IMG/VR virus record: IMGVR_UViG_3300002053_001113
Coordinates: 18,650-82,649 of that record
Reading direction: 5' to 3' (one strand)
Source of the DNA: a virus
Length of the DNA stretch: 64,000 nucleotides
Position numbers and translations under genes: made by a program. This document shows positions 1-64,000 of this stretch, piece by piece; position 1 is the stretch's first letter; each line of letters opens with the position of its first letter. The notes beneath the pieces are model-generated. The model had not been told where the DNA came from. It ran no database searches and saw nothing but the letters and a program-made list of their open reading frames with translations.

Positions 1-2
1 TT

Positions 3-2969
3 GGAAATAATAATAGTGTTGTACAGATGTTATATACGATAAGAAATGTTAGTCAGGCAAACAATAGTTTAGTTTATTGGACTGCTTGGTGTAATGACAG
101 CGCTGGCAATGTATTTAATGGGTTGCAACAAGCTTATTGGGTACGACAGGAAGATAATAATGGAAGTTGGTTTAATGGTACATGGACAAATGAAAATAAT
201 ACAATAGATGGAAACTGGTCAAGTTGGGGATATTTAACAAGTCCAGGATGTGGAAATGTAGGTTATGGACAATTTTATTTTAACTATACAATTCCAGAAG
301 GAGCATTAAGAGCAAACTTTTCATTTAGAAGAGGCGGGTTGTCAAACAGTTCTTATATAGTTGATGATGTTGATGCTGGGTGTATTGAGAATAATAATGG
401 AATATTGATTATGCGTGCAGCTATACAAAGTGGGTTTACAAGTCTACCACAATGCAACTTTTATGGTTATCAAAGATGGCAATGTTGGAATGGTAGTACT
501 TGGCAAACAATTTATAATAAAGCTTTCTCCTACCCAAATGTGTATAGTGATGCTTATATTTATGAGGAGACTACGTATTGGGAATATAATGATGATATAC
601 AAACTATTAACGTGACTGATGTTACATTGCCAGCAATTTCAGTGGGCGATGGAAATAGTTTCAGTACAAATAATCGTTCTGTAATAAGTAATGCCTTACA
701 TAATTTAAGTTTAAATATAACCTATTTTGATTATAACTTGTTCCAAACGTTTATTAATATAAGTTGTGATACAAGTGGAGAGATTTATTATTGGGAGGAA
801 CTGAATTGGAATCAGACAAGTTATACACACATTGATGAAGTTGATTTAACTGGGTTGCCAATGCAAAGATGTGTATTTTTAACAGGAGCAAGTGATGACC
901 ACACTGATAACACAATAGGTGATTATAAGGTTAAAAAAATTGATAAAGGATTTGAATGGGAAACAGATAGAGGAATAAAGATTAAAATTGAGAATTTAGA
1001 TACTGGTAGTGGTGATATTGATAGTATGGAAAGTACAAAAAAGGATGACAGATATTCATTTAGTTTTAATTACAAGGATAAAAAGAATAAGAGGACATTT
1101 ATAGTTGAAAGTGATAAGATACTTTATCCAATAATTGACAGTAATTACCCAGCTCATTTTGTAGCTTGGAACCCAGAAACAAAAAGTGGAAATTGGATAG
1201 ACTTTGCAGAATATGATGTAAATGGACTTGTTAAGAAAGATAAGGAAATAAAAATAAAACAGATTAATGATTATAGATATGAGGTTGAAGTAAAGAGTGA
1301 TAAAGATATTGATAGTTTAGGATTTAATTCAATAGGTGGAACCAATGTTAATAATGCAAGTTACAGCTTTTATATAGGAGGAGCTGTAAATGTAACTGGG
1401 CTTAATGTATATGATAATGGTAGTATCAGTAATTTTTCAGTTGTTGTAACAACAAACAACTCCTATCCAGGATATAATGGAACCCAGTACATAAATTCCA
1501 CTCAAGGGTGGGTGCAAAATTTATCAAATGGAACTTACACCTTTACCTTTGTGCACCCACACTTTTATAATCAAACTTACTTTATAAATATAACTAACAA
1601 TTCACAAGACTTTCAATGGAGTAGTTATCAAGGAATAGTGAATATAAGAGCAAGAAATGTTAAGACATTGGTGTATTTAAATGAGCTTAACATTACTGTT
1701 ACTAATGAAGATTCAGCACAAGCTGATGTGCAGAATAATGTAAGTGTTGGTGTGTTTTATCTTAATGCAACAAGTTATAATTTAACTTTGGAAAAAACTG
1801 ATTATGTAACCTATTCAGAAATATTCAATTTAAGTTATCTGGAGAATAAAACAATAATAGTTGAAATGCCATTCTTAGCTACTTTTAGATTATGGGATGA
1901 AAGAACACACGACCCATTTAATATAAGCAGTCCTGATAAAATAAGTTTCTTATTATTCTGCCCCGATGAAACTTATACCACAGAGATAACTGCTGTTAAT
2001 AGTTCAATACCAATAACTTGCAATTATATTAAATTTAAGTTTGTGTTAGATTATGGAGCTACAAGTTATTATCGTACATTTATACTTGACCCAGATGAGG
2101 CACTTGATGTAGATATATATCTAATAGATTTATTAACAACACAATATATTTATAACAGTTTAATATTAGACGATTTACTATCAAGTTATGATAATCCAAG
2201 TATTTATGTAAATAAGATAATTAATGACCAGACTGTACAAATAACGGCTGATTACGTTGATGTGGAAAATAAAATTGGAGCATATTTGATAGAGAATCAT
2301 GAATATATAATAGAGGTGCACAGTGATAATAATCCTGTAAGAGTGCTTGGGTTCTACTCTGCAGATATAAGTGGAGAAAAAGTATTAAAACTTTATGATA
2401 TAACATTACAACCAACACCTTCTGGAGTAATTAAAGATATAAGTTATGTTGTTGATATTGTTAATACTACAGGTGATGATATATTAACTGCTGTTTATGA
2501 TGATAAACAAAATCTAACGACTGCTGTAACCTTTACTGTGGTTAGAGATACCTATAATGGAACTGTGTTATATACAAGTACAGTAAGTGGTGAATCACAA
2601 ATACAGTTTGAATATAATATTACACCATATGAGAATGTAACACTTTTTGCTGAGATGCAAATACAAAGACCAACAGGTGACTTTACATATACAAAGAGAA
2701 TAAGAGAGGTTACACAAATAACTTTGGAGATATTCCAATTTGTAAGTCAAAGCTGGTTTAATTGGTTCTTTACAATATTGTTAAGTGTAATAGCAATTTA
2801 TGCTACGATTAAAACAGCAAATCAGGTCACAGCAGCATTACTTGGATTAGCAGCATTATTTGTAATATTTGGTTGGTATGGAGTAAGTTGGGGTGTGCTT
2901 GGTTTATGCATACTTGTGGCGTTACTTGCAATTCTTAAAGAAGGAAGTGGAGGTCGTAAGATAATATGA
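3..2969 (+). CDS. Large surface/adhesin-like membrane-anchored protein, 5' end outside window
   Basis: The reading frame is open to the left edge, so the methionine at 27 is probably internal and the gene is truncated by the window. The visible ~988 residues are rich in Asn, Thr, Ser, Tyr and in N-x-S/T sequons, as in secreted archaeal glycoproteins. The C terminus has two or three hydrophobic segments (about the last 85 residues) and then a short basic tail (GSGGRKII), suggesting an externally displayed protein anchored in a membrane or viral envelope. It overlaps the next gene by 4 nt. No catalytic motif was recognised. A virion spike or attachment role is inferred from the coat genes nearby. 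Confidence 0.75.
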   Translation, partial: GNNNSVVQMLYTIRNVSQANNSLVYWTAWCNDSAGNVFNGLQQAYWVRQEDNNGSWFNGTWTNENNTIDGNWSSWGYLTSPGCGNVGYGQFYFNYTIPEGALRANFSFRRGGLSNSSYIVDDVDAGCIENNNGILIMRAAIQSGFTSLPQCNFYGYQRWQCWNGSTWQTIYNKAFSYPNVYSDAYIYEETTYWEYNDDIQTINVTDVTLPAISVGDGNSFSTNNRSVISNALHNLSLNITYFDYNLFQTFINISCDTSGEIYYWEELNWNQTSYTHIDEVDLTGLPMQRCVFLTGASDDHTDNTIGDYKVKKIDKGFEWETDRGIKIKIENLDTGSGDIDSMESTKKDDRYSFSFNYKDKKNKRTFIVESDKILYPIIDSNYPAHFVAWNPETKSGNWIDFAEYDVNGLVKKDKEIKIKQINDYRYEVEVKSDKDIDSLGFNSIGGTNVNNASYSFYIGGAVNVTGLNVYDNGSISNFSVVVTTNNSYPGYNGTQYINSTQGWVQNLSNGTYTFTFVHPHFYNQTYFINITNNSQDFQWSSYQGIVNIRARNVKTLVYLNELNITVTNEDSAQADVQNNVSVGVFYLNATSYNLTLEKTDYVTYSEIFNLSYLENKTIIVEMPFLATFRLWDERTHDPFNISSPDKISFLLFCPDETYTTEITAVNSSIPITCNYIKFKFVLDYGATSYYRTFILDPDEALDVDIYLIDLLTTQYIYNSLILDDLLSSYDNPSIYVNKIINDQTVQITADYVDVENKIGAYLIENHEYIIEVHSDNNPVRVLGFYSADISGEKVLKLYDITLQPTPSGVIKDISYVVDIVNTTGDDILTAVYDDKQNLTTAVTFTVVRDTYNGTVLYTSTVSGESQIQFEYNITPYENVTLFAEMQIQRPTGDFTYTKRIREVTQITLEIFQFVSQSWFNWFFTILLSVIAIYATIKTANQVTAALLGLAALFVIFGWYGVSWGVLGLCILVALLAILKEGSGGRKII

Positions 2970-3388
2970 ATATAGTTATTAAGTTAATGGTTTTTAGTAT
3001 AGTATTAAATTTTGCCACAGGTGTAATGATGGCAGCTATACCTGCTTTTGATGTTTCAAATACTGGAGGACTTGTTTATGAGACTGATTATGCAGGAGAG
3101 TTTGTGAGTGGAATGAATCAAACAATTCAACCAGTGAGTGAGTTAGAGAGTAAAGGAGACCAAATTTATAGGTTGTTAGACTTAATGAATTTAGGATTTA
3201 TAAATAAATTGATACAGACAATAGATAAATATATGTTTGGGTTTGTAAATATTTTACAAGCAGTTATTGGGCCTGCATTAGACCCAGCAGTACGAACGAT
3301 AGTATTTAGTGGACTAAAAACTATAATAACAATAGGTTATTTATTTGGAGCATTCTATCTATTTACAGGTAGAGATGTGAGGGACTAA
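2966..3388 (+). CDS. Membrane protein with N- and C-terminal hydrophobic segments
   Basis: 140 aa. A hydrophobic N-terminal segment (about residues 4-25), a polar middle with a predicted helix, and a C-terminal hydrophobic segment (about 110-132). The start ATG overlaps the stop of the upstream adhesin-like gene (ATGA), so the two are translationally coupled. Family not recognised; its position before the coat genes suggests a minor virion or envelope protein. Confidence 0.7.
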   Translation: MNIVIKLMVFSIVLNFATGVMMAAIPAFDVSNTGGLVYETDYAGEFVSGMNQTIQPVSELESKGDQIYRLLDLMNLGFINKLIQTIDKYMFGFVNILQAVIGPALDPAVRTIVFSGLKTIITIGYLFGAFYLFTGRDVRD

Positions 3389-3389
3389 A

Positions 3390-3680
3390 ATGGTTAATGC
3401 AACAGGATGGACAGAACTTTTGGATGCGAACTTAATTGGTGCAGCTTTTACTATGTTTGATACTGCATTTGTTGGGTGGACTGTTGCTATATTATTTTTT
3501 GTTTTTCAGTTTATGATAATAGTAAAAACCAGAAACGTGACTATTGCTTGGACTGTTGGAATATTGTTCGCAAGTCTTTATGCTGTAAGTGCATTTGTAA
3601 AACCAATTAGCATACAAGTAATATTTTTATTGTTGGTTTTTGAATTAGCAGGCATAATATATTTATTATTGTGGAAATAA
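3390..3680 (+). CDS. Small three-helix membrane protein
   Basis: 96 aa, almost entirely hydrophobic, with about three transmembrane segments (residues ~20-45, ~50-68, ~72-94). It begins 1 nt after the preceding stop and belongs to the same structural operon. No family recognised. A minor membrane component of the particle is a reasonable guess. Confidence 0.7.
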   Translation: MVNATGWTELLDANLIGAAFTMFDTAFVGWTVAILFFVFQFMIIVKTRNVTIAWTVGILFASLYAVSAFVKPISIQVIFLLLVFELAGIIYLLLWK

Positions 3681-3681
3681 A

Positions 3682-3909
3682 ATGGCGAAACGAAAAGTTA
3701 TCATTACAAATAACAGAGAAATTTATGAAAAACTTAATATGCTAAATTTTTCACCCGAGGTTGTATTAAAAGGTGTGAAAGAACTTCAAATTAATAGAAT
3801 ATTGAATAACATTAATAGTTCAAGTAAAATCTTAGATAGTGAGATTTTAGGCGACTATATACTTATTAAAAAAATTGGTCCAATTAACTATCAAGTATAT
3901 TTAAAGTAA
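3682..3909 (+). CDS. Small basic protein of unknown function
   Basis: 75 aa, Lys- and Asn-rich, no membrane segment or cysteine motif. Last gene of the first structural operon, starting 1 nt after the previous stop. A late-type promoter follows immediately for the coat genes. Function unknown. Confidence 0.6.
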   Translation: MAKRKVIITNNREIYEKLNMLNFSPEVVLKGVKELQINRILNNINSSSKILDSEILGDYILIKKIGPINYQVYLK

Positions 3910-3910
3910 T

Positions 3911-3940
3911 ATCAAAAAAATATATATATAAAGGAGAAGG
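3911..3940 (+). promoter_or_regulatory. Late-class promoter L1 for the coat genes
   Basis: An A-run followed by TATATATATAAAGGAGAAGG lies about 35-65 nt before the coat-gene start at 3977. Near-identical elements occur before 11373, 15003, 16930 and, on the minus strand, before 56875. The shared core plus its position makes it an archaeal TATA/BRE promoter of one class. Confidence 0.7.
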
Positions 3941-3976
3941 ATTACTTATATTACAAAGAAACGGAGGTATAATACA

Positions 3977-4201
3977 ATGTTTATGCAAATAGCAATTGGG
4001 GCAATTGGAATTGGTGTTGTGTTAATGGTAGGTTATTTAGTTATTGCTCAGGTAAGAGCTGCACTACCAACCACAATTAATGATAGCAATTTGACAGCAG
4101 CTTTGTCAAGTACACAAGCAACAGTATTTGCAGGATTTGGGTTAATCGCTGTAGGTATAATTGTGTTAGCAGCATTTGGACTGATTAACATCTTTAAATA
4201 A
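3977..4201 (+). CDS. Coat-like protein, copy 1 (two hydrophobic helices)
   Basis: 74 aa: a hydrophobic helix starting MFMQIAIGAIGIGVV, a short variable polar loop, and a second hydrophobic helix ending GLINIFK. This size and two-helix layout match major coat proteins of spindle-shaped archaeal viruses (SSV VP1/VP3 type). A strong SD (GGAGG) precedes the start, below late promoter L1. It is the first of three tandem paralogs with identical outer helices; only the loop (here about 20 residues) differs. Major capsid role inferred; small membrane pilin-like protein is the alternative. Confidence 0.7.
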   Translation: MFMQIAIGAIGIGVVLMVGYLVIAQVRAALPTTINDSNLTAALSSTQATVFAGFGLIAVGIIVLAAFGLINIFK

Positions 4202-4231
4202 GACTTGCTGAAAAGCGGAGGTAATTAGAAG

Positions 4232-4528
4232 ATGTTTATGCAGATAGCAATTGGAGCTATAGGAATTGGCGTTGTACTAATGGTTGGCTATTTAGTAATA
4301 GCACAGGTTAGAGGTGCTTTGCCAGTACCACAGATTAGCAATCCGTGTTATGGAACAAACCTAACAGGTGATTGTGCAGGAGGTGACAACACCAGTTTAT
4401 TGATTAATGACCCAGGTTATGTTTCAGGAATAACAGGAACACAAGCGACAGTATTTGCAGGGTTTGGTTTGCTTGCTGTAGGAATTATTGTACTTGCTGC
4501 ATTTGGTTTAATTAATATTTTCAAATAG
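4232..4528 (+). CDS. Coat-like protein, copy 2, with enlarged loop
   Basis: 98 aa. First 27 residues identical to copy 1 and the C-terminal helix nearly identical, but the intervening loop is about 24 residues longer and holds two cysteines (PCYGTN and GDCAGG) that could form a disulfide, plus N-x-T sequons. Own SD (GCGGAGG) 30 nt after copy 1. The larger, Cys-bearing loop suggests a specialised position in the particle, such as vertex or tip, or an antigenic variant. Same family as the neighbours. Confidence 0.7.
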   Translation: MFMQIAIGAIGIGVVLMVGYLVIAQVRGALPVPQISNPCYGTNLTGDCAGGDNTSLLINDPGYVSGITGTQATVFAGFGLLAVGIIVLAAFGLINIFK

Positions 4529-4585
4529 GCAGGTTCATACAACGATAGAGTTTTAATAAAAAAACACAACGGAGGGATAGCCAAA

Positions 4586-4807
4586 ATGTTTATGCAGATA
4601 GCAATTGGGGCAATCGGCATTGGCGTAGTCCTTATGGTTGGATACCTTGTGATAGCACAGGTAAGAGCTGCATTGCCAGCTTCTGCTGACGGAAACGTCA
4701 CTGCAGGTTTGGCAAGCACGCAGGCTACTGTGTTTGCAGGTTTCGGCCTAATTGCCGTCGGTATAATTGTACTGGCTGCATTTGGACTCATCAACATCTT
4801 TAAATAA
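4586..4807 (+). CDS. Coat-like protein, copy 3, GC-shifted codons
   Basis: 73 aa, same architecture as copy 1. The codons are clearly more GC-rich than the neighbours (GGC, GTC, CTT, ATC frequent) although the protein is almost identical, which points to translational optimisation of the main coat protein or to a separate origin. Preceded by SD GGAGG and an A-rich leader. It is the best candidate for the most abundant coat subunit; this is inference from codon choice. Confidence 0.7.
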   Translation: MFMQIAIGAIGIGVVLMVGYLVIAQVRAALPASADGNVTAGLASTQATVFAGFGLIAVGIIVLAAFGLINIFK

Positions 4808-4868
4808 ATTTAAAGATGCAAAATGCTGTATAGTATGGTAAATTTTTTTATTTTTTTTCTATTTCTAC

Positions 4869-4886
4869 CAAAACATTTAAATAGTA
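4869..4886 (+). promoter_or_regulatory. Early-class promoter for the RHH regulator
   Basis: CAAAACATTTAAATAGTAG matches the AATCAAAACATTTATATAG class found before replication and accessory genes. It lies about 25 nt before the ATG at 4910, giving this small regulator different control from its structural neighbours. Confidence 0.55.
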
Positions 4887-4909
4887 GAAGGTTAGTATTA
4901 TTTAGTAAA

Positions 4910-5044
4910 ATGTTAAAAACAATAAAGGTGAAGGAAAGAACTCATTCTAGACTTAAGGAAGTTGGGCAAATGGGGGAGACATTTGATAGTTTATTTAATA
5001 GGCTAATAGACGAGTTTAAGAAAAACAATGGGGAGGGAGGTTAG
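4910..5044 (+). CDS. Short ribbon-helix-helix / VapB-antitoxin-like regulator
   Basis: 44 aa from the ATG at 4910 (start chosen because the promoter ends just upstream; an in-frame start at 4823 lies before it). The layout is a beta strand (KTIKVKERTHSRL) and two helices including FDSLFNRLIDEF. This is the pattern of archaeal VapB-like/ribbon-helix-helix antitoxins that bind DNA as dimers. No toxin gene is adjacent, so it is more likely a viral transcription regulator. It sits inside the late region but has an early-class promoter, so it could control the coat genes. Confidence 0.5.
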   Translation: MLKTIKVKERTHSRLKEVGQMGETFDSLFNRLIDEFKKNNGEGG

Positions 5045-5047
5045 AAA

Positions 5048-5368
5048 ATGTTAATAGAACTTTTTATATTTTTTCAGATTGTTGTACTGGTATTGTTTGC
5101 AGTTTCTTTTTTTACCAAACAAGAGGTACTTTGGGCACTGACCATTGTAGTTGCTGGAATTTTGATGTTTACTGCCTATCATGTTGAAACTTATGTGTAT
5201 GAATATAATACTACCACAGGTGCTTATGACCCAATGATAGTTTCACACAATTATCCATATTTAATGGGCATCAATTTATTATTTTTTGTATTGGCTTTAA
5301 TATTTGGCTTATTTGATTTGTTTGATAAGTATGGTATAAAGCTTAAAAAGAAAAGACGGCAGGTGTGA
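5048..5368 (+). CDS. Small membrane protein, three hydrophobic segments
   Basis: 106 aa. Hydrophobic segments at about 5-22, 28-45 and 75-92, separated by a polar Tyr-rich loop with an N-x-T sequon, and a basic tail (KLKKKRRQV) that would face the cytoplasm or particle interior. SD GGGAGG precedes it. Starts 3 nt after the RHH gene and is followed 1 nt later by a secreted fibre-like gene. Confidence 0.65.
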   Translation: MLIELFIFFQIVVLVLFAVSFFTKQEVLWALTIVVAGILMFTAYHVETYVYEYNTTTGAYDPMIVSHNYPYLMGINLLFFVLALIFGLFDLFDKYGIKLKKKRRQV

Positions 5369-5369
5369 T

Positions 5370-7301
5370 ATGAGGTTAAAGGCTCTAGTAATTTTAATAA
5401 TGCTGGTTCTACTTTGTAATCTTTCTTTTGCTTATAATATTTTTAGTCCAGAGAGTCCACCAGGTGTTGCACCAGGACAAGTTTGTTTAATTTCTGGTGG
5501 AACTGGGTGCAATATGAGCGGACCAATTTATATGAATAATAATAATATTTATGATGGTGTATTTATTAATGCGACGTGGGTTGGAATAATTTATATTAAT
5601 GCAACACAAGTTTTAAATGAGTATTGGGTAAATGAAAGTGGAGACATAATGACTGGAGATTTAAATATGAACAATAATGATATTCAGAATGTTGGTGAGT
5701 TTACAAACTTTTTTGATACTATGTGTCCTGGTAATCAATATATTTATGATATAAATGATAATGGTAGTTTTTCGTGTGGGACACCAATTGACACCTGGTG
5801 GCCACTAGGCGGTAGTTTTTTATATAATTGTAGTGGAAGTTTATGTTTTGATGAAAGTAAATTAAATGATACTATTGATGCAAGAGATACAGACACCTGG
5901 TGGCCAATTGCAGGTTATTTAATTAATGATAGTGGAAATTTAAATGTTAATGAAAGTATGTTAAATAAAACAATAAGTGGAGTAATTAATTTTTCAGAAC
6001 ATTGGGTTGATGAGGAAGGAGACACAATGAGTGGAGATTTAAATATGTCTTTTCATAACATAAGTGAAGTTGCTACTATAAGAGCAGATTATTATGGTAG
6101 TAATTCACCAATTAGATTTGTTGATGAGAATGGAACTGTTATTGCTCAGATGTCAACAACAAATTACACAGGTTGGGGTAGTGAGTATGGTGATATAGTG
6201 GCAAGGACAATAACAGTAGATAGGCTAATAATAAGAGGGTTATTGAATTATAGTAATACAGAACCTCCAGATGTATGGGATGCTGACGAGATTTATATTA
6301 ATGAATTTAATTTTACTTTTTATTTTAATGAAAGTATGTTGAACAATACTATTGATACAAAAATTGTGGAGTTTAATTTTTCAAGATGGCCTTTGGGTGA
6401 TGATTATTTAGTTAATTGTTCTGGAAGTTTATGTATGAATGAGAGTAAATTAAATGCAACTATTGAAACAGTTTCTAATGAGACAGACCCATATTTTCAT
6501 TATTATTTTATTTATAATCAGTCAACAGGTTATTTAGAATTATGGGTTAATAATACAAAACAACAGGAGTGGGGTAACTCTACTAATGTTTATGGTAAGG
6601 CAACATTTTATGGAAATTCATTCTTTCAAAATATGACTGGAAACGATTTACTTATAGATGCAAATGTTAGAGTGGCTTATAATATAAATGTAAGTGGTTG
6701 GTATTATGGCAATGGAAGTAGGCTTGAGGGGGTTTGTCTAACAAATGGAAGTGGCTGTGGTCCTAACCAAACTGATACACGTATTAAGTCTACTCCACCT
6801 TATTTGTATGACAATAGCACACATATATTTTTTAATGAGAGTAGATTGAATATAACAATACAAGGTAATCTTAATGATACAGATACACACATACAAGGAG
6901 ATGGTGTTTATTTATATGATAATTATACCACAATGTTTTTAAATGAAAGTAAGTTAAATAATACAATAACGTCGTTGGCAGATGTAAAGGCTTATGAATA
7001 TAATTTTACAGTTGTGGTGAGTGGAGGGACAGGAAGTGCAGTATCAGGCCAGACTTTTAACTATTTGATTACACAAGTGACAGTATATCCGCCAACAACT
7101 CCTATAAGTTACCATTTTGAGCTTAATGAAACAACAAGTGGTGATATAATTGATAGAGATAGAAAGGCACACACAGGGGTTTGGGATATCTATAAACAAC
7201 ACAGTTTGAATGATAGTGTAACAGCAACTATCACAAATTCAAATCAGGATGGTAATTTTACTGTTAGAATAAAGTATATTGATAATGTAATACAGGTATA
7301 G
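5370..7301 (+). CDS. Secreted fibre-like protein with GD-M-GDL-M repeats
   Basis: 643 aa. Clear signal peptide (basic start, hydrophobic core, cleavage near ...SFAYN). Two repeat types follow: M(S/T)G(D/P)L-type motifs (MTGDLNMNNNDI, MSGDLNMSFHNI), as seen in phage tail-fibre proteins, and a unit containing WWPLGG...CSGSLCF(D/N)ESKLN.TI that recurs, whole or in part, along the protein. Each unit carries paired cysteines and sequons. No C-terminal membrane anchor is evident, unlike the neighbours. Probably a trimeric fibre or adhesin on the particle; receptor binding is inferred. Confidence 0.65.
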   Translation: MRLKALVILIMLVLLCNLSFAYNIFSPESPPGVAPGQVCLISGGTGCNMSGPIYMNNNNIYDGVFINATWVGIIYINATQVLNEYWVNESGDIMTGDLNMNNNDIQNVGEFTNFFDTMCPGNQYIYDINDNGSFSCGTPIDTWWPLGGSFLYNCSGSLCFDESKLNDTIDARDTDTWWPIAGYLINDSGNLNVNESMLNKTISGVINFSEHWVDEEGDTMSGDLNMSFHNISEVATIRADYYGSNSPIRFVDENGTVIAQMSTTNYTGWGSEYGDIVARTITVDRLIIRGLLNYSNTEPPDVWDADEIYINEFNFTFYFNESMLNNTIDTKIVEFNFSRWPLGDDYLVNCSGSLCMNESKLNATIETVSNETDPYFHYYFIYNQSTGYLELWVNNTKQQEWGNSTNVYGKATFYGNSFFQNMTGNDLLIDANVRVAYNINVSGWYYGNGSRLEGVCLTNGSGCGPNQTDTRIKSTPPYLYDNSTHIFFNESRLNITIQGNLNDTDTHIQGDGVYLYDNYTTMFLNESKLNNTITSLADVKAYEYNFTVVVSGGTGSAVSGQTFNYLITQVTVYPPTTPISYHFELNETTSGDIIDRDRKAHTGVWDIYKQHSLNDSVTATITNSNQDGNFTVRIKYIDNVIQV

Positions 7302-7311
7302 GTGAGACAAA

Positions 7312-9396
7312 ATGAAAAAACTAATAATAATACCAATATGTTTGTTGTTTGTAATACCTTTTATTATGGCTGACCAGACTGTGAAAACTGTTGAAATACC
7401 TTTAGGATATGAGGCTATGGCAGGTGCTAATACAATTTATTATTATAATTTAAGTGTTGATTACCCAGATGGAATTGATAGAGTGTTGGCAATGGAAATA
7501 TTAGTTAAAGGAGATTATGCTGCTAATACAATATCATATGCAGGATTTTTGGTTGATGATACAGTAGTATATTGCACACCATCACAATGGACTATTTATT
7601 TAACATCAAATAATTATGAAATGAGTTTTGATTGCACACCGTTATTACAAAGTGCTAATTGGCAAGGTGGAAATATAACTTTTGTAATGATGAGTGATAC
7701 GCTTTCTGCTAATGTAAAAACAAGAGTTAAATTAACATATTACAATAATCCATTAGCCAGTATGATTGTAACTGGAACTTATTATGAAAGTGGCGATATT
7801 GGAAGAGTTTATGTTCAAGTGGCTGATGATGGAGTTCCAGTTACCAATGCAAGTTGTTATGCTACTATTTATGCACCAGACTATACTATATGGGCTGATA
7901 GTCAATTATTAGTTGAACTACCAGGTGAATCAGGTATGTATGTTTATCCATTTGTAGCACCCAACGAGACTGGTGTTTATGGCATAGCTGTGAGTTGTCA
8001 GTATGATTATAGTACATTTTGGGTATATCAGGCAGATGATATTGATTATGTTGATTATACTGTAACACTTGGTACTTGGGATGGAGGAGCTGCTATTAAT
8101 TTAAATGATTATGCTGATGGTTTGTATATGGCGTTTACATCAGGAGGAGGAGCAACAAAAAGTGTTGATGTATATTATGATTTTGATATAACTGGTAAAG
8201 TAACTATAGATAATACAACAGATATATATTTACATTGGTTGGGAGAGGCTACAGGTACACCAACACTTACTATGTATTGGTGGAATTGGACAAGTGGTGT
8301 TTGGGTAACTTTTCCAGACACATTAACACTTTCAGGAAAAGGAGGAACAGCTGCACCAACAGGCGCTGATGACTATTTATCAAGCAAATTTTTGTTTGAC
8401 AATTATAATGATGTTATAAATAGTAGCAATATTATTAGAGTTAGAACACTGCTGGGGGGACCAGCAATTTTTAATTATTGGCATAATTGGTTGGCGTTAC
8501 GTTTTAACTCACCATCTTCATCAACCTTAAGCCAAATTAGAGGTGGGGGAGAGATAAATGTAAAAAACAGATTAGAGGATATACCGTTTAATGTTTGGAA
8601 TTATACAAACAGAACGCTAACAGCAACAGGACAACATTGGGTAGGAAAAACTGAATATGTACCAAATGAGATAGGAAAGGTAGTTATTAGAGCTATTGAT
8701 TCTAATGGAGAACCATTGGAGGGAGCTGATTGTGAGGTGGGTGTAGTTTATCCAAATAATACTTTTTATATTAATAGAAGTAATATGACTGAGTGGGCAG
8801 GTAATATAACTGGTATTTATTATTTTGATTTCCTTGTTCCAGATGTTTCAGGAATATATACTTATGGTGTTGATTGTTTTAAAGGTGGAAAAGATTATTA
8901 TATGTTAAATACGTTCCACGTGGTTGTTCCAGAAGTTTATGCAGTAAATAATATAACATCTGAGGAGATTTGGAATTATACAAATAGAAATTTAACTTAC
9001 TATCCACCAACCACAACTGCAGAAGGTGTTTGGAATTATACAAATAGAACGTTGACATATTATGAAGATGTTACAAATTATACCTTAATTCCAATTGATG
9101 TTTGGAATTATGCAAACAGGACACTAACGTATTATGATGTAAATAATATAACACCAAATGATATCTGGGCATTTATTAATAGAAATTTAACTTACTACCC
9201 ACCAACAACAACTGCAGAGCAAATTTGGAATTACACAAACAGGAATTTAACTTATTATGAGGATACAACAAATTACACAAGAATACCAGATGATGTATGG
9301 GGTTATAGTGGTAATGTTACAAGTAATTTATTAGCACAATTTGCAACAGACATTTGGGGCTATGTGGCAAGATATACACACGGGGTGGTGATATAA
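7312..9396 (+). CDS. Secreted protein with tandem VWNYTNRTLTYY repeats
   Basis: 694 aa with an N-terminal signal peptide (MKKLIIIPICLLFVIPFIMA). The N-terminal half looks like beta-rich Ig-like domains. From about residue 425, and densely after 545, there are at least seven copies of a repeat of the type (D/E)xxWNYTNRxLTYY spaced 18-25 residues, many carrying an N-x-T sequon (NYT, NRT). The repeat tract would form a regular glycosylated stalk. No membrane anchor. Likely a second virion surface fibre. Short direct DNA repeats underlie the tract, so copy number may vary. Confidence 0.65.
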   Translation: MKKLIIIPICLLFVIPFIMADQTVKTVEIPLGYEAMAGANTIYYYNLSVDYPDGIDRVLAMEILVKGDYAANTISYAGFLVDDTVVYCTPSQWTIYLTSNNYEMSFDCTPLLQSANWQGGNITFVMMSDTLSANVKTRVKLTYYNNPLASMIVTGTYYESGDIGRVYVQVADDGVPVTNASCYATIYAPDYTIWADSQLLVELPGESGMYVYPFVAPNETGVYGIAVSCQYDYSTFWVYQADDIDYVDYTVTLGTWDGGAAINLNDYADGLYMAFTSGGGATKSVDVYYDFDITGKVTIDNTTDIYLHWLGEATGTPTLTMYWWNWTSGVWVTFPDTLTLSGKGGTAAPTGADDYLSSKFLFDNYNDVINSSNIIRVRTLLGGPAIFNYWHNWLALRFNSPSSSTLSQIRGGGEINVKNRLEDIPFNVWNYTNRTLTATGQHWVGKTEYVPNEIGKVVIRAIDSNGEPLEGADCEVGVVYPNNTFYINRSNMTEWAGNITGIYYFDFLVPDVSGIYTYGVDCFKGGKDYYMLNTFHVVVPEVYAVNNITSEEIWNYTNRNLTYYPPTTTAEGVWNYTNRTLTYYEDVTNYTLIPIDVWNYANRTLTYYDVNNITPNDIWAFINRNLTYYPPTTTAEQIWNYTNRNLTYYEDTTNYTRIPDDVWGYSGNVTSNLLAQFATDIWGYVARYTHGVVI

Positions 9397-9397
9397 A

Positions 9398-9961
9398 ATG
9401 GATGAAAGAACGCCAGTGCATAGAATAGAAGGATTAGGTAGACAACAGCTTCCACCAGAGTTAATGCCTCGTCAAAGAAGAGCTTTACAACAACAAATGG
9501 CGCCAAATCCATTTGCTGTTGAACAATATAGAAATATTGGTCTGCCTGATATGCCAGTAAGTTTTGGTGGGGGTATGACTGAAACTATGTTGAACAATAG
9601 CGAGGTTCCTGAAGAGATTAGGAATAGGTTTTGGTATATATTCCATAAAGATAATGTATTAACATTTTTAGATGAGGACAGAAAGGAGAGTAAGTTATTA
9701 AATTATGATATTATTAAAATTGATATATTGAATAGTATTCCATATTATGACTACACGTTTGAACAGGAATTACAGTTTGATATGTTGAGAAATGTTTTAG
9801 AGACTAAATTAGATAGAGCATTAGGATTTAAAGGCCAGAATATTAAAAATGAAAGAATAATGCTTCAATCACAATTTAGTGAACAGAGACATATAAGTGA
9901 AACAGGAGATGGAGGACCAATTAAAGAAGGGTTCTTTAAACGTTTGCTTGGCAGAAGGTAA
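9398..9961 (+). CDS. Soluble protein in structural operon, unknown
   Basis: 187 aa, no signal peptide. N-terminal third is Pro/Gln/Met/Arg-rich and probably disordered; the middle (about 65-150) looks globular, acidic and helical; a basic C terminus (FKRLLGRR) follows. Starts 1 nt after the fibre gene. Possibly an internal particle or assembly protein. No family recognised. Confidence 0.6.
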   Translation: MDERTPVHRIEGLGRQQLPPELMPRQRRALQQQMAPNPFAVEQYRNIGLPDMPVSFGGGMTETMLNNSEVPEEIRNRFWYIFHKDNVLTFLDEDRKESKLLNYDIIKIDILNSIPYYDYTFEQELQFDMLRNVLETKLDRALGFKGQNIKNERIMLQSQFSEQRHISETGDGGPIKEGFFKRLLGRR

Positions 9962-9977
9962 ATAGGGGGTTTTAGAA

Positions 9978-10637
9978 ATGGCGTTAGAATGGTTGACAAA
10001 TATTTATCTATGGATAGGAATATCATTATTGTTTATATTGTTATTTGGAATATTAATGGTATTTTTAGTAATCTTGGCGAAGAAGACACACGCAATCGTG
10101 GAGTTTAAAGCTTGGAGAAAAGGAAAACCAATTGCTTTATTCTTTTTAGAAAATAGATATTGTGAGTGGAAGCCTGTTATACCCGAGGCAGGTATAATAC
10201 AAGATGACAATTATGGTTCCTTTATAATAAATGAAAGAGCTACTTATGTTGATAAAAGAACAAAGGCTGTTTTAATTCCTTTTGATGCTTCATTTGGTGC
10301 AAGTGTAAATGTGCATGCAGCAAAGTTAGCAGATGATTTACAATATGTAGTAAAAGATGAAGAGGAGCTAAAAAAATTACGTTATGCTATAGCACACAAT
10401 TTAATTGATGACAACGTGACTATAACAGCACTTAAAACAAGCATACATTTTGGAGCAGTTAAAAATATGATGACTGCACTAATACCACATAATATAAGTG
10501 CTAAAATTGAGAAGATAGTTGCTTCAAGAATGAGAAATTATGGTAAAATTAATGTGCCACATATAGCACTTTTATTTGCTGCTATATTAGGTGCAATTAT
10601 AATTGGGTATTTAATAATAAGAGTAGCAGCTAAATAA
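9978..10637 (+). CDS. Membrane protein with cytoplasmic domain between two TM segments
   Basis: 219 aa. TM segment at about residues 10-33, a ~150-residue soluble domain, and a C-terminal TM segment (about 196-215). A GGGGG-containing SD lies 8-12 nt upstream. The central domain is unrecognised. Its place between two soluble structural-operon proteins suggests an assembly or egress role at the membrane, by context only. Confidence 0.65.
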   Translation: MALEWLTNIYLWIGISLLFILLFGILMVFLVILAKKTHAIVEFKAWRKGKPIALFFLENRYCEWKPVIPEAGIIQDDNYGSFIINERATYVDKRTKAVLIPFDASFGASVNVHAAKLADDLQYVVKDEEELKKLRYAIAHNLIDDNVTITALKTSIHFGAVKNMMTALIPHNISAKIEKIVASRMRNYGKINVPHIALLFAAILGAIIIGYLIIRVAAK

Positions 10638-10638
10638 A

Positions 10639-11307
10639 ATGGCAACAGCAACTGGACCTCCAGCAGCAAGTTATAAATTTAACACCTTTCAGGAGATTAA
10701 GTCTCATTCATCTATTTTGTATAATGAAAGAATGGCAATTCTTTTTTATTTGTTAGATATGAGAAGTATTGAAATGAATAGAGACTTTAGCGTTCATAGT
10801 ATGTTGGAGGTTAGGGCAATATTAAAACAGATTTATAAGAATATAAGAATGTTGATACGTAACAACCCAACAGTTAGGGCGACATTAAACTTGGAGACAA
10901 AAGACCCAGGCATTTACATAACTGATTTTGCTATGGGCACAATTGATAGAATGATTGAATATTGTGATACCAATGAATATACTACAAGGAGAATTTATAT
11001 TATTATTAATGAGCTTAATAGGTTAGAGATGTTAATGAAGGACATTTTACAATACTTCCATTACTTTATACGTCCTGATTTCAGGCAAAAACCAGATATT
11101 GAGATTGCTACTGAAAGCTATAAAGAAATAGCTGATAAACGTACTATTGAAGAATTAAAAGAGATTGTTGGAAAATCACACACTATTGATTTTGAAAATT
11201 TAGGAACAAGTAGAGTGGAATTAACACAGGAAATAGAATATGATAAAGTTGTTGATGGTCCTGAGGATGAGGATGAAGACGAAGATAATACACTTGATTC
11301 TAGTTAA
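10639..11307 (+). CDS. Helical protein with acidic C-terminal tail
   Basis: 222 aa, mostly helical, ending in a strongly acidic run (EDEDEDEDN). Starts 1 nt after the preceding gene and ends just before late promoter L2. Acidic tails like this occur in assembly chaperones and DNA mimics, but no family is recognised. Confidence 0.6.
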   Translation: MATATGPPAASYKFNTFQEIKSHSSILYNERMAILFYLLDMRSIEMNRDFSVHSMLEVRAILKQIYKNIRMLIRNNPTVRATLNLETKDPGIYITDFAMGTIDRMIEYCDTNEYTTRRIYIIINELNRLEMLMKDILQYFHYFIRPDFRQKPDIEIATESYKEIADKRTIEELKEIVGKSHTIDFENLGTSRVELTQEIEYDKVVDGPEDEDEDEDNTLDSS

Positions 11308-11340
11308 ATAAAAATATATATATAAAGAAGGAGACTAATA
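11306..11340 (+). promoter_or_regulatory. Late-class promoter L2
   Basis: AAATAAAAATATATATATAA then AGAAGGAGACTAATA, about 35-65 nt before the start at 11373. It is almost identical, including the trailing GAAGGAGACTAAT, to the minus-strand element at 56901-56933. Confidence 0.7.
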
Positions 11341-11372
11341 ATAGTTTTAAATTAGAGGGTAATGGAGAAAAA

Positions 11373-14300
11373 ATGAGAATTATACTATTGTTTCTACCTT
11401 TATTTATGTTAATTATATTGCCTTTTGTTTTGGCTAATCCAGCACCTCAAGCTGAGATTACAACTGATACAACATTAATAGGAGATGCAAATGTAACACA
11501 ATGGAATATAACAGGAGCAGTGCTTGATTGCCAAGGAGCAACTCTAACAAGAGAAAGTGGAACTGATTACATTATTCATTTAAATAATGGTGCAGTTGTG
11601 AAGAATTGCATCATAGATGACTCAGCTAGTTATCAGACAGTAACGATTGACCAAAGCAATGTTGTGTTTGATAATAACACAGTTATTATGAATTATGATG
11701 GTCATCCTTTCTGGATTGGTGCGGTTAGCAATGTAAATATAACAAATAACCATCTTGTTCAGTTATACGCTGATACTGGTTTTATTGGCAGCTCAGGGTC
11801 AAATAATATTAGGATAATTGGCAACAGATTAGACGGAGATGGTTCCAATCCAATAGGTATTTGGGGTGCTTCATATGATTATTTTATTGAGGATAATTAT
11901 ATTAATGGTAGCAGAGGAATAATTTTTGAGGAAGGGTCTCATGATATCACTATTAGGAATAATACATTTGTGAATTATGAATCTGGTAGGGCAATCACTT
12001 TTGATGAAAATCAGAATATTCATGATGTCTTGATTGAAGACCATTATGTATCAGGAACAGGTCAATTTATTTATGCTACAAATGCAAGTAACATAATGAT
12101 AAGAGATAATATCTGGCAGGATGCCAATCCAAACAATTTTATTATGAGATTTGGTGATGGTAATAACCTTACTGTGTATAACAATACATTTAATAATTTA
12201 ACCTTTGTAAATCCAGGAACTGATGTACGTATTATTGAATTTGATGGTGGTAATTTTAATAATGTTTTAGTTCAAGATAATTATATTAATAATATTGTGG
12301 TTAAAGATTATGATACTATACTTTCAACAACTGGGAATATGGTTAATTTTACAATTGATGGTAACTATATTAATAATATTTGGTGGCCAGTGTGGAGTGA
12401 TGATACAATACACGTTCTTGAAATAACATCACAGAATAATAATACTTATATAACAAATAATCATATATCAAATGTTACAAATAATAATGCTAGCAATGGT
12501 GGCTTAATTCATATGAGAAATGATAATTTTAATATTGTGATAGATAACAATACATTTGCTGATTGTGTTTGGTATTCTGATGATAATTTTATTTGGTATG
12601 ATGTACTTAACTTGGAGGGGGTTGGTATTAATGTAACTAATAATATATTTGAGGATTTTTATATGTATGGTAGTGATAATTATAATAACATAATTAATAT
12701 CCACAATGCTTACAATATGTTAATTGATGGAAACACCTTTCAACGTTTATATGCACCTGAGGGAATACTTAATATTGGAACTGCAGATAATATAATTGTA
12801 TCTAATAATATTTTTACACAGTTTGGTGACCAGGGAGGTAGTATGTTTGGAACTGGTAGTTCTTCAACTTATTTATTATTTAAAGATAACAATTGGTCTT
12901 ATACTAATAATAGTGCTATGTTTTGTGGTAATTACATACTTAATATGACTGGAAACAGATTTAATAATCTTTTTATAGAGCAAGATATTAATATATTTTG
13001 TTTGCAACCAAATGATACCATAACTTATAATGTTTTTAATGATATAACATATACAAGTGGGCAATTTTTTAATTTAGCAAGTGGTAGTAATTATTGGATT
13101 AATTATAATAATTTTAGCAATATTGATTTTATTAATGGATATCAGTTACTTTGGGACCAAGCAGATACTACTGATGTAGAATTTGTAGGAAATAGATTAA
13201 TTAATATAACAGGAACATCAGGAGTTATACACCCTAATGGTGATAATTATTTAATTGAGGATAATTTATTTCAAAATTTTGATGGTTGGGCATTATTTTT
13301 TGATAAAGGAGATAATTATATAGTAAGAGAAAATAGATTTATTGATACAGGAACAATTGCAATGAATTCTAATAGTGGTGATTATCTAGAAAATTATTTG
13401 TTTGAAGATAATTTATTTCAAGATATAATCAATGATACATATATGGGAGGAGCACTTTTTTTCCATAATATAACTTGGAATAAAAATAATTTTAGCATAA
13501 CCCGTAATTGTCTTGATATTTCTGGGGCATCACATTATTGTTTTTGGAATGGTGTGAGAGGGTTTAATAGTTTTACAAATAATAATTTTTTAACTAATGG
13601 TTTTAATATGAGTTGGTCTTTTCCAGCATCAGTAATATTATTTGATACAGACCTTTTTGAAGAAGTATTGGTAGAAAACAATACAGGACCTTTTAGTATA
13701 GTTCCAAGGTTAAGATATGGTAGTGATATGAATTTGACAGTTAGAAATAATAATATTGTTTATAATTATTTTCCAGAACATTCTTATTATGAGTATAATG
13801 CACAGGAGGCGTTTATCTATTTATATGAATATAGTGGGGAGACTGATACAGTTTATAATGTACTTTATGAAGGAAACACGTTTACTTCAAATGGTGATAG
13901 TACTATGATTTACCCAAGATTAATATCTCCTGATGATAATGTTTTAATAAATGGAAATACATTTAATGGCGATATTGTGTATATATTTAGGACAGCAAAC
14001 CAAGAGAATTATATTACTTATAGTGGAAATACATTAAATAATGTAAATGTTAATATGATACCATTCTTTGATTTTAATATATCATCATCACATGATTTTT
14101 TTAGTAAGGCAGATAGAATTGATTTAGATGCTAGACACATTTGGGGTGGTAATATAGCAGGAATAACAGGAGATATGAATGATTTACAGATTGGCAATGT
14201 GGTACTGTTACCAGCTAATACCAATGTAAATTTGTTAAATTTAGTTTTAGAGGCTCCAATACTTAATAATGGTACAAATAATAGTTTTAATGTAGAAGGA

Positions 14301-14939
14301 ATGACTTATGTAAATATAACCAATTATGTAGAAGAAGATGAAAATCAAACTCCGGAATTTACTGGAAATACAACCAATTTGGCTGTTAATGTTAATATAC
14401 AAAATGTCTCATTAGTTTTAGATAATAACCAAGGCACTATTGAATGGGAGCAACCTGTAAATTTAACTGTTAATGGAAATATTGATGCTATAGTTGAAAT
14501 AGGTACCAATACTATTGAGGTTAAAACAAATCTTAATCCAAGTATGAATAAACCAGCAAGATTGACATTTAAAGATTTAACCTATACAAATGTTGACCAA
14601 TTTGATGTATATAAAAATGGTGTAATTTGTACATCAAGCGAATGTTATGATGAGGAATTTGTTGGTAACTATTATAGGTTGAGAGTTAGTAGTTTTAGTA
14701 ATTTTACCTTACGTAATAGTTTTGATATGAATACTTATTTAGGAGTAAGAGATGATTTGTTTGTGATATTAGGGGCGTTTGCTTTCTTGGTAGTTATGAT
14801 TGGTGCTGCTATTGTATTAATGATACTTACTGGAAGCTTTGATACCACAAGCACATTAAGTATTATATTAGTTGCAGCATTAGGTTTTGCACTTTTAATG
14901 GCTGTATTAATGGCTATATTAACTAACTTTGTGGTATGA
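11373..14939 (+). CDS. Giant right-handed beta-helix surface protein with C-terminal membrane anchor
   Basis: 1188 aa. Signal peptide (cleavage near ...LANPAP), then about 25 or more degenerate parallel beta-helix rungs of the type (I/V)xxNxI.NI...NxF, typical of NosD/pectate-lyase-like folds. A small beta domain (about 1060-1120) is followed by two hydrophobic helices at the C terminus. Rich in N-x-S/T. Such beta-helices often bind or cleave polysaccharide, but no catalytic triad could be identified. The C-terminal ~110 residues are homologous to those of the next gene, a shared anchoring module. Likely a host-surface or S-layer interaction protein. Confidence 0.7.
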   Translation: MRIILLFLPLFMLIILPFVLANPAPQAEITTDTTLIGDANVTQWNITGAVLDCQGATLTRESGTDYIIHLNNGAVVKNCIIDDSASYQTVTIDQSNVVFDNNTVIMNYDGHPFWIGAVSNVNITNNHLVQLYADTGFIGSSGSNNIRIIGNRLDGDGSNPIGIWGASYDYFIEDNYINGSRGIIFEEGSHDITIRNNTFVNYESGRAITFDENQNIHDVLIEDHYVSGTGQFIYATNASNIMIRDNIWQDANPNNFIMRFGDGNNLTVYNNTFNNLTFVNPGTDVRIIEFDGGNFNNVLVQDNYINNIVVKDYDTILSTTGNMVNFTIDGNYINNIWWPVWSDDTIHVLEITSQNNNTYITNNHISNVTNNNASNGGLIHMRNDNFNIVIDNNTFADCVWYSDDNFIWYDVLNLEGVGINVTNNIFEDFYMYGSDNYNNIINIHNAYNMLIDGNTFQRLYAPEGILNIGTADNIIVSNNIFTQFGDQGGSMFGTGSSSTYLLFKDNNWSYTNNSAMFCGNYILNMTGNRFNNLFIEQDINIFCLQPNDTITYNVFNDITYTSGQFFNLASGSNYWINYNNFSNIDFINGYQLLWDQADTTDVEFVGNRLINITGTSGVIHPNGDNYLIEDNLFQNFDGWALFFDKGDNYIVRENRFIDTGTIAMNSNSGDYLENYLFEDNLFQDIINDTYMGGALFFHNITWNKNNFSITRNCLDISGASHYCFWNGVRGFNSFTNNNFLTNGFNMSWSFPASVILFDTDLFEEVLVENNTGPFSIVPRLRYGSDMNLTVRNNNIVYNYFPEHSYYEYNAQEAFIYLYEYSGETDTVYNVLYEGNTFTSNGDSTMIYPRLISPDDNVLINGNTFNGDIVYIFRTANQENYITYSGNTLNNVNVNMIPFFDFNISSSHDFFSKADRIDLDARHIWGGNIAGITGDMNDLQIGNVVLLPANTNVNLLNLVLEAPILNNGTNNSFNVEGMTYVNITNYVEEDENQTPEFTGNTTNLAVNVNIQNVSLVLDNNQGTIEWEQPVNLTVNGNIDAIVEIGTNTIEVKTNLNPSMNKPARLTFKDLTYTNVDQFDVYKNGVICTSSECYDEEFVGNYYRLRVSSFSNFTLRNSFDMNTYLGVRDDLFVILGAFAFLVVMIGAAIVLMILTGSFDTTSTLSIILVAALGFALLMAVLMAILTNFVV

Positions 14940-14963
14940 TAAATATATATATATAAAGGAAAA
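14938..14963 (+). promoter_or_regulatory. Late-class promoter L3
   Basis: AAATATATATATATAAAGGA begins right after the stop of the beta-helix gene and precedes the start at 15003 by about 45 nt. Same class as L1, L2, L4 and L5. Confidence 0.65.
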
Positions 14964-15002
14964 GACAAATTAATCTATTAAAGTAGTGGGTAGAGCGTTA
15001 AG

Positions 15003-16874
15003 ATGAGAGTGAAGACATTAATATTACCTTTATTTATACTATTTCTAGTACCCTTTGTTTTTGCTGCAGTACCAGTAATAGACACTGCTTTAATTAACAT
15101 TACAGCACCATCTCCAGTTGATGATTTGCCTGGTTATTGTAAGGCAAATGATAGTGATGGAGGAACACTTACGTATTATTATAGATGGTATAGTAATGGT
15201 GTTTTAAGATATGAGTGGGTTGAGGAGAGCAGTGCTGTCCAGGGAGCACACAACGATGGTGTAGATAGAAAGTGGCCACATCTAATATATAACTTAACAG
15301 GAGATGATAGTTGGATTATGATTAGTGGCGCTAATAAAGATGAGGCAGAGGAGTTTTATGGATATAGATGGAATGGTACAGAATGGGTAGCAAACAGTAG
15401 TGTAGTTGCTGGTTTAAATACTGTATTATCAGGGAATCAAGATGCGTATATAGCAGGTGGCTATAATGTAAGTGGAGATGGAAAATATGATGTGTGCATT
15501 ACGGATTATAGTCTAAACAATAATAATATGCAATGGAATGGTACAGAATGGGTAGCGGGTGGAACAACTTGTATGTCTTCAATTGGTACAGGACCATACC
15601 CAAACGTTATGGAAAATTTATTTAATAATGGTGACTGGTATGGTTTTACTCATACTTGTTGTAGTGGAGGCACAAACGGATGGACAAGGTCGCCAGGAGA
15701 TGTAGGTTGGACAAGTGACAACACAGTATTTTCAACAATAATTGCAAGTGGCCACCACACTATATATGGTGCTTATATAAATAATGTTCCAACTGTTGTG
15801 TTTTTACACTCATCTTGGCACACAAACAGATTTTATGAATGGAATGGAACTGCTTTTGAATATAAACCACTTATGGACCTTTATACAGGACATTACTCCA
15901 AGTTTGGAGGACAATTTGTTTATGATTTTAATAATGAGGGAAAGTGGAGGATTTTTGAAGGACACTACAATAGCGCGCAATTTAGGTCTTATTTGTTTAA
16001 TGATTTATTTAATGTGGCAAGTGTACCAGAAAGCACATTATATAATGTTGAAAACATATCCTCTGATAGGACTTCCAATAGTGAAAATTGGACGTTATCG
16101 TGTATGGCAAGTGATGGCACAAGCAATAGTAGTTGGCTAAACGATACTGTTGTGATTGAGGTTTGTCCTGAGACTGTAAGTAATATAACAGAAAACACAA
16201 ATTTATATGGTGAGGGTTGTGTTGTACAGACTGTGAACGTACAGGAGAATGGAAGAATTGATTGTGCAGGTGGAGGATTAACTGGCAGTGGAGGATTTAC
16301 TTTAGCATTAACTGGTGAGAATTCTGCCTTAACTAATTGTACTTTACAGAACGTGAATTTGGTGGTAGATGTGCCAAGTGGAGGCATAGTGTTTCCAACT
16401 TTAAATGCAACAATAACCGATACAACTAATAATATCGTTATACAGCCAAGGTCAATTTATGTTGATAGTACAGCATTACCAGATTTAGATGTACCAGCAA
16501 GTTTAACATTTAGGAATACTGGTTATACAACCTTGGAGCAATTTGATGTTTACAAAGATGGTGTTGAGTGTACAGATTGCGTTGAGGGTGACATAGTAAA
16601 TGGAACATTTAATATGAATGTAACAGGGTTTAGTAATTTTACATTAAGAGATGGAATTGATTATGCTACATATAAGACAGTAAGAGATGATGCTATATAC
16701 ATACTTGGAGTATTTGCTTTAGTTGTTGTTTTATTAGCTGCCACCTTTGTTGTTATGTTTGTTTTTGGCAAGATGGAGATTGATGTTTTACTACCTATTA
16801 TACTTGCCTTAGCAGCAGGAGCTGCTGTATTGATGGCTGTGTTTTATGTGATTGCGCAGGCTATGATAGTTTAA
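15003..16874 (+). CDS. Secreted lectin/propeller-like surface protein, C-terminal anchor
   Basis: 623 aa. Signal peptide (cleavage near ...FVFAAVP). The middle (about 70-340) has repeated (Y)xWNGTEW units (GYRWNGTEWVANS, MQWNGTEWVAGG, FYEWNGTAFEYK), which suggests a beta-propeller or similar repeat fold. Several cysteines, including CC. The last ~120 residues (from about LTFRNTGYTTLEQFDVYKDG) match the corresponding segment of the beta-helix protein, ending in two TM helices. Probably a paralogous spike that swaps the outer domain on a common anchor. Confidence 0.65.
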   Translation: MRVKTLILPLFILFLVPFVFAAVPVIDTALINITAPSPVDDLPGYCKANDSDGGTLTYYYRWYSNGVLRYEWVEESSAVQGAHNDGVDRKWPHLIYNLTGDDSWIMISGANKDEAEEFYGYRWNGTEWVANSSVVAGLNTVLSGNQDAYIAGGYNVSGDGKYDVCITDYSLNNNNMQWNGTEWVAGGTTCMSSIGTGPYPNVMENLFNNGDWYGFTHTCCSGGTNGWTRSPGDVGWTSDNTVFSTIIASGHHTIYGAYINNVPTVVFLHSSWHTNRFYEWNGTAFEYKPLMDLYTGHYSKFGGQFVYDFNNEGKWRIFEGHYNSAQFRSYLFNDLFNVASVPESTLYNVENISSDRTSNSENWTLSCMASDGTSNSSWLNDTVVIEVCPETVSNITENTNLYGEGCVVQTVNVQENGRIDCAGGGLTGSGGFTLALTGENSALTNCTLQNVNLVVDVPSGGIVFPTLNATITDTTNNIVIQPRSIYVDSTALPDLDVPASLTFRNTGYTTLEQFDVYKDGVECTDCVEGDIVNGTFNMNVTGFSNFTLRDGIDYATYKTVRDDAIYILGVFALVVVLLAATFVVMFVFGKMEIDVLLPIILALAAGAAVLMAVFYVIAQAMIV

Positions 16875-16900
16875 ATAAAAATATATATATAAAGGAAAAC
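16874..16900 (+). promoter_or_regulatory. Late-class promoter L4
   Basis: AAATAAAAATATATATATAA followed by AGGAAAAC, starting at the stop of the previous gene and about 40 nt before the ATG at 16930. Drives the small-protein cluster. Confidence 0.65.
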
Positions 16901-16929
16901 GTATAAATTTAAGTAAAGAGAACGTAAAA

Positions 16930-17070
16930 ATGAAGTTTAACCTGACATACAATAATATAAAATTTATGTCAGTTGTGGCTAAAGATGAGAATGCTGCTTG
17001 GGAACAAGTTAAAAAAGCAGGAATTAGAAATAAAAGTAATATGTTAAAATTAATTAAAGTTGAGGTGTGA
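16930..17070 (+). CDS. Small protein, 46 aa
   Basis: Begins ATG AAG TTT AAC and has the strand-helix pattern MKFNLTYNN...SVVAKDENAAWEQVKK. First gene after late promoter L4 and 1 nt before the next start, so likely translated. Unknown function. Confidence 0.5.
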   Translation: MKFNLTYNNIKFMSVVAKDENAAWEQVKKAGIRNKSNMLKLIKVEV

Positions 17071-17071
17071 A

Positions 17072-17329
17072 ATGGCCAAAAAGAATACAGATTTAATGAA
17101 AGAGGCTAAAGATGTAATGAAAGTTGGTGCTACTACAATGGTAGGACACGGAGTTCTTGCTGGACTGAGTAATGTACCAGGTATGCCTGCACAAGCTGGG
17201 CAGACTGCCAAAATTGCAGGCAGTGGATTAACATTAGTTAATGTTGGACAATTAGCTAAAAGTGGAATGACAGTAGTTAAGATGTTTGATACTGGAAAAA
17301 GTAAAAAACTTAAAAAGAGTTGGTGGTAA
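17072..17329 (+). CDS. Small Gly/Ala-rich amphipathic protein
   Basis: 85 aa from the ATG at 17072, which follows the preceding stop by 1 nt (a TTG 12 nt earlier is in frame but overlaps). Gly/Ala/Met-rich centre with weakly hydrophobic segments and a basic end (KSKKLKKSWW). Could associate with membranes or nucleic acid. Part of the late small-protein cluster. Confidence 0.55.
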   Translation: MAKKNTDLMKEAKDVMKVGATTMVGHGVLAGLSNVPGMPAQAGQTAKIAGSGLTLVNVGQLAKSGMTVVKMFDTGKSKKLKKSWW

Positions 17330-17331
17330 GA

Positions 17332-17544
17332 ATGGGTGTTGTGGAGAATATATTAGGTAAGAGACCAGAGTGGGCAGCTTCTGTGGCTTATGTTGATAAA
17401 CTTGCTAAGAAAGTACAAAAAAGATATAAAGTTAGCAAAGAAGATGCAAGAGATATACTTGATGAAGCAAGTGCTTATAATATTAATGACGAGGCAGACT
17501 TATTTTATGTTATTGAGGCAGAGATATTACCAAATTGGAGGTAA
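17332..17544 (+). CDS. Late small protein with N-terminal V-x-(N)ILGK motif
   Basis: 70 aa. Starts MGVVENILGKRPEW, resembling the MDPVKKILGK N terminus of four other late proteins at 18213, 55246, 55480 and 55621. The rest is helical (DILDEASAYNINDEADLF). ATG at 17332 chosen because it lies 2 nt after the upstream stop. Proposed to be a virion-cargo protein by motif and promoter class. Confidence 0.55.
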   Translation: MGVVENILGKRPEWAASVAYVDKLAKKVQKRYKVSKEDARDILDEASAYNINDEADLFYVIEAEILPNWR

Positions 17545-17550
17545 AACAAA

Positions 17551-17685
17551 ATGGCTAAGAAAAAATATGAGATGCCAACTGGTGTTGGGGCTGACCCATA
17601 TGATGTTGCTGAAGAAACTAAGAAGCCAGTTCAAAAGGCAACACCTGCAGGTATAGTAAACAAGATTTTAAAGAAAAAGTATTAG
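17551..17685 (+). CDS. Small basic protein, 44 aa
   Basis: MAKKKYEMPTGVG... ending PAGIVNKILKKKY. The C-terminal VNKILKKK resembles the VKKILGK motif that other cluster members carry at the N terminus. SD-like GGAGG lies 9 nt upstream. Unknown function. Confidence 0.5.
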   Translation: MAKKKYEMPTGVGADPYDVAEETKKPVQKATPAGIVNKILKKKY

Positions 17686-17715
17686 AAATAATACGCTGGA
17701 TAAGGAGGTAGAAAA

Positions 17716-18207
17716 ATGTTTGATATTGATAAAAGTATCAATAGAATAATTGGAACAAAGAAAAAATTTAAAGATAGTGATTTTGATGGTGTTCCTGACA
17801 GTAGAGACTGCCAACCATTTAATCCTTTAAGACAAGATAAAGTAGATATATATTATTATAAAAAAGGATTAGACCCTAGAACAAGTACATTTTGGGATAG
17901 TATATATAGAGAAGTACATTATGGAAATAAACCATCATTAGCAGTTACTAGAAACGAGTTTAATACCTATTGGGGATATGTTGATAGTAGAAATGTCGAT
18001 ACAACAACAAGGTCCACACAAGGTGTTTTAGAGTCTATTTTTGGTATGTATAATGTTAGTAATCCATTAGCTACTCCTGCTGGTCAACAGAAAATAAGAA
18101 GTGTGGGTGTTGGTCATACAAGTATGAGTATTGGTGACGTAATTAAGTTAGGAGGAATATATTATATTGTTGCAAGTGAAGGATTTAAAAGATTATATGT
18201 GAGGTAA
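17716..18207 (+). CDS. Late protein with IDKSI motif and calcium-binding-type D-rich loop
   Basis: 163 aa. Begins MFDIDKSINRIIGTKKKF followed by DSDFDGVPDSRDCQPFNP, a thrombospondin-type-3-like calcium loop. The first ~45 residues are closely similar to those of the 75 aa protein at 55977-56204, but the C-terminal ~115 residues are unrelated and look globular. SD AAGGAGG precedes the ATG. No enzyme motif seen. Possible structural or packaged protein. Confidence 0.6.
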   Translation: MFDIDKSINRIIGTKKKFKDSDFDGVPDSRDCQPFNPLRQDKVDIYYYKKGLDPRTSTFWDSIYREVHYGNKPSLAVTRNEFNTYWGYVDSRNVDTTTRSTQGVLESIFGMYNVSNPLATPAGQQKIRSVGVGHTSMSIGDVIKLGGIYYIVASEGFKRLYVR

Positions 18208-18212
18208 AGAAA

Positions 18213-18389
18213 ATGGACCCAGTAAAAAAGATTTTAGGAAAAGAACCAAAACATTATCCAAAGCCAAAATATCCTTATTGTAATAAAGGACATCTTTTGG
18301 TTGAGGTATATAATGAAAAATATAATAGATATGATTGGGACTGTCCAACTTGTATTGAAGCAATGAGAAGAGCCCGTGAGGGGAGGTAA
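18213..18389 (+). CDS. Late zinc-finger protein with MDPVKKILGK start
   Basis: 58 aa. MDPVKKILGK N terminus identical to that of the gene ending at 55487, then a Zn-binding pattern C-x3-H...C-x2-C (YCNKGH, WDCPTC). SD GAGGT precedes it. Probably a nucleic-acid-binding late protein; paralogous to the minus-strand cluster near 55 kb. Confidence 0.55.
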   Translation: MDPVKKILGKEPKHYPKPKYPYCNKGHLLVEVYNEKYNRYDWDCPTCIEAMRRAREGR

Positions 18390-18394
18390 AGAAA

Positions 18395-18550
18395 ATGGAA
18401 TTTTATGCAATGGCATTAAAGAAAAAAATTAATATACCAGATGTGAATGTAAGGAAAGTAGTGAGAAATGGAAGAGCCTTTTTAGTTGGAAAATATAAAG
18501 TTGGTAGCAAAGAATACGAGGCTTGGAGAGCACTTGGAAAGGTGAAATAA
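18395..18550 (+). CDS. Small basic protein, 51 aa
   Basis: Reads MEFYAMALKKKINIPDVNVR... and ends YEAWRALGKVK. Lys/Arg-rich, one probable helix. SD GGGGAGG before the start, 5 nt after the previous stop. Unknown. Confidence 0.5.
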   Translation: MEFYAMALKKKINIPDVNVRKVVRNGRAFLVGKYKVGSKEYEAWRALGKVK

Positions 18551-18552
18551 AA

Positions 18553-18717
18553 ATGGCCTTTGATGAGCAGTTTGAAAAGGTTGGTGGCGGTCCAACTGGA
18601 AAAAGCTGGTGGAAGGAACAACGTAAAAGATTAGAACAGGAAAAAGAAAGAAGAAAAAAATCTGTTTTACGCAATCTACCAGAGGATACAATAAGGCGAA
18701 TATTAGAAGAAGAATAG
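18553..18717 (+). CDS. Small charged helical protein
   Basis: 54 aa from the ATG at 18553, 2 nt after the preceding stop. Contains a strongly charged helix (KEQRKRLEQEKERRKKS). Could bind nucleic acid or form a coiled coil. Unknown. Confidence 0.5.
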   Translation: MAFDEQFEKVGGGPTGKSWWKEQRKRLEQEKERRKKSVLRNLPEDTIRRILEEE

Positions 18718-18788
18718 TCACATTAGTGTGAATAAAAGGTGAGGTGCTGATAGGATGGCAAAAGGCAGAAAGAAAAAGAAGTAAATAT

Positions 18789-18852
18789 GTTACTAAGGAG
18801 TTACTGATAAAATTGTTTTTTTAATTTTAAATTTTAAAATTTGAGGAGTAAC
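18789..18852 (+). promoter_or_regulatory. GTTACT/GGAGTAAC operator-like sites
   Basis: GTTACTAAGGAGTTAC at 18789-18804 and GGAGTAAC at 18845-18852 match the recurrent operator motif of the 31-34 kb region. The second copy lies 3 nt before the start of the 34 aa gene, where its GGAG also serves as SD. Confidence 0.4.
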
Positions 18853-18854
18853 AC

Positions 18855-18959
18855 ATGGCGAAGGATGTTGATGATATAATTAAGGAGGAAATAAAAGAAG
18901 GTGTTGACTTCTTTTTTAGATGGAAGAAGGCAATAACAGCACACTTGAAGAAAAAATGA
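18855..18959 (+). CDS. Very small protein, 34 aa
   Basis: MAKDVDDIIKEEIKEGVDFF... a single amphipathic helix. Good SD within TGAGGAGTAACAC and a 4-nt overlap with the next ATG support translation. Unknown. Confidence 0.4.
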   Translation: MAKDVDDIIKEEIKEGVDFFFRWKKAITAHLKKK

Positions 18960-19081
18960 GATTTGGAAGAAAAACATTAGAAGAAATAAAAGAAGAGGAT
19001 GAGATAATAAGAGCAAGTGATTTGGATTTAAAATTGAAAACACCGCAGTTTTGGAAACGTGATGATATGGGTGAGATATAA
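18956..19081 (+). CDS. Very small protein, 41 aa
   Basis: Starts in an ATGA overlap with the 34 aa gene; sequence MRFGRKTLEEIKEEDEIIR... charged and helical. Stop TAATG abuts a seven-codon ORF. Unknown. Confidence 0.4.
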   Translation: MRFGRKTLEEIKEEDEIIRASDLDLKLKTPQFWKRDDMGEI

Positions 19082-19108
19082 TGGCAAGAATAAAACGGAG
19101 GTAGTAAA

Positions 19109-19279
19109 ATGTATTATCAAAGAGTTTCAAACAAAGATTTTGAACAAAACATTAAAGGGAAGCTACCGTTTGGTGGGTGGGTTTTAATAAATGAGCCAAC
19201 TATAAGACATCTGGGAGTTAAACCAGGTGATGTGATTGTTAATAAATACAGAACAATATATTTTAGGGTAAAAGGATAA
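19109..19279 (+). CDS. Small protein, 56 aa
   Basis: MYYQRVSNKDFEQNI... with a beta-rich C-terminal part (HLGVKPGDVIVNKYRTIYF) that resembles a swapped-hairpin (AbrB/SpoVT-like) strand pattern, though too short to be sure. SD CGGAGG upstream; 1 nt from the next gene. Confidence 0.45.
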   Translation: MYYQRVSNKDFEQNIKGKLPFGGWVLINEPTIRHLGVKPGDVIVNKYRTIYFRVKG

Positions 19280-19280
19280 A

Positions 19281-19487
19281 ATGGCAACAATTAAAGATAT
19301 GAAACCTTGGATGACACCAACCAAATTTGAACGAGAAAGGTTTAAATTAGTAAAAAAAGATGGAGAATTTTTTATTGGTTATAATGGTGATTTACTTATG
19401 TCTCTTCACACTACTGACAAAAAAGAGGCTGAAGAGATGTTTGGATTAAGAGTTGATAAAGTTATAGAAAATATTAATAGAGGGTGA
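19281..19487 (+). CDS. Small protein with strand-helix pattern
   Basis: 68 aa. RFKLVKKDGEFFIGYNGDLL then TDKKEAEEMFGLRVDKVIE: two strands followed by a helix with the (T/S)xx(E/Q)A motif found in many small proteins of this element. Unknown function. Confidence 0.5.
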   Translation: MATIKDMKPWMTPTKFERERFKLVKKDGEFFIGYNGDLLMSLHTTDKKEAEEMFGLRVDKVIENINRG

Positions 19488-19492
19488 TATAA

Positions 19493-19714
19493 ATGCCAGC
19501 AAATCTAAGATTTTACAATAGAGACCCAAACGGGTTAGGTAGAGGACGTGGAGTCTATTATCATAGAGGACATGGATATTGGAGTAAGTATGATGTAGGT
19601 AGAGATGCTAAGATACAGGCGAGAGGATATAGAACACACAAGACAGGATTGAGTAAAACAACTGGTAAGGCAAGTAAGATAGCACAAGCAGGAGATGGCA
19701 AACTACCACGTTAA
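19493..19714 (+). CDS. Very basic Gly/Arg/Tyr-rich protein
   Basis: 73 aa with RGRGVYYHRGHGYW and many Lys/Arg, no acidic clusters. Composition suggests direct nucleic-acid binding, e.g. a DNA-condensing virion protein. SD-like GGGTGA precedes the ATG. Last gene of the late small-protein cluster. Confidence 0.5.
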   Translation: MPANLRFYNRDPNGLGRGRGVYYHRGHGYWSKYDVGRDAKIQARGYRTHKTGLSKTTGKASKIAQAGDGKLPR

Positions 19715-19780
19715 ATCAAAACATTTAAATATCTTTTTCTTTAGTTAAAAGAATGTATAAATCACAACATTTATATAGTG
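19714..19780 (+). promoter_or_regulatory. Tandem early-class promoters
   Basis: AATCAAAACATTTAAATAT (19714-19732) and AATCACAACATTTATATAG (19760-19778) are two copies of the early-class box 46 nt apart, upstream of the zinc-ribbon/QueE gene group starting at 19833. They mark the switch from late to early control. Confidence 0.65.
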
Positions 19781-19832
19781 GAATATATTATTTAATATAA
19801 GGCTTTAAATAAAATAGAGGGGGTGATTTATT

Positions 19833-20057
19833 TTGAAAAGAGGCACCTCTATAAGGGGTAGAAAACGTGCCAAACGTTCTAAGCCTCCAAAATCACGTAG
19901 ATATTGTTTGGCTTGTCAAAAGAGGACAAGTTTTAGATATGATAAAATTGTAGGTCATAGTAGATGTTGTGAATGTGGAGGAGCATTATCAAAACGTTTT
20001 ACTCCAAAGGAGGTGGAAAAGTTTGTCAAAAGCAAACAGAAAAAAAAGAACTTGTAA
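19833..20057 (+). CDS. Basic zinc-ribbon protein
   Basis: 74 aa with a TTG start (SD GAGGGGGTGA 9 nt upstream; no nearer ATG). Basic N-terminal arm (RGRKRAKRSKPPKSRR), then C-x2-C ... C-x2-C (CLACQ, CCECGG), a zinc ribbon. Likely DNA- or RNA-binding. Overlaps the next zinc protein by about 35 nt. Confidence 0.55.
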   Translation: MKRGTSIRGRKRAKRSKPPKSRRYCLACQKRTSFRYDKIVGHSRCCECGGALSKRFTPKEVEKFVKSKQKKKNL

Positions 20058-20244
20058 AATATGTGGAGCACCAAGTTATGGTTTTAGATGTTTCAGTTGC
20101 CACGTGAGACGAGCAGGGTCACGTGTCAGCCAAATGCTACAAAGCAGAAAGCAGTTGAAAAGAAGAATGGGTATAGAAGATGTTTGGGATTACCAAATAC
20201 ATGACAAAAGTGAAAGTGACTATATGCCACGACAAAGAGATTAA
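20023..20244 (+). CDS. Basic zinc-binding protein
   Basis: 73 aa from TTG 20023 (start chosen because AAAGGAGGTGG sits 7 nt upstream). Zn motif CKICGAPSYGFRCFSCH and Lys/Arg-rich flanks, acidic tail DKSESDYMP. The start lies inside the upstream zinc-ribbon gene, so the pair is translationally coupled. Confidence 0.5.
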   Translation: MSKANRKKRTCKICGAPSYGFRCFSCHVRRAGSRVSQMLQSRKQLKRRMGIEDVWDYQIHDKSESDYMPRQRD

Positions 20245-20338
20245 TGAGGATACAATAGTGAAAGCTTTGGAGGACAACTTGGAGTTTAAACTATTAATGG
20301 TTGAAGGAATTAGGACAAAGGTGACAGAAAAACAATGA
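20201..20338 (+). CDS. Small protein, 45 aa (overlapping)
   Basis: MTKVKVTICHDKEINEDTI... ferredoxin-like strand/helix pattern. It overlaps the zinc protein by 44 nt and the next gene by 4 nt (ATGA), an arrangement common here. Moderate doubt because of the overlap. Confidence 0.4.
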   Translation: MTKVKVTICHDKEINEDTIVKALEDNLEFKLLMVEGIRTKVTEKQ

Positions 20339-20493
20339 GGCCTCCTTATTGGTGTCCAAATGGGTGTGGTAAATGTGTGAGTTTGGTATTGGATAGTAAT
20401 GTTCCAAAAGAGATAAGAGCTTATAGATGTAAAAGATGTGGTGAGTATTTTACATTAAGGAGGTTAAAAAGATATCATAACTATGGAGGGTAA
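20335..20493 (+). CDS. Zinc-ribbon protein, 52 aa
   Basis: MRPPYWCPNGCGKCVS then RCKRCGEYF: two cysteine pairs spaced about 20 residues, a treble-clef or zinc-ribbon fold. ATGA coupling with the upstream ORF and 3 nt to the next gene. Third small zinc protein in a row. Confidence 0.5.
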   Translation: MRPPYWCPNGCGKCVSLVLDSNVPKEIRAYRCKRCGEYFTLRRLKRYHNYGG

Positions 20494-20496
20494 AAA

Positions 20497-20742
20497 ATGG
20501 ACGAGGATGAAACAACCTTAAGAATGAATTTAGTTGAGATGGTTAATGACCTAAAAGGAAAAAGAATATTAAAAGAAACACTGGTTGGGTTTTTACATCA
20601 TTATGGTTTGGTGGAATACATACCTGAGGAAGATAAAAAACCAATAGGAATTAAATTTAACAACCAATATTATGCCAGGAGTGAACAAGGTGAGTATGTT
20701 AAGGTTAATTATATATTAGGTTTGGAGGAGGGTGAAAAATGA
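20497..20742 (+). CDS. Small acidic protein
   Basis: 81 aa, acidic N terminus (MDEDETTLRMNL), SD GGAGGG upstream, ATGA overlap with queE. It may simply be co-expressed. Unknown family. Confidence 0.55.
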   Translation: MDEDETTLRMNLVEMVNDLKGKRILKETLVGFLHHYGLVEYIPEEDKKPIGIKFNNQYYARSEQGEYVKVNYILGLEEGEK

Positions 20743-21398
20743 ATGTAAACGAGATATTTGAGAGCATACAAGGTGAAGGACCATTTACAGGCAAGCCTGC
20801 TGTGTTTGTGAGGCTGTGGGGTTGTATCAAACCATATTGTAGTTTCTGTGATACAAAATATGCTTGGAGCAACAAAAAGAAAGAAGCAAAAGGTATGGAC
20901 GTTAGTGATATCATAAAAAAGGTTGAGAAATATAAATCAAAATTTGTTGTAATAACAGGAGGAGAACCTTTTGCACAGGAAAAGGTTTATTATTTAATTA
21001 ACAGGCTATTAGGTGATGGATATAAAGTTCAAGTTGAAACAAGTGGAAAGGCAGAGATACTTAAAAATAGATTTGATGATTTTATGAGTGATAATTTAAG
21101 TATTATAATGTCACCAAAACAATACAATGGAAGATTTAAGGTATTTGACAATAAAACACTTGATGTAGCTGACGTTTATAAGTTTGTTGTTGAAAATAAA
21201 GAAGAGTTGAATAATGTAATTGAATTTGTAAGGTGGAATAATATTGAGAAAAAACGTGTATTCCTAATGCCTAAAGGTGCTACACGTAAGGAGCAGTTAA
21301 AGATTAGCCAACAAGTGATTAAGTGGTGTATTGATAATGGTTTTAATTTTTCAACAAGATTACATATATTAATTTGGGATAGAAAAAGAAAGGTGTGA
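20739..21398 (+). CDS. queE: 7-carboxy-7-deazaguanine synthase (radical SAM)
   Basis: 219 aa. QueE converts 6-carboxytetrahydropterin to 7-carboxy-7-deazaguanine. Diagnostic features: substrate loop SIQGEGPFTGKPAVFVRLWGC, radical-SAM cysteines C29, C34 and C37 followed by the QueE hallmark CDTKYAW, then ITGGEPF and the strand VETSGKAEI. Full length for the family. It pairs functionally with the FolE and QueD genes at 47-49 kb and the transglycosylase at 43.6 kb to make a modified base. It is far from them and on the other strand, in an early-class transcription unit. Catalytically complete, unlike the QueE-like protein at 47790-48380. Confidence 0.9.
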   Translation: MNVNEIFESIQGEGPFTGKPAVFVRLWGCIKPYCSFCDTKYAWSNKKKEAKGMDVSDIIKKVEKYKSKFVVITGGEPFAQEKVYYLINRLLGDGYKVQVETSGKAEILKNRFDDFMSDNLSIIMSPKQYNGRFKVFDNKTLDVADVYKFVVENKEELNNVIEFVRWNNIEKKRVFLMPKGATRKEQLKISQQVIKWCIDNGFNFSTRLHILIWDRKRKV

Positions 21399-21700
21399 AC
21401 AGGAGTAGTAATTACCCGAGATTGCTACGCTACAATAGGAGGGACTGAGGCATCTGGAGTAGCAACCTAACTGCCGAACACCTCCAACTCCTTCACAAAA
21501 CCTAAACAAAAAGGAAGTGGCTGAAATTAAGGCACGTGGATTAATCTCCTCTCTATAAGTCTGGGGTAAACGGTCTGGCAAGTCCTTTTATGAAAAAGGT
21601 GGAAATTCCAGTGGCAGGTGGAAGACCTTCCTTCCTTTATAACTCTCTGTTTTCATGGTGAATAGGTGTTCTGGGACCTCGTCTCCCAGCCCTCACCCTA
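21399..21700. ncRNA. Candidate structured RNA, GC-rich gene-free block
   Basis: About 300 nt between convergent genes with GC near 48% in a ~31% GC genome and no convincing ORF. Visible helices on the plus strand: TTGCTAC/GTAGCAA (about 21421/21462), a CCTTTT-ATG-AAAAAGG hairpin near 21582-21598, GGAAG/CTTCC pairings, and a strong 3' hairpin CTGGGA/TCCCAG (21671-21676/21684-21689) enclosed by GGTGA/TCACC (21657/21693). It does not match the RNase P, SRP or tRNA signatures I know. Orientation uncertain; an AT-rich tract follows on the plus side. High GC in an AT-rich genome is a classic sign of structured RNA. Confidence 0.5.
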
Positions 21701-21717
21701 ATTTCTAAATTTTAATT

Positions 21718-21846
21718 TTAACACCAATGAGAACAATAGAAGTTTTTGGCTACTATGCCAGCTATTACTACCACAGCCACGATTAAGGCAGTAACGAAGA
21801 TTAGAGTAATCACCATACGTATCTTGTGTTTTGTTTTTCTATTCAT
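21718..21846 (-). CDS. Single-pass membrane microprotein, 42 aa
   Basis: Basic N terminus (MNRKTKHKIR), one hydrophobic helix (VITLIFVTALIVAVVVIAG), short Cys-containing tail. Last gene of a long minus-strand operon. Confidence 0.45.
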   Translation of the reverse strand: MNRKTKHKIRMVITLIFVTALIVAVVVIAGIVAKNFYCSHWC

Positions 21847-21858
21847 TTATTGTGTGTT

Positions 21859-22035
21859 TTATACCTGTTCAATCATATAAATGTTTTCAGGTTGCATTAA
21901 GGCTAATTGTCTTTGTTCTTTTTTTGCTTCTTCAAAGCTGTTATATATAGTATCTTCTTTCTCATCTACATCAACTGGTATGTAGGCTACTATTTTATAT
22001 TTTCCACTATTTGGATATTTAACTCTTGCTGCCAT
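21859..22035 (-). CDS. Small protein with strand-helix EA motif
   Basis: 58 aa from the ATG at 22035 (SD AGGGGTGG). KYKIVAYIPVDVDEK...YNSFEEAKKEQRQLAL: the recurring two-strand plus helix layout with S-x-EEA. Unknown. Confidence 0.5.
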   Translation of the reverse strand: MAARVKYPNSGKYKIVAYIPVDVDEKEDTIYNSFEEAKKEQRQLALMQPENIYMIEQV

Positions 22036-22138
22036 TTTTTCCACCCCTCATTATTCTATATAATATTAAAAAGATAAAGATTATAATCATTATTGTAAAT
22101 CCAAATATCACTTGCTCATTACTTATTTGGAGTGCCAT
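22019..22138 (-). CDS. Membrane microprotein, 39 aa
   Basis: One TM helix (VIFGFTIMIIIFIFLILY) then a basic end. It overlaps the downstream gene by 17 nt. Start ATG 22138 directly abuts the stop of the upstream gene. Confidence 0.4.
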   Translation of the reverse strand: MALQISNEQVIFGFTIMIIIFIFLILYRIMRGGKNGSKS

Positions 22139-22297
22139 TTATTCATCCTCATAATCTGGGAAAAATACTTTTTGAACTTCTTTTCCATCTTTAAATGCTT
22201 GTATTAATGTTTGACTATTCTCTTCATCTAACTCAAAAGTTACTCCTTCTCCTCTTGCTACATCAAACATTATTTCAACTCTTTGTTTCTTTCTCAT
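22139..22297 (-). CDS. Small acidic protein, 52 aa
   Basis: MRKKQRVEIMFDVARGEGV...VFFPDYEDE. Start at 22297 chosen for its SD (CGGAGTGG); an upstream in-frame start lies inside the previous gene. Unknown. Confidence 0.5.
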   Translation of the reverse strand: MRKKQRVEIMFDVARGEGVTFELDEENSQTLIQAFKDGKEVQKVFFPDYEDE

Positions 22298-22502
22298 TTT
22301 GTTCCACTCCGTTTCTTTTCTTTGATTTATACCACTGCCACTCAAATGTGATAAGTGCTATAATAAGTAATGCTATTGCTAACCAATTTATAGCAGTAAT
22401 AAGACAGGTGTAGATGGCTAATAACACAAACATCATCATCATTACACTTTCCACAACATCAAAAGGAAATGTTGTTCCATATTTAATCTGTTTTCTTCCC
22501 AT
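22275..22502 (-). CDS. Small two-TM membrane protein
   Basis: 75 aa from the ATG at 22502 (GGGGAG SD). Two adjacent hydrophobic segments (SVMMMMFVLLAIYTCLITAI and WLAIALLIIALITFEW), basic tail. Overlaps both neighbours. Confidence 0.5.
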   Translation of the reverse strand: MGRKQIKYGTTFPFDVVESVMMMMFVLLAIYTCLITAINWLAIALLIIALITFEWQWYKSKKRNGVEQNEKETKS

Positions 22503-22794
22503 CTCTATCTCCCCATAAGTCACCAACTATAATATTACAATTATGCTTTTCTTTTAATACTTTTCTATGTTTTGCCACCAATGATTCACTTGTTGTGACA
22601 AACCTTTTTTGTTGTTCATTTGAAATTAAATATTGAAAAAAGTCGTATAATGATATAATATCTCTTTCAGTAAGTTTTTCTATTTCCATAAACTCCAAAT
22701 CAGCCTCCTCCTGTAATTCTTTGTCACTCATTTTACCTAACATATCAAATATGTCTTTTGGTGTTGGTTTCTTTTTGTCACTTGTTATTCTCAT
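22483..22794 (-). CDS. Small protein, 103 aa
   Basis: Starts MRITSDKKKPTPKDIFDML at 22794, just after the upstream stop (the earlier in-frame ATG at 22812 would overlap it). Helical, acidic middle. Unknown. Confidence 0.5.
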   Translation of the reverse strand: MRITSDKKKPTPKDIFDMLGKMSDKELQEEADLEFMEIEKLTERDIISLYDFFQYLISNEQQKRFVTTSESLVAKHRKVLKEKHNCNIIVGDLWGDRDGKKTD

Positions 22795-22795
22795 T

Positions 22796-23302
22796 TTAAC
22801 ACTTGCCCTCATCTGGCTTTAAGCCAATTTTCCTATCTACTTTTAATGCTATTTTCCTTGTCAAAGCAAACAGCTTATAAAAGTCTTCTATTGTCCATTT
22901 TGTATCTGTGAATCCGTGACCCATTTTCAATCCTATACTTTGTAGTTTCCTCACATCTCTTCTTATTGCATCCCATTCTTTTCCTTTAGGAACCTCTATA
23001 TCATATAAATGGTCACTTGCTGCATTCATCATCATCTCAATTTCCTTTGCTAAATATTTCTCATAGTCACCATCATATACTTTATCTGCTATCTCCACAA
23101 ACATCTTTAAGTATTGCATATAAGGAAACCCATAGTTTAAGGTATCTGGCGGACTTCCACTTATCATCAACTTTCTATTCTTAGGTGTTTCGTCCATCCA
23201 CTTTTTGTATATCCTCATTTTACTTGCGTTAAAATGTTCAATATGTTCTGCAAACTTTACCAAACATATTACTAATCCTTTTCCATATTCTGATTTAGCC
23301 AT
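22796..23302 (-). CDS. Hypothetical protein, 168 aa
   Basis: Largely helical globular protein without cysteine pattern or membrane segment; includes SGSPPDTLNYGFPYMQYLK. SD GGAGG upstream of the ATG. One of the longer accessory proteins; family not recognised. Confidence 0.6.
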   Translation of the reverse strand: MAKSEYGKGLVICLVKFAEHIEHFNASKMRIYKKWMDETPKNRKLMISGSPPDTLNYGFPYMQYLKMFVEIADKVYDGDYEKYLAKEIEMMMNAASDHLYDIEVPKGKEWDAIRRDVRKLQSIGLKMGHGFTDTKWTIEDFYKLFALTRKIALKVDRKIGLKPDEGKC

Positions 23303-23480
23303 CTTTCTTCCTCCTCCTAAAATTTATAATCACAAGTATAATTATAATAATGAAGGAGACAAGCAAGTAAATCTCCTCTACTAAATCACCAAACCACCCT
23401 GCTATTACATTATGAAATAAAGCCAATAGGCAGAGGACTATAATAATGAAAGTTAAAATTGGAAATCGTTCATCACTCAT
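23295..23480 (-). CDS. Two-TM membrane microprotein
   Basis: 61 aa: FPILTFIIIVLCLLALFHNV and YLLVSFIIIIILVIINF, then a basic tail (RRRKKDG). ATG overlaps the upstream gene by 8 nt. Confidence 0.5.
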   Translation of the reverse strand: MSDERFPILTFIIIVLCLLALFHNVIAGWFGDLVEEIYLLVSFIIIIILVIINFRRRKKDG

Positions 23481-23730
23481 TTTTTCTCTCCTTATATCTC
23501 TTTACATTAATGTTGTGGCAATGACGGCAAATTGATTTACTATAATTAGCCTTACGTTTAAGGCATTGATTACAATAACCAAGCCTCTTTGCCTTCTCTC
23601 TTCTCTTTGCCATATATTTTTTGTTATACTCCTGCCACTTCTTTTTGTTCTTTTCTATATATTTCTTACGTGTTTTAGCATACTTTCCACTCTCAACATA
23701 TTTTCTCATATATTTATTTTTAATCACCAT
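23473..23730 (-). CDS. Basic zinc-binding protein
   Basis: 85 aa. Long Lys/Arg/Tyr-rich helix followed by C-x2-C...C-x2-C (YCNQC, CRHCH). This layout is like zinc-knuckle DNA-binding modules of intron- or phage-encoded endonucleases but lacks an HNH core. Probably nucleic-acid binding. Confidence 0.5.
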   Translation of the reverse strand: MVIKNKYMRKYVESGKYAKTRKKYIEKNKKKWQEYNKKYMAKRREKAKRLGYCNQCLKRKANYSKSICRHCHNINVKRYKERKNE

Positions 23731-24059
23731 CTTTTATTATCCTCTATCATTCTTTTACTAATGGCTATTACATAACCAATCCAAATTAAAATAAACTCCA
23801 ACAAGCAAAGGAAAATATAATCCCAAAAGGTTCGTTCACCATATAACACAACATCAAAGTAAGCCATAACAGGTATCAAAAATAAAAAGACAGCTAAAAT
23901 AAGTGGTAAATGTAATCTTATTTCTACTATGTCTTTAACCATATAACTTCCAATCTTATTTAATACTTTTGATAACTTACTTTCTCTTTTCATCCTCATT
24001 TCACCTGTTTTTTTGTTAAAACTATACTTTTTCATCATATTTATCAAAATCCGTCTCAT
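23724..24059 (-). CDS. Membrane protein, two to three TM
   Basis: 111 aa with a basic N-terminal region and hydrophobic segments (LHLPLILAVFLFLIPVMAYF and YIFLCLLEFILIWIGYVIAI). Start uncertain; a methionine at residue 21 or 23 is possible. Unknown. Confidence 0.5.
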   Translation of the reverse strand: MRRILINMMKKYSFNKKTGEMRMKRESKLSKVLNKIGSYMVKDIVEIRLHLPLILAVFLFLIPVMAYFDVVLYGERTFWDYIFLCLLEFILIWIGYVIAISKRMIEDNKRW

Positions 24060-24094
24060 TTAAACACTTGATTTCCACACGTTCTTGCGGTAGT

Positions 24095-24250
24095 TAATAG
24101 TTTAACACCCGCGGATTTATCCACCACTTAAACCTAATTTATCTACTTAGATAGTTTAGGTTTAACGTGTGATTGTTGTTTAACGTGTATTGTGTAATAA
24201 AAGTGGTGAAAACGTGGAATTTCAGTGTTTGTGTGTGTTTAACCACCCTG
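24095..24250. repeat. GTTTAAC direct repeats plus cruciform
   Basis: Four copies of GTTTAAC (24100, 24160, 24178, 24237); the middle two extend to GTTTAACGTGT 18 bp apart. A perfect 10-bp inverted repeat TTAAACCTAA/TTAGGTTTAA (24128-24137/24156-24165) encloses a TATCT/AGATA inner stem. Several ACGTG/CACGT words also occur. Gene-free, between co-oriented genes. Possible control region or secondary origin. Confidence 0.45.
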
Positions 24251-24251
24251 T

Positions 24252-24371
24252 TTATATTAAATAACACCCCACACCATGATTTATACAATTAATCATAACA
24301 TATATACCCACAATTATCATTAAAATTAGGATAGTGATTGTAAATATCCACACCCACACATTTTTATTCAT
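24252..24371 (-). CDS. Membrane microprotein, 39 aa
   Basis: MNKNVWVWIFTITILILMII... one TM helix. Start ATG 24371 overlaps nothing; the stop lies in the repeat region. Confidence 0.35.
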   Translation of the reverse strand: MNKNVWVWIFTITILILMIIVGIYVMINCINHGVGCYLI

Positions 24372-24373
24372 AT

Positions 24374-24547
24374 TTAATCATCTTTATCAAGCAACATAAC
24401 AACAATAAACTCTTCCACATTATTACTTTCCATTTGTGTGCTTTCAGTAGCTATAAAGGTTTCTGCCTCTGCTTTTGTGTCAAAAATATCTTTTTCATAG
24501 CCACAATACTCCCCATCAGTGTTTAAGGCTATTACTTGATATTTCAT
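24374..24547 (-). CDS. Small protein with strand-helix EA motif
   Basis: 57 aa. KYQVIALNTDGEYCGYE then FDTKAEAETFIATES: another member of the short two-strand plus helix group. ATGA overlap with the gene upstream supports translation. Confidence 0.5.
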   Translation of the reverse strand: MKYQVIALNTDGEYCGYEKDIFDTKAEAETFIATESTQMESNNVEEFIVVMLLDKDD

Positions 24548-24720
24548 TTTCTTACACCAGGAAAAGTTTTTACTAAATCACTATAATTTTTCATAATTTC
24601 AATTATTGTGTCTCTCTCTAATCCAGAGATTTGACTAACTGTCTTTACATCAAACATATTAGTCACTCCACTCTCTCTCACCTTTTCATATGCTTCAAAA
24701 TCTTCTTTTGATATCTCCAT
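24544..24720 (-). CDS. Small helical protein, 58 aa
   Basis: MEISKEDFEAYEKVRESG then MFDVKTVSQISGLERDTIIEIMKNY. The pattern resembles small phage/archaeal helix-turn-helix-like proteins (VSQISGLERDTI as an HTH core). The start lies directly beside GGAGTAAC (operator-like half-site, 24721-24728), whose GGAG also acts as SD. Confidence 0.5.
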   Translation of the reverse strand: MEISKEDFEAYEKVRESGVTNMFDVKTVSQISGLERDTIIEIMKNYSDLVKTFPGVRK

Positions 24721-24731
24721 GTTACTCCACC

Positions 24732-24836
24732 TCAGTATTTTATAATCTTACCACAATTGCAACAAATAACTACCCCACCACTGGTTACTGCAATCTCTCT
24801 TCCTTCTTCACTGCATTTACATACGTCTTCTTCCAA
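24732..24836 (-). CDS. Zinc-binding microprotein, 34 aa
   Basis: TTG start with SD AGGTGGGTGG. MEEDVCKCSEEGRE...VICCNCGKIIKY: C-x-C plus CC-x-C, likely a zinc finger. The non-ATG start makes this less certain. Confidence 0.4.
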   Translation of the reverse strand: MEEDVCKCSEEGREIAVTSGGVVICCNCGKIIKY

Positions 24837-24900
24837 AATAATCCACCCACCTATTTATGGTTAAAATAAAAAAATTCAAAAAAAAATTTACTGAAACAAT

Positions 24901-25305
24901 TTATATGGTGTTTTGAACATAATAAATGACATTACGTCCTGAAGTTCTTTTATGGACACCTTTATGGCTTGCCTTTATTTTTGACAATACATAATGGGAT
25001 TGGCGCCCATCCAAGCCATATGCCTTATTCAAAACATCTGATGACATCTCTGCACCTTTTAGCATCTTATCATAGACCTCTATCATAATCTGCTTCAGTC
25101 GTCCTCGCTTGCCAGTATTTCGCCTTTTACTTGGTCTTCCTCTGCTATTTAAACTGACATAGGGGTCAAGTTCCTTAGCAAGTGCAGCTAACTCAACTAT
25201 GACAGCCTTTAGACGTTTAGCATAATCCACATAACGTCCTCTTTGGTTGTCATATCTGTTTGCCTTCTCTGACAGTTCTGTCAGTTGTTCTATCAGTGTT
25301 TTCAT
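24901..25305 (-). CDS. DNA-binding protein with AT-hook and winged-helix-like domain
   Basis: 134 aa. N-terminal coiled coil (TELSEKANRYDNQRGRYVDY...), a central AT-hook-like RGRPSKRR with more basic residues, and a C-terminal winged-helix-like domain (VLNKAYGLDGRQSHYVLSKI ... KRTSGRNVIYYV). Likely a transcription regulator for AT-rich DNA. SD AAGGAGG just upstream; followed by a T-rich tract on the coding strand. Candidate for a promoter-class switch factor. Confidence 0.55.
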   Translation of the reverse strand: MKTLIEQLTELSEKANRYDNQRGRYVDYAKRLKAVIVELAALAKELDPYVSLNSRGRPSKRRNTGKRGRLKQIMIEVYDKMLKGAEMSSDVLNKAYGLDGRQSHYVLSKIKASHKGVHKRTSGRNVIYYVQNTI

Positions 25306-25342
25306 ATATATTCCTCCTTCACCTTTTAAGTGAATATAAAAT

Positions 25343-25443
25343 AAAAAAAGTCTGGATTAAGTTAGGAGAGACAATGGTGAAGAGGTGAAGAAACTCCACC
25401 CATTCCGCCTCTGCCTTCTCGTTCTAAAATCCAAACTTTTTTT
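25343..25443 (-). ncRNA. Long hairpin RNA / attenuator
   Basis: About 100 nt bounded by complementary ends: AAAAAAAGTCTGGATT (25343-25358) and AATCCAAACTTTTTTT (25428-25443), enclosing a GC-rich (~50%) core with further pairings (AATGG/CCATT, GGTGAAG region). In the minus direction it ends in a T-tract, so it fits a terminator-capped small RNA or leader between the 40 aa gene and the AT-hook gene. Confidence 0.45.
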
Positions 25444-25564
25444 ATATGATAAGGCCATACTCTTTCAGTTTGGCCTCGGTGTCTATATTTTTTCCAGGCA
25501 ACATTTTCTTTAATCCGTTCTCTACGATGTTGCCAAATCCTAAATGTTTTTCTACGTCGTCCAT
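25442..25564 (-). CDS. Small protein, 40 aa
   Basis: MDDVEKHLGFGNIVENGLKK... ending KEYGLII. Preceded by SD GGAGGT and an early-class promoter at 25609-25627. Its stop codon is inside the hairpin described at 25343-25443. Unknown. Confidence 0.5.
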   Translation of the reverse strand: MDDVEKHLGFGNIVENGLKKMLPGKNIDTEAKLKEYGLII

Positions 25565-25608
25565 TTTAATGACCTCCTGTTATTACATTATTTTTTAAGT
25601 TGAATAAG

Positions 25609-25627
25609 TATATAAATTTTTTGATTA
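25609..25627 (-). promoter_or_regulatory. Early-class promoter
   Basis: On the minus strand TAATCAAAAAATTTATATA, a member of the AATCAAAACATTTATATAG class, about 45 nt before the ATG at 25564 and overlapping the 3' end of the 42 aa gene. Confidence 0.55.
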
Positions 25628-25753
25628 TACGTTATTCTCATCAGTTAATTCTGCAATCCATTCATCAATTAAATCTCTTGCACTTTCTAAATCTTCAATT
25701 TCTGGAGATGTGCCAAACACATCTTCAAGCCATTTTCTATCAAGTTTTTCCAT
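25625..25753 (-). CDS. Small acidic protein, 42 aa
   Basis: MEKLDRKWLEDVFGTSPEIE... a helical, acidic microprotein. Its ATG overlaps the upstream stop (TAATG) and SD GGAGG is present. Unknown. Confidence 0.5.
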   Translation of the reverse strand: MEKLDRKWLEDVFGTSPEIEDLESARDLIDEWIAELTDENNV

Positions 25754-25983
25754 TATTCTCCTCCCTCCACTTCTATGTCATAAACATAATTATCTTCATC
25801 TTGTGGCAAACCTTTTATATAGTTCTCTGCCTCTTCTTTTGTTTTAAAACCTGTTTTCAGTTTTTCAATTTTAATCACACTAAATCTCCGCCTCTTTTCC
25901 AAAACATCAACTAATATGTTTGCCACGGTGTTATTACTCTTGCCTTCCAACAAATCAACTATTCTTTCAGCTATTGTCTTCAT
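25753..25983 (-). CDS. Small protein with strand-helix EA motif
   Basis: 76 aa. N-terminal helix (ERIVDLLEGKSNNTV), then FSVIKIEKLKTGFKTKEEAENYIKGL: the recurring EA motif. Overlaps both neighbours by short stretches. Unknown function. Confidence 0.55.
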   Translation of the reverse strand: MKTIAERIVDLLEGKSNNTVANILVDVLEKRRRFSVIKIEKLKTGFKTKEEAENYIKGLPQDEDNYVYDIEVEGGE

Positions 25984-26170
25984 TTTCCACCTTTACAATA
26001 TCATACTCACCAATTCTTTTGTATGTATCTTTCTTTGTTTTTATGTAAAATTCTTCACCTGTTTTATATTCCACACACACCACAGTGCTTGAAGGTGGAA
26101 TAATATATGCCTTGTCTTCTTTAATCAACTTGTCTATTGTTTTCTGGTTTAATATCTCCTTTACTTTCAT
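25967..26170 (-). CDS. Small protein, 67 aa
   Basis: MKVKEILNQKTIDKLIKEDK... then beta-rich VVCVEYKTGEEFYIKTK. Start in an ATGA overlap with the upstream microgene. Unknown. Confidence 0.5.
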   Translation of the reverse strand: MKVKEILNQKTIDKLIKEDKAYIIPPSSTVVCVEYKTGEEFYIKTKKDTYKRIGEYDIVKVENEDNS

Positions 26171-26283
26171 TTTTCAATTACCCCCGTCACATATTTAAAA
26201 CTTTCAATTACATCATCTGGTGCATTTGTTTTAATTAACCAATCATAAACAACACCGTATTCGTCATCAAAATCTACACTCAT
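26167..26283 (-). CDS. Small acidic protein, 38 aa
   Basis: MSVDFDDEYGVVYDWLIKTN... ATGA overlaps at both ends tie it to the chain downstream of the E1-like gene. Unknown. Confidence 0.45.
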   Translation of the reverse strand: MSVDFDDEYGVVYDWLIKTNAPDDVIESFKYVTGVIEK

Positions 26284-26540
26284 TTTCTTTCCTCCATTAG
26301 TTTCCTTGCCTTTGCTAAGGCTTGTTTTTTAGTATTAAAAGCAAAATACTCACCTTTATCTTTTCCATCAGTTCTGCCTATCCAAACCCTATATTCTCCA
26401 TAATTTAACTTATATTCCTCGTCCTCCTCATAAACCAAAATTGTTTTTGGTATCTTATTTGATAGCGTAAAATATTCAACTGCAATCCAACTTTTGTCCT
26501 TTGGTTGTTCAACAACCTTTCCCCAATCTGTTAGTGCCAT
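26280..26540 (-). CDS. Small beta-rich protein with EA motif
   Basis: 86 aa, directly after the E1-like gene (1 nt). Contains EYRVWIGRTDGKDKGEYFAF then NTKKQALAKARKLMEE, a larger example of the strand-helix group. Possibly a target or adaptor for the ubiquitin-like system, by position only. Confidence 0.5.
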   Translation of the reverse strand: MALTDWGKVVEQPKDKSWIAVEYFTLSNKIPKTILVYEEDEEYKLNYGEYRVWIGRTDGKDKGEYFAFNTKKQALAKARKLMEERK

Positions 26541-27188
26541 TTAAATCATCTGTGGTAATGTATAATCTAAAGTTATAAAATTCTTTAATTCATAACCTTT
26601 ATAAGCTTGAACAATAGTATTGCAAACAAGACTGGCAACACCCAAAACGGTGAAAATAATTGCTCTCTCTGTGCAACGTTCCTGCACTGCCTCTTCATCT
26701 GTAAATAATGTCTCCTCATACAACGCTACTCTTTTTTTGCTTGTCATATCAACATTATAAACCTGTCCTTGTAGTCCTGCCATACGTGTATCAATAAACA
26801 ATTGAACCTTATCTCTCTTACAAGCATCAAATACAACTTTTCTTGCCTTCATTTTATCTACACAACAAATCACTATTTGACTGTCAAGTTTTTGTCCTTT
26901 GTATTCACCAAATGTTTCTACCTCTACCTCTTCATTAAACTCCTGCATCCAATCTCTGGTAGCTTTTGCTTTACGCAAACCAATATCACTTTCCGTAAAA
27001 AATTGATTTGGTAAGTTGTGTTCTTCAACTTTATCAAAATCATAAAGAGCAAATTTTTGCAAACCCATTTTTGCCAAACTTACTGCAACATAACTACCAA
27101 CTGCTCCACAACCAATAATAGCTATCTTGTTTTCTTGATAGTCATTTACATTTATAATTCCAATTTGTCTATCATATCTTTTTGCCAT
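26541..27188 (-). CDS. E1-like ubiquitin-activating enzyme (ThiF/MoeB family)
   Basis: 215 aa from the ATG at 27188, 1 nt after the JAMM gene stop. E1 features: N-terminal YDRQIG, Rossmann ATP loop GCGAVGSYVA (27-36), DFDKVEEHNLPNQFF (DxDxVexxNLxRQ-like, 50-64), CVDKMKARKVV (109-119), and a conserved-looking cysteine C172 in QERCTERAIIFT, a candidate thioester site. It would adenylate the C terminus of a ubiquitin-like protein. Last enzyme of the Ubl, E2-like, JAMM, E1 order. Compact, without a separate Cys or UFD domain, as in prokaryotic systems. Sulfur-carrier activation (MoeB-like) is less likely given the neighbours. Confidence 0.75.
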   Translation of the reverse strand: MAKRYDRQIGIINVNDYQENKIAIIGCGAVGSYVAVSLAKMGLQKFALYDFDKVEEHNLPNQFFTESDIGLRKAKATRDWMQEFNEEVEVETFGEYKGQKLDSQIVICCVDKMKARKVVFDACKRDKVQLFIDTRMAGLQGQVYNVDMTSKKRVALYEETLFTDEEAVQERCTERAIIFTVLGVASLVCNTIVQAYKGYELKNFITLDYTLPQMI

Positions 27189-27189
27189 A

Positions 27190-27816
27190 TTAAACACCAA
27201 AAAACGGCAGTCCTTTTCTTTTTGTAGTTTCAACAACTATAAAACCTGTTCCACCACAACAACCACATTCCTGCCAGTCTCTATCATCCTCTTCAACCTT
27301 TTCCTCTATCTCCTCATATATTTTTCCAACATCAACCTCTTTACTAAAATCTATTGGAACATCTAAAAATGGTTCAATGTCATCAACACTCACATAATTT
27401 CCATTTTTAAGTTTTGAATCTAATCTACACTTATAACTCATTCCCCCCTTTCTTATGTTGCCTTTAAATGCTACAACAATACCAAAACACATATCACTCA
27501 AATTGCATAAACGTTGAAAACATTTATCATCATCTTTACTCCAAAATGTATTCATAGTATTATGAGAATGCCACCAGCCTATTACACTACTCAACATCTT
27601 ACAACTGGCATTCTTTGTAAAGTCCATCATAGCTTTCTCACTAATCTCAAAATGTGAAGTTGTTTTTCTCTGTCCTAAAAGTATTGCCTTATTAACAACT
27701 AAATCGCCATTCTTCTTTATTTTACCTAATAACAAACCACCTATCTCTCCATCTTTTACATTACGAGAGTAAGCTTCCATATATCTATATGCCTTCTCCT
27801 TTATAATCACTGTCAT
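27190..27816 (-). CDS. JAMM/MPN+ (JAB) metalloprotease, deubiquitinase-like
   Basis: 208 aa. Full zinc-protease signature: E24 in GEIGGLLLGK, then H83-S-H85, seven residues, S93-x2-D96 (HSHNTMNTFWSKDD). Such proteases trim or remove ubiquitin-like modifiers. C-terminal extension with CGCCGG, perhaps a second metal site. Lies between the E2-like and E1-like genes with a 4-nt overlap upstream, as in bacterial Ubl/E2/JAB/E1 operons. Likely roles are maturation of the Ubl, whose C terminus extends beyond glycine, and deconjugation. Active-site residues all present. Confidence 0.8.
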   Translation of the reverse strand: MTVIIKEKAYRYMEAYSRNVKDGEIGGLLLGKIKKNGDLVVNKAILLGQRKTTSHFEISEKAMMDFTKNASCKMLSSVIGWWHSHNTMNTFWSKDDDKCFQRLCNLSDMCFGIVVAFKGNIRKGGMSYKCRLDSKLKNGNYVSVDDIEPFLDVPIDFSKEVDVGKIYEEIEEKVEEDDRDWQECGCCGGTGFIVVETTKRKGLPFFGV

Positions 27817-28454
27817 TTTTTCACCTTTATGTATGGTTTTAAAATTTTAATTGCATCCTTTTTAATTTTACCACTAAATTCAACTAATTCTCCTCGTCTA
27901 TTATATTTCTTATGAAGTTTTTCTAACTTTGGAATTAGTTTGTTATTCCTAATTTCAGTTGCCCATTTTGCTTGCAACCTAATCATATCATAATAAAAAG
28001 CTTCAGTTTCACCTCTCTCGGGGTCTCCATCTTCTAACAAATCTAATATTGTTCTCGCCAGCCAATACCAGTCTAAATTATGTTTCATAATATAAACATC
28101 ATCTTCAGCACTACCCCAACAAATCTTATTTCCCCAGTGGTCTTTAATGTGATAGTGATGCACTCCTTCCCCGCCTCCAACACCTCCATTTACTCTTTTT
28201 AAATAAACTCTCAAAACCTCTTCACCTACTCGTTGTGATATTCTAATTTTAAAACAGCCAATAGAACAAAGAAAAACTCCTTTATATTTTCGTCCTTTAG
28301 GAACAGGATTAATAGGATTTGTGATTATAGTAATGCCACGTGATGTCTGCTTAACAGAATTTATTCTTCCATCTTCTTTTAACATTTTTGCTGCTTGTGC
28401 CTTATTATACATTACCTCATACATTCTCCGTTTCTTATAAAAGTGCATAGCCAT
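27813..28454 (-). CDS. E2-like (UBC-fold) ubiquitin-conjugating candidate
   Basis: 213 aa. The segment GEGVHHYHIKDHWGNKICWGS (about 95-115) resembles the E2 core, where an H-P-N-like strand is followed by dG-x-IC-x-G with the catalytic cysteine; here C112. Then a helix DWYWLARTILDLLEDGDPERGE, like the E2 helix after the active site, and a long charged helical tail. Assignment rests on this local pattern and on the position between a Ubl-like gene and JAMM/E1 genes. Two possible starts (28454 and 28448) both lie just after a T-tract with no clear SD, which suggests low translation. Confidence 0.5.
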   Translation of the reverse strand: MAMHFYKKRRMYEVMYNKAQAAKMLKEDGRINSVKQTSRGITIITNPINPVPKGRKYKGVFLCSIGCFKIRISQRVGEEVLRVYLKRVNGGVGGGEGVHHYHIKDHWGNKICWGSAEDDVYIMKHNLDWYWLARTILDLLEDGDPERGETEAFYYDMIRLQAKWATEIRNNKLIPKLEKLHKKYNRRGELVEFSGKIKKDAIKILKPYIKVKK

Positions 28455-28459
28455 TTTAA

Positions 28460-28495
28460 AAATAAAAAAAAAGGTAACTGGAATTACCAGCTACC
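28460..28495 (-). terminator. Terminator-like hairpin overlapping the Ubl stop codon
   Basis: GGTAACTGG (28473-28481)/CCAGCTACC (28487-28495) form a stem with one mismatch; on the coding strand it is followed by TTTTTTTTTATTTTT. The last codons and stop of the Ubl gene are in the stem, and the E2-like gene starts right after the T-tract. It should reduce read-through into E2/JAMM/E1. Confidence 0.65.
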
Positions 28496-28774
28496 TCTTA
28501 CTTTTGTGGTTACAGCAATTTTACTGAATTTGTGCGCCTTTTCAGAAAGTGTAACCTTCTTCCAAGTTCGTCCTCTTTCAGGTATTGCCTCAACCTTAAT
28601 TTCACTGTCGTCCGTAGGTATGTCAGCTTTTTCCAAAGCACGTTTAATTGTGTCAGACTTGGTCACCTCAATAAAGATTGGGTGTGCTCCAATTCTTCTA
28701 ACCTCAACTAATTTGCCTTTAAGCCTATCTACCTCTTTGGCTTTCAGTTTTTTTAGTTCTGTCTTTGTTGGCAT
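28484..28774 (-). CDS. Ubiquitin-like (beta-grasp) modifier candidate
   Basis: 96 aa from the ATG at 28774, chosen for its strong SD (GGAGGGTGGT 4 nt upstream); an in-frame start 36 nt earlier lacks one. Lys-rich N-terminal helix, then a beta-grasp-like order: FIEVTKSDTIKRALEKA, SEIKVEAIP, KVTLSEKA, KIAVTTKVRGSW. The end RGSW would need trimming of two residues to expose glycine, a job for the JAMM protease. First gene of the cassette, with its own promoter near 28835. Fold assignment is by pattern only. Confidence 0.5.
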   Translation of the reverse strand: MPTKTELKKLKAKEVDRLKGKLVEVRRIGAHPIFIEVTKSDTIKRALEKADIPTDDSEIKVEAIPERGRTWKKVTLSEKAHKFSKIAVTTKVRGSW

Positions 28775-28825
28775 TAATACCACCCTCCATTTTTTAATCA
28801 CGTTTTCCACACGTGATATCTCACT

Positions 28826-28845
28826 ACATAATTATATATAGTAAG
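28826..28845 (-). promoter_or_regulatory. TATA-like promoter of the ubiquitin-like operon
   Basis: On the minus strand ACTATATATAATTATGTAG, about 55-70 nt before the Ubl start at 28774. It lacks the AATCAAAACA upstream part of the early class, so this operon may be under different control. CACGTGTGG follows downstream. Confidence 0.45.
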
Positions 28846-28893
28846 CCTGAAAAACCTCGTTATTTCTAACGTGTCTTTGTTTAATCACTATTA

Positions 28894-29034
28894 TCATTTT
28901 GTTTTAATTTTACTATTTAGATACATAATTTCTTTCTCTAATTCAAACGCCTCTTCATTTAGCTGTTCCAATTTATCACAAACTTTTTGATATTTTCTTT
29001 GTGCTCTTTTTAGTTCTTTTTTTGTCTCGTCCAT
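28894..29034 (-). CDS. Coiled-coil microprotein, 46 aa
   Basis: MDETKKELKRAQRKYQKV... continuous heptad-like helix. It overlaps the 3' end of the upstream gene by 59 nt in another frame. Overlap lowers confidence. Confidence 0.4.
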   Translation of the reverse strand: MDETKKELKRAQRKYQKVCDKLEQLNEEAFELEKEIMYLNSKIKTK

Positions 29035-29275
29035 CTAAATCAGCCTCAAATAAATTAATCTCATAACCGCCATAAGCAATAAGAGGAACACTTTCAGCAA
29101 CCTTACTTTCTTCACAAAACCTCAGCGCCTCATCAAATGTGTCAAACACAATATAATAGTCTTCGCCTTTCTCATTATTAAAATGTGGGTGGCACCAGAC
29201 ACGTATTTCTGGTTTGACTAATTTGCCACCTGTTTCTTGTGTTATATCTTTAAGTGCTGGAATCTTTAAAAGCAT
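28976..29275 (-). CDS. Small protein with EA motif, basic tail
   Basis: 99 aa. DYYIVFDTFDEALRFCEESK is the strand-helix EA motif; the last ~20 residues are Lys/Ser-rich (KKRTKKSTKKISKSL) and coded in the overlap with the coiled-coil microgene. Unknown. Confidence 0.55.
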   Translation of the reverse strand: MLLKIPALKDITQETGGKLVKPEIRVWCHPHFNNEKGEDYYIVFDTFDEALRFCEESKVAESVPLIAYGGYEINLFEADLDGRDKKRTKKSTKKISKSL

Positions 29276-29682
29276 TTTCTTAACCTCTCATTTAAACATT
29301 CTAAAACATAATCAGTATAAGCTTTATGTTGTGCACCGTGGCTCCAAAATTTCAGATGTGCTATCTCGTGCGCCACTGTTTCTTTAATATCATTAAACTT
29401 TCTCAATTCACCTAACATTCTTTTAAATGTTTGTTTTGTCCTTCTATCAACATAAGTGCCATCTTTAGATGGAACAAATTTTGCCTTTGTAATATTAACC
29501 ACAATCTTAAAGGTATCACTTTTCCTATTCAAAAAACACGTTCCTTTCTTTTTTAGCGTTCCATTTAAATAATACCTAAATATAATATCCTTTGGAACAG
29601 GCAGTTTTTCCCACTTAATCACATCTATAGCTACCTCTTTTAATATTTTCAACTTTTCTTTTAATTCTGATAATTCAGTCAT
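29266..29682 (-). CDS. SprT-like zinc metalloprotease
   Basis: 138 aa from the ATG at 29682 (SD GAGGAG). The active site HEIAH (H105, E106, H109) followed by WSHGAQH with H119 as third ligand is the SprT/Spartan arrangement. Spartan family proteins degrade DNA-protein crosslinks; the short domain here lacks obvious DNA-binding extensions. Could process proteins on viral DNA, relevant if the genome carries modified bases. Neighbours are small unknown proteins. Confidence 0.7.
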   Translation of the reverse strand: MTELSELKEKLKILKEVAIDVIKWEKLPVPKDIIFRYYLNGTLKKKGTCFLNRKSDTFKIVVNITKAKFVPSKDGTYVDRRTKQTFKRMLGELRKFNDIKETVAHEIAHLKFWSHGAQHKAYTDYVLECLNERLRKCF

Positions 29683-29992
29683 CTTTTCTCCTCTTTGGTG
29701 TATTATATTTATCAATTACAATAGTATCTGGTTCTATTTCAATATATCGTTCGCCACAACCATCTTCAATAAAAAATCTACTTGTTATAATTGCTTTTCC
29801 AAGCTCCCACTCCCAAGTTTCATCATCTATAACTGAAACTTCAACTTCTCCTGGAAAATTAGCCATATCCCAAAAGTCACTAAAATCTCCACCATATAAG
29901 TGCCACTTTTCTTTACCAAAAACTTCATCAAGTTCATCAGCAAAATAATCTCTACAATCTTCATCTATATACAACTCACCTTTAGCAGTCAT
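29675..29992 (-). CDS. Acidic hypothetical protein
   Basis: 105 aa, strongly acidic, Trp/Tyr-rich beta pattern (EVEVSVIDDETWEWELGKA), basic end (NTPKRRKDD). Overlaps the SLOG gene by 4 nt upstream and the SprT gene downstream. Acidic composition is compatible with a DNA-mimic inhibitor, unproven. Confidence 0.5.
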   Translation of the reverse strand: MTAKGELYIDEDCRDYFADELDEVFGKEKWHLYGGDFSDFWDMANFPGEVEVSVIDDETWEWELGKAIITSRFFIEDGCGERYIEIEPDTIVIDKYNTPKRRKDD

Positions 29993-30339
29993 AGTATTAT
30001 CACCTTTTTCTTAAATTTTTCTGCATAACTAATAGTATTTTCACTGCCACCTGTTCTATCTTTAGCTACAAAAGCATAAAGTATATCACAAGTTTCAGCT
30101 ATTTTTTTATTCCTATCATAATAACGTTGTATCATATCACCTCTACTCTTAATATCTTTTAAATCAGGAGTATGTATAATCACAGCCATTAGTCGTTCTC
30201 TTGCTCTTTCAACAGCCCAAGTGTCAACACCTTTACACCCACCACTTACAACAATATCAGTCTTTTTTAAAGTATCAACTAATCTAATAACTTCTTCCTT
30301 GTTAGTTCTCCTTCTACTTCCTATAATACCTATTTTCAT
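29989..30339 (-). CDS. SLOG-family nucleotide-binding protein (YspA/DprA-like)
   Basis: 116 aa. Rossmannoid SLOG pattern: MKIGIIGSRR, IVVSGGCKGVDTWAVE, then DILYAFVAKDRTGGSENT. GSR and GGxxGxD motifs are intact. SLOG proteins bind nucleotides or nucleotide-derived signals and occur in phages and anti-phage systems. Here it could sense or sequester a host defence signal; this is inference. Confidence 0.7.
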   Translation of the reverse strand: MKIGIIGSRRRTNKEEVIRLVDTLKKTDIVVSGGCKGVDTWAVERARERLMAVIIHTPDLKDIKSRGDMIQRYYDRNKKIAETCDILYAFVAKDRTGGSENTISYAEKFKKKVIIL

Positions 30340-30418
30340 TTTTTATCTTCCAAACCTCTCTTAATTCAGCAAATATACTCTTTGCTCTGTGTTCTAATAG
30401 AACACCTTTAGCAGTCAT
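30314..30418 (-). CDS. Microprotein with duplicated FAELREVWK tail
   Basis: 34 aa, MTAKGVLLEHRAKSIFAELREVWKIKNENRYYRK. The HRAKSIFAELREVWK part duplicates the C terminus (HKAKSHFAELREVWK) of the 139 aa protein 250 bp upstream, and the DNA is also repeated. Either a translated fragment or the relic of a partial duplication. Confidence 0.35.
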   Translation of the reverse strand: MTAKGVLLEHRAKSIFAELREVWKIKNENRYYRK

Positions 30419-30605
30419 TTTCCTCCTCCTCTGTCCATATATCTGTAATCTTAATAATGTTCTCCTCTTCAGTTTCCTCCTCCTCTAAATTACGCCAATA
30501 ATGAGCTCTTTCCTCAGCCTCATTTTTATTTTTAGCTTTAACTTTAGCAGTCATAATCCGTTCAACAATTATTCCAACATTATAATATTTCTCTTCATTT
30601 GTCAT
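30408..30605 (-). CDS. Small acidic protein, 65 aa
   Basis: MTNEEKYYNVGIIVERIMTA...NKNEAEERAHYWRNLEEEET, highly acidic. Includes a KNEAEE helix of the EA type. Overlaps neighbours by about 11 nt. Unknown. Confidence 0.5.
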   Translation of the reverse strand: MTNEEKYYNVGIIVERIMTAKVKAKNKNEAEERAHYWRNLEEEETEEENIIKITDIWTEEEENDC

Positions 30606-31014
30606 CTTTCCAAACCTCTCTTAATTCAGCAAAGTGACTTTTAGCCTTATGGTCTATTAAATATCTAACATCATCAAATAACTCTTCTTTAAAAACCTCA
30701 AATTGTTCATTTGTCATTTTCTTTCTAAACAACTTTTCAAAATATTCTTTATTAAAAGCCTCAAAAAACCTTTTTTTTCTCATCTCCTCTAATTCTTGTT
30801 TTTTCATTCTTAACAACTCCTTTACTCTACTTACAGGACCACGTTCATCTGTTATCAATTTATTCTCAATAAATTGATAGGCATCAGTTAAACGTTTCGT
30901 TCTTGTATAAGCTTTATAAGGAAACAATTTTGATAACACATAGAATAGGCCATCCTCTTCCTTCTTATAAATATCATATCCTTTGTATTTAAAATGCCTT
31001 TTAATTGTCTTCAT
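30595..31014 (-). CDS. Helical hypothetical protein, 139 aa
   Basis: N-terminal KGYDIYKKEEDGLFYVL beta hairpin plus TDAYQFIENK helix (EA-like fold), followed by a long charged helical part (LLRMKKQELEEMRKKRFFEA). C terminus HKAKSHFAELREVWKDDK is duplicated at 30314-30418. Unknown. Confidence 0.55.
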   Translation of the reverse strand: MKTIKRHFKYKGYDIYKKEEDGLFYVLSKLFPYKAYTRTKRLTDAYQFIENKLITDERGPVSRVKELLRMKKQELEEMRKKRFFEAFNKEYFEKLFRKKMTNEQFEVFKEELFDDVRYLIDHKAKSHFAELREVWKDDK

Positions 31015-31168
31015 CTTGAACTTCCATTTCTCTTAAAACATTATCTAATGAATCTTGTATGCTTTCAACATCAAGCTCAACAAATTCCTCGGTTTCATCA
31101 CCACAAAAATATAAAGGTATAATTATCTGTTCATCTCTATCTATTATGTCTTGCATTCTAACTTTCAT
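31001..31168 (-). CDS. Small acidic protein, 55 aa
   Basis: Start at 31168 chosen because GGAGGTG lies 9 nt upstream. MKVRMQDIIDRDEQIIIPL...VQDEDN. Overlaps both neighbours. Unknown. Confidence 0.45.
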   Translation of the reverse strand: MKVRMQDIIDRDEQIIIPLYFCGDETEEFVELDVESIQDSLDNVLREMEVQDEDN

Positions 31169-31433
31169 TTTCAAATTCACCTCCATTCCAATCATAATAG
31201 AATTTTTTATCTTTTGCTATCTCTGTCATACGTTTATAGATTAAATCAAATTCCTTATCACCAAAATTTATTTGGTGCTGACAACCATTTTCATCATCAA
31301 AAACAAGAATAAAAACATTACCGAAAATACCAACACTTCTATCCTCGTGCTCAATGTCTATGCCTAAATAATTCTCTACATTAATGTCCTTAATTTCTTT
31401 TTCCATTTCCTTCACCTTAGAAACAATCTTCAC
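31158..31433 (-). CDS. Small acidic beta-rich protein
   Basis: 91 aa, MKIVSKVKEMEKEIKDIN... with GIFGNVFILVFDDENG. First gene after the early-class promoter at 31482-31500. Unknown. Confidence 0.5.
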   Translation of the reverse strand: MKIVSKVKEMEKEIKDINVENYLGIDIEHEDRSVGIFGNVFILVFDDENGCQHQINFGDKEFDLIYKRMTEIAKDKKFYYDWNGGEFENES

Positions 31434-31464
31434 CTTGTTTCACCTTTTATATTATTGTCACATA

Positions 31465-31500
31465 TTTAGTAAGTAGATTAACTATATAAAGTTTTTGATT
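31465..31500 (-). promoter_or_regulatory. Early-class promoter with CTACTTACTA initiator
   Basis: On the minus strand AATCAAAAACTTTATATAG followed about 7 nt later by CTACTTACTAAA. The same CTACTTACT(T)A element follows the boxes at 33.4 and 34.0 kb at equal distance, where transcription would start. Drives the gene starting at 31433. Confidence 0.6.
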
Positions 31501-31599
31501 ATTCTTTCGTTCTATCCTCATTAATTCACCTGATTTACTATAAATTTCAATTCAAATTTTGAACTGATTAAGGCCTGGTGTGTCTTACCAATCTTCTTC

Positions 31600-31624
31600 G
31601 TTACTCCTTAAAAAATGGAGTAAC
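31600..31624. promoter_or_regulatory. Operator palindrome GTTACTCC-N9-GGAGTAAC
   Basis: Perfect 8-bp arms at 31600-31607 and 31617-31624. Located ~100 bp upstream of the early promoter at 31.48 kb. A homologous palindrome lies in the equivalent place at 33512-33540. Confidence 0.6.
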
Positions 31625-31654
31625 ATCAACCAAAACAAAAAAAAAGAAAAAAAT

Positions 31655-31687
31655 AGAAATACTTAAGAAAACTTCTTAAGTATTTCT
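31655..31687 (-). terminator. Strong intrinsic-type terminator
   Basis: Perfect 15-bp arms AGAAATACTTAAGAA (31655-31669) and TTCTTAAGTATTTCT (31673-31687) with a 3-nt loop; on the minus strand followed by ATTTTTTTCTTTTTTTTTG. The stop codon of the 174 aa gene (31663) lies in the stem. Confidence 0.7.
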
Positions 31688-32187
31688 AAATAAGGTTTCT
31701 TTTGTTCCTCAAGACTTTGAATGTCTCTGTCAAGCCTATCTATCTCGTCTGTGGCTCGTCTTAGTTCTCTCTTTGCATACTCAACTTCTTCATTTAATTT
31801 TTCCTCTTGGAACTTTTTCTTAGCTGTTGCCAAGTTAGATTTTTTAATGTTTTCTAATTTCATTTTCTTTCCTCCATTTCTTTTCTCCTCACATAACTCA
31901 AACAATTTTAATACCAGTCTTGTTAAACTTACGTAATCTCTGTCTGCAGATTCTGGCCAATCTCCTTTATTAGCTTTATAACCATAAACATCACTACAAA
32001 AGTCATATTTATAAGTTATACCTAACAATTGAAAAATTCTTGAATTAGCACCGCCACAAGATAAGTGGTTGTTCATCACGTCATAAGTCATACGGTTTGG
32101 GCTTCCATTCTTATTAACAAGAAAATGAACTTTATCACCTTGTTTGAGTGTGTGTCCTTCAAGTTCGTTTCTCTCCCAATAGTCCAT
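31663..32187 (-). CDS. Protein with C-terminal coiled coil, possible internal start
   Basis: 174 aa from the ATG at 32187 (SD GGGGGGTG; a GTG 12 nt earlier is possible). N-terminal ~110 residues are globular with three Cys; then ATG AAA TTA at residue ~109 is preceded by its own perfect SD (GGAGG), so a separate ~66 aa coiled-coil protein (KRELRRATDEIDRLDRDIQS) may also be made from the same frame. Ends in a strong terminator. Unknown function. Confidence 0.55.
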   Translation of the reverse strand: MDYWERNELEGHTLKQGDKVHFLVNKNGSPNRMTYDVMNNHLSCGGANSRIFQLLGITYKYDFCSDVYGYKANKGDWPESADRDYVSLTRLVLKLFELCEEKRNGGKKMKLENIKKSNLATAKKKFQEEKLNEEVEYAKRELRRATDEIDRLDRDIQSLEEQKKPYLEILKKFS

Positions 32188-32222
32188 TTTGTTTTTCACC
32201 CCCCATAGTCTTACACTATGAT

Positions 32223-32450
32223 TTATATTTTAATTCCAAAAAACTTTAAAGCATCTTCTTCCTTAAAAAAGAGTTGTGCTCCACATATAGGACAGTCATA
32301 ACTATCTGGTTCCCCACTTTCACCAGCACCCCACTCCTTTCTTTCATCTTGTTCATACTCGCCTTTACTATTTAAAGGAGTTCTTATCCAAATGTTTTGG
32401 ACGTTATAAAGGTAAGTAATGTTTGCCTTACAACTTGGGCATTTTGTCAT
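32223..32450 (-). CDS. Zinc-ribbon protein
   Basis: 75 aa. MTKCPSCKANITYLYNVQNIW...YDCPICGAQLFF: two C-P-x-C knuckles about 50 residues apart. SD GAAAAG-poor; starts in an ATGA overlap with the upstream gene. Likely nucleic-acid or protein binding. Confidence 0.55.
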   Translation of the reverse strand: MTKCPSCKANITYLYNVQNIWIRTPLNSKGEYEQDERKEWGAGESGEPDSYDCPICGAQLFFKEEDALKFFGIKI

Positions 32451-32635
32451 TTTCTTTTCACCTTTACTTTATCTCTTATATCAAATTCATTACCATGAAA
32501 ATCATTTATAAAAAATAATTCTTCAATCACTTCCTCGTCTTTTTTAAATTCACAGTCCATATCTATCAGCATATTTTTTAGTTCATCAAATTCTTTCTTT
32601 TCTACTTCAATTTCAAACTTAATAGTTTCAGTCAT
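32447..32635 (-). CDS. Small acidic protein, 62 aa
   Basis: MTETIKFEIEVEKKEFDELK... strand-helix pattern, Glu/Lys-rich. Overlaps on both sides. Unknown. Confidence 0.5.
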   Translation of the reverse strand: MTETIKFEIEVEKKEFDELKNMLIDMDCEFKKDEEVIEELFFINDFHGNEFDIRDKVKVKRK

Positions 32636-32843
32636 CTATATCATTAATTAAATTTTGTGCTTCTTTTAATGTATCACAATAATCAACAAGCTCACCACTT
32701 GGTTGTTTGTGTATTGTAATAATCTCGTCTCTATCATAATAATTACTACCAACGTGATGATTGATTAGGTAGCCTTTGTATTTATATATACTATCCTCAC
32801 TCACTCGCCCAACCAATTCAAATTTAGATTTTCTCTTTCTCAT
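32628..32843 (-). CDS. Small protein with EA motif
   Basis: 71 aa. YKYKGYLINHHVGSNYYDRD...CDTLKEAQNLINDIDD, the strand-helix EA group. SD (AGGTGG) upstream. Unknown. Confidence 0.5.
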   Translation of the reverse strand: MRKRKSKFELVGRVSEDSIYKYKGYLINHHVGSNYYDRDEIITIHKQPSGELVDYCDTLKEAQNLINDIDD

Positions 32844-32867
32844 TTTTCCACCTGTTAAATTTAAAGT

Positions 32868-33074
32868 TCAAAACCAAGTATCACATTTAAGGCAGTGTGA
32901 CTTATCATCAACTTTAAATGCTCTAATTTGGAAACGCCACTTGCTAACATCTTTCTCTTGGCAGTTTTCAACTTCGTGGGCTCCACAATTAGGACAAATT
33001 AAACAATTGCACCCTTCCTTATTAATAGGTTTCACAACTATAATTTCAATATCACTACTTTTGGATTCTTCCAT
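32868..33074 (-). CDS. Zinc-binding protein, 68 aa
   Basis: Start at 33074, 1 nt after the upstream stop with GGAG nearby (an in-frame ATG at 33086 overlaps that gene). CNCLICPNCGAHEVENCQ then HCLKCDTWF: several C-x2-C pairs, a two-site zinc domain. Likely nucleic-acid related. Confidence 0.5.
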   Translation of the reverse strand: MEESKSSDIEIIVVKPINKEGCNCLICPNCGAHEVENCQEKDVSKWRFQIRAFKVDDKSHCLKCDTWF

Positions 33075-33075
33075 A

Positions 33076-33183
33076 TTAATCTCCATCCTTAAGTATTTTA
33101 TAATGCTTACCTTTAACTAAATTAAGCGTAAGATTTCCATCTTTATCTTGAGCATAAACCACATAGTCTCCATATCTTACCAT
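33076..33183 (-). CDS. Microprotein, 35 aa
   Basis: MVRYGDYVVYAQDKDGNLTL... short beta-rich peptide. Its ATG overlaps the upstream stop region and its stop abuts the next start. Unknown. Confidence 0.4.
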   Translation of the reverse strand: MVRYGDYVVYAQDKDGNLTLNLVKGKHYKILKDGD

Positions 33184-33339
33184 TTAGCCTAACGCCTCAT
33201 CTATAGCTTCTCTTATTTTGAATAATTTGTATTTATCATCCCAATTATTTTTTGGAACATCTAATATCAATTTTATTTCATCCAAAATTGCCTTTAGCAT
33301 TTTATACTCAGAAAAATCTTCACCTTTTGTTCCTTCCAT
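33184..33339 (-). CDS. Small helical protein, 51 aa
   Basis: MEGTKGEDFSEYKMLKAILD... ends KIREAIDEALG. First gene below the early promoter at 33396-33414. Unknown. Confidence 0.5.
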   Translation of the reverse strand: MEGTKGEDFSEYKMLKAILDEIKLILDVPKNNWDDKYKLFKIREAIDEALG

Positions 33340-33383
33340 TAATCTTCACCTTTTGATTTAAACTTAAATACTCATATATTAAG

Positions 33384-33414
33384 TAAGTAGAATAACTATA
33401 TAAATTTTTTGATT
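33384..33414 (-). promoter_or_regulatory. Early-class promoter with CTACTTACTT initiator
   Basis: Minus strand AATCAAAAAATTTATATAG, then TTATTCTACTTACTTAATAT. The surrounding intergenic DNA resembles that at 31434-31662. Confidence 0.6.
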
Positions 33415-33511
33415 ATTCACTAAGACTACTCTCCACCAGCCAGATAATTAACTATAAATTTCAATTCAAATTATGGATAGATTAGAATTATAGAATTTGA
33501 ATGGTTTTAGA

Positions 33512-33540
33512 TGTTACTCCTCACGTATTTAGGAGTAACA
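33512..33540. promoter_or_regulatory. Operator palindrome TGTTACTCCT-N9-AGGAGTAACA
   Basis: Perfect 10-bp arms (33512-33521, 33531-33540). Upstream of the 33.4 kb early promoter, in the same relative place as the palindrome at 31600-31624. Confidence 0.65.
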
Positions 33541-33562
33541 TAGAAAAAACCAAAAAAAAAGA

Positions 33563-33586
33563 AATAAGGAAGTTTCCTTCCTTATT
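33563..33586 (-). terminator. Intrinsic-type terminator
   Basis: AATAAGGAAG (33563-33572)/CTTCCTTATT (33577-33586) with a TTTC loop, followed on the minus strand by TCTTTTTTTTTGGTTTTTTC. The stop codon at 33582 lies in the stem. Confidence 0.7.
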
Positions 33587-33893
33587 CCTTTTTAACAATC
33601 TTAAGCTCGTCATCACTTTCTTCAATTTTATAAGTGCTCCACCAACCTTTACGTTCTGTCTTAATGTCACGTAAAATTGCGTTCACCAAAGCAGTCACTC
33701 TTGCTTCCTCAATTGGTCTGCCTTTGCTGTTTTTAGTTATGCCTTTTGCCTTAAAGTGGTTAAGGATTTTTTGAACCGCCTCGGCTCTATCCTTAACACC
33801 AGTTTCTGCAAGTGCCTTAAAAACAGACACAATAGTTGGCGTCTTATTTTCTGTCTTTGTTTCTTGTTTTTCTTTCTTTTGTTTTGCTTTCAT
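33582..33893 (-). CDS. Basic DNA-binding-like protein
   Basis: 103 aa from the ATG at 33893 (a second ATG 9 nt upstream is possible). Lys/Gln/Glu-rich N-terminal tail, then a helical domain (SVFKALAETGVKDRAEAVQK ... ARVTALVNAILRDIKTERKG) ending in a hairpin (WWSTYKIEESDDELKIV). Resembles the 81 aa protein at 46294-46539 in length, helices and C-terminal hairpin, possibly a paralog pair of small winged-helix proteins. Confidence 0.5.
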   Translation of the reverse strand: MKAKQKKEKQETKTENKTPTIVSVFKALAETGVKDRAEAVQKILNHFKAKGITKNSKGRPIEEARVTALVNAILRDIKTERKGWWSTYKIEESDDELKIVKKE

Positions 33894-33965
33894 TTGTTTC
33901 ACCTTTTGTTGTTTTTGTTTTTTGTTGGAGTGGAAAATTGTTCGTTTTCCAACCCAGTCTTATAT

Positions 33966-34001
33966 ATAAGTAAGTAGGCAGACTTTATAAATGTTTTGAT
34001 T
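33966..34001 (-). promoter_or_regulatory. Early-class promoter with CTACTTACTT initiator
   Basis: Minus strand AATCAAAACATTTATAAAG, then TCTGCCTACTTACTTATAT. Drives the basic protein gene at 33893. Confidence 0.6.
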
Positions 34002-34026
34002 ATATGCTGTAAAATAGAATAAAAAA

Positions 34027-34101
34027 ATCAAAACATTTATAAATGGATAAAAATCAAAACATTTATAAATACATTTATGTTACTATTATATGAGGAGTAA
34101 C
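34027..34101 (+). promoter_or_regulatory. Two plus-strand early boxes and an operator
   Basis: AATCAAAACATTTATAAAT occurs at 34027 and again at 34052, 25 bp apart, followed by GTTACT...GGAGTAAC at 34079-34101. Back to back with the minus-strand promoter at 33.98 kb, so this is a divergent control point facing the integrase. Confidence 0.55.
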
Positions 34102-34109
34102 ACGAGAAA

Positions 34110-34208
34110 ATGGTGGGTGGAATAAATGTATTCTCAAATAAAATGATAGGAAACATTATTTTTCCATACATCTTTTTCAACCATTATTTGGCAAAGTATA
34201 TATTATAG
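34110..34208 (+). CDS. Possible microprotein, 32 aa
   Basis: MVGGINVFSNKMIGNIIFPYI... hydrophobic. Preceded by GAGGAG and the two early boxes, which is the only support. May instead be leader RNA. Confidence 0.25.
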   Translation: MVGGINVFSNKMIGNIIFPYIFFNHYLAKYIL

Positions 34209-34523
34209 AATATATATTAGATACGATATGATATTAAATATCTTTTATAGAATACATATTAAATAAGATATGATACAAAAGTTATGATTAAAAAGATGAA
34301 TAAAATTTTGTTAAAACATCAAAAAAATTTTAACCAACTATAAAATTTAGGAGTAACATCAAATAAAAATTAAACAAATCAAACAAAATTAAACATCAAA
34401 CAATACAAAACATCAAGTCAAAATTTAACTACAAAAAAATCAAATTCAACTTAAATCAAGTCAATTCAAATTCAAATATATTGATTTGAATTTTAATTTC
34501 AATTTGAAATTTCAAATTTAAAA
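34209..34523. other. G-poor A/C-rich gene-free stretch with inverted repeats
   Basis: About 300 bp with no credible gene. From 34310 the plus strand is nearly free of G (long A runs broken by AACATCAA and AAATTAAAC words). It ends with AAATTCAAAT (34468-34477)/ATTTGAATTT (34484-34493) and further TTTCAAATTT palindromes. A half-operator GGAGTAAC is at 34350-34357. Could be an easily melted region or integrase leader. Confidence 0.45.
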
Positions 34524-34543
34524 TTGTATTTTTCCATTTTTTT

Positions 34544-34583
34544 GGTGTTACTCCAGATTTCAAATCTAACTAGGTGTTACTCC
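34544..34583 (+). promoter_or_regulatory. Tandem GGTGTTACTCC sites at the integrase start
   Basis: GGTGTTACTCC at 34544-34554 and again at 34573-34583, 29 bp apart; the second directly abuts the GTG start. AGGTG also provides the SD. A protein bound here would block integrase expression. Confidence 0.55.
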
Positions 34584-35663
34584 GTGAAAGCAGATAATTT
34601 TGATGTAAACTTATTTAACGAGTATTTGAAAAGTTCAAAATTTAAGTTGAGTGATGGTACACGTGATAAGTATGTTGGTACTGTGAGAAAATTTCTAACA
34701 TCAAATCCAGACATTGACAGTATAGATGAATACAACAACTTTCTAACAGAAAACCCACAATATTTAAACCAATTTGCACTCTCTTATTTTATTAAATTTA
34801 AAATTGATGATAACACATTAAAGAACGCACTATTAAAAGGTTTAGTTAAAAAAGATTTAAAAGAACCAGAAATAACACGCAAGTCTTTAACAAACAAACA
34901 AATATCTCAAATAATTAATAAAATAGAAAACCCAGAACATCAACTTATAGCACGTTTACAACGTGAAACTGGTGCACGTGCAGGAGATATAATAAGATTA
35001 AAAAAAGAGAATATAATTAAAGAAGAAACAAACGATAAAACAATATTAAAATTAATCATTATTGGAAAAGGTAAAAAATTAAGCACAACCTATGTGGCTG
35101 ATGAAGAACTACAAAACGACTTATGGGATTTCAAAGAAAAATATAGCAAAACAATAATGTTCTCAAACTCAGATAAGCCAACTAAATATGTATTTTTGAG
35201 ACCACCCAAATTTATCATAAAAAAAGAGCCTTATACACCATCCTCATTATCAGGATTAGCATACGGCCGATATTATGCAAGTCTAAAAGCTGCAATGGAA
35301 GAGTGTGGATTTAATACAAAAGATTGGAGCACACACGACTTTAGAAGAGACTTCGCAAGAAGAATGTATGAACAATATGATAAAGATATATACAAATTAC
35401 AAAAAGCTTTAAGACACAGAAGTATAGAAACAACAGCCATTTATCTAAGACAATCGGGGTTAGACTTAAAAGAAGATTTAATTGAACAAACTAAAACACG
35501 TAAAAAAGAAGAACAAAAAAAACAAGACAAAAGACGTATAATTGTTCTTAAAGATAATGTTATAGAAGGTTGTAAAGTTGGAGATATAATTAAGATTGGT
35601 GAAAACATCAGTGATACTGACGTGGATATGTTAATCTCTGAGGGTATTCTAAAGGCTATATAA
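34584..35663 (+). CDS. int: Tyrosine recombinase / integrase
   Basis: 359 aa from the GTG at 34584 (SD AGGTG; the longer ATG frame at 34524 runs through operator DNA). N-terminal SAM-like core-binding domain, then the catalytic domain with R132 (RETGARAGD), a lysine near 164 (GKGKK), H251-x-x-R254 (HDFRRDFAR), H278 (KALRHRS) and Y287 (TAIYLRQ): a complete set. XerA/archaeal-virus type. C-terminal ~45 residues form an extra beta domain. The gene is intact, not split by an att site as in SSV-type integrases. It would insert the genome in a host site. Confidence 0.85.
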   Translation: MKADNFDVNLFNEYLKSSKFKLSDGTRDKYVGTVRKFLTSNPDIDSIDEYNNFLTENPQYLNQFALSYFIKFKIDDNTLKNALLKGLVKKDLKEPEITRKSLTNKQISQIINKIENPEHQLIARLQRETGARAGDIIRLKKENIIKEETNDKTILKLIIIGKGKKLSTTYVADEELQNDLWDFKEKYSKTIMFSNSDKPTKYVFLRPPKFIIKKEPYTPSSLSGLAYGRYYASLKAAMEECGFNTKDWSTHDFRRDFARRMYEQYDKDIYKLQKALRHRSIETTAIYLRQSGLDLKEDLIEQTKTRKKEEQKKQDKRRIIVLKDNVIEGCKVGDIIKIGENISDTDVDMLISEGILKAI

Positions 35664-35767
35664 AAACAACCGAGTGATTTCCACCTAAAACATTACCCTA
35701 TATTCTACACTATTTTTTGAAACGGTTGTCTTCCCCATATTACATTACAAAAAGGTATATATTACTA

Positions 35768-35813
35768 TGGAAACCCACAATATATATGTGATTCTCAAAG
35801 CTGGGGTTTTTGT
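35768..35813 (+). terminator. Integrase terminator
   Basis: GAAACCCA and TGGGGTTT pair across an inner CACA/TGTG stem, followed by TTTGTTTT. About 105 nt after the integrase stop. Confidence 0.5.
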
Positions 35814-36059
35814 TTTAAGTAAAAAAACACGCAGAAAAAAACAAGGAGCATTCAAAATCACAAAATTTCCAGAAAGAAATAGTAATTTCTTTTGGTATTT
35901 TTTGGAGGTTATATACCATAATGGTCACCATATATCATAATTATGAAACTAACTTCACCAGGTGAATGAATAAGTAAGATGTTTATTAACTTAATAACTT
36001 AATTAGTTTCTTAGTTATTCTCACCTTGTTAAACCTAAGTATTCTGCGTGATTATGTGG

Positions 36060-36150
36060 TCTATTCGCCCCTCTCTTATTTGCCGTCTGACTGTGAGCAT
36101 CTAAACCATCAGACCTGCTGCGGCTTCACCTGTCATTCACGCTACCAAAA
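36060..36150. ncRNA. Candidate small structured RNA near integrase
   Basis: Local GC near 50%. GTCTGA (36085-36090)/TCAGAC (36109-36114) closed further by GCCG (36082-36085)/CGGC (36121-36124). CTGA and TGAGC words appear but no full C/D or H/ACA signature. Strand unknown. Confidence 0.3.
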
Positions 36151-36241
36151 CCAAGAATGAACAAAATTCCACCTTGCAATTCTATACTCAAGTCTATACG
36201 TTTTCTCCACTACCAATTATATACTCTAACATAGAAATAAC

Positions 36242-36409
36242 TTACCATTTACCACGGTCTTTTCCCCACCAAAAAACGTCTGCCAGCAACCGAATTATAT
36301 ACAGGAGTATAAGAATACCAATAGGTATTAAAATATATTGCTTTAATGTTAATAGCAAAACAAAAAACACAATCAAAATTGCTAACCCTTTAAGTAGTAT
36401 TCCTACCAT
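36242..36409 (-). CDS. Two-TM membrane microprotein, 55 aa
   Basis: MVGILLKGLAILIVFFVLLL... second helix ILIPIGILILLYIIRLL, then FWWGKDRGKW. SD-like GGAGAAAGG upstream. Last gene of the membrane-protein operon. Confidence 0.45.
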   Translation of the reverse strand: MVGILLKGLAILIVFFVLLLTLKQYILIPIGILILLYIIRLLADVFWWGKDRGKW

Positions 36410-36602
36410 TATAATCCTTTCTCCTTAAACTCATATTACTCTGATGCATTATAATCATTTGTAATAGCTCTTTATCTTCTTGTAACTGATTATATAAAAT
36501 AGCAAGTTTATCCATCTCTGCTAACAGTCGTTCCTCTTTATCATATAAATCATCTAACTGTTTAAGTAGTTCAGGAATATCTTTTTTAACTGGTTGTGCC
36601 AT
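36390..36602 (-). CDS. Coiled-coil protein, 70 aa
   Basis: MAQPVKKDIPELLKQLDDLY... continuous heptads to about residue 52. The N-terminal PVKKDI faintly recalls the VKKILG motif. Overlaps both neighbours by ~17-20 nt. Confidence 0.5.
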   Translation of the reverse strand: MAQPVKKDIPELLKQLDDLYDKEERLLAEMDKLAILYNQLQEDKELLQMIIMHQSNMSLRRKDYNGRNTT

Positions 36603-36834
36603 TGTATTGCCACATTATATCTTCTTCTCTTATTGGTTGTGGATATGCGCCGGTAGAACTACACTTTGGTGTAACTAATTCACCATTAATATATGTCTCA
36701 ACACAACCGCCAGGATATTCAACAGTAATTTCCTGTTTAAAAGCATCTTTATTTCTAACTAACAATATTACCATTATGATAATCACAATTCCAAAAATTA
36801 TACCCATTATTATTCTAATCTTTTTATTATCCAT
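36586..36834 (-). CDS. Single-pass membrane protein, 82 aa
   Basis: Start at 36834 from SD GGGAGGTT. Basic start, TM helix (IIMGIIFGIVIIIMVILLV), then a periplasm/exterior-type domain with two Cys (PGGCVETYINGELVTPKC) that may form a disulfide. Confidence 0.55.
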   Translation of the reverse strand: MDNKKIRIIMGIIFGIVIIIMVILLVRNKDAFKQEITVEYPGGCVETYINGELVTPKCSSTGAYPQPIREEDIMWQYNGTTS

Positions 36835-36836
36835 CT

Positions 36837-36977
36837 TTAACCTCCCGTAAGTTTCCATATAACCCAAGTGGCACCAAATATTAAGAATAAAATGCCTATT
36901 AGAATTAGTATTTTCTCAGGTTCTGCAGCTAAAGCACTTGCTCCAGTTACATTGTACAATGATGCATTTGTAGGCAT
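36837..36977 (-). CDS. Single-pass membrane microprotein, 46 aa
   Basis: MPTNASLYNVTGASALAAEP... then TM helix ILILIGILFLIFGATWVIW. Overlaps nothing upstream (ATG abuts the stop of the 163 aa gene). Confidence 0.45.
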   Translation of the reverse strand: MPTNASLYNVTGASALAAEPEKILILIGILFLIFGATWVIWKLTGG

Positions 36978-37469
36978 TTAAGGTTGCCACCATTTTCTTT
37001 TCTTAAAATATTGTTTATCAACTTTTGCTTTTTTAAGAGCAGTTCTATATATCAAAAATACAACAAGTGAAAGCACCACAGGTACAATAAAAAATACAGT
37101 TGACATAATACCATATGCTTGCATTCGTTCTGCTTTTGGAACATTAGCCTGCTCCTGTACTAAATCTGGATTAATAATACCCATAGTATTACTAAACACA
37201 GCCAACCCAACACTTAAAATTCCAAATACCACTATTAACAACATTAAATATAATGCAAAGTGAGTTGGATAAATATTTCGTATTGTGTAAAACCCAATAC
37301 CTAAAATTACTAAACCTTTTAATATTATAAGAGGCCAAATTGAACCTGTTAATAAAAACAACGGGTTACTCTCACCTGGCAGTATAAATAAGGCTGTAAT
37401 TAAATCAGCTATGTTAAGCAATACAAAAACTAAAAAAAGAACAAAAAGTAATGGATTTTTTGGTTTCAT
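36978..37469 (-). CDS. Polytopic membrane protein, possibly DUF5658-like
   Basis: 163 aa with four TM segments. The first part (FVLLNIADLITALFILPGES then NPL) resembles DUF5658 proteins, where D and T in the first helix and a following E-x-NP are conserved. Function of that family is unknown. ATGA overlap with the upstream gene. Confidence 0.5.
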   Translation of the reverse strand: MKPKNPLLFVLFLVFVLLNIADLITALFILPGESNPLFLLTGSIWPLIILKGLVILGIGFYTIRNIYPTHFALYLMLLIVVFGILSVGLAVFSNTMGIINPDLVQEQANVPKAERMQAYGIMSTVFFIVPVVLSLVVFLIYRTALKKAKVDKQYFKKRKWWQP

Positions 37470-37612
37470 CCTAATGAGACTGCGCTAAGCATAAATATAA
37501 CTGCTAATAGTGCTCCACAAAAAGCTCCAAACAGTCCAACTTTTATCACAAACCATCTATCTACTACTCTTTGTTCTGCCATAAACTCCTTAAAGGTTAG
37601 GCCATTACGCAT
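37466..37612 (-). CDS. Single-pass membrane microprotein, 48 aa
   Basis: MRNGLTFKEFMAEQRVVDRW... then a Gly/Ala-rich TM helix (VGLFGAFCGALLAVIFML). ATGA overlap with the next gene. Confidence 0.45.
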   Translation of the reverse strand: MRNGLTFKEFMAEQRVVDRWFVIKVGLFGAFCGALLAVIFMLSAVSLG

Positions 37613-37631
37613 TTGCTACCACCTCAACTAA

Positions 37632-38255
37632 TTAAAAATGGAAAAATATTATATGTCTGCCATTAATTACTTGTCTGCCTATTTGAATAACAGTACTGTT
37701 GTCAACAGCTGTTGCCAAATCTTGTATAAAATTATTTAATTGTGATTCTGGAACAGTTGCCTCTACAACCTGTGCCTCCAATAGCCTTATAACAACTTTA
37801 ATGTTGGTATCTCTTTGTGGTGGAGGCATAGCATATTCCTGCCCATATGCTTGCCTATACTCAGGTGGTATAGGAGCAGGTGGTGGTCTAGGTGGCTGTG
37901 GCATTTCACGCACTGTCTGTCTTATATTTTCCTCAAATCTCCTCTGCTCATTTGGACTAGGCCTTGCCATTTTTGGTGGCTCCCTCACACCTTCTGGAAA
38001 AGGACTCGGACTATAATCCTCTGGTCTAGGTGGCACTTGCCTTTCCTGCTGCTGATTCTCCTCGTCATCTATCTTTTCTAATTTTCCCCCTCTTAATGCA
38101 AATTTTCCCATTTTCACTACTTCCTCCTTTAATTTTCGTATTTTTCTTTCGTATTTTGGATTACCCGTTGCTAATAATTTTTCTATTTTTTGTTGTTTCT
38201 GCCTCATCTTCTCTAATATTTTTCTCTTCTTTTTTTCACTTATTTCCTTTGGCAT
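37632..38255 (-). CDS. Coiled-coil, proline-rich linker and C-terminal domain
   Basis: 207 aa in three parts: a basic coiled coil (about 1-60, KKKRKILEKMRQKQQKIEKL), a disordered Pro/Gln/Arg linker (about 65-145), and a small globular domain (IKVVIRLLEAQVVEATVPES...). Looks like a scaffold or adaptor. Overlaps the upstream gene by 20 nt. Unknown family. Confidence 0.55.
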   Translation of the reverse strand: MPKEISEKKKRKILEKMRQKQQKIEKLLATGNPKYERKIRKLKEEVVKMGKFALRGGKLEKIDDEENQQQERQVPPRPEDYSPSPFPEGVREPPKMARPSPNEQRRFEENIRQTVREMPQPPRPPPAPIPPEYRQAYGQEYAMPPPQRDTNIKVVIRLLEAQVVEATVPESQLNNFIQDLATAVDNSTVIQIGRQVINGRHIIFFHF

Positions 38256-38601
38256 ATTTATTCAACCTCGCTCTTGCTTCTGGTGTTAATATAGTCACCT
38301 TCTCAAAAGTTGACGTTCTTAATACTTGTGCATATTGTGATTCAGATAACATAAGTTTAAGCTGTCCTTTATCAATTGTTTCTCTTTTTTGTGTAGATAT
38401 CGTAACACTTATATTTGTATTCTCATCTTTATATTTTTCCCACTTTCTTTCCTTTAGATAGACTTTAATTTTATCTCTCAAACTTTCCTCTATTTTTTGT
38501 ATCTCTGATAGTACATTATTAACTTCTTGCCATCTAGAAAGAATGGACGTAATATTTTTTTCGTCCAAACCTTCTAGTAATATTTCTGTATTATTTACCA
38601 T
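38236..38601 (-). CDS. Hypothetical helical protein, 121 aa
   Basis: N-terminal coiled-coil-like region (LSRWQEVNNVLSEIQKIEES) followed by a strand-rich segment (NISVTISTQKRETIDKGQ). Similar layouts occur in phage Gam-like and recombination accessory proteins but similarity is weak. Immediately follows the DUF932-like gene. Confidence 0.5.
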   Translation of the reverse strand: MVNNTEILLEGLDEKNITSILSRWQEVNNVLSEIQKIEESLRDKIKVYLKERKWEKYKDENTNISVTISTQKRETIDKGQLKLMLSESQYAQVLRTSTFEKVTILTPEARARLNKYAKGNK

Positions 38602-39516
38602 TTATATAACTCCTTTTTCCATTGGCAATTTTGCTAATGGAGTTAATAAAAGTCTTTGTGCCTTTTTCTGTAAAACATTCTCAACGTGTGGAGTTATATG
38701 TTCACCATGTGTTAAGTAACTGGTTACTGCATTGTACATATCCCACCTATTAAACTTGGCTTTCATTTTACTTTTATCAGTCCACACATAACTCACACTC
38801 TTTTTATTAGTTTTTTTGTCAGTCACTATAACAACATCAACACCAAGTTTTTGTAATATTTTCTCTCTGTGTTTCAATTGGTCAAACAACTTGCCTATAA
38901 TCCTACAAGCCATTTTCCACTCAATGCTGTCCTTCATACTCTCTGAAACCCAGCCCTTTAAATCATCTCTGGCATTAATAATTGCTGATATACGTCCCTC
39001 TACAAAACCTTCTATTTCTCTGATACTTTTATCAATGTGTTTTACAGAAACAACTTTCTCATAAGCACTTATTATCATACCATTCATACAAGCTAACCTC
39101 GTAAAACGTGGTACAACAAAAAGTCCTGTGGTTTTGTCATAGCTGTTAATTAATCTAATGCCTGTAGTAAATTCCTCATTAAGTTTATCATACTTAATGT
39201 TTCTGCCTTTGAATTCTATGTCTGCAAAAGCTCTGTTTCCTTGCTGTGTAATCTCCATAGTAAAGTTAAGCCCCAATCTATTAAGTGCCTCTGCAAAGCT
39301 GTCAAAATACTGCTTGTGTGAAACAAGCTGGTAATGATTAACTACTGCAGCTGCAAACTTTCCTTTACTCACATTGTAGATGCCTTTAAACTTTTCAACA
39401 TCTTTAAGAACTCCACCATCATCAATCTTTAAAGGCACTTCAACAGCCTTGTCTAGATTGGAGGTTGCATTCTTAATTTCTGCCAAGGTTTGGCATACGT
39501 AGGTTTGTTCTTTCAT
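38602..39516 (-). CDS. DUF932/phage-plasmid-like protein
   Basis: 304 aa. Features of the DUF932 family found on plasmids and phages: LVSHKQYFDSFAEALNRLG, a central FTRLACMNGMIIS (matches the family's L-x-C-x-NGM motif), and near the end RWDMYNAVTSYLTHGEH. Biochemical role unsettled; often near recombination or replication genes. First gene of an operon with an early promoter at 39572. Confidence 0.7.
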   Translation of the reverse strand: MKEQTYVCQTLAEIKNATSNLDKAVEVPLKIDDGGVLKDVEKFKGIYNVSKGKFAAAVVNHYQLVSHKQYFDSFAEALNRLGLNFTMEITQQGNRAFADIEFKGRNIKYDKLNEEFTTGIRLINSYDKTTGLFVVPRFTRLACMNGMIISAYEKVVSVKHIDKSIREIEGFVEGRISAIINARDDLKGWVSESMKDSIEWKMACRIIGKLFDQLKHREKILQKLGVDVVIVTDKKTNKKSVSYVWTDKSKMKAKFNRWDMYNAVTSYLTHGEHITPHVENVLQKKAQRLLLTPLAKLPMEKGVI

Positions 39517-39571
39517 TTTTCTTTACCCCCTTTCGGTTTAACGGTTTAATAACAATGTATAAATTAAACGA

Positions 39572-39590
39572 CTATATAAATGTTTTGATT
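39572..39590 (-). promoter_or_regulatory. Early-class promoter
   Basis: Minus strand AATCAAAACATTTATATAG, an exact consensus match, about 55 nt before the DUF932-like start. Confidence 0.65.
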
Positions 39591-40237
39591 TACCTATTCA
39601 TTCGTCTGAGTAAACTTTCAATTTCCTCATCAACTGGTCTAGGTCTTTTCTTCTCCTTCTTTTCTTGGAATACAAATTTATATAAAATTATTCCTATTAA
39701 ACCAACAATAATCAAAATTAATGCAATAACAAATATAACACTTGATGAACCCTCTGAAAAACTTGGCAAACTAAAACTCTCCTTTTTAACTGGAGAAGCA
39801 GGTGGACCAAAAGCCAAATTATTAAAATTAAGTGTCCTTCTAAAATCCTCATTAATTAAATCTACCTCTCCTGGCTCAGTTGCCGTTGTCCTGTTTTTTA
39901 AACTCTCGTTTGCCTCAATATCATCTTCTGATATTTTATCTAAATAATACTCCACAACAATATCATATTCATTTGTTGTGTTCTTGTCAGTCTTTAACCA
40001 TATAATAGTTGGGTTTTTACATTTACAATTCCATAAGTCTGATTCTACCTCTTTACAATCAATAAAACTATACTCATTAGGTTTAATTTGTTGTTTTCCT
40101 CTTAATTTAACAACAATATCATCAATGCATTGACCTATTGTTGTAACATTATAATCCACGCCCGAATCTAGACTATAGACTGGTATAACTAAAAGAAAAA
40201 ACACTAAAACAAAACATAAAATTTTAGCTCTATTCAT
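39590..40237 (-). CDS. Secreted, membrane-anchored protein
   Basis: 215 aa from the ATG at 40237 (SD GAGGTGG). Signal peptide (ILCFVLVFFLLVIPVYS), a ~110-residue outer domain with five Cys, a Pro/Ser linker, a TM helix (VIFVIALILIIVGLIGIILY) and a basic cytoplasmic tail. Type I membrane topology. Possible receptor-like or superinfection protein; unknown family. Confidence 0.6.
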   Translation of the reverse strand: MNRAKILCFVLVFFLLVIPVYSLDSGVDYNVTTIGQCIDDIVVKLRGKQQIKPNEYSFIDCKEVESDLWNCKCKNPTIIWLKTDKNTTNEYDIVVEYYLDKISEDDIEANESLKNRTTATEPGEVDLINEDFRRTLNFNNLAFGPPASPVKKESFSLPSFSEGSSSVIFVIALILIIVGLIGIILYKFVFQEKKEKKRPRPVDEEIESLLRRMNR

Positions 40238-40346
40238 TTTCATCCACCTCATCAAATATTACAATAATTCTATGTATCACAATTGGTTTACCATAACCAT
40301 TGAAATAATCCATCATTCGTAGTTCATCCTTAAACTCCTTTTTCAT
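40230..40346 (-). CDS. Microprotein, 38 aa
   Basis: MKKEFKDELRMMDYFNGYGK... ATGA overlap with the nuclease-like gene and 8-nt overlap with the signal-peptide gene. Unknown. Confidence 0.4.
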   Translation of the reverse strand: MKKEFKDELRMMDYFNGYGKPIVIHRIIVIFDEVDENE

Positions 40347-40702
40347 TTTATCACTACTTTAATAAAACAACCTTTATTCCAAGTTTTATTTTTGCCCTTA
40401 CCTTTCCAACGTGGTTTATCCCAAAGCCATAGTTCAAAACTTTCTCCATCTTTACCATACGTGTCTTTAAATTCACGTATATCTTTTTGATGTTTTAAAT
40501 AATAATTTCCAGGTCCTAGATGTTTACTACTAATATATTTTCTTTGCTTACCTTTAAAGGCAACAACATCAAATAAGCCAGCAAAATCTATTGTTCCAAA
40601 CCTATAACGTATTGATTTAAAAACAATAATCCAACCAGCTTTAACTAACTCATCTCTTATTCTCTTTTCCTTATTGTAACCCTTTTTAACCTTACTTACC
40701 AT
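40343..40702 (-). CDS. Holliday-junction-resolvase-like / PD-(D/E)xK nuclease candidate
   Basis: 119 aa from MVSKVKKGYNKE at 40702. The order K-G-Y-N-K-E-K-R...GW...F...S, then FDVVAF and KYISSKH resembles archaeal Hjc (K-G-x3-ER..., D-x-x-A, (E)-x-K), with E11, D49 and K60-K63 as possible catalytic residues, but the exact E-x-K is replaced by S-S-K. Located directly after PolB. Could resolve replication or recombination intermediates. Confidence 0.45.
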   Translation of the reverse strand: MVSKVKKGYNKEKRIRDELVKAGWIIVFKSIRYRFGTIDFAGLFDVVAFKGKQRKYISSKHLGPGNYYLKHQKDIREFKDTYGKDGESFELWLWDKPRWKGKGKNKTWNKGCFIKVVIK

Positions 40703-42527
40703 TTTGAAAATCAAATATGTTTTTTACAACAACAGGCTTAATAAAATATTCCAGTTCACGCCAAACATTACTTAAATCTATATGATTAATTTTTAAACCC
40801 TCCTTTTTAAATTCTTCCAAAGTACAATAGCTTTTACCTTTACCAACACCAACGTGTTTTAAATTTGGTATCAAAAATTGTACACCACTTCCATATTTTT
40901 TTGATATTTGAGCTGGCAAACTATTTGGTGAGGTTTTTGCATACTGCTCATAAACTCCAACATCTTTTCTCATAGCAGCTAACCCAACGTCCTTGTCTAA
41001 AAGCTCAAAAATTAAATTCTTTAAATATACTTTACTAAAATTAATTTGCCCATTCTTAATTTTTGGAACAAGGTGCTCCCAAAAAATCTTACGTGACAAC
41101 AGGCTATTACTCTTTTTGTTAATACCTAAATTTTTGATTCTAACCTCGCCATCTTGTGTAACATAAATATAATTCTTTTTTAGCAAACCAAGTGGCTTAT
41201 TAATAAAGTCATCTTCGTCCATTTCTACATCTGTTTCTCGTTCCTCTATTGCTCCTCCTTTAAAGAAAAACATATATTTAATCTCATCGTCAATACCCAT
41301 ATCAAATGTATCCTGTGGAAACGGAACTGTATCTTTTATATCTTTAATTATTTTATCTTTTACCTTTAACATTCTACTTTTATTATTAAATCCATCAATA
41401 ATATAAACACTATCAGTATCTGTGTAAATAACTTTATAGCCATTCTCCCTAAAAATTTTACGAGCATACTTTGTCCATTGTCTTCCAATTCTAGTACAAT
41501 CTCCACCAGCAACTTTATCATAAACACGTGTATAATATGAGTTATTTAATATTCCATAAATTGTATTAAGTATAATCTTAATTGTGTATTCACGTCTATC
41601 CTTTTTACTTTTAAACTCTAATCTTTCGTTGTACCATTTCTTTAATAACTGCGCCACGTCACTCATCTGGTCTCCATAATAAGTACCTTCAACTTTCCAT
41701 TTCCCATCCCCAAACCAAACCTTTCTATCATTGGTATCAGTTGGTTGTTTACGTCCATATAAATTACATTGAATCATTATATGAGGATACAAACTATTAA
41801 AGTCTAAACAGTATATATTTCCCTCAAATCTTTCACCAGCAGGATAGGCAACATAACCACCCTTAATACCTGCACCTTCACTTTCATGTTTTCCATAAAC
41901 CTCTGTCCATTTCATATCTCTACATATTGCCTTATAAGTAAACTTTGCTATACTGGTTGTTAAATAAACTTTTCTTTCAATATCATCTTTTGATATAAAT
42001 GGTTTAAAACCTGCAAAATAATCTTCAACCCACTCATATAATTTTTTTGTAATCTCTATATCACGTTTTGTATATTCTGTTATTTCTTTTCTTTCTTCTG
42101 CCGTCCAACTTTCTTTCATAAATAACTTATAATCAATTTCTTTTTTTCCACTTTCCTTGTCAACAAGTCCAAGTGTTTTAGTTATATAATCAAGTGTATA
42201 TCTCATCAATATATCCTTTAACAAGCCCTTTTTTATTTTCATTGCGCCTGCACGTTTTTCAAATATCTCCAACAAGTCAATCATAATTCTATATTTTAAA
42301 CTAATCCCTTCTCTAGAAAGTATAGGATTATCGTAATGTTTATTATTAAAACCTACTAAAAATTTATGTGCGTTTATAATCCTTTGTACCTGTTCCAAAT
42401 CTGTTAATATATAATATTTTTCTGTCTTATAACTATAACAACCAAACACCTTAAATTTATCCTTACTACTATCTGGCTTACCAAAAGTTTTGGTTTCAAT
42501 ATCATAAATTAAAACACTATCAGTCAT
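40692..42527 (-). CDS. polB: Family B DNA polymerase, compact
   Basis: 611 aa from the ATG at 42527 (SD GAGGGAAGGA). 3'-5' exonuclease motifs: YDIET (D9, E11), VGFNNKHYDNP and YTKRDIEIT. Polymerase motifs: A as CLDFNSLYPHIM, B as KIILNTIYGILNN, C as IYTDTDSVYI, and a later KKNYI. Both activities look intact. Much shorter than cellular archaeal PolB (about 750-800 aa), lacking the N-terminal uracil-sensing domain, as in viral polymerases. No clear TPR1/TPR2 insertions of protein-primed enzymes were seen, which agrees with the presence of a primase. Confidence 0.9.
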   Translation of the reverse strand: MTDSVLIYDIETKTFGKPDSSKDKFKVFGCYSYKTEKYYILTDLEQVQRIINAHKFLVGFNNKHYDNPILSREGISLKYRIMIDLLEIFEKRAGAMKIKKGLLKDILMRYTLDYITKTLGLVDKESGKKEIDYKLFMKESWTAEERKEITEYTKRDIEITKKLYEWVEDYFAGFKPFISKDDIERKVYLTTSIAKFTYKAICRDMKWTEVYGKHESEGAGIKGGYVAYPAGERFEGNIYCLDFNSLYPHIMIQCNLYGRKQPTDTNDRKVWFGDGKWKVEGTYYGDQMSDVAQLLKKWYNERLEFKSKKDRREYTIKIILNTIYGILNNSYYTRVYDKVAGGDCTRIGRQWTKYARKIFRENGYKVIYTDTDSVYIIDGFNNKSRMLKVKDKIIKDIKDTVPFPQDTFDMGIDDEIKYMFFFKGGAIEERETDVEMDEDDFINKPLGLLKKNYIYVTQDGEVRIKNLGINKKSNSLLSRKIFWEHLVPKIKNGQINFSKVYLKNLIFELLDKDVGLAAMRKDVGVYEQYAKTSPNSLPAQISKKYGSGVQFLIPNLKHVGVGKGKSYCTLEEFKKEGLKINHIDLSNVWRELEYFIKPVVVKNIFDFQNGK

Positions 42528-42693
42528 TTCCTTCCCTCGCTTCAAAAGTTGGTTCTGCTAACTCCAACAATTCTTTTTTAATTGTCTCCAGCTCCATTAG
42601 TGCCATAGCAATCTCTTTTGTTTGGACATCTTCACTAACACTATAATTAGAATTAACAACAACACCTTTCACCTTTATATCAATATTTATCAT
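42520..42693 (-). CDS. Small helical protein, 57 aa
   Basis: MINIDIKVKGVVVNSNYSVS... then a charged helix (EIAMALMELETIKKELLELA). ATGA coupling upstream and 8-nt overlap with polB downstream. Possibly a polymerase partner; unknown. Confidence 0.5.
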   Translation of the reverse strand: MINIDIKVKGVVVNSNYSVSEDVQTKEIAMALMELETIKKELLELAEPTFEAREGND

Positions 42694-42863
42694 CCAACCA
42701 CCACTCTTCCATTGTCATCAACAAGTATCATACAAAAATGATGTCTACCAAAAGGATAACTCATCTCATTATCTATAGTTGTAGCTAAATGAAGCTCTTC
42801 ATTAGCTACTTGATAACAGGCTTCTTTCCATTCATAATCACACCCTTCACAATTTGGTATCAT
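42690..42863 (-). CDS. Small Cys-containing protein, 57 aa
   Basis: MIPNCEGCDYEWKEACYQVA... C-x2-C near the N terminus and several His. ATGA overlaps at both ends. Unknown. Confidence 0.5.
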   Translation of the reverse strand: MIPNCEGCDYEWKEACYQVANEELHLATTIDNEMSYPFGRHHFCMILVDDNGRVVVG

Positions 42864-43219
42864 AGTAATTTTCTAATTGTCTTTATCTTATTTTTCTTTC
42901 TCCATCTTTGTTCTTGTACTCCTCCAATTAAAACAACAATAATATCATAAGCCATTATAATAACAACTGCAATTAAAGTAATAGACATTAACCTCATTGC
43001 AGCTGATAATGTATTTCCAGCACTATCTTTTAAATAATCAAATTGGTCATCACTTACTATAAGATACGTACTAAAAACCATAGATGAAACTATACTCAAC
43101 ATTGTCACAGTTAGTAATATTATATATACTCCATTAGCGTTTTTCTTTCTGTCTTTAAATCTATAATCATATTCCTTCTGTTGTAAGGGTGTCATACTCT
43201 TGTATGTTTGCCAATTCAT
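42860..43219 (-). CDS. Two-TM membrane protein, 119 aa
   Basis: Cytoplasmic-type basic ends; hydrophobic segments VYIILLTVTMLSIVSSMVFS and LMSITLIAVVIIMAYDIIVV. Unknown. Confidence 0.55.
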   Translation of the reverse strand: MNWQTYKSMTPLQQKEYDYRFKDRKKNANGVYIILLTVTMLSIVSSMVFSTYLIVSDDQFDYLKDSAGNTLSAAMRLMSITLIAVVIIMAYDIIVVLIGGVQEQRWRKKNKIKTIRKLL

Positions 43220-43355
43220 TTTTTCTACGCCTCCTTCCTACTCTTTTATTATTTATTTTATCTTTTATTTTGCCACACAACTTATAATAATCACATCTCT
43301 TACATATTAAACTCTTCTTACTATACTCTCTCGTACCAAAACATCTTGGCTTCAT
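43167..43355 (-). CDS. Cys-rich basic protein, 62 aa
   Basis: Start at 43355 (SD GAGGT, ATGA overlap with the upstream gene). MKPRCFGTREYSKKSLICKRCDYYKLCGK: C...C-x2-C-x5-C, a probable metal site; Arg/Lys-rich tail coded in the overlap with the next gene. Confidence 0.45.
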   Translation of the reverse strand: MKPRCFGTREYSKKSLICKRCDYYKLCGKIKDKINNKRVGRRRRKNELANIQEYDTLTTEGI

Positions 43356-43546
43356 CTCATATACCTCGCAACTGAAAGGCCAGCACCTATTAATATTAAA
43401 ACAGTTCCAACACCTGTCAGCCACCCTGGGATATTAATCTTAATTATATTACTAAAAAAAGGCACAACAAAAATAATAATACCTAAAATCATTATTGGAT
43501 GTGGTCTAGGTTTTTCAGGTTCAACGTAATATTGCTGCCCATTCAT
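43352..43546 (-). CDS. Two-TM membrane microprotein, 64 aa
   Basis: Pro-rich N terminus, then two hydrophobic segments (MILGIIIFVVPFF and GVGTVLILIGAGLSVA). Follows the transglycosylase gene after 9 nt. Confidence 0.5.
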   Translation of the reverse strand: MNGQQYYVEPEKPRPHPIMILGIIIFVVPFFSNIIKINIPGWLTGVGTVLILIGAGLSVARYMR

Positions 43547-43555
43547 TCTTCCACC

Positions 43556-44743
43556 TCAAAAATTAAATATTCCAACTTGTTTTGTTTTTTCTAAATGTTG
43601 TGGTATTAACCAATTTTCAAACTTCTTTACTGCATTATAAACTCCATTCTCTATTGCAAAATCAATAAACTCTATGCTCTTTAATGTCTTCTCATTAATG
43701 TTTATAGCACGCAAATATTCTAAAAACTTCTCTTTATCATTAACAATATTATTTAATAGGTTATTATAATAAATATATTGATATAAATTATGTAAAGAGA
43801 TTAAAGTACCAGCATATATGTCTGTTCTATTTAAATCTTCAATGTCAACAACCGTCCTACATACAGGACACTGGCACGGCAATTCTTTTAAGTGAGGATT
43901 TATTTTTTTAAACTTCTCACCAAAACTAAAATTAGGACCTATATCAAATGGCATATAATAGGTACGGTAAATACTTCCAATATTATAACTGCTACTATCA
44001 TATGTCACTCCTATGTGTTGTAACTTACTTGCTGCATACACAATCGTTGGAACAACGTGTTTTCCACTTGTACCAAAAAAATGTAACCATTTAAAACTCT
44101 CTTTCTCAAATTCTCCCTTTTCCCACAAAAACATAAAACCCATTGCTTGTATCATTGGGTCCCATGGAGGCTTCATTCCAATTGCCCAACCATCAAACTT
44201 AAAATCCTTTACACGTTCATACCATATTTCCATTAACTTAATGTTTTCACCATGTAAAACATTTAACAACTTTGCCTTATAGTTCTTTCTCTCCTTTTCA
44301 AACAACTCAAAGTTTTTTGCACTCTCCTCAAGTGAGGCTTTAAACTCATCATAAGTTGGAGCCTTATCAAGTGTTGGAGGAATATCCAAGTTCATCATTA
44401 TATCACAGTTTTCTTCCTGCCATCTCAAACTATCTATTGGTTGTATCTTACAAGGTTGTCCTCTTATCTTAAAAGAGGCAATTTGAAACCCTGCACTATC
44501 CCCAACTAATATTTTATCTTTTGGATAACCAATCATTTCTCTAAAATTAGTACTGGCGTTTTTGCCAACACCATAGATACCATAATAACAACTTTGTAAA
44601 GCAACGTTGTGTTCATAATGACTATCCTTAGTAAAGAACTTCATATCATATTCCTTTCCATCTTTACCTTTATATTTCAGTCCTCTATTCCAAACACTAT
44701 TAAACTGCTCGCCTATTGCTGGAACAAACTCTGCTTTACTCAT
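43556..44743 (-). CDS. dpdA: DpdA-like (TGT-family) DNA 7-deazaguanine transglycosylase
   Basis: 395 aa. TGT superfamily: GDSAGFQI (D82, the D-S-G-G-F-Q motif), NLDIPP, VLHGEN, GWAIGM, and a complete zinc site C290-x-C292-x2-C295-x22-H318. Cellular TGTs swap guanine for a 7-deazaguanine in tRNA; viral DpdA homologs do so in DNA. The genome encodes FolE, QueD and QueE but has no tRNA-modification context, so DNA modification is the likelier role. Overlaps the 156 aa gene by 4 nt and sits beside a glycosyltransferase. A tRNA archaeosine enzyme is the alternative, but it lacks the PUA domains of archaeal TgtA. Confidence 0.75.
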   Translation of the reverse strand: MSKAEFVPAIGEQFNSVWNRGLKYKGKDGKEYDMKFFTKDSHYEHNVALQSCYYGIYGVGKNASTNFREMIGYPKDKILVGDSAGFQIASFKIRGQPCKIQPIDSLRWQEENCDIMMNLDIPPTLDKAPTYDEFKASLEESAKNFELFEKERKNYKAKLLNVLHGENIKLMEIWYERVKDFKFDGWAIGMKPPWDPMIQAMGFMFLWEKGEFEKESFKWLHFFGTSGKHVVPTIVYAASKLQHIGVTYDSSSYNIGSIYRTYYMPFDIGPNFSFGEKFKKINPHLKELPCQCPVCRTVVDIEDLNRTDIYAGTLISLHNLYQYIYYNNLLNNIVNDKEKFLEYLRAININEKTLKSIEFIDFAIENGVYNAVKKFENWLIPQHLEKTKQVGIFNF

Positions 44744-45210
44744 CTTAACACCTTATCTCCTTTATAAGTTTTTCCTTCTAGTTTTCTAGTGTCAACTTCT
44801 TTAAAAGAATCTAAACCCCCAATAAGTACAAAATTATTTTCTCTCTTTAATGATTGTAACTTAATTTGTACTTTCCAAGGTTCGATGACTTTAAGTTTTT
44901 TAATACCCAAGTCAGTTATTGAAACAACAAGTCTTGCCCACTTCAATATCTTCTCACTTAATTTTCTTAATTTTTTATAATCAACCTCAACTGTAATTAT
45001 AATCCAGTGTTCTGTAGCATCAATTGCCCACTCAACAGTTTTATTATTAACAGGAGAACATACTCCTGCACCAAAATATATTTGTTTTATACGTGGATTA
45101 TGTTTTAAAGCGTGTCCTATCTGCCAAGTAGCAACATCTTTATGGCCAACAAAAAGTGTCCACATACCTTTTAACTCGCCTTCCTTCTCTTTGCCTATCC
45201 ATAACTTCAT
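44740..45210 (-). CDS. Hypothetical protein coupled to the DpdA-like gene
   Basis: 156 aa. MKLWIGKEKEGELKGMWTLFVGH, later IYFGAGVCSPVNNKTVEWAI. Alpha/beta, Lys-rich. 4-nt overlaps with both the transglycosylase and the glycosyltransferase strongly suggest a shared pathway, perhaps DNA-base modification or target recognition. Family not recognised. Confidence 0.6.
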   Translation of the reverse strand: MKLWIGKEKEGELKGMWTLFVGHKDVATWQIGHALKHNPRIKQIYFGAGVCSPVNNKTVEWAIDATEHWIIITVEVDYKKLRKLSEKILKWARLVVSITDLGIKKLKVIEPWKVQIKLQSLKRENNFVLIGGLDSFKEVDTRKLEGKTYKGDKVLR

Positions 45211-46241
45211 TTTAACATAACGTTTGCCATTTTTGGAACACTATCTAAAGATTGTTGCCTTAACTTTTCTTGATTTTCAGTTAAAGCTTTTTGTAGTACA
45301 GGGCTCCAATAGTTCTTAATTAAGTATTTTATTTTATCTATTGCTGACTTTCTACTAATATATTTAAAGTGTCCATCATACATCTCTTTATAAGATAAAG
45401 TATTTGGAACAACTGGTAGTGCACCCAACATCATTGCTTCAACAGTTCCAATACCATACGTCTCCTGTAAGTTAGCACTAAATATTATCTTAGCATCTTT
45501 AATTAAATTATAATACTCCTTCTTGTTTTTGGTTACTTCCATTGTTTTAACAAACTCAAACTCTGGCAATTGTCTTGCAATTGAATCAAAAACTTGTGGA
45601 GACTTTTCTGGGTCAACTCTGTGAGGAAAAACAACCAAATCCTTTTTTGGTAACTTTTTAACATTAACCATTCCAATCTCTTTTTTAATCTCCTTCTGCC
45701 AATCCATTGGAAACCCAACAACGTGTATCTTAACTTTCTTAATATTTTTTCCAAAGAAGCTTACTATCATATCTTTATGAAATTGTGTTGCAACAAAGTG
45801 TCCATCACAAGCTTTAAACCATCCTAATTCATTGTGACAAGCCCACTTTCGTAATCCTGCCTGTGTTACAAAATCATAAGGGTCATAACTTCCTGCGTGC
45901 CAATAAGCATAAATTTTAATAGGAATATTATTCAATTGTGACATATACTTTAAAGCTGTTATACCAAAATGCCACCCATCCATAAATAAGAATCTATCTC
46001 CTTTCTTAACAGTATCATAACTAAATAACTCTGCCAGATTAAAAACTTGTTGTGCCTTCCACATATTAGTTTTATTAATATCCAAAAACTTACCCTTCTC
46101 TATCTTATCAGGCATCTTTGGTCCATCAATATATCTTACATTAAAATATTTTGAGAATGCTGGTTTCCAATAATTATACCATTGTTTGGTATAACGTTTC
46201 TCTATTGGCTCTAGAGTTATAATATATAAATTAGGTTTCAT
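45207..46241 (-). CDS. GT-B glycosyltransferase (GT4-like)
   Basis: 344 aa from the second ATG. C-terminal nucleotide-sugar domain shows FPHRVDPEKSPQVF and the GT4 signature E-x7-E in NLQETYGIGTVEAMMLGALP (both Glu present). N-terminal acceptor domain is divergent, with many Trp/Tyr. No signal or TM, so it works in the cytoplasm. Coupled with the DpdA-like gene, it may glycosylate modified DNA bases, as phages do to hydroxymethyl bases. Alternative: glycosylation of virion proteins, though those are secreted. Confidence 0.7.
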   Translation of the reverse strand: MKPNLYIITLEPIEKRYTKQWYNYWKPAFSKYFNVRYIDGPKMPDKIEKGKFLDINKTNMWKAQQVFNLAELFSYDTVKKGDRFLFMDGWHFGITALKYMSQLNNIPIKIYAYWHAGSYDPYDFVTQAGLRKWACHNELGWFKACDGHFVATQFHKDMIVSFFGKNIKKVKIHVVGFPMDWQKEIKKEIGMVNVKKLPKKDLVVFPHRVDPEKSPQVFDSIARQLPEFEFVKTMEVTKNKKEYYNLIKDAKIIFSANLQETYGIGTVEAMMLGALPVVPNTLSYKEMYDGHFKYISRKSAIDKIKYLIKNYWSPVLQKALTENQEKLRQQSLDSVPKMANVMLK

Positions 46242-46293
46242 CATACACCCTCCTATTTTTACTATTTATTAAAAATAATAAAAGTAAAAAAAT

Positions 46294-46539
46294 TTAAGAT
46301 AATCTCAAAGTAAAGTTTTCTTCACTCCAAAGATACTTTTTAGCTTTTGCACCTTTACCAGCTTTAATCTCTCTAACCATAGTTTTAGCTTGTGCTTTAA
46401 CTTTCTTTTCATCAGCCTCTGGTTTCCATTGTGTAACTTTTGCTGCTACATCTTCGTAGTTTTTAACTTCCTTTAATTGCAATGCCTTTAAAATTAACTG
46501 AGCATTGCTATTTTCTCTCTTTCCTTTTGCTTCTGCCAT
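46294..46539 (-). CDS. Small basic helical protein; possibly 3' part of a frameshifted gene
   Basis: 81 aa, MAEAKGKRENSNAQLILKAL... three helices and a C-terminal hairpin (KKYLWSEENFTLRL). It has its own SD (ACGGAGGA). The same frame stays open upstream for ~75 nt and encodes a coiled-coil-like peptide that fits onto the upstream 59 aa protein if one A is added near 46612. So this may be the C-terminal half of a ~155 aa protein. Similar in layout to the 33.6 kb protein. Confidence 0.5.
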   Translation of the reverse strand: MAEAKGKRENSNAQLILKALQLKEVKNYEDVAAKVTQWKPEADEKKVKAQAKTMVREIKAGKGAKAKKYLWSEENFTLRLS

Positions 46540-46580
46540 TTTTATCTGTTCCTCCGTTTCTTTTATTTTTTGAGCTTTAT

Positions 46581-46760
46581 CTATAGCATCTCTGGCCTGT
46601 TGGTGTTCTTATCATCTAAAATCTTTAAGGCACGTTGAAATGTTCCTTCTTCAATTTCTTTCCTATCAAACTGCCTTATTAAATTTTGTTGTTGCCTTCT
46701 TAGTCCATTTACTTCAATTTTCAGTTCCTGGATACGTTCTTTTGATATTTCTAGTTCCAT
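46581..46760 (-). CDS. Coiled-coil protein, 59 aa; possibly 5' part of a frameshifted gene
   Basis: MELEISKERIQELKIEVNGL... heptads up to KILDDK, then an abrupt non-helical end (NTNRPEML). In a shifted frame from GATGATAAG the coiled coil continues as EHQQARDAIDKAQKIKETEE and runs into the downstream 81 aa protein. Early-class promoter at 46793. Confidence 0.5.
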   Translation of the reverse strand: MELEISKERIQELKIEVNGLRRQQQNLIRQFDRKEIEEGTFQRALKILDDKNTNRPEML

Positions 46761-46792
46761 TTTTTACACCCATATATTAATTAAGTGCGTTC

Positions 46793-46812
46793 GATATATA
46801 AATGTTTTGATT
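46793..46812 (-). promoter_or_regulatory. Early-class promoter
   Basis: Minus strand TAATCAAAACATTTATATAT, about 35 nt before the ATG at 46760, overlapping the end of the QueD-fold gene. Confidence 0.6.
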
Positions 46813-47149
46813 AATCAAAACTCATCAAAACACCATTCTCGCCATCTTCACTTATTTCAAACATCATTTTACGTTTTGGATACTTGGTACTTATTTTTTC
46901 ATATAATGATTGTGCTAACATTTCACAACTCTTATATTTAATATGGCTATCAATCTCATTTAAAAACTCTTCTACCTCTTGTTTAAACATTATAAACTCA
47001 ACATCTCTATCTTGATGAAACACTTGCAAATACACTTTAAAATGAAACACGTGCCTATGCTCATTTCTCAAGAAAGCAACCTTTTCAGGCGCATCTGGGT
47101 AATGATGTAAAAATACACGTCTGGTAGTTATCCAAATATAATTTACCAT
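46811..47149 (-). CDS. QueD/PTPS-fold protein, divergent
   Basis: 112 aa. Keeps HRHVFHFKVYL, which matches the zinc-histidine strand of 6-pyruvoyltetrahydropterin synthase-fold enzymes (H-x-H), and SCEMLAQSLYEKI, which matches the T/S-x-E-N/x-LA helix; the catalytic Cys region is absent. Next to FolE and QueD, so it acts in or regulates deazapurine synthesis. A similar short PTPS-like protein could be a catalytically altered paralog. Confidence 0.6.
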   Translation of the reverse strand: MVNYIWITTRRVFLHHYPDAPEKVAFLRNEHRHVFHFKVYLQVFHQDRDVEFIMFKQEVEEFLNEIDSHIKYKSCEMLAQSLYEKISTKYPKRKMMFEISEDGENGVLMSFD

Positions 47150-47152
47150 TTT

Positions 47153-47806
47153 CTAACCTCCATTCTGATGTACCCACCTCAAAAACTCAGCTCTTGATGC
47201 TGGGTCATCTTTAAATGCTCCAATTAATTTTGTAGTTGTCATTTTTCCTTTCTTCTTTGCTCCTCTCATAGTTTTACATAAATGCTCTGCTTCCATAACC
47301 AATCCCATAGCAATGGGCTCTATACATGGAGTATCCACAATTTCATATTCATCTTTACCAGTATAGGTGGCAGGAATAGTGAGCGCCTCCCACAGGAACT
47401 CAACTATTTCATGAACTAATCTTTCTTGTATCTGTAGCTTTGCACTGTAATAGTCCACAACCCTCGCCACCTTACTCAACCCCAAAATTTTTCCTTGGGG
47501 ATGAGGAATATAAGCAAAATAATATTTTCCAAAAAATGGTACCATGTGATGCTCACAATGAGAATAAAAATGCCCCTCATCAGTTATCATTTCATCATAA
47601 ATTATGTTATCCTTACCATTCATAAAAGTTGTAATCTTTGGTTTTTGTTTTTTATCATAACCTCTAAATATTTCCTTCCACATTTTAACAACACGTTTTG
47701 GAGTATCTTTTAATCCTTCTCGTTTAACATCTTCACCTATCTGTATTAATATATTTTCTATTAATTCCTCTTTAATTTGTTTTCTAACATTATTCGTTGT
47801 TGTCAT
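47153..47806 (-). CDS. folE: GTP cyclohydrolase I (FolE type)
   Basis: 217 aa. First step of 7-deazaguanine synthesis: GTP to dihydroneopterin triphosphate. Hallmarks: GLKDTPKRVVKMWKEIFRGY, zinc ligands C84, H87 and C177 (SHCEHHMVPF and EAEHLCKTMRG), GLSKVARVVDYY and QIQERL. Full length. Overlaps the QueE-like gene by 17 nt. Type IA enzymes are bacterial or eukaryotic in style, whereas most archaea use MptA (IB), so the gene was probably acquired from bacteria or phages. Confidence 0.9.
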   Translation of the reverse strand: MTTTNNVRKQIKEELIENILIQIGEDVKREGLKDTPKRVVKMWKEIFRGYDKKQKPKITTFMNGKDNIIYDEMITDEGHFYSHCEHHMVPFFGKYYFAYIPHPQGKILGLSKVARVVDYYSAKLQIQERLVHEIVEFLWEALTIPATYTGKDEYEIVDTPCIEPIAMGLVMEAEHLCKTMRGAKKKGKMTTTKLIGAFKDDPASRAEFLRWVHQNGG

Positions 47807-48380
47807 TAATCTCCACCTCTATCCCTATATTATAACCATAATTTTTTACTAACAAAATAAACTCACTATACCAAACATCATCAATATTTTCAATTGCAGG
47901 TTTTATAAAAACTTGCCCTTTTGGTACTCCAAAATTTTGTGCTATCATTGCTGATTCATCAATATCATCTTTTGTTTTAATATTAAATATGAAATAGGTA
48001 TTACAACCAACAAAAAATTCTATGATATTCGGTTTAATTCTATCCTCATATTTTATATTACTATGCTTTAGTTTTAGATTAACATAATAAATTACATTCT
48101 CAAAGGTTCCAATTTTAACAGGCCTTATGGTACCATTGGTATGTATTTCAATCTTAACAGTTGGATTTAATTTAATTATTTTGGTAACCAATTTAGCTAC
48201 TGCATCTCTTTGTAAAAAAGGCTCCTGCCCAGTCAAAACAACATACGGAAAATGTACAGCTTGTTTTGCTATATCAACCTCGTCAATACTAACCCCTCTC
48301 TCATCAAGTTCAATAAAAAAGGCACGTCTTCCAACATTAATAAACCTCGTGTAACTCACATAGGTCTTTTTAATCTTCAT
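47790..48380 (-). CDS. QueE-like protein lacking the radical-SAM cysteines
   Basis: 196 aa. Clear QueE layout in the middle (YVVLTGQEPFLQRDAVAKLV for the GGEP motif; VKIEIHTNGTI), but the N-terminal RFINVGRRAFFIELDERGV stands where the C-x3/4-C-x2-C cluster loop should be, and no cysteines are present there. It therefore cannot bind the usual 4Fe-4S cluster. Located between QueD and FolE. It may be a non-catalytic partner or a repurposed enzyme; the intact QueE is at 20.7 kb. Confidence 0.65.
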   Translation of the reverse strand: MKIKKTYVSYTRFINVGRRAFFIELDERGVSIDEVDIAKQAVHFPYVVLTGQEPFLQRDAVAKLVTKIIKLNPTVKIEIHTNGTIRPVKIGTFENVIYYVNLKLKHSNIKYEDRIKPNIIEFFVGCNTYFIFNIKTKDDIDESAMIAQNFGVPKGQVFIKPAIENIDDVWYSEFILLVKNYGYNIGIEVEINDNNE

Positions 48381-48838
48381 TTATTAGCCTCCCATTCTGC
48401 ATAACTATTATCAGTCTCATACAATTTAATCTTAATACAAAACAAAACCAAACCTTTGTTTTCAAAAACTGTATTAAGTGTTTGTCCTATCCACTTTGCC
48501 ATATTCTCTGCTGTTAAACGCCCATTAAAATCAAATAATTTTTGTCTTATTTTTTGATGTAAAAACCCAGCTATCTCACAAGACGTTTCATCATTTTTAT
48601 TATAAGCAAGTGCATGGTCCATCTTGTCTATAATTTCTTCCTTAACTATCTTTTTTAAATCACTAAAATCAATAACCATACCTAGACTTGATTTATCTCC
48701 TACTATTAGACCATCTCCATTTCTAGCAACTGTCACTTCTAACTTATAATTATGTCCATGAATATTTTTACATAAACCACAATGTCCTTCTAACAAATGC
48801 GCCATTGCAAAATCAAAATTCTTCGTTATTGTTATCAT
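48377..48838 (-). CDS. queD: 6-carboxytetrahydropterin synthase
   Basis: 153 aa from the ATG at 48838 (SD GGAGGGAG). QueD turns dihydroneopterin triphosphate into 6-carboxytetrahydropterin. Zinc histidines H13, H28 and H30 (AMAHLLEGHCGLCKNIHGHNY), catalytic Cys C20 or C23, MVIDFSDLK, MDHALAYN, TAENMAKWI and YETDNSYAEW are all present. Overlaps the next gene by 4 nt and leads the deazapurine operon. Confidence 0.9.
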   Translation of the reverse strand: MITITKNFDFAMAHLLEGHCGLCKNIHGHNYKLEVTVARNGDGLIVGDKSSLGMVIDFSDLKKIVKEEIIDKMDHALAYNKNDETSCEIAGFLHQKIRQKLFDFNGRLTAENMAKWIGQTLNTVFENKGLVLFCIKIKLYETDNSYAEWEANK

Positions 48839-49226
48839 TTTCTCCCTCCATTTTAAGCCAAGCAATATACTCCTCACCTTCTTCCTCTTTTGGTTTTTTT
48901 GTTAAGATTTTTGCCTTTGGGTTTCTCTGTCTCCTATACTTCATTATATCATCTTCAGTAATTTTTAATTTGTTTAATAATAAATTAATCAACTCAACAA
49001 TCTCCTTACCTTTGTGTGTCAATATTAATATGTGTTTTCTTCCTTCTTTTTTTATTGTAATCCAATCTTTTTTAACAAAGGTTTTCTTTAAATTATGCAA
49101 GTGTGAGTAAGTTATTAAAGTTTCATAATAAATATCTAACACAGATTTTTGATTATTACCCTTTTCAATAGCTTTAAACATAATCATAAAGTCTGGTACT
49201 ATTATACGTTTCTCATCTGTTTTCAT
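48813..49226 (-). CDS. Winged-helix-like protein
   Basis: 137 aa from the ATG at 49226 (after the upstream stop). Helix-turn-helix-wing pattern: SVLDIYYETLITYSHLHNLK, then WITIKKEGRKHILILTHKG, the latter like the wing and final helix of MarR-type regulators. Acidic tail. Likely regulator of the deazapurine genes or replication operon. Confidence 0.5.
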   Translation of the reverse strand: MKTDEKRIIVPDFMIMFKAIEKGNNQKSVLDIYYETLITYSHLHNLKKTFVKKDWITIKKEGRKHILILTHKGKEIVELINLLLNKLKITEDDIMKYRRQRNPKAKILTKKPKEEEGEEYIAWLKMEGENDNNNEEF

Positions 49227-49227
49227 T

Positions 49228-49731
49228 TTACATTCCCCATTTATCCAACCCATGTTGAGGGTCTGGCACATTTGTCTTTCCAAACTCTTTAATTAAGTTA
49301 AAATCAACACCATATTTTTTCCAAAATCTTTTCTTTACTCCGTAATAACTAAACCAGTTTGCCATATCATTTTTTATTATATTAATCAATCTATATTTAA
49401 TAGCATTATAATCATTATCAGATAATTGTAAATGTTTCCTAATCTTACTTATTAAAAAATCAAATTCTTCTTCCTCTTCAATTTGTTTAATATATTTAAC
49501 AAAAGGCATTCTGTCAAGCTTTGGTATTATACTCCAAGCCAAACTCAAATACATTTTCTTTGGTAACACAAAAACATATTTATCCAACCATCTAACCTGT
49601 ACACGTAATTTATCATTCATTGCTAACCATCTTTGTATAACGTATGGTTGTACCTCTGTTTCATCAAGTTCACTAATCCAATCACATTTTCTATTTGTAT
49701 ATAAATTTTTCAGTACTTCAAAAATATTCAT
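49228..49731 (-). CDS. Possible clamp-loader accessory subunit (gp62-like)
   Basis: 167 aa, helical. EVQPYVIQRWLAMNDKLRVQ and later PKLDRMPFVKYIKQIEEE recall the small clamp-loader subunits of T4-like phages (gp62), where an F/VIxR-x-LSMN motif is followed by R-x-P/F-x-KYIK. Its neighbours are a UDG, an RFC small subunit and a clamp, which supports that idea. The similarity is from memory of motifs, so confidence is modest. Confidence 0.4.
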   Translation of the reverse strand: MNIFEVLKNLYTNRKCDWISELDETEVQPYVIQRWLAMNDKLRVQVRWLDKYVFVLPKKMYLSLAWSIIPKLDRMPFVKYIKQIEEEEEFDFLISKIRKHLQLSDNDYNAIKYRLINIIKNDMANWFSYYGVKKRFWKKYGVDFNLIKEFGKTNVPDPQHGLDKWGM

Positions 49732-50297
49732 TTTCTTTCTTCCAAGAGTTTAAAATCTTTTAGTAAAACATCTTTCATTTCTGGTGTGTATGTTGCAACA
49801 GCAGGATGATAAAACGGAATAATTTCTGTTGTACCATACAAATCAACAGACTTAAAAACTTTACCGTGCACCCTACTTATGCTTTCTAACTTATCCTTTA
49901 AATTAAATTTTCTCATCACAAACTTGGTAGCATAATTACCCAAAGTGCAAATTACCTTTGGTTTAATTAAATCAATTTGTGCTGTTAAATAAGGAGTACA
50001 AGCTGCTATTTCGGTTGGTGTTGGGTCTCTATTATTTGGAGGACGACACTTTAATATATTACATATATAGATGTCACCTCTTTTTAAATTAACAGATGCT
50101 AACAATTCATCAAAAATTTTACCTGCTCTACCTACAAAAGGTCTTCCACTCTCGTCCTCATTAAACCCAGGTGCTTCACCAATAAACATTATCTTAGCTG
50201 ATGTGTCTCCTTCACCAAAAACATAATTCTTTTTACTTTTATATAATTCACAATTTGTACATTGCATTACTCTATCCTTAACATCTTCAATTTTCAT
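49728..50297 (-). CDS. udg: Uracil-DNA glycosylase, family 4 (Fe-S)
   Basis: 189 aa. Iron-sulfur cysteines C13, C16, C84 and C100; active-site GEAPGFNEDESGRPFVGRAG and the late HPA (FYHPAVATYTP). Removes uracil from DNA. This fits a viral PolB that lacks the uracil-sensing domain of cellular archaeal polymerases. 4-nt overlaps with both neighbours place it in the replication operon. Confidence 0.9.
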   Translation of the reverse strand: MKIEDVKDRVMQCTNCELYKSKKNYVFGEGDTSAKIMFIGEAPGFNEDESGRPFVGRAGKIFDELLASVNLKRGDIYICNILKCRPPNNRDPTPTEIAACTPYLTAQIDLIKPKVICTLGNYATKFVMRKFNLKDKLESISRVHGKVFKSVDLYGTTEIIPFYHPAVATYTPEMKDVLLKDFKLLEERK

Positions 50298-51193
50298 TTT
50301 ACCAACTCAATAATACTTGTTACAAAAACAACACGGCTATCAGCTCCCCAAGCAATATCCTTCTCGTTTCTACAACACATCTGTATAATCTTAAGATTGG
50401 GTGGGTTCTCCTCTAATGCTTTTTGCCAAAAATGCATATTAAGTTCTCTAGAATCTATAGTGCCTTCCATAACAAGTCTTTTTATATTAAACCAATCTTT
50501 TTCCTTTAACATATTCCACATCTTATCAAACATCTCATTAATTGGTTTAATATTCTCTTTTATTACATCCTTTCCTTCTGTCTTTAAATCTTGTAAAACT
50601 AAAACACAATTACGTATATTTGGATAGTTCTTATCAATAAGTTCATTTAAACCCTCATCAGTATATATCATCTTTTCATTCTCGCATATCCACTTTAAGT
50701 AATGTTTAATTTCATCTTTCTCTGGATATGCAAAAGGTATAACAACACAACGTGATATTAAAGGGTCAATCACTTTGTTTATGTTGTTACAAGTTAAGAT
50801 AAAAAACACATTGCTGCTATAAGTTTCCATAACATTACGTAAAGCATCTTGTGATGTTTTTAACATACCATCAAACTCATCTAAAAATACACATCTACGT
50901 TTTCCTTCCTTACTACTTTTTGTCATAGCAAAGTTTTTAACTTTCTCCCTTACAACCTCAATCTTTCTATCATCACTACTATTTAATATTAAAGCATCAC
51001 AATCAAGTTCATTAATTATCGCCTTTGCCAAAGTTGTTTTTCCTGTTCCAGGCGCCTTACTATAAAATAAAAAGTGTGGTATAGCATCTGGGTTTGATAA
51101 ATACTTTTTAATTTTTTCTTTAAATGCTCCAACTATACCATCAACTTTAGCAGGACGATATTTCTCAGTAAATATAACATCTCTTGGTTCCAT
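50294..51193 (-). CDS. rfcS: Replication factor C small subunit
   Basis: 299 aa AAA+ ATPase. EKYRPAKVDGIVG box, Walker A APGTGKTT (48-55), Walker B LDEFD (104-108), sensor-1 FILTCNN, and the SRC arginine finger motif (147-149). C-terminal collar domain reduced. Loads the sliding clamp encoded 11 nt upstream. Shorter than cellular RfcS (about 320 aa). Confidence 0.9.
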   Translation of the reverse strand: MEPRDVIFTEKYRPAKVDGIVGAFKEKIKKYLSNPDAIPHFLFYSKAPGTGKTTLAKAIINELDCDALILNSSDDRKIEVVREKVKNFAMTKSSKEGKRRCVFLDEFDGMLKTSQDALRNVMETYSSNVFFILTCNNINKVIDPLISRCVVIPFAYPEKDEIKHYLKWICENEKMIYTDEGLNELIDKNYPNIRNCVLVLQDLKTEGKDVIKENIKPINEMFDKMWNMLKEKDWFNIKRLVMEGTIDSRELNMHFWQKALEENPPNLKIIQMCCRNEKDIAWGADSRVVFVTSIIELVK

Positions 51194-51204
51194 TTTTAAT
51201 CCCC

Positions 51205-51801
51205 TTATTGTTCTTCAACACGTGGTGCTACAATTATAGTTATTACACTTGTCTCTGTCTTCTCCATTACTTTAGCTGGATAAGAAGTTTTTAAACTTAT
51301 ATATCTTCCAGTATTACTTATTACAACTTTTTTTTGCTCAGTTTTAAAAGTCATAACAGCATCCTTATTTAATTTAATATCATCAAAAACACTTTTTAAT
51401 CTAGTCGCTGTAAGTCCAAACGTCTCCTCAAACTCAAGTTTTGGTTCACCTGTATCTGTAGTCAAAAAATTTTCAGCTACTAATTCAATTCCAACAGATT
51501 TAGTTTTGTCCTTTACAGTTAATAAATTACCTTCTTTTTTTAATGATATTGTATCACCAAATCTGCCAAGAACATTAACAACATTTTGCAAATCACCAAG
51601 TCCAACAGCACCAAGTTCTTTATAGTCTTCAAACACACTCTTTTTTAACCACGCCATAACTCTTGCTTGTTTTGGGTCTGAGTTAGCATTAATCTTTAAC
51701 CCATCTTTTCCAAACTCCAACACAGTTTCAGTAATTTGTTGTGCTCCATCCATCCTTGCTTTCTTTAAAAAACCAACCAATACCTTTGTTTTTACTTTCA
51801 T
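51205..51801 (-). CDS. pcn: PCNA-like sliding clamp, short
   Basis: 198 aa versus about 245 for cellular PCNA. Beta-alpha repeats visible: VLVGFLKKARMDGAQQITET, GLKINANSDPKQARVMAW (with the clamp-type D-x-(A/S)-x-V/A), and a second half ETFGLTATRLKSVFDD. Lys-rich inner helices as expected. The C-terminal end APRVEE resembles the PCNA tail that binds partners. Adjacent to RfcS. Alternative: T4 gp45-type clamp, which has the same fold. Confidence 0.7.
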   Translation of the reverse strand: MKVKTKVLVGFLKKARMDGAQQITETVLEFGKDGLKINANSDPKQARVMAWLKKSVFEDYKELGAVGLGDLQNVVNVLGRFGDTISLKKEGNLLTVKDKTKSVGIELVAENFLTTDTGEPKLEFEETFGLTATRLKSVFDDIKLNKDAVMTFKTEQKKVVISNTGRYISLKTSYPAKVMEKTETSVITIIVAPRVEEQ

Positions 51802-51842
51802 TTAAATTACCTCCGTTATCTATTTTAAAGTAAATACAACAA

Positions 51843-51861
51843 CTATATAAACTTATTGATT
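51843..51861 (-). promoter_or_regulatory. Early-class promoter (variant)
   Basis: Minus strand GAATCAATAAGTTTATATAG about 45 nt before the clamp gene start. Two substitutions from the consensus in the BRE-side half. Confidence 0.5.
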
Positions 51862-54012
51862 CGGTTTTGAACTATCCTCCTCATCAATATCATGCCCCTC
51901 TCTTTTTAAAGCTCGTTTTCTAGCCAAACTTGCCATTCTAAAGAATTTTGTTTCATCAATAAAATCATAATAATGTGCTCCTTTTTTTCCTTCCATCTTT
52001 CTAAGCACACGTCCTAACATCTGTATTGTTTTTACATCTCCTTTATTAGCACCAACATTAATCACAATATCCAAACTTGGTATATCAATTCCTTCAGAAA
52101 ATATACTAATAGTTGAAACAAGCACATTCACGTTACCTTTAACAAATTCATCAAACATTCTTTCGCGTTCTTTCTTAGCTGTCTCACCATATAAATGCTC
52201 TACCATTACCAACTTTTCTAACATTTCCTTTAATAATTTACCATGGTCAATTAACTTGGTTAATATTAATATCTTTTTATTTTTATTCTTTTCTACCAAT
52301 TCCACAACCTGTAAATTTCTATCAACATTCTCAGATATAAATTTTCCATAATAATTATTATAATTGGGTGTTTCATTTATTAATCCAGTTTTTGCCTCAT
52401 TCTCTTTTCTTTCTATTAATTCTTTATCCATATAATTTTTAATAAACGTAATTTTTGGTAATACTAACCAACCTTTTTCTATTAAACGTTTACTGCTTAA
52501 ATCAAACACCTTATATCCTGTACTTGCTGTTATCATCATATCATTTCCGTCGTCTCTGTAAGCTGTTCCACTTATTCCTAATCTATATTCACTGTTGATT
52601 AACTGCCTACTTATTTTATAATAACTTTTAGCAGCAACCTTGTGTGTTTCATCAAATATAACAAACCTAACACTTCTCAAATAAGAGGCATATTTACCTA
52701 AACGCTTATTTAAAGTTTGTACCGTAGCAACTGTAATTGGTTTTATATCATCAGTACCAGCACCAATACTACCAACTTCAATTCCCAAACTATCTTTAAT
52801 ACGTTTTCTCGTCTGTCTCAATAACTCTATCTTATCAACAATAAATAAACTCTTAACTCCTAATCTTCTAATACATTCTATAGCAATTTCTGTTTTACCC
52901 CCACCAGTTCCAATCTCAAGTACTCCAATCTTATTACGTAAAAACGTATCAACTGCGTCCGTCTGATAATCCCTCAACACTACATTATTAATAAATTCGT
53001 TGGGCATCTTTATACTTGTTTCATCAAACTCTCTGTGGTCTTCTAATCTAAGTGCTAACTCCAACTTCTTATACTCAGCATAGTCCTTCAATGTTTTCAC
53101 TAATCCTTGTTTAAAACCTATTGGTAAACTTCTTGTATTTAAGTTCCAAAACTTTACAGTTGTCCTCGCCATTGGGTTTGCTTTCTTCATAAAGTAAGCA
53201 TTTTTTAACTCATAACTAAATTTCTTATCAATACCTTTATGTAATAACTGCGTCATAGGTCCTTCTACCTTAATGTTGTTTCCTATTACGTGTAAAGTAA
53301 AATTCAAACAACCTTCTTTTTGAAAACATAAATTTTTATAAGGACAAAAGAAATTACAATCTTTACACATTGGTGGAACCTGCCTATTATAAATAACAGC
53401 ACTCATTTTTTGTCGTATATCAAAATGCCATTTCTCTATATCTATAACATCTTGCATTGTAGGTATAACTGTAACCTCTCCTTTAGTACCAGTATATTTT
53501 AAATAATAAGCAGTAGCTTTTTTAGGTAGACGATTAAACTTCCTATAATATAAATAACAATAAAACATCAACTGTTTTTTATATATATCCTCACTTTCAT
53601 CACTTCTAGTTCCTGTTTTCCAATCAACTATTTCATCCTTCTCAGTATTAACCGCATCTAAATATGCTATTGCATCTGTATAAAATATCTTTAACTCAGT
53701 GCTTGTTATAACAAAGTTTTTGTTAATTCCCTCCAAAACCATTAGCCAATATTTATCTCTCTTTAATCTTAACAAACTTTCATCTAATTTATACTTCTCC
53801 CACAATGAATTAAATTCTTCCTTTAAATCTGGTAATTCAATATCTTGTGTATTATAATATATCTCCAGTGTTTTGTGAACTACGGTACCAGCATCTGCAT
53901 AACTTGTATCACCAGAAACAACAGGAACTTTAAGAACATATTGGTAATACCATTCACGTGGGCAAACTTCAAATACATGGTTTTGACTAAATGACGTTGG
54001 TTTCTTTAGCAT
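51853..54012 (-). CDS. Cas4/RecB-type nuclease fused to an SF2 (XPB-like) helicase
   Basis: 719 aa. N-terminal PD-(D/E)xK nuclease: SFSQNHVFEVCPREWYY (C17), D119, EIVDWKTGT (D130, K132), and an iron-sulfur cysteine group C216, C219, C223, C229. C-terminal SF2 helicase: RDYQTDAV Q-motif region, Walker A EIGTGGGKT (367-374), DETH (454-457), SGTAYR, and motif VI MLGRVLR. The helicase half resembles XPB/Rad25. An end-processing or resection role in recombination-dependent replication is likely. This combination in a single viral protein is unusual. Confidence 0.8.
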   Translation of the reverse strand: MLKKPTSFSQNHVFEVCPREWYYQYVLKVPVVSGDTSYADAGTVVHKTLEIYYNTQDIELPDLKEEFNSLWEKYKLDESLLRLKRDKYWLMVLEGINKNFVITSTELKIFYTDAIAYLDAVNTEKDEIVDWKTGTRSDESEDIYKKQLMFYCYLYYRKFNRLPKKATAYYLKYTGTKGEVTVIPTMQDVIDIEKWHFDIRQKMSAVIYNRQVPPMCKDCNFFCPYKNLCFQKEGCLNFTLHVIGNNIKVEGPMTQLLHKGIDKKFSYELKNAYFMKKANPMARTTVKFWNLNTRSLPIGFKQGLVKTLKDYAEYKKLELALRLEDHREFDETSIKMPNEFINNVVLRDYQTDAVDTFLRNKIGVLEIGTGGGKTEIAIECIRRLGVKSLFIVDKIELLRQTRKRIKDSLGIEVGSIGAGTDDIKPITVATVQTLNKRLGKYASYLRSVRFVIFDETHKVAAKSYYKISRQLINSEYRLGISGTAYRDDGNDMMITASTGYKVFDLSSKRLIEKGWLVLPKITFIKNYMDKELIERKENEAKTGLINETPNYNNYYGKFISENVDRNLQVVELVEKNKNKKILILTKLIDHGKLLKEMLEKLVMVEHLYGETAKKERERMFDEFVKGNVNVLVSTISIFSEGIDIPSLDIVINVGANKGDVKTIQMLGRVLRKMEGKKGAHYYDFIDETKFFRMASLARKRALKREGHDIDEEDSSKPNQ

Positions 54013-54051
54013 ACGTGCACCTCAGACAGTATATATAAAAAAATAAAAAAA

Positions 54052-54636
54052 TTATTTCACAAATTCATCAACAACGTTTTTGTGAACTTCTTCTTTTGTG
54101 GTTGGATTAATAACAGTCTCAACCTTAATTTTAGCCTTTGGTTGTGAGTTTAAGAAACCCATAAATTCTCTTAAACTAACTTCATTAATATCTTTCTCTT
54201 TAAAGTCTGCGTAAAGTCCAAGTAGTCTACTTGCTTGGTTGTTCCTATCACGAGTTATTGTTGGATGTGAGTATTTATCACCTTCACGTTTAAACACTCT
54301 AACCCCACTATAAAATTCTTGTTGTGCCTCTTCATTATAATATAAAACAAAGGTGCAATATTTAAAATCCTTGTCACCAGCCTTTGTTTTATCCCACACA
54401 CGGTCAAGTGGTGGCAGTATAATATCTGCTTTTTTTATTGTTACTACTTTTCCATCAAGATTAATTCTTGGTGGAGCCTTAACACCTTCTGGAGCTTTAC
54501 TCCAATCATATGTTGTTCCAGCACTGCCACTTGCTATTAAACTATCCTGGTCTTGCGGCACATCTGAGAATTCTTGTTCAGGAGCAGTGTCTTCAACTTC
54601 TAACTCCTCAAACTCATTTTTTTCTTCGTCTGTCAT
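54052..54636 (-). CDS. Acidic-tailed protein, possible ssDNA-binding protein
   Basis: 194 aa. Very acidic N-terminal ~35 residues, then a beta-rich core (KVVTIKKADIILPPLDRVWD, FKYCTFVLYYNE, IKVETVINPTTKEEVHK), compatible with an OB fold. Sits between its own early promoter and the nuclease-helicase gene. Assignment as SSB is a guess from charge and context. Confidence 0.4.
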   Translation of the reverse strand: MTDEEKNEFEELEVEDTAPEQEFSDVPQDQDSLIASGSAGTTYDWSKAPEGVKAPPRINLDGKVVTIKKADIILPPLDRVWDKTKAGDKDFKYCTFVLYYNEEAQQEFYSGVRVFKREGDKYSHPTITRDRNNQASRLLGLYADFKEKDINEVSLREFMGFLNSQPKAKIKVETVINPTTKEEVHKNVVDEFVK

Positions 54637-54691
54637 ACGTATCCCTCCATTACGTTTTTTATACGTTGTTAATGAAAGTAAAACTTACTAC

Positions 54692-54709
54692 TATATAAAT
54701 GTTTTGATT
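54692..54709 (-). promoter_or_regulatory. Early-class promoter
   Basis: Minus strand AAATCAAAACATTTATATAG, a consensus match about 55 nt before the start at 54636. Confidence 0.65.
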
Positions 54710-54719
54710 TTATAAAACC

Positions 54720-54780
54720 CCACAAGGAGTTTAAGTTTCACATATTTTCCAAGAAGTTTGGGGGACCAACTCCTTGTGAG
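54720..54780 (-). terminator. Long inverted repeat ending the late minus-strand cluster
   Basis: CACAAGGAGTT (54721-54731) and AACTCCTTGTG (54768-54778) are perfect 11-bp arms about 36 nt apart, with a GC-richer loop including TTTGGGGGACC. On the minus strand followed by GGGGTTTTATAAAATC. It separates the late cluster (upstream) from the early promoter at 54.70 kb. Confidence 0.5.
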
Positions 54781-54792
54781 GAAAAGAGGTGA

Positions 54793-54957
54793 TTAAAAAT
54801 TTAAGCCTAAACAATCATAACACTTATATTTACCTTTCTTTGTATAAATAAATCTATCAGTCATCTCTCCACAAAAGTCACACTCCACCTCGTAACCTCT
54901 ACTACCTGGTTTTTTTACTACCTCTCTTCTTCCTAATATCCTATCAACAACATTCAT
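54793..54957 (-). CDS. Late zinc-finger protein with ILGR motif
   Basis: 54 aa. Starts MNVVDRILGRREVVKK, a variant of the MDPVKKILGK motif, then C-x2-C ... C-x2-C (ECDFCGE, KCYDCLG). Last gene of the minus-strand late cluster. Confidence 0.5.
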   Translation of the reverse strand: MNVVDRILGRREVVKKPGSRGYEVECDFCGEMTDRFIYTKKGKYKCYDCLGLNF

Positions 54958-55061
54958 CTTTTCTTTTTTCTCCTTCCAATTGGACCACTGCCTTGTCCAA
55001 TACCTAATCCCCTTCCTTTGCCTTTACTCCTTACCTTACGTCCTGGTTTTTTACAAGCCAT
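54954..55061 (-). CDS. Protamine-like basic peptide, copy A
   Basis: 35 aa: MACKKPGRKVRSKGKGRGLG... ends RRKKKR. Extremely basic and Gly-rich. Nearly identical to the last ~30 residues of the 60 aa protein just upstream. ATGA overlap with the next gene. Likely binds packaged DNA. Confidence 0.45.
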   Translation of the reverse strand: MACKKPGRKVRSKGKGRGLGIGQGSGPIGRRKKKR

Positions 55062-55063
55062 AT

Positions 55064-55246
55064 TTACCACCTAAACCTTCCAATAGGTCCTCTACCTTTA
55101 CCAACACCTAACCCTCGTCCTCTACCTTTACTTCTTATTTTACGTCCTGGTGTTTTACACAAAGACTCTTCAAATTCTACTTCTTCCTCCCAATCTTCTT
55201 CTAATTCTTCTTCTCCTTTTCCTAATATCTTTTCCACTGGGTCCAT
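55064..55246 (-). CDS. Acidic-basic late protein with MDPVEKILGK start and protamine-like tail
   Basis: 60 aa: MDPVEKILGK, an acidic run (EEELEEDWEEEVEFEE), then CKTPGRKIRSKGRGRGLGV..., paralogous to the adjacent 35 aa gene. SD GGAGG. The tag, acidic linker and basic tail look modular. Confidence 0.55.
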   Translation of the reverse strand: MDPVEKILGKGEEELEEDWEEEVEFEESLCKTPGRKIRSKGRGRGLGVGKGRGPIGRFRW

Positions 55247-55264
55247 TTTTATTTACCTCCATTT

Positions 55265-55480
55265 TTAATAAGACATATATTCTTCTTCAGTTAATTTATG
55301 ACCATGAGCTGCTGCACGTTTTTTAGCACACTTAAAACATAAATCTGCAGCAGGGTTAGTTTTCTTTCCTTCGCATTCAAAACAATACTGTGAATCATAT
55401 ATATCAGCTTCTATTAATCCTTCAAAAAATTCTTTTGTTTCATAATCATGATTGCCTAATATCTTTTTAACTGGGTCCAT
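55265..55480 (-). CDS. Late zinc-finger protein with MDPVKKILG start
   Basis: 71 aa: MDPVKKILGNHDYETKEFF, then YCFECEGKKTNPAADLCFKC, a treble-clef-like C-x2-C...C-x2-C site, basic end. Paralogous to the proteins at 18213 and 55621. SD GGAGG. Confidence 0.55.
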   Translation of the reverse strand: MDPVKKILGNHDYETKEFFEGLIEADIYDSQYCFECEGKKTNPAADLCFKCAKKRAAAHGHKLTEEEYMSY

Positions 55481-55486
55481 TTTTAT

Positions 55487-55621
55487 TTACCTCCGTTCTC
55501 TAAAACCAACAACCATATGAGTAAGATGTGTATCATAATTTTCATCAGTAATTATAACATTACAATCAACACATTTAACATACCCTTTCTTTTTTCCTAA
55601 TATCTTTTTAACTGGGTCCAT
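55487..55621 (-). CDS. Late zinc-finger protein with MDPVKKILGK start
   Basis: 44 aa: MDPVKKILGKKKGYVKCVDC, followed by T-H-L-T-H: a C2H2-type site. Same leading decapeptide as the gene at 18213. SD GGAGG. Confidence 0.55.
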   Translation of the reverse strand: MDPVKKILGKKKGYVKCVDCNVIITDENYDTHLTHMVVGFRERR

Positions 55622-55627
55622 TTTTAT

Positions 55628-55807
55628 TTACCTCCTCCTTGGTGTACCATATTTACTTACCATTATAGCTTGATGCATTTTCAACGCTCTATTATATGCA
55701 CCCTTCTCACCATACTTATCAATTGAATAACAATGTATGGTTTTGGTAACACCTTTTGTGTTACAATGCACAACACACCAATTTCTTCCATACTTTCGTA
55801 ATGCCAT
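55628..55807 (-). CDS. Small basic late protein, 59 aa
   Basis: MALRKYGRNWCVVHCNTKGV... ends KYGTPRRR. Two Cys and several His may bind metal. SD GGAGG. Unknown. Confidence 0.5.
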   Translation of the reverse strand: MALRKYGRNWCVVHCNTKGVTKTIHCYSIDKYGEKGAYNRALKMHQAIMVSKYGTPRRR

Positions 55808-55812
55808 TTTAT

Positions 55813-55974
55813 TTACCTCCTCATTATTCCAGCTTTTTTCATTAACTTTTCAACATCTTTGCGTGTTAATAATTCGCCTTTCACGTTTTTTCCAAACCAC
55901 TGCCAAACATCTCTGGTTTTTATATATTTCCTAAATAATTTATTTCCTGCTACATCAACATAAATTGGTTTCAT
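55813..55974 (-). CDS. Small basic late protein, 53 aa
   Basis: MKPIYVDVAGNKLFRKYIKT...LTRKDVEKLMKKAGIMRR. Contains a short AP2-like or winged pattern but too small to assign. Follows the 75 aa gene after 2 nt. Confidence 0.5.
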   Translation of the reverse strand: MKPIYVDVAGNKLFRKYIKTRDVWQWFGKNVKGELLTRKDVEKLMKKAGIMRR

Positions 55975-55976
55975 AT

Positions 55977-56204
55977 CTACCACTCTCCTTCATAACCTTC
56001 TTTATATTCCTTTACCTTTCTTTCAACAACCTCAGGTTCTAAACCAGTAATAATTTTCTGCATACCTGCTATAGCAATCTCATCCTGCCTCATTACATTT
56101 TTTGGTTGACAGTCTTTCCAATCAGGAACACCATCCATATCAGTGTCCTTCTTTCTGTGTTTTGTTCCAATTATTTTATTTATTGATTTGTCTATATTAA
56201 ACAT
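55977..56204 (-). CDS. IDKSI-motif protein with calcium-loop, short paralog
   Basis: 75 aa from the ATG at 56204 (SD GAGG). MFNIDKSINKIIGTKHRK then DTDMDGVPDWKDCQPKN, matching the N terminus of the 163 aa protein at 17716. The C-terminal 30 residues form a charged helix. The D-x-D-x-D-G-V-P-D loop should bind calcium. Confidence 0.6.
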   Translation of the reverse strand: MFNIDKSINKIIGTKHRKKDTDMDGVPDWKDCQPKNVMRQDEIAIAGMQKIITGLEPEVVERKVKEYKEGYEGEW

Positions 56205-56206
56205 CT

Positions 56207-56875
56207 TTACCAAACCTCCTGTTTTTCTTCTTCATGAGCTATATAATCTTTACCTTCTCTAACCTCTGCTGCGTGTTTGGTTTTATCTATTGTACCAGGA
56301 GGATGATTTGGAGGAGAATAAACAGTATAAAGTTTTAAAGGTTCTTTACCAGTATTAATTACATTGTGTTTGGTTCCAGCTGGTATTAATACAGCATCAC
56401 CACTTTTAGCTTGAAAGGTTTTTTTATCATTAAAAACAAATTTTGCACGCCCCTCCTCTATTCTAAAAAATTGGTCAACATTTTGGTGTGTTTCTGCACC
56501 TATATCTCCTTTAGTAGGAATACTCATTACAACAAGTTGCTCCTTATCACCAGTAAATAAAACTTTTCTATAATTTTTGTTTTTAATACTACTCTGTTCA
56601 ATGTCACCAGTAAAAACATTCTTTTTGGGGTGTGTACCAAAAAAATTATTCAATACACGTTCAGTTGTTAGCATCCTTCCTTTAATAGTTTTTCCTGTGG
56701 GAGACCTTACTGTTGGTTGTGTAAATGGAAAGAATACACTTGCTTTTGCCATATATAACAGCTGCGAAGCACGTTGGCCAGACGTCTGCTCCGCAGAAGG
56801 CTTTAAGGGGGTTTTATTCATAGAAAGAGGTGTTCCCTGTAAAGCTTTTTTAATACTCTTATCAATATTAAACAT
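56207..56875 (-). CDS. Cupin-domain late protein with IDKSI motif
   Basis: 222 aa. MFNIDKSIKKALQG N terminus shared with the two calcium-loop proteins, a ~70-residue linker, then a cupin barrel: ETHQNVDQFFRIEEGRAKFV (cupin motif 1, H and E present) and GDAVLIPAGTKHNVINTG (motif 2), then YSPPNHPPGTIDKTK as in mannose-6-phosphate-isomerase-like cupins. Metal ligands appear complete. It has the late promoter L5, so it is probably a virion or late protein. Catalytic role unknown; sugar binding is possible. Confidence 0.7.
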   Translation of the reverse strand: MFNIDKSIKKALQGTPLSMNKTPLKPSAEQTSGQRASQLLYMAKASVFFPFTQPTVRSPTGKTIKGRMLTTERVLNNFFGTHPKKNVFTGDIEQSSIKNKNYRKVLFTGDKEQLVVMSIPTKGDIGAETHQNVDQFFRIEEGRAKFVFNDKKTFQAKSGDAVLIPAGTKHNVINTGKEPLKLYTVYSPPNHPPGTIDKTKHAAEVREGKDYIAHEEEKQEVW

Positions 56876-56900
56876 CTAAATCCCCTTTAATATACATATA

Positions 56901-56933
56901 ATTAGTCTTCTTCTTTATATATATATTTTTTAT
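56901..56933 (-). promoter_or_regulatory. Late-class promoter L5 (minus strand)
   Basis: Minus strand AATAAAAAATATATATATAA then AGAAGAAGACTAAT. Same class as the plus-strand late promoters and nearly identical to L2. It overlaps the stop codon of the primase gene. Confidence 0.7.
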
Positions 56934-58402
56934 TCCCAAGAAAAATAGCGAGGAAATAAATATTCAACATAATACCTAGTAGCTTTCTCACCATATTTTA
57001 ATATACAACCTTTAGTAAATCTAGCCAATCTTTCAACATTTAAATAATCATACTCTATTAAATCTTCCTTAAATTTTTTCATATCTTCTTGTATTGTTGT
57101 ATTACTATCTAACTTTAAAGCAGCTGTTGCTTGTTCGACGTGCTCCCAATTAAAACTATCCAATTTTCTATCAACGTATTTTGTCCTAGAAGGCCAAAGT
57201 TTATAAAGTGGTGGTATAAGGTTTGTTATACAAAAAGCATTAACTATGTTCTCATCAAACTGGAATTTTTTATTAGGAAGATTTGTTGGCAAACTACCAT
57301 GTTTTTGTTCTAACTCTCTATGTATCTCTCTAAATTCATTTGTGTTTAAATCAATTTTACTATCCCTCAGTAAGCACTTTATTTGAAACCAGAGGTAGTT
57401 ATTCCTCATACCCTCAGGCAAATCATTCTCTAACATAAACTTAATTAACTTATGCTCCCTCAACTCTCCTTTCTTCATTCTTTCCTTTATTGGTATAGTC
57501 CTACTCTTCACAAAAACACTTCTACGTTTAAATTCTTTAATATCTTTTTCAAAAGATAATACATAATCACTTAAACCTGTATTTTCTTCATTTCTCATTG
57601 CCACAATTCCTCTCCAAGTAAAACTATCATATTTATAATTTTTTGTTTGTGGCAATGCACCCACACGTCCAATATTAAAACAAGCTTTATCAACTTCAAC
57701 CCCAACATCATCTCTAAATTTACGTGCAAACATCATAATATGTTTTCCAATTCCTTTGCGTATAATTTCCTTCATAACTTCAAACTCCTCATTTAACACT
57801 GGATAATAATAATCTTCTTCTCTATGTTTGTGTTTTATAATCTTACTTTTTTTAAACTCAACCTCTGGCATTCTAATAGGAAAATCAAGTTTAATTAAAA
57901 GTTGTACACCATTTCCAGAACAGATTTTAATATAATTATTATTCCAAACCTCTCTTCCTAATTGTTCTAATATTTTTTCAGCTACATAATCACAATTCAT
58001 TAAATCTGCCTTTGTTGCTGAACTATTCTTCTTTTTTAATCTATCAATATCAATAAATATAAACTTAATCTCTTCAACATTAATATCTTTTCCTCCAAAA
58101 TTTTTGTAACCATATATATCAAAATTACGTTTACGTGGATTAATACCAAACCACATTGTAGTTTTATCTCTTACAAAAGCTATTACATTCTTCAGTTGTA
58201 CACTATTATTTATATATACTCCACTTGGACTATATGGTAGTTTGAAACGTTTAGCAGTCTCTCTCATTATATTATAATCTTTAATACGTATCTCCATTAC
58301 TTTATTATTACCATCAGACCACCATTCCCAAAAGTCACTTATAGTAAAATTACTATAAAACTTCTTTATTCTATCATTTTCGTCTAACCTGTGCCACTCC
58401 AT
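56930..58402 (-). CDS. Archaeo-eukaryotic-type primase / primase-polymerase
   Basis: 490 aa. AEP motifs: FIFIDIDR (D118, D120) for metal binding, SGNGVQLLIKL (162-172) in place of the s-x-H motif, and later GVEVDKACFNIGRVGALPQT, like the third D and R-x-P-G region of PrimPols. C-terminal ~200 residues are helical and probably the PriCT-like domain. It would make primers for PolB and pairs with the MCM-like helicase upstream in the same operon. Cellular PriS has a zinc stem that is not evident here. Confidence 0.75.
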   Translation of the reverse strand: MEWHRLDENDRIKKFYSNFTISDFWEWWSDGNNKVMEIRIKDYNIMRETAKRFKLPYSPSGVYINNSVQLKNVIAFVRDKTTMWFGINPRKRNFDIYGYKNFGGKDINVEEIKFIFIDIDRLKKKNSSATKADLMNCDYVAEKILEQLGREVWNNNYIKICSGNGVQLLIKLDFPIRMPEVEFKKSKIIKHKHREEDYYYPVLNEEFEVMKEIIRKGIGKHIMMFARKFRDDVGVEVDKACFNIGRVGALPQTKNYKYDSFTWRGIVAMRNEENTGLSDYVLSFEKDIKEFKRRSVFVKSRTIPIKERMKKGELREHKLIKFMLENDLPEGMRNNYLWFQIKCLLRDSKIDLNTNEFREIHRELEQKHGSLPTNLPNKKFQFDENIVNAFCITNLIPPLYKLWPSRTKYVDRKLDSFNWEHVEQATAALKLDSNTTIQEDMKKFKEDLIEYDYLNVERLARFTKGCILKYGEKATRYYVEYLFPRYFSWE

Positions 58403-58781
58403 TTTTTCTACCTGTTATTAGTGCTCCTAAAGATAAACCAAATACAACCCCTCCAACAATACATAATTTATTACCTTGTTTTATTTGTCTAGCCCCTAAT
58501 CTGTAACCATCATCTAATGTAATTAGCTGCCCATCAGTTAATGTTTCAACATAATTAAAACTTTCATTAACTCCATAATATAATAAAATATAATTCATCT
58601 CTCCTTCCATCTCTTCTAAATTTTGCGCCACGTCCATATTGTGCCAACCTGTTGTAAACATATCAACACCATAAATTATTAAAACCAAACCCAACATAAT
58701 ATCCATTATTATAACTAATCTTGCAATCTCTTCTAACTTTACTTTATTTTTGCGTCTTTTTTTCTTTTTTTCTTTTTTCAT
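58374..58781 (-). CDS. Two-TM membrane protein inside the replication operon
   Basis: 135 aa. Very basic N terminus (KKEKKKKRRKNKVK), TM1 (LVIIMDIMLGLVLIIYG), an exterior loop with an N-x-S sequon, TM2 (LCIVGGVVFGLSLGALI) and basic tail. ATGA overlap with the MCM gene and 29-nt overlap with the primase gene. May tether replication proteins or DNA to the membrane, by context only. Confidence 0.55.
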   Translation of the reverse strand: MKKEKKKKRRKNKVKLEEIARLVIIMDIMLGLVLIIYGVDMFTTGWHNMDVAQNLEEMEGEMNYILLYYGVNESFNYVETLTDGQLITLDDGYRLGARQIKQGNKLCIVGGVVFGLSLGALITGRKNGVAQVRRK

Positions 58782-60937
58782 ATAAACTCACCCTCTGGTA
58801 GTCCAAACTCATCCTTCTTTATTGTGTCCTCCTCAATTTGTTTTTCTATTTCTTTTGCTCTCTCCAAGTCTGGAGGACCATGTATATTATAATCAATAGT
58901 ATCAACAACGTCTAATTTACAATTTGTTTTCTCAATTATCCACTTCAACAAATCAAAATCCTCCTCTTTAATTTCTTTACGTTGATTTATTATTCGCGAT
59001 AACCTAACAACATTATAATAAAACTCCTTTATCCTCGCATCTGCTATTATTCCGTAACTCTCTAATATTTTATCAACTTTATAAAAATGTTCTTTATCAT
59101 CAGCACTTTCTTTATATTCTTTTAAACTGTCAAAAAATGTTTGTATTTCCTCTGCTTTTAATGCTCTTATTAATTCTAAGTTTTCACTTATTGTGTCCCT
59201 TGCCACATTTCCTTTTATAACTTCTGATAGTCCATCGTCTTGTTTTTCATTTACCAAATAAAAGTAAAAAGGAAATCGTTCATGTAAAGCATAATCATAA
59301 CCATCAATCCACCACTGCTCCTTCTGTTTATATTCTATTCGCTTTTCATTAATAACTTTATGTAGGTGAGGGTTTGTATATTTAAATATTGGTTGATGTA
59401 GGTCCCATTTTTCATTCCATTCAACTTTCTCCTCACCACCTATTGTTACATTCAACTCTTTATATGCTTTCCTAATAACTCCTCTGTATTGCCCTAAATG
59501 ATTATAGTCTAAATTTTCACTTATATTCACTTGTGCTTTACGTTTATTAAAAACACCTGTTCCGCCTGCTCTATCATAACCATAATCATCTTCAAGCAAA
59601 AATGTTTTTAAGTTTTGTGTCAACTCTTTATTCTCACCCGCCTCGTCAATATGTATTGTGTTATAAGTGCCTAAATATCCAGTAGTCACTATTTTCTGTT
59701 CCTTACCCATCAAACTTACTACAACTCTAGTCCCTCTCAAAGCAGCTACACTCGTACTCAAACCATTTGTGGTTAAGTTTAAATGGTTGTTAAGCAAAAA
59801 CCCATAATATTTTAATACTGTTGTTTTACCTGTACTTGCTCCTCCCACTAATTGTATATTACCAAATAATTTTCCACCTAAATGTGTAATTGCTTTTTGT
59901 AATATCAACGCCACCTTAACTGGATACAACCCATAAATTTCCATACCTGTTTGTTGTTTAATAAAATTATCTAATGATTTTTGCATTGTAAAAATATAAT
60001 TTTCATCCTCTTTTTTCTCTGGAATATTAAACTTATTTGAGCCTACAGATTTAACATCTATTATTTGATAAAGCTCAGTTTTTCTAGGATTCTTAACTCT
60101 AAATAAAACACAGTCATAAAATCCTGGAGCATATTTATTAAAACTAAATGCTCCTGTAGAGTGTTTATTTCCTTCTTCATCCTCATAACTTATATCATAA
60201 TAATAAGCATCTTTTGTTGTACTTACCTCATTATCTGGATTAAGTTTAGTTCCACAAACACGTATTCTTTCTTCACCTGTTGGACTTATTGTAGTACGAT
60301 ATCCTTCACAACTTATTCTATTATTTGTACTAACTGTATCATAAGCTTTCATATTTGTTTCTGTTTTGCATTGTGTACATTTATAAAAAAACTCAATAGG
60401 ATAATCAAACTTAATACTTGTGGATAGAATTTGTATATAACATCTTTGTAAAACATCAACATTTTGTGGAGTTGTAACTGGCATTGTTTTACTAAAATCA
60501 TATCTAAACACAATATCACCACCTTCATCGCAAGTATATTTTCTTACATCTTTATATACAGTATGTTTGTCTAATACCATATATCTAACTCCACCTTCTT
60601 CTTTTATGTCTAATCCTTTATGTTCAATCTCATCATATTCAACTATACTTTTTCCCAACTCTAATAAAAATCCATTTAATTCTCTCTTAATACTATTTAA
60701 ATCATCTGTTTTTAACATTAATGTTTTTTTATCAAACTTCGTTCTATTGTAATGTAAAAAACCTTTATAATCTTTAACTATTTTATCAACTTTAATATGA
60801 TTTTCCTGTTGTAAAATCAACCTAGTAAGTTTTATAGCACCTAATTTGGAAAGACGCTTAAATTTCTTTTGTATAAATTTAATTACCTCTTTGTTATTAG
60901 AATATTCTCTAATCATACTATCAGTAATTCTTTCCAT
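58778..60937 (-). CDS. mcm: MCM-like replicative helicase
   Basis: 719 aa. N-terminal domain with a zinc site (C187, C190, C210, C228), linker, then an AAA+ domain introduced by EIYGLYPVKVALILQKAITH as in MCM. Walker A GGASTGKT (365-372), Walker B TIHIDEAGE (427-435). The arginine-finger region is divergent. C-terminal winged-helix-like region. Unwinds DNA at forks together with the primase. Divergent from cellular MCM, which suggests a long viral history. Confidence 0.8.
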   Translation of the reverse strand: MERITDSMIREYSNNKEVIKFIQKKFKRLSKLGAIKLTRLILQQENHIKVDKIVKDYKGFLHYNRTKFDKKTLMLKTDDLNSIKRELNGFLLELGKSIVEYDEIEHKGLDIKEEGGVRYMVLDKHTVYKDVRKYTCDEGGDIVFRYDFSKTMPVTTPQNVDVLQRCYIQILSTSIKFDYPIEFFYKCTQCKTETNMKAYDTVSTNNRISCEGYRTTISPTGEERIRVCGTKLNPDNEVSTTKDAYYYDISYEDEEGNKHSTGAFSFNKYAPGFYDCVLFRVKNPRKTELYQIIDVKSVGSNKFNIPEKKEDENYIFTMQKSLDNFIKQQTGMEIYGLYPVKVALILQKAITHLGGKLFGNIQLVGGASTGKTTVLKYYGFLLNNHLNLTTNGLSTSVAALRGTRVVVSLMGKEQKIVTTGYLGTYNTIHIDEAGENKELTQNLKTFLLEDDYGYDRAGGTGVFNKRKAQVNISENLDYNHLGQYRGVIRKAYKELNVTIGGEEKVEWNEKWDLHQPIFKYTNPHLHKVINEKRIEYKQKEQWWIDGYDYALHERFPFYFYLVNEKQDDGLSEVIKGNVARDTISENLELIRALKAEEIQTFFDSLKEYKESADDKEHFYKVDKILESYGIIADARIKEFYYNVVRLSRIINQRKEIKEEDFDLLKWIIEKTNCKLDVVDTIDYNIHGPPDLERAKEIEKQIEEDTIKKDEFGLPEGEFI

Positions 60938-61151
60938 TTTCCTCCTTCACTCCTGTAACTGAAAGAAAATCAAAACTTAAAGGTATAGGTCCATCTTTAT
61001 GGTCATCTAGAATAATTTTATCATCTAAAACTTCTAAACAAATTCCCCTGAACGTATGGGTTTTGTTGTTGACAAGTTTGGTTACAAAAATGTATTTTCC
61101 AATAAATCTAGTCCAATGTTTTTTCTCGTCAACTATAGAAATGTCAGACAA
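60921..61151 (-). CDS. Sm-like (LSm/Hfq-fold) candidate
   Basis: 76 aa. GKYIFVTKLVNNKTHTFRGI, then CLEVLDDKIILDDHKDGPIP and FLSVTGVKE: the five-strand order, G in strand 2 and spacing of Sm-like proteins, though the usual RNA-binding residues differ. Overlaps MCM by 17 nt and lies just below the early promoter. Role could be RNA binding or an OB/SH3-like DNA-binding function. Confidence 0.4.
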   Translation of the reverse strand: MSDISIVDEKKHWTRFIGKYIFVTKLVNNKTHTFRGICLEVLDDKIILDDHKDGPIPLSFDFLSVTGVKEENGKNY

Positions 61152-61218
61152 CCTTCACACCTTCCATTCAATCATTTTAAAAAAATTTAAAGCCTAAAAT
61201 TATAAAAAATTGTTATAT

Positions 61219-61236
61219 TATTTAAATGTTTTGATT
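61219..61236 (-). promoter_or_regulatory. Early-class promoter of the MCM/primase operon
   Basis: Minus strand CAATCAAAACATTTAAATAA, about 70 nt before the Sm-like gene start. Flanks the putative origin. Confidence 0.6.
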
Positions 61237-61734
61237 GTGTTTTTCTTATGAAAAACTAACTTTTAAATTTCACCAAAACCACCATTTACTATTTATAAAG
61301 TTTACGGTTCTTAACAACTATTTTTTAAAAAATCACCTAAATTAGAAATCAGTATATTAATATATAAAAATTCTTTCCAAAATACTACTTATTACTAATT
61401 CTTACTAAAAATTATGAATGAAATTGTTAATTTTTAAAAATCTTAACAGTCTATACTAATATACTATATATGTATATTTTTTAATTTTTTGCTCAAAACC
61501 TGTATATACGTCAAAGTGGTATAAATTGTTAAATATTAACAGGATTATTGAAAGATTTTAGTAATAAGTAGTATGGGTTACTAAATTGTTAAGATTTAAC
61601 AATTTATTATAAAAACACATACATACAGGTTTTGAGCAGAAAATTTGAATCCTTGCAAAAAATAGTGATTTTTTAAAAGTGTTGTCACTTAGGAGTTAGT
61701 GACACTCATAATTACCTAAAAACAGGTTGTACGA
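61237..61734. other. Candidate replication origin: inverted-repeat-rich divergent intergenic region
   Basis: About 500 bp without genes, extremely AT-rich, between divergent early promoters and next to the MCM/primase operon. Long inverted pairs: ATACTACTTATTACTAA (61382)/its complement (61558-61574), and TGCTCAAAACCTGTAT (61490-61505)/ATACAGGTTTTGAGCA (61623-61638); these two pairs interleave. Short palindromes: TGTTAA-ATA-TTAACA (61527-61541), AAATTGTTA-N5-TAACAATTT (61583-61605), GTCACT-N8-AGTGAC (61684-61703). TGTTAA/TTAACA words recur. Fits an initiator-binding origin with an easily melted region. Confidence 0.55.
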
Positions 61735-61753
61735 AATCAAAATGTTTATATAG
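61735..61753 (+). promoter_or_regulatory. Early-class promoter, plus strand
   Basis: AAATCAAAATGTTTATATAG, about 30 nt before the ATG at 61782. Confidence 0.6.
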
Positions 61754-61781
61754 TAAGTGTACTTTTATATATATGAAGTAA

Positions 61782-62000
61782 ATGGTAAAAAGTAAAAAAC
61801 GTATTATTTACGCAATAGCTGATAATAATGGAAAAGGAAGGTTTGTAGGGTTTGTTGAAGCAAAAACAAAAGAGGTAGCTAATAACAAAGCTAAAAGTAA
61901 AAATAAGGATTATGCTCCTTATGGTATTCCAATACATGATGGTGGTGATTATAAAAGTGGGCTTTGGAATAGAGAAAAATTTAATAGGTGGAGAAGATAG
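61782..62000 (+). CDS. Small basic protein with EA-like motif
   Basis: 72 aa. RIIYAIADNNGKGRFVGFVE then AKTKEVANNKAKSKNKDY: the short strand-helix layout again, very basic. First gene after the divergent early promoter. Confidence 0.5.
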   Translation: MVKSKKRIIYAIADNNGKGRFVGFVEAKTKEVANNKAKSKNKDYAPYGIPIHDGGDYKSGLWNREKFNRWRR

Positions 62001-62176
62001 AAGTAAGAAAAAAAGGTCAAAAAATTATAACTTACTATGAAGTTATTTATAATGGTAATTTATTTAAGGTTAAAGAAATAGAAGATGTAAATAAGAAAAT
62101 GATAACATATGATGTTAGAAAAGAAGAAACACAAAACGAACGTGTAAATATAATAAAGGAGATATCAAGTTTATAG
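61988..62176 (+). CDS. Small protein, 62 aa, GTG start
   Basis: MEKIEVRKKGQKIITYYEVI... beta-rich and charged. Start GTG inside the end of the previous gene with GGTGG nearby. Unknown. Confidence 0.4.
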   Translation: MEKIEVRKKGQKIITYYEVIYNGNLFKVKEIEDVNKKMITYDVRKEETQNERVNIIKEISSL

Positions 62177-62190
62177 AAGGTGTTTTTAAA

Positions 62191-62481
62191 ATGTCTTTTA
62201 TGAAACCAAAAACAATTTATGAAAATAAGAAAACTAGAATATATATTAATCAATGTTATAACAAAGGAAAGAAAACAAAGTTGTATGTTGTTAGGAGAGA
62301 TGATGATAAAGGAATTGGAAGACTTTTAGGAACAATAAAATTTGATGGAAGATGGAGACAGTATGTTTTTATTCCTGAAGATGGAACAAAGTGGAGTGCG
62401 ATGTGTTTGAGAGGTGTGGCAGCATTTTGTGATGTGATTACAGTTAAATGGAGGATAAAAGTTTTGTTAAATAAAAAATGA
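62191..62481 (+). CDS. Small phage-type protein (GTIKFDGRWRQYVF)
   Basis: 96 aa. GRLLGTIKFDGRWRQYVFIP then TKWSAMCLRGVAAFCDVI match a small conserved phage protein pattern (LGxIxWxxxWRxYxFxP...T-x-WS...L). Function unknown. ATGA overlap with the next gene. Confidence 0.55.
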   Translation: MSFMKPKTIYENKKTRIYINQCYNKGKKTKLYVVRRDDDKGIGRLLGTIKFDGRWRQYVFIPEDGTKWSAMCLRGVAAFCDVITVKWRIKVLLNKK

Positions 62482-62681
62482 CTAAAAATTTAATTAATGA
62501 TAGAGTACTTAATAATATAGCTATTAAGTTGTTGAGAAATTGGTTTGTAGTTACACCAAAAAGTAAAGAAGAACCAGAAGGAGATGTTTGGGGAAAAGAC
62601 ACTTCTTTAGGAACAATAGATGAAGTAAAAAGTGCTTTAATTAACGATATAATAGAAGAAATAGAGTGGAATAAAAAATGA
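62478..62681 (+). CDS. Small protein, 67 aa
   Basis: MTKNLINDRVLNNIAIKLLR... with GDVWGKDTSLGTIDEVKSAL. ATGA overlaps on both sides. Unknown. Confidence 0.5.
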   Translation: MTKNLINDRVLNNIAIKLLRNWFVVTPKSKEEPEGDVWGKDTSLGTIDEVKSALINDIIEEIEWNKK

Positions 62682-62887
62682 AAACAAAAAATATATCTAA
62701 AGAAAAAGTTGTACGTGAAATTAATGCTCTTGGTGACGTTATAAGAAATAAAATTGATATGTTTGAGAAAGAAGGGTGTAATTTTCAAGATGAATATAAT
62801 AAAGGGAGATATCAAGGAGCAATAGATGGCATGAAAGATATGTTAGACAATTTAAGTAGAATGGCTGAGGAGTTAGGATTACAATGA
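62678..62887 (+). CDS. Small helical protein, 69 aa
   Basis: Charged helical protein, MKTKNISKEKVVREINALGD... RYQGAIDGMKDMLDNLSRMA. ATGA coupling upstream. Unknown. Confidence 0.5.
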   Translation: MKTKNISKEKVVREINALGDVIRNKIDMFEKEGCNFQDEYNKGRYQGAIDGMKDMLDNLSRMAEELGLQ

Positions 62888-62967
62888 TGAAGACAATTAA
62901 ACACGGAGAAGAAAAACAGTTACCAAAAAACTGGACACCCGAAATGTGGGAAGAATTTATAAAATGA
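62884..62967 (+). CDS. Microprotein, 27 aa
   Basis: MMKTIKHGEEKQLPKNWTPE... overlaps the previous stop and the next ATG (ATGA), which supports translation despite its size. Confidence 0.35.
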   Translation: MMKTIKHGEEKQLPKNWTPEMWEEFIK

Positions 62968-63146
62968 AAGCTAAAACAAAGTTTTTAAAAATGTTTTATA
63001 AACTTCCTGAAAGAGCAAGAAAGGAATTAGTATTTGATGCTTATGGTATAAATTCAATGACGTTAAATGTTTGTGCTATTGAAATAAGAGCAGATACAAA
63101 AATTGGAAAAAAGATTTTAATATGGTTAGGATATAAAGACGATTAA
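62964..63146 (+). CDS. Small basic protein, 60 aa
   Basis: ATG at 62964 in an ATGA overlap. MKAKTKFLKMFYKLPERARKE... single Cys, alternating helix/strand. Unknown. Confidence 0.45.
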   Translation: MKAKTKFLKMFYKLPERARKELVFDAYGINSMTLNVCAIEIRADTKIGKKILIWLGYKDD

Positions 63147-63147
63147 G

Positions 63148-63372
63148 ATGGCTAAAAAAACAAAAGGAATGGTAAGGAAGTATGGTTGTAGTTATTGTGG
63201 TAAAACTTATGCTGTTGATTATTTTAGACAGATACACGAAAAAAATTGTGAAGAGAACGACAATAAAATAACACCCACACCTTATACACCCTTTCCAGAA
63301 ACAAAAGGTACAATGTATAGTTGGACACATTTATCAGAGAGAGAAAAGAAGGCTTTAAAGAGGTTTAGTTAA
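63148..63372 (+). CDS. C2HC-type zinc-finger protein
   Basis: 74 aa. KYGCSYCGKTYAVDYFRQIH then EKNC: C-x2-C-x12-H-x4-C, a classical-type zinc finger. Likely nucleic-acid binding. 1 nt after the previous stop. Confidence 0.6.
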   Translation: MAKKTKGMVRKYGCSYCGKTYAVDYFRQIHEKNCEENDNKITPTPYTPFPETKGTMYSWTHLSEREKKALKRFS

Positions 63373-63515
63373 TGATTAAAAAGAAAGAAATAATATTGTT
63401 TGATTATAGTAAATCGCAACAAGACATTATTTTAGATGACATTGAAAAATCACTTTTAAGATTAGGAATTATTTTATTAATAATTTATAACTATGTGATT
63501 TGGTTTGTATTATAA
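63372..63515 (+). CDS. Single-pass membrane microprotein, 47 aa
   Basis: MIKKKEIILFDYSKSQQDII... TM helix LGIILLIIYNYVIWFVL. Its ATG overlaps the previous TAA. Confidence 0.4.
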   Translation: MIKKKEIILFDYSKSQQDIILDDIEKSLLRLGIILLIIYNYVIWFVL

Positions 63516-63516
63516 A

Positions 63517-63630
63517 ATGAAATTAAATATTAATTGGAATAAAAACATAACACAAGGTGGTCACGCTATATATGTTATAGAGAAGGGTGATATTAAAAAA
63601 TTAATTAAAAAGATTTTTTTGGTGATATAA
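63517..63630 (+). CDS. Microprotein, 37 aa
   Basis: MKLNINWNKNITQGGHAIYV... beta then helix. 1 nt from the previous stop and directly abutting the next ATG. Unknown. Confidence 0.35.
   Translation: MKLNINWNKNITQGGHAIYVIEKGDIKKLIKKIFLVI

Positions 63631-64000: not shown

Follow-up and report, generated by a model that had tools for sequence, protein, structure and literature searches.

Four adjacent minus-strand genes in a viral genome fragment (IMG/VR record IMGVR_UViG_3300002053_001113, positions 18,650 to 82,649, a stretch of 64,000 nt referred to below as the window) raised the question whether a virus may carry its own ubiquitin-like (Ubl) conjugation system, comprising a Ubl, an E2-like protein, a JAMM protease and an E1-like enzyme. 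Prokaryotic Ubl conjugation is known chiefly from cells (SAMP, Bil, and CBASS) and plasmids (PRTRC). If the set is complete, archaeal and bacterial viruses could tag proteins by themselves.

Gene layout and transcription signals

The order in the direction of transcription, Ubl, E2-like, JAMM and E1, all on the minus strand, was borne out together with the coordinates by an ORF check of the window. The Ubl gene (nt 28484–28774) encoded a protein of 96 aa (P0004) with the tail KVRG-SW, that is, Gly94 plus two residues; the E2-like gene (nt 27813–28454) encoded a protein of 213 aa (P0003) with a candidate active-site residue, C112, in HHYHIKDHWGNKICWGSAE; the JAMM protease gene (nt 27190–27816) encoded 208 aa including E24, H83, H85, S93 and D96; and the gene for the E1/ThiF-like activating enzyme (nt 26541–27188) encoded about 215 aa (P0001) with YDRQ, GCGAVGS and C172. 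The start codon of the E1 gene was the ATG at nt 27188, while a TTG at nt 27236 opens a longer ORF that overlaps the JAMM gene. The E2-like and JAMM genes shared an ATGA overlap, and a single base lay between the JAMM and E1 genes. A fifth gene of 86 aa (nt 26280–26540, minus strand) began one base past the E1 stop codon, leaving no gap. Its product matched no known family in Pfam; the gene is probably co-transcribed with E1 and may belong to the module as its fifth member.

Ahead of the Ubl gene, the sequence showed a TATA-like box, TATATATAA (nt 28832–28840, minus strand), a single site of weak consensus outside the 12 strong promoter matches described below, and a Shine-Dalgarno-like sequence, GGAGGGTGG (nt 28780–28788, minus strand), preceding the start codon. 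Directly at the Ubl stop codon lay an intrinsic-terminator-like hairpin with a U-tract (nt 28469–28499, minus strand; 13 pairs, -18.2 kcal/mol, z -6.2). Since this strong hairpin parts Ubl from the other three genes, the cassette is not one uniform operon: E2-like, JAMM and E1 genes were tightly coupled, and Ubl had its own TATA-like box and terminator. The gene order given in the first-pass annotation stands; the hairpin and the fifth gene are additions to it. Ubl may be made in excess, with read-through or a weak start site supplying the enzymes.

Assignment of the four proteins

The identities of E1 and JAMM are firm as sequence-based assignments. P0001 matched Pfam ThiF (E = 8.7e-33) and had, as E1 of 216 aa, one ThiF domain only in Pfam; its best matches among solved proteins were UBA7, ubiquitin E1 and UBA5. 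The E1 cysteine was invariant in a 9-row alignment (C172 counted from Met, corresponding to C173 in P0001). The JAMM protein matched Pfam Prok-JAB (2.8e-8) and JAB (1.1e-7), its residues E24, H83, H85, S93 and D96 were invariant in a 10-row alignment with viral relatives, and a profile of the viral JAMM family picked up Rpn11-like and JAMM1 proteases. Catalytic residues are thus kept across distant viral cassettes, as had been supposed for C172 of E1, and Ser93 can be added to the four JAMM residues previously listed. In the E1 tree, P0001 joined two other loci, L012 and L058 (89/84), with long branches, and this grouping was not used for ancestry. The JAMM protein (nt 27190–27816) ended in ECGCCGGTGF; this CxxCxGxG-like motif may coordinate zinc.

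No Pfam family was matched by P0004, the call of which had been based on pattern. With a profile built from phage Ubls, P0004 being left out, it was the sole significant ORF (E = 1.4e-5 among 802 ORFs and 4.2e-5 among 2,337); upon removal of the closest relative from the profile, the values were 2.1e-5 and 6.2e-5, respectively, and none of 5,000 shuffles matched its score. This independent profile strengthened the earlier call. The family Ubl profile, which includes P0004, matched SAMP2 at 3.2e-8 and TtuB and MoaD-type proteins weakly. By profile, P0004 fits a beta-grasp Ubl with a C-terminal glycine. Tails in the family fell into three groups: GG followed by 0–3 residues, a single G followed by 0–2 residues, and -NA with no terminal glycine. 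The window Ubl belongs to the second group (VRG-SW), in which Gly94 stands singly before Ser-Trp instead of as GG. Residues past the glycine fit a protease-processed precursor, as trimming by JAMM would need, and since the phage Ubls ending in -NA have no C-terminal glycine, some members of the family may use another chemistry.

P0003 matched no family in the Pfam search, E2 families included, and an exact-peptide search of viral contigs with P0003 returned no relatives. Its C112 and G114 did not vary when it was aligned with 9 and with 14 phage cassette proteins, and the protein preceding JAMM in the relatives usually bears a motif like [HNF]P[HY][IVL]...CxG. An earlier profile of long E2 regions ranked P0003 first without significance (E = 0.35). 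A shorter core profile centred on the cysteine, built from 26 cassette proteins with P0003 left out, gave P0003 as the sole match above threshold, with C112 and G114 aligned (E = 0.0019 among 802 ORFs and 0.0055 among 2,337); the 0.0019 came from a second attempt after the 0.35 and carries the weight of one. None of 5,000 shuffles reached the score. The AlphaFold2 model of P0003 was poor (pLDDT 47), the secondary structure running in the order strands, Cys, helices; that of a phage relative (pLDDT 76, pTM 0.75) showed a helix, a strand meander, the Cys and two helices. In Foldseek searches, the phage model matched no solved structure significantly, the nearest member of the UBC superfamily being the Tsg101 UEV (E = 0.56), and in BFVD it matched uncharacterised viral proteins only. 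E2 is thus the best reading of P0003 from sequence and synteny: the conserved C112 and the profile match uphold the earlier call, whereas no significant match to UBC was obtained with either AlphaFold2 model, so that the UBC fold is not demonstrated.

Genomic setting, relatives and proposed function

An archaeal BRE/TATA-type promoter, ATCAAAAnnTTTATATAGT, occurred in 12 copies in the window with up to 2 mismatches, versus 0.30 expected, at nt 4867, 19761, 25607, 31481, 33395, 33982, 39571, 46793, 51842, 54690, 61217, and 61736, most of these sites closely preceding genes. These archaeal-type promoters make an archaeal host likely, though not proven, in agreement with the probable archaeal virus of the first-pass annotation. 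The clamp loader resembled archaeal RFC and T4 gp44 to a similar degree. A sister virus, IMGVR_UViG_3300035698_013589, had left-arm and replication genes in common with the window virus (about 30–80% identity). At one mismatch, ATCAAAAnnTTTATATAGT was not found in the sister record, so the promoter argument is drawn from the window virus only. The cassette was absent from the sister virus, as searched in the genome with E1, E2-like protein and Ubl and by BLASTP with all four proteins, and no counterparts were found there for the genes at 17–36 kb of the window. Its absence from a relative that shares the core genes marks the cassette as accessory. The sister record (L097) also contained one ORF of 5,294 aa (nt 1798–17682), whose relatives in the window virus include several large proteins that look secreted. 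Genes for TGT, GTP cyclohydrolase I (FolE), PTPS and radical SAM proteins were observed in the window at nt 20739–21398, 43556–44743 and 47153–48877; they perhaps constitute a viral preQ0/archaeosine-type nucleotide (DNA) modification pathway.

With E1 as the sole bait, nine loci and then 41 were obtained from viral contigs; 14 were obtained from genome contigs, four being cassettes and the others inspected being thiamine loci; and 87 records were obtained from annotated phages, mostly phages of Bacteroides and Flavobacterium, many of them crAss-like. JAMM lay near E1 in 44 of the 46 E1 loci examined, a set including a few near-duplicates. All four parts, which the first-pass annotation had proposed to look for elsewhere, were recognised in 26 of the 46; this count involves some circularity, as part of these loci went into the Ubl and E2 profiles. 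Relatives were found in phages, crAss-like phages among them, and in Clostridia and Wolfebacteria contigs. The cassette is therefore not peculiar to the window virus, and its relatives are common in phages.

In crAss-like phages, the cassette block lay between the primase and uracil-DNA glycosylase (UDG) genes. Two such loci, L051 (nt 1779–5654) and L052 (nt 1565–5696), had Ubl-like, E2-like, JAMM and ThiF genes in this place, annotated as thiamine biosynthesis or hypothetical; their Ubl-like proteins had a beta-grasp-like start and a long tail after KIRSGA or KIKSGA. A Candidatus Wolfebacteria MAG contig (L058, nt 3646–7085) had the order E2-like, JAMM, E1 and Ubl, the Ubl tail being GGN. In Clostridia-type cassettes with Ubls ending in -NA or -CA, a reverse transcriptase (RT) gene (RVT_1) followed E1, at nt 6199–7302 in L004, 7302–8465 in L024, 7008–8186 in L055, 6991–8139 in L056 and 2432–3673 in L057; PADLOC classified the RTs of L004, L024 and L055 as RT_II-A-like.

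These features make it reasonably probable that the cassette is a virus-encoded module for Ubl conjugation and deconjugation. Ubl would be produced, probably in excess, from its own transcription unit; JAMM would cut off the last two residues (Ser-Trp) and expose Gly94, which would be adenylated by the minimal E1. The E1 may take the Ubl onto its conserved Cys and hand it to C112 of the E2-like protein for attachment to lysines of targets, from which JAMM could strip it again. The most likely targets are proteins of the host or of competing elements rather than virions, since the cassettes map to accessory regions or replication regions, near primase, UDG, ERF or RT genes, and the sister virus does without one; gene location argues for this only mildly. 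According to PMC4895103, proteasomes of Haloferax degrade Ubl-modified TBP2, and by analogy redirected degradation might be one route. If the module reading is true, it would also account for the "thiamine biosynthesis" ThiF genes found beside "metalloprotease" genes in many gut phages, and since culturable crAss-like phages carry relatives, it would be practical to test.

The same parts might instead serve a sulfur carrier, with E1 thiocarboxylating the Ubl in the manner of ThiS, MoaD or TtuB, JAMM freeing or recycling it, and P0003 accepting the sulfur, perhaps for nucleotide or cofactor modification. A minimal, ThiF-like E1, the weak matches of TtuB and MoaD-type proteins to the family Ubl profile, and the TGT, FolE, PTPS and radical SAM genes of the virus would suit such a role, which is nevertheless unlikely: no sulfurtransferase or thiolation enzyme adjoined the cassette, the P0003 relatives keep CxG in an E2-motif-like context and always together with JAMM, and the Ubl precursors extend past the glycine.

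Within the conjugation reading itself, a special case differing in the target alone would be a Bil-like antiviral system for superinfection exclusion, tagging structural proteins of rival viruses. Its gene order and domain set equal those of Bil (PMC11354881) and the location is accessory, but a Ubl of single-domain size, a minimal E1 and the lack of the CEHH motif render it doubtful. Tagging of the virus's own virion or assembly proteins has a precedent in the lambda- and T1-type tail operons, in which a JAB peptidase accompanies a Ubl domain (PMC1779556), so that phage assembly has used such parts; however, the cassette was not beside structural genes in the window virus or in crAss-like phages, and the sister virus, with left-arm and replication genes in common, lacks it, making such use very improbable.

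Comparison with known systems

BilABCD consists of BilA with two Ubl domains, BilB with a CEHH motif, a JAMM protein, and BilD with an inactive and an active adenylation domain as well as a Cys domain (PMC11354881). The window cassette shared with it the domain set of Ubl, E2, JAMM and E1 in the same order. Unlike BilA, the window Ubl with its 96 aa has space for one beta-grasp domain; unlike BilB, P0003 does not fit CEHH (Cys, Glu at +6, His at +8, and His at +13), having D118, V120 and H125 at these positions; and unlike BilD, the window E1 is minimal, with a single ThiF domain. The likeness to Bil drawn by the first-pass annotation is thus one of gene order and of domain set, and does not extend to membership.

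The PRTRC plasmid operon (proteins C, F, B, A, and ThiF) likewise has the order Ubl, E2-like, JAB and ThiF, and the motif PPYFNTWDHGRICIGSAQ of PRTRC protein B (Prok-E2_D) resembles HHYHIKDHWGNKICWGSAE of P0003. In a profile comparison with protein B as a candidate parent family, P0003 gave an E of 0.0034 but a probability of 9.5%, and the phage core a probability of 0.9%. In contrast to PRTRC, no ParB-type, E or F proteins were encoded among the genes adjoining the window cassette, the window JAMM had no DUF2016 domain, and the window E1 scored 43.6 bits on TIGR03736 (PRTRC ThiF), for which the cut-off is 144.75. In Pfam, P0004 was not Prok_Ub and P0003 was not Prok-E2_D, whereas a true PRTRC set matched both strongly. 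As for CBASS type II (Cap2/Cap3), the likeness reported by PADLOC was limited to the E1 part; the E2 and E1 of the window were separate genes, not fused, and no CD-NTase gene was found among the neighbouring ORFs. Membership in Bil, PRTRC and CBASS was thereby ruled out feature by feature.

The E1/JAMM pairs of phages, including crAss-like ones, which carry the annotations "thiamine biosynthesis protein" and "metalloprotease domain", were similar in the order Ubl, E2-like, JAMM and E1, in the YDFDKVE motif of E1 and in the CxG of the E2-like protein. They differed in the size of the E2-like protein (317–719 aa versus 213 aa in the window), in their Ubl tails and in E1 sequence (about 28–37% identity). 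Likeness to the archaeal SAMP system and to the JAMM proteases of Borgs was seen in the SAMP2-like beta-grasp profile, the JAMM1/Rpn11-like protease and the archaeal setting, although SAMP conjugation needs no E2 (PMC11354881). Many JAMM deconjugases and one SAMP are described for Borgs in the accessible part of PMC12660748, which reports no four-gene cassette like that of the window.

No description of phage-borne E1-E2-Ubl-JAMM sets was found in the open-access literature, preprints excepted, and prior description is possible; an overview of jumbo phages (PMC7824862) makes no mention of E1-like, E2-like or JAB proteins. Prokaryotic E1-E2-JAB-Ubl operons were first predicted in PMC1779556, the accessible part of which names for phages only the Ubl plus JAB of lambda- and T1-type tails. 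It is put forward tentatively, at somewhat less than even chance, that a class of virus-encoded Ubl conjugation systems with an E2-like family of its own, not found described in that literature, occurs across bacterial and archaeal viruses and modifies proteins of hosts or competitors. Since the cassette fails the tested defining features of Bil, PRTRC and CBASS, it is classed among the prokaryotic E1-E2-JAB-Ubl operons as a new variant carried by viruses.
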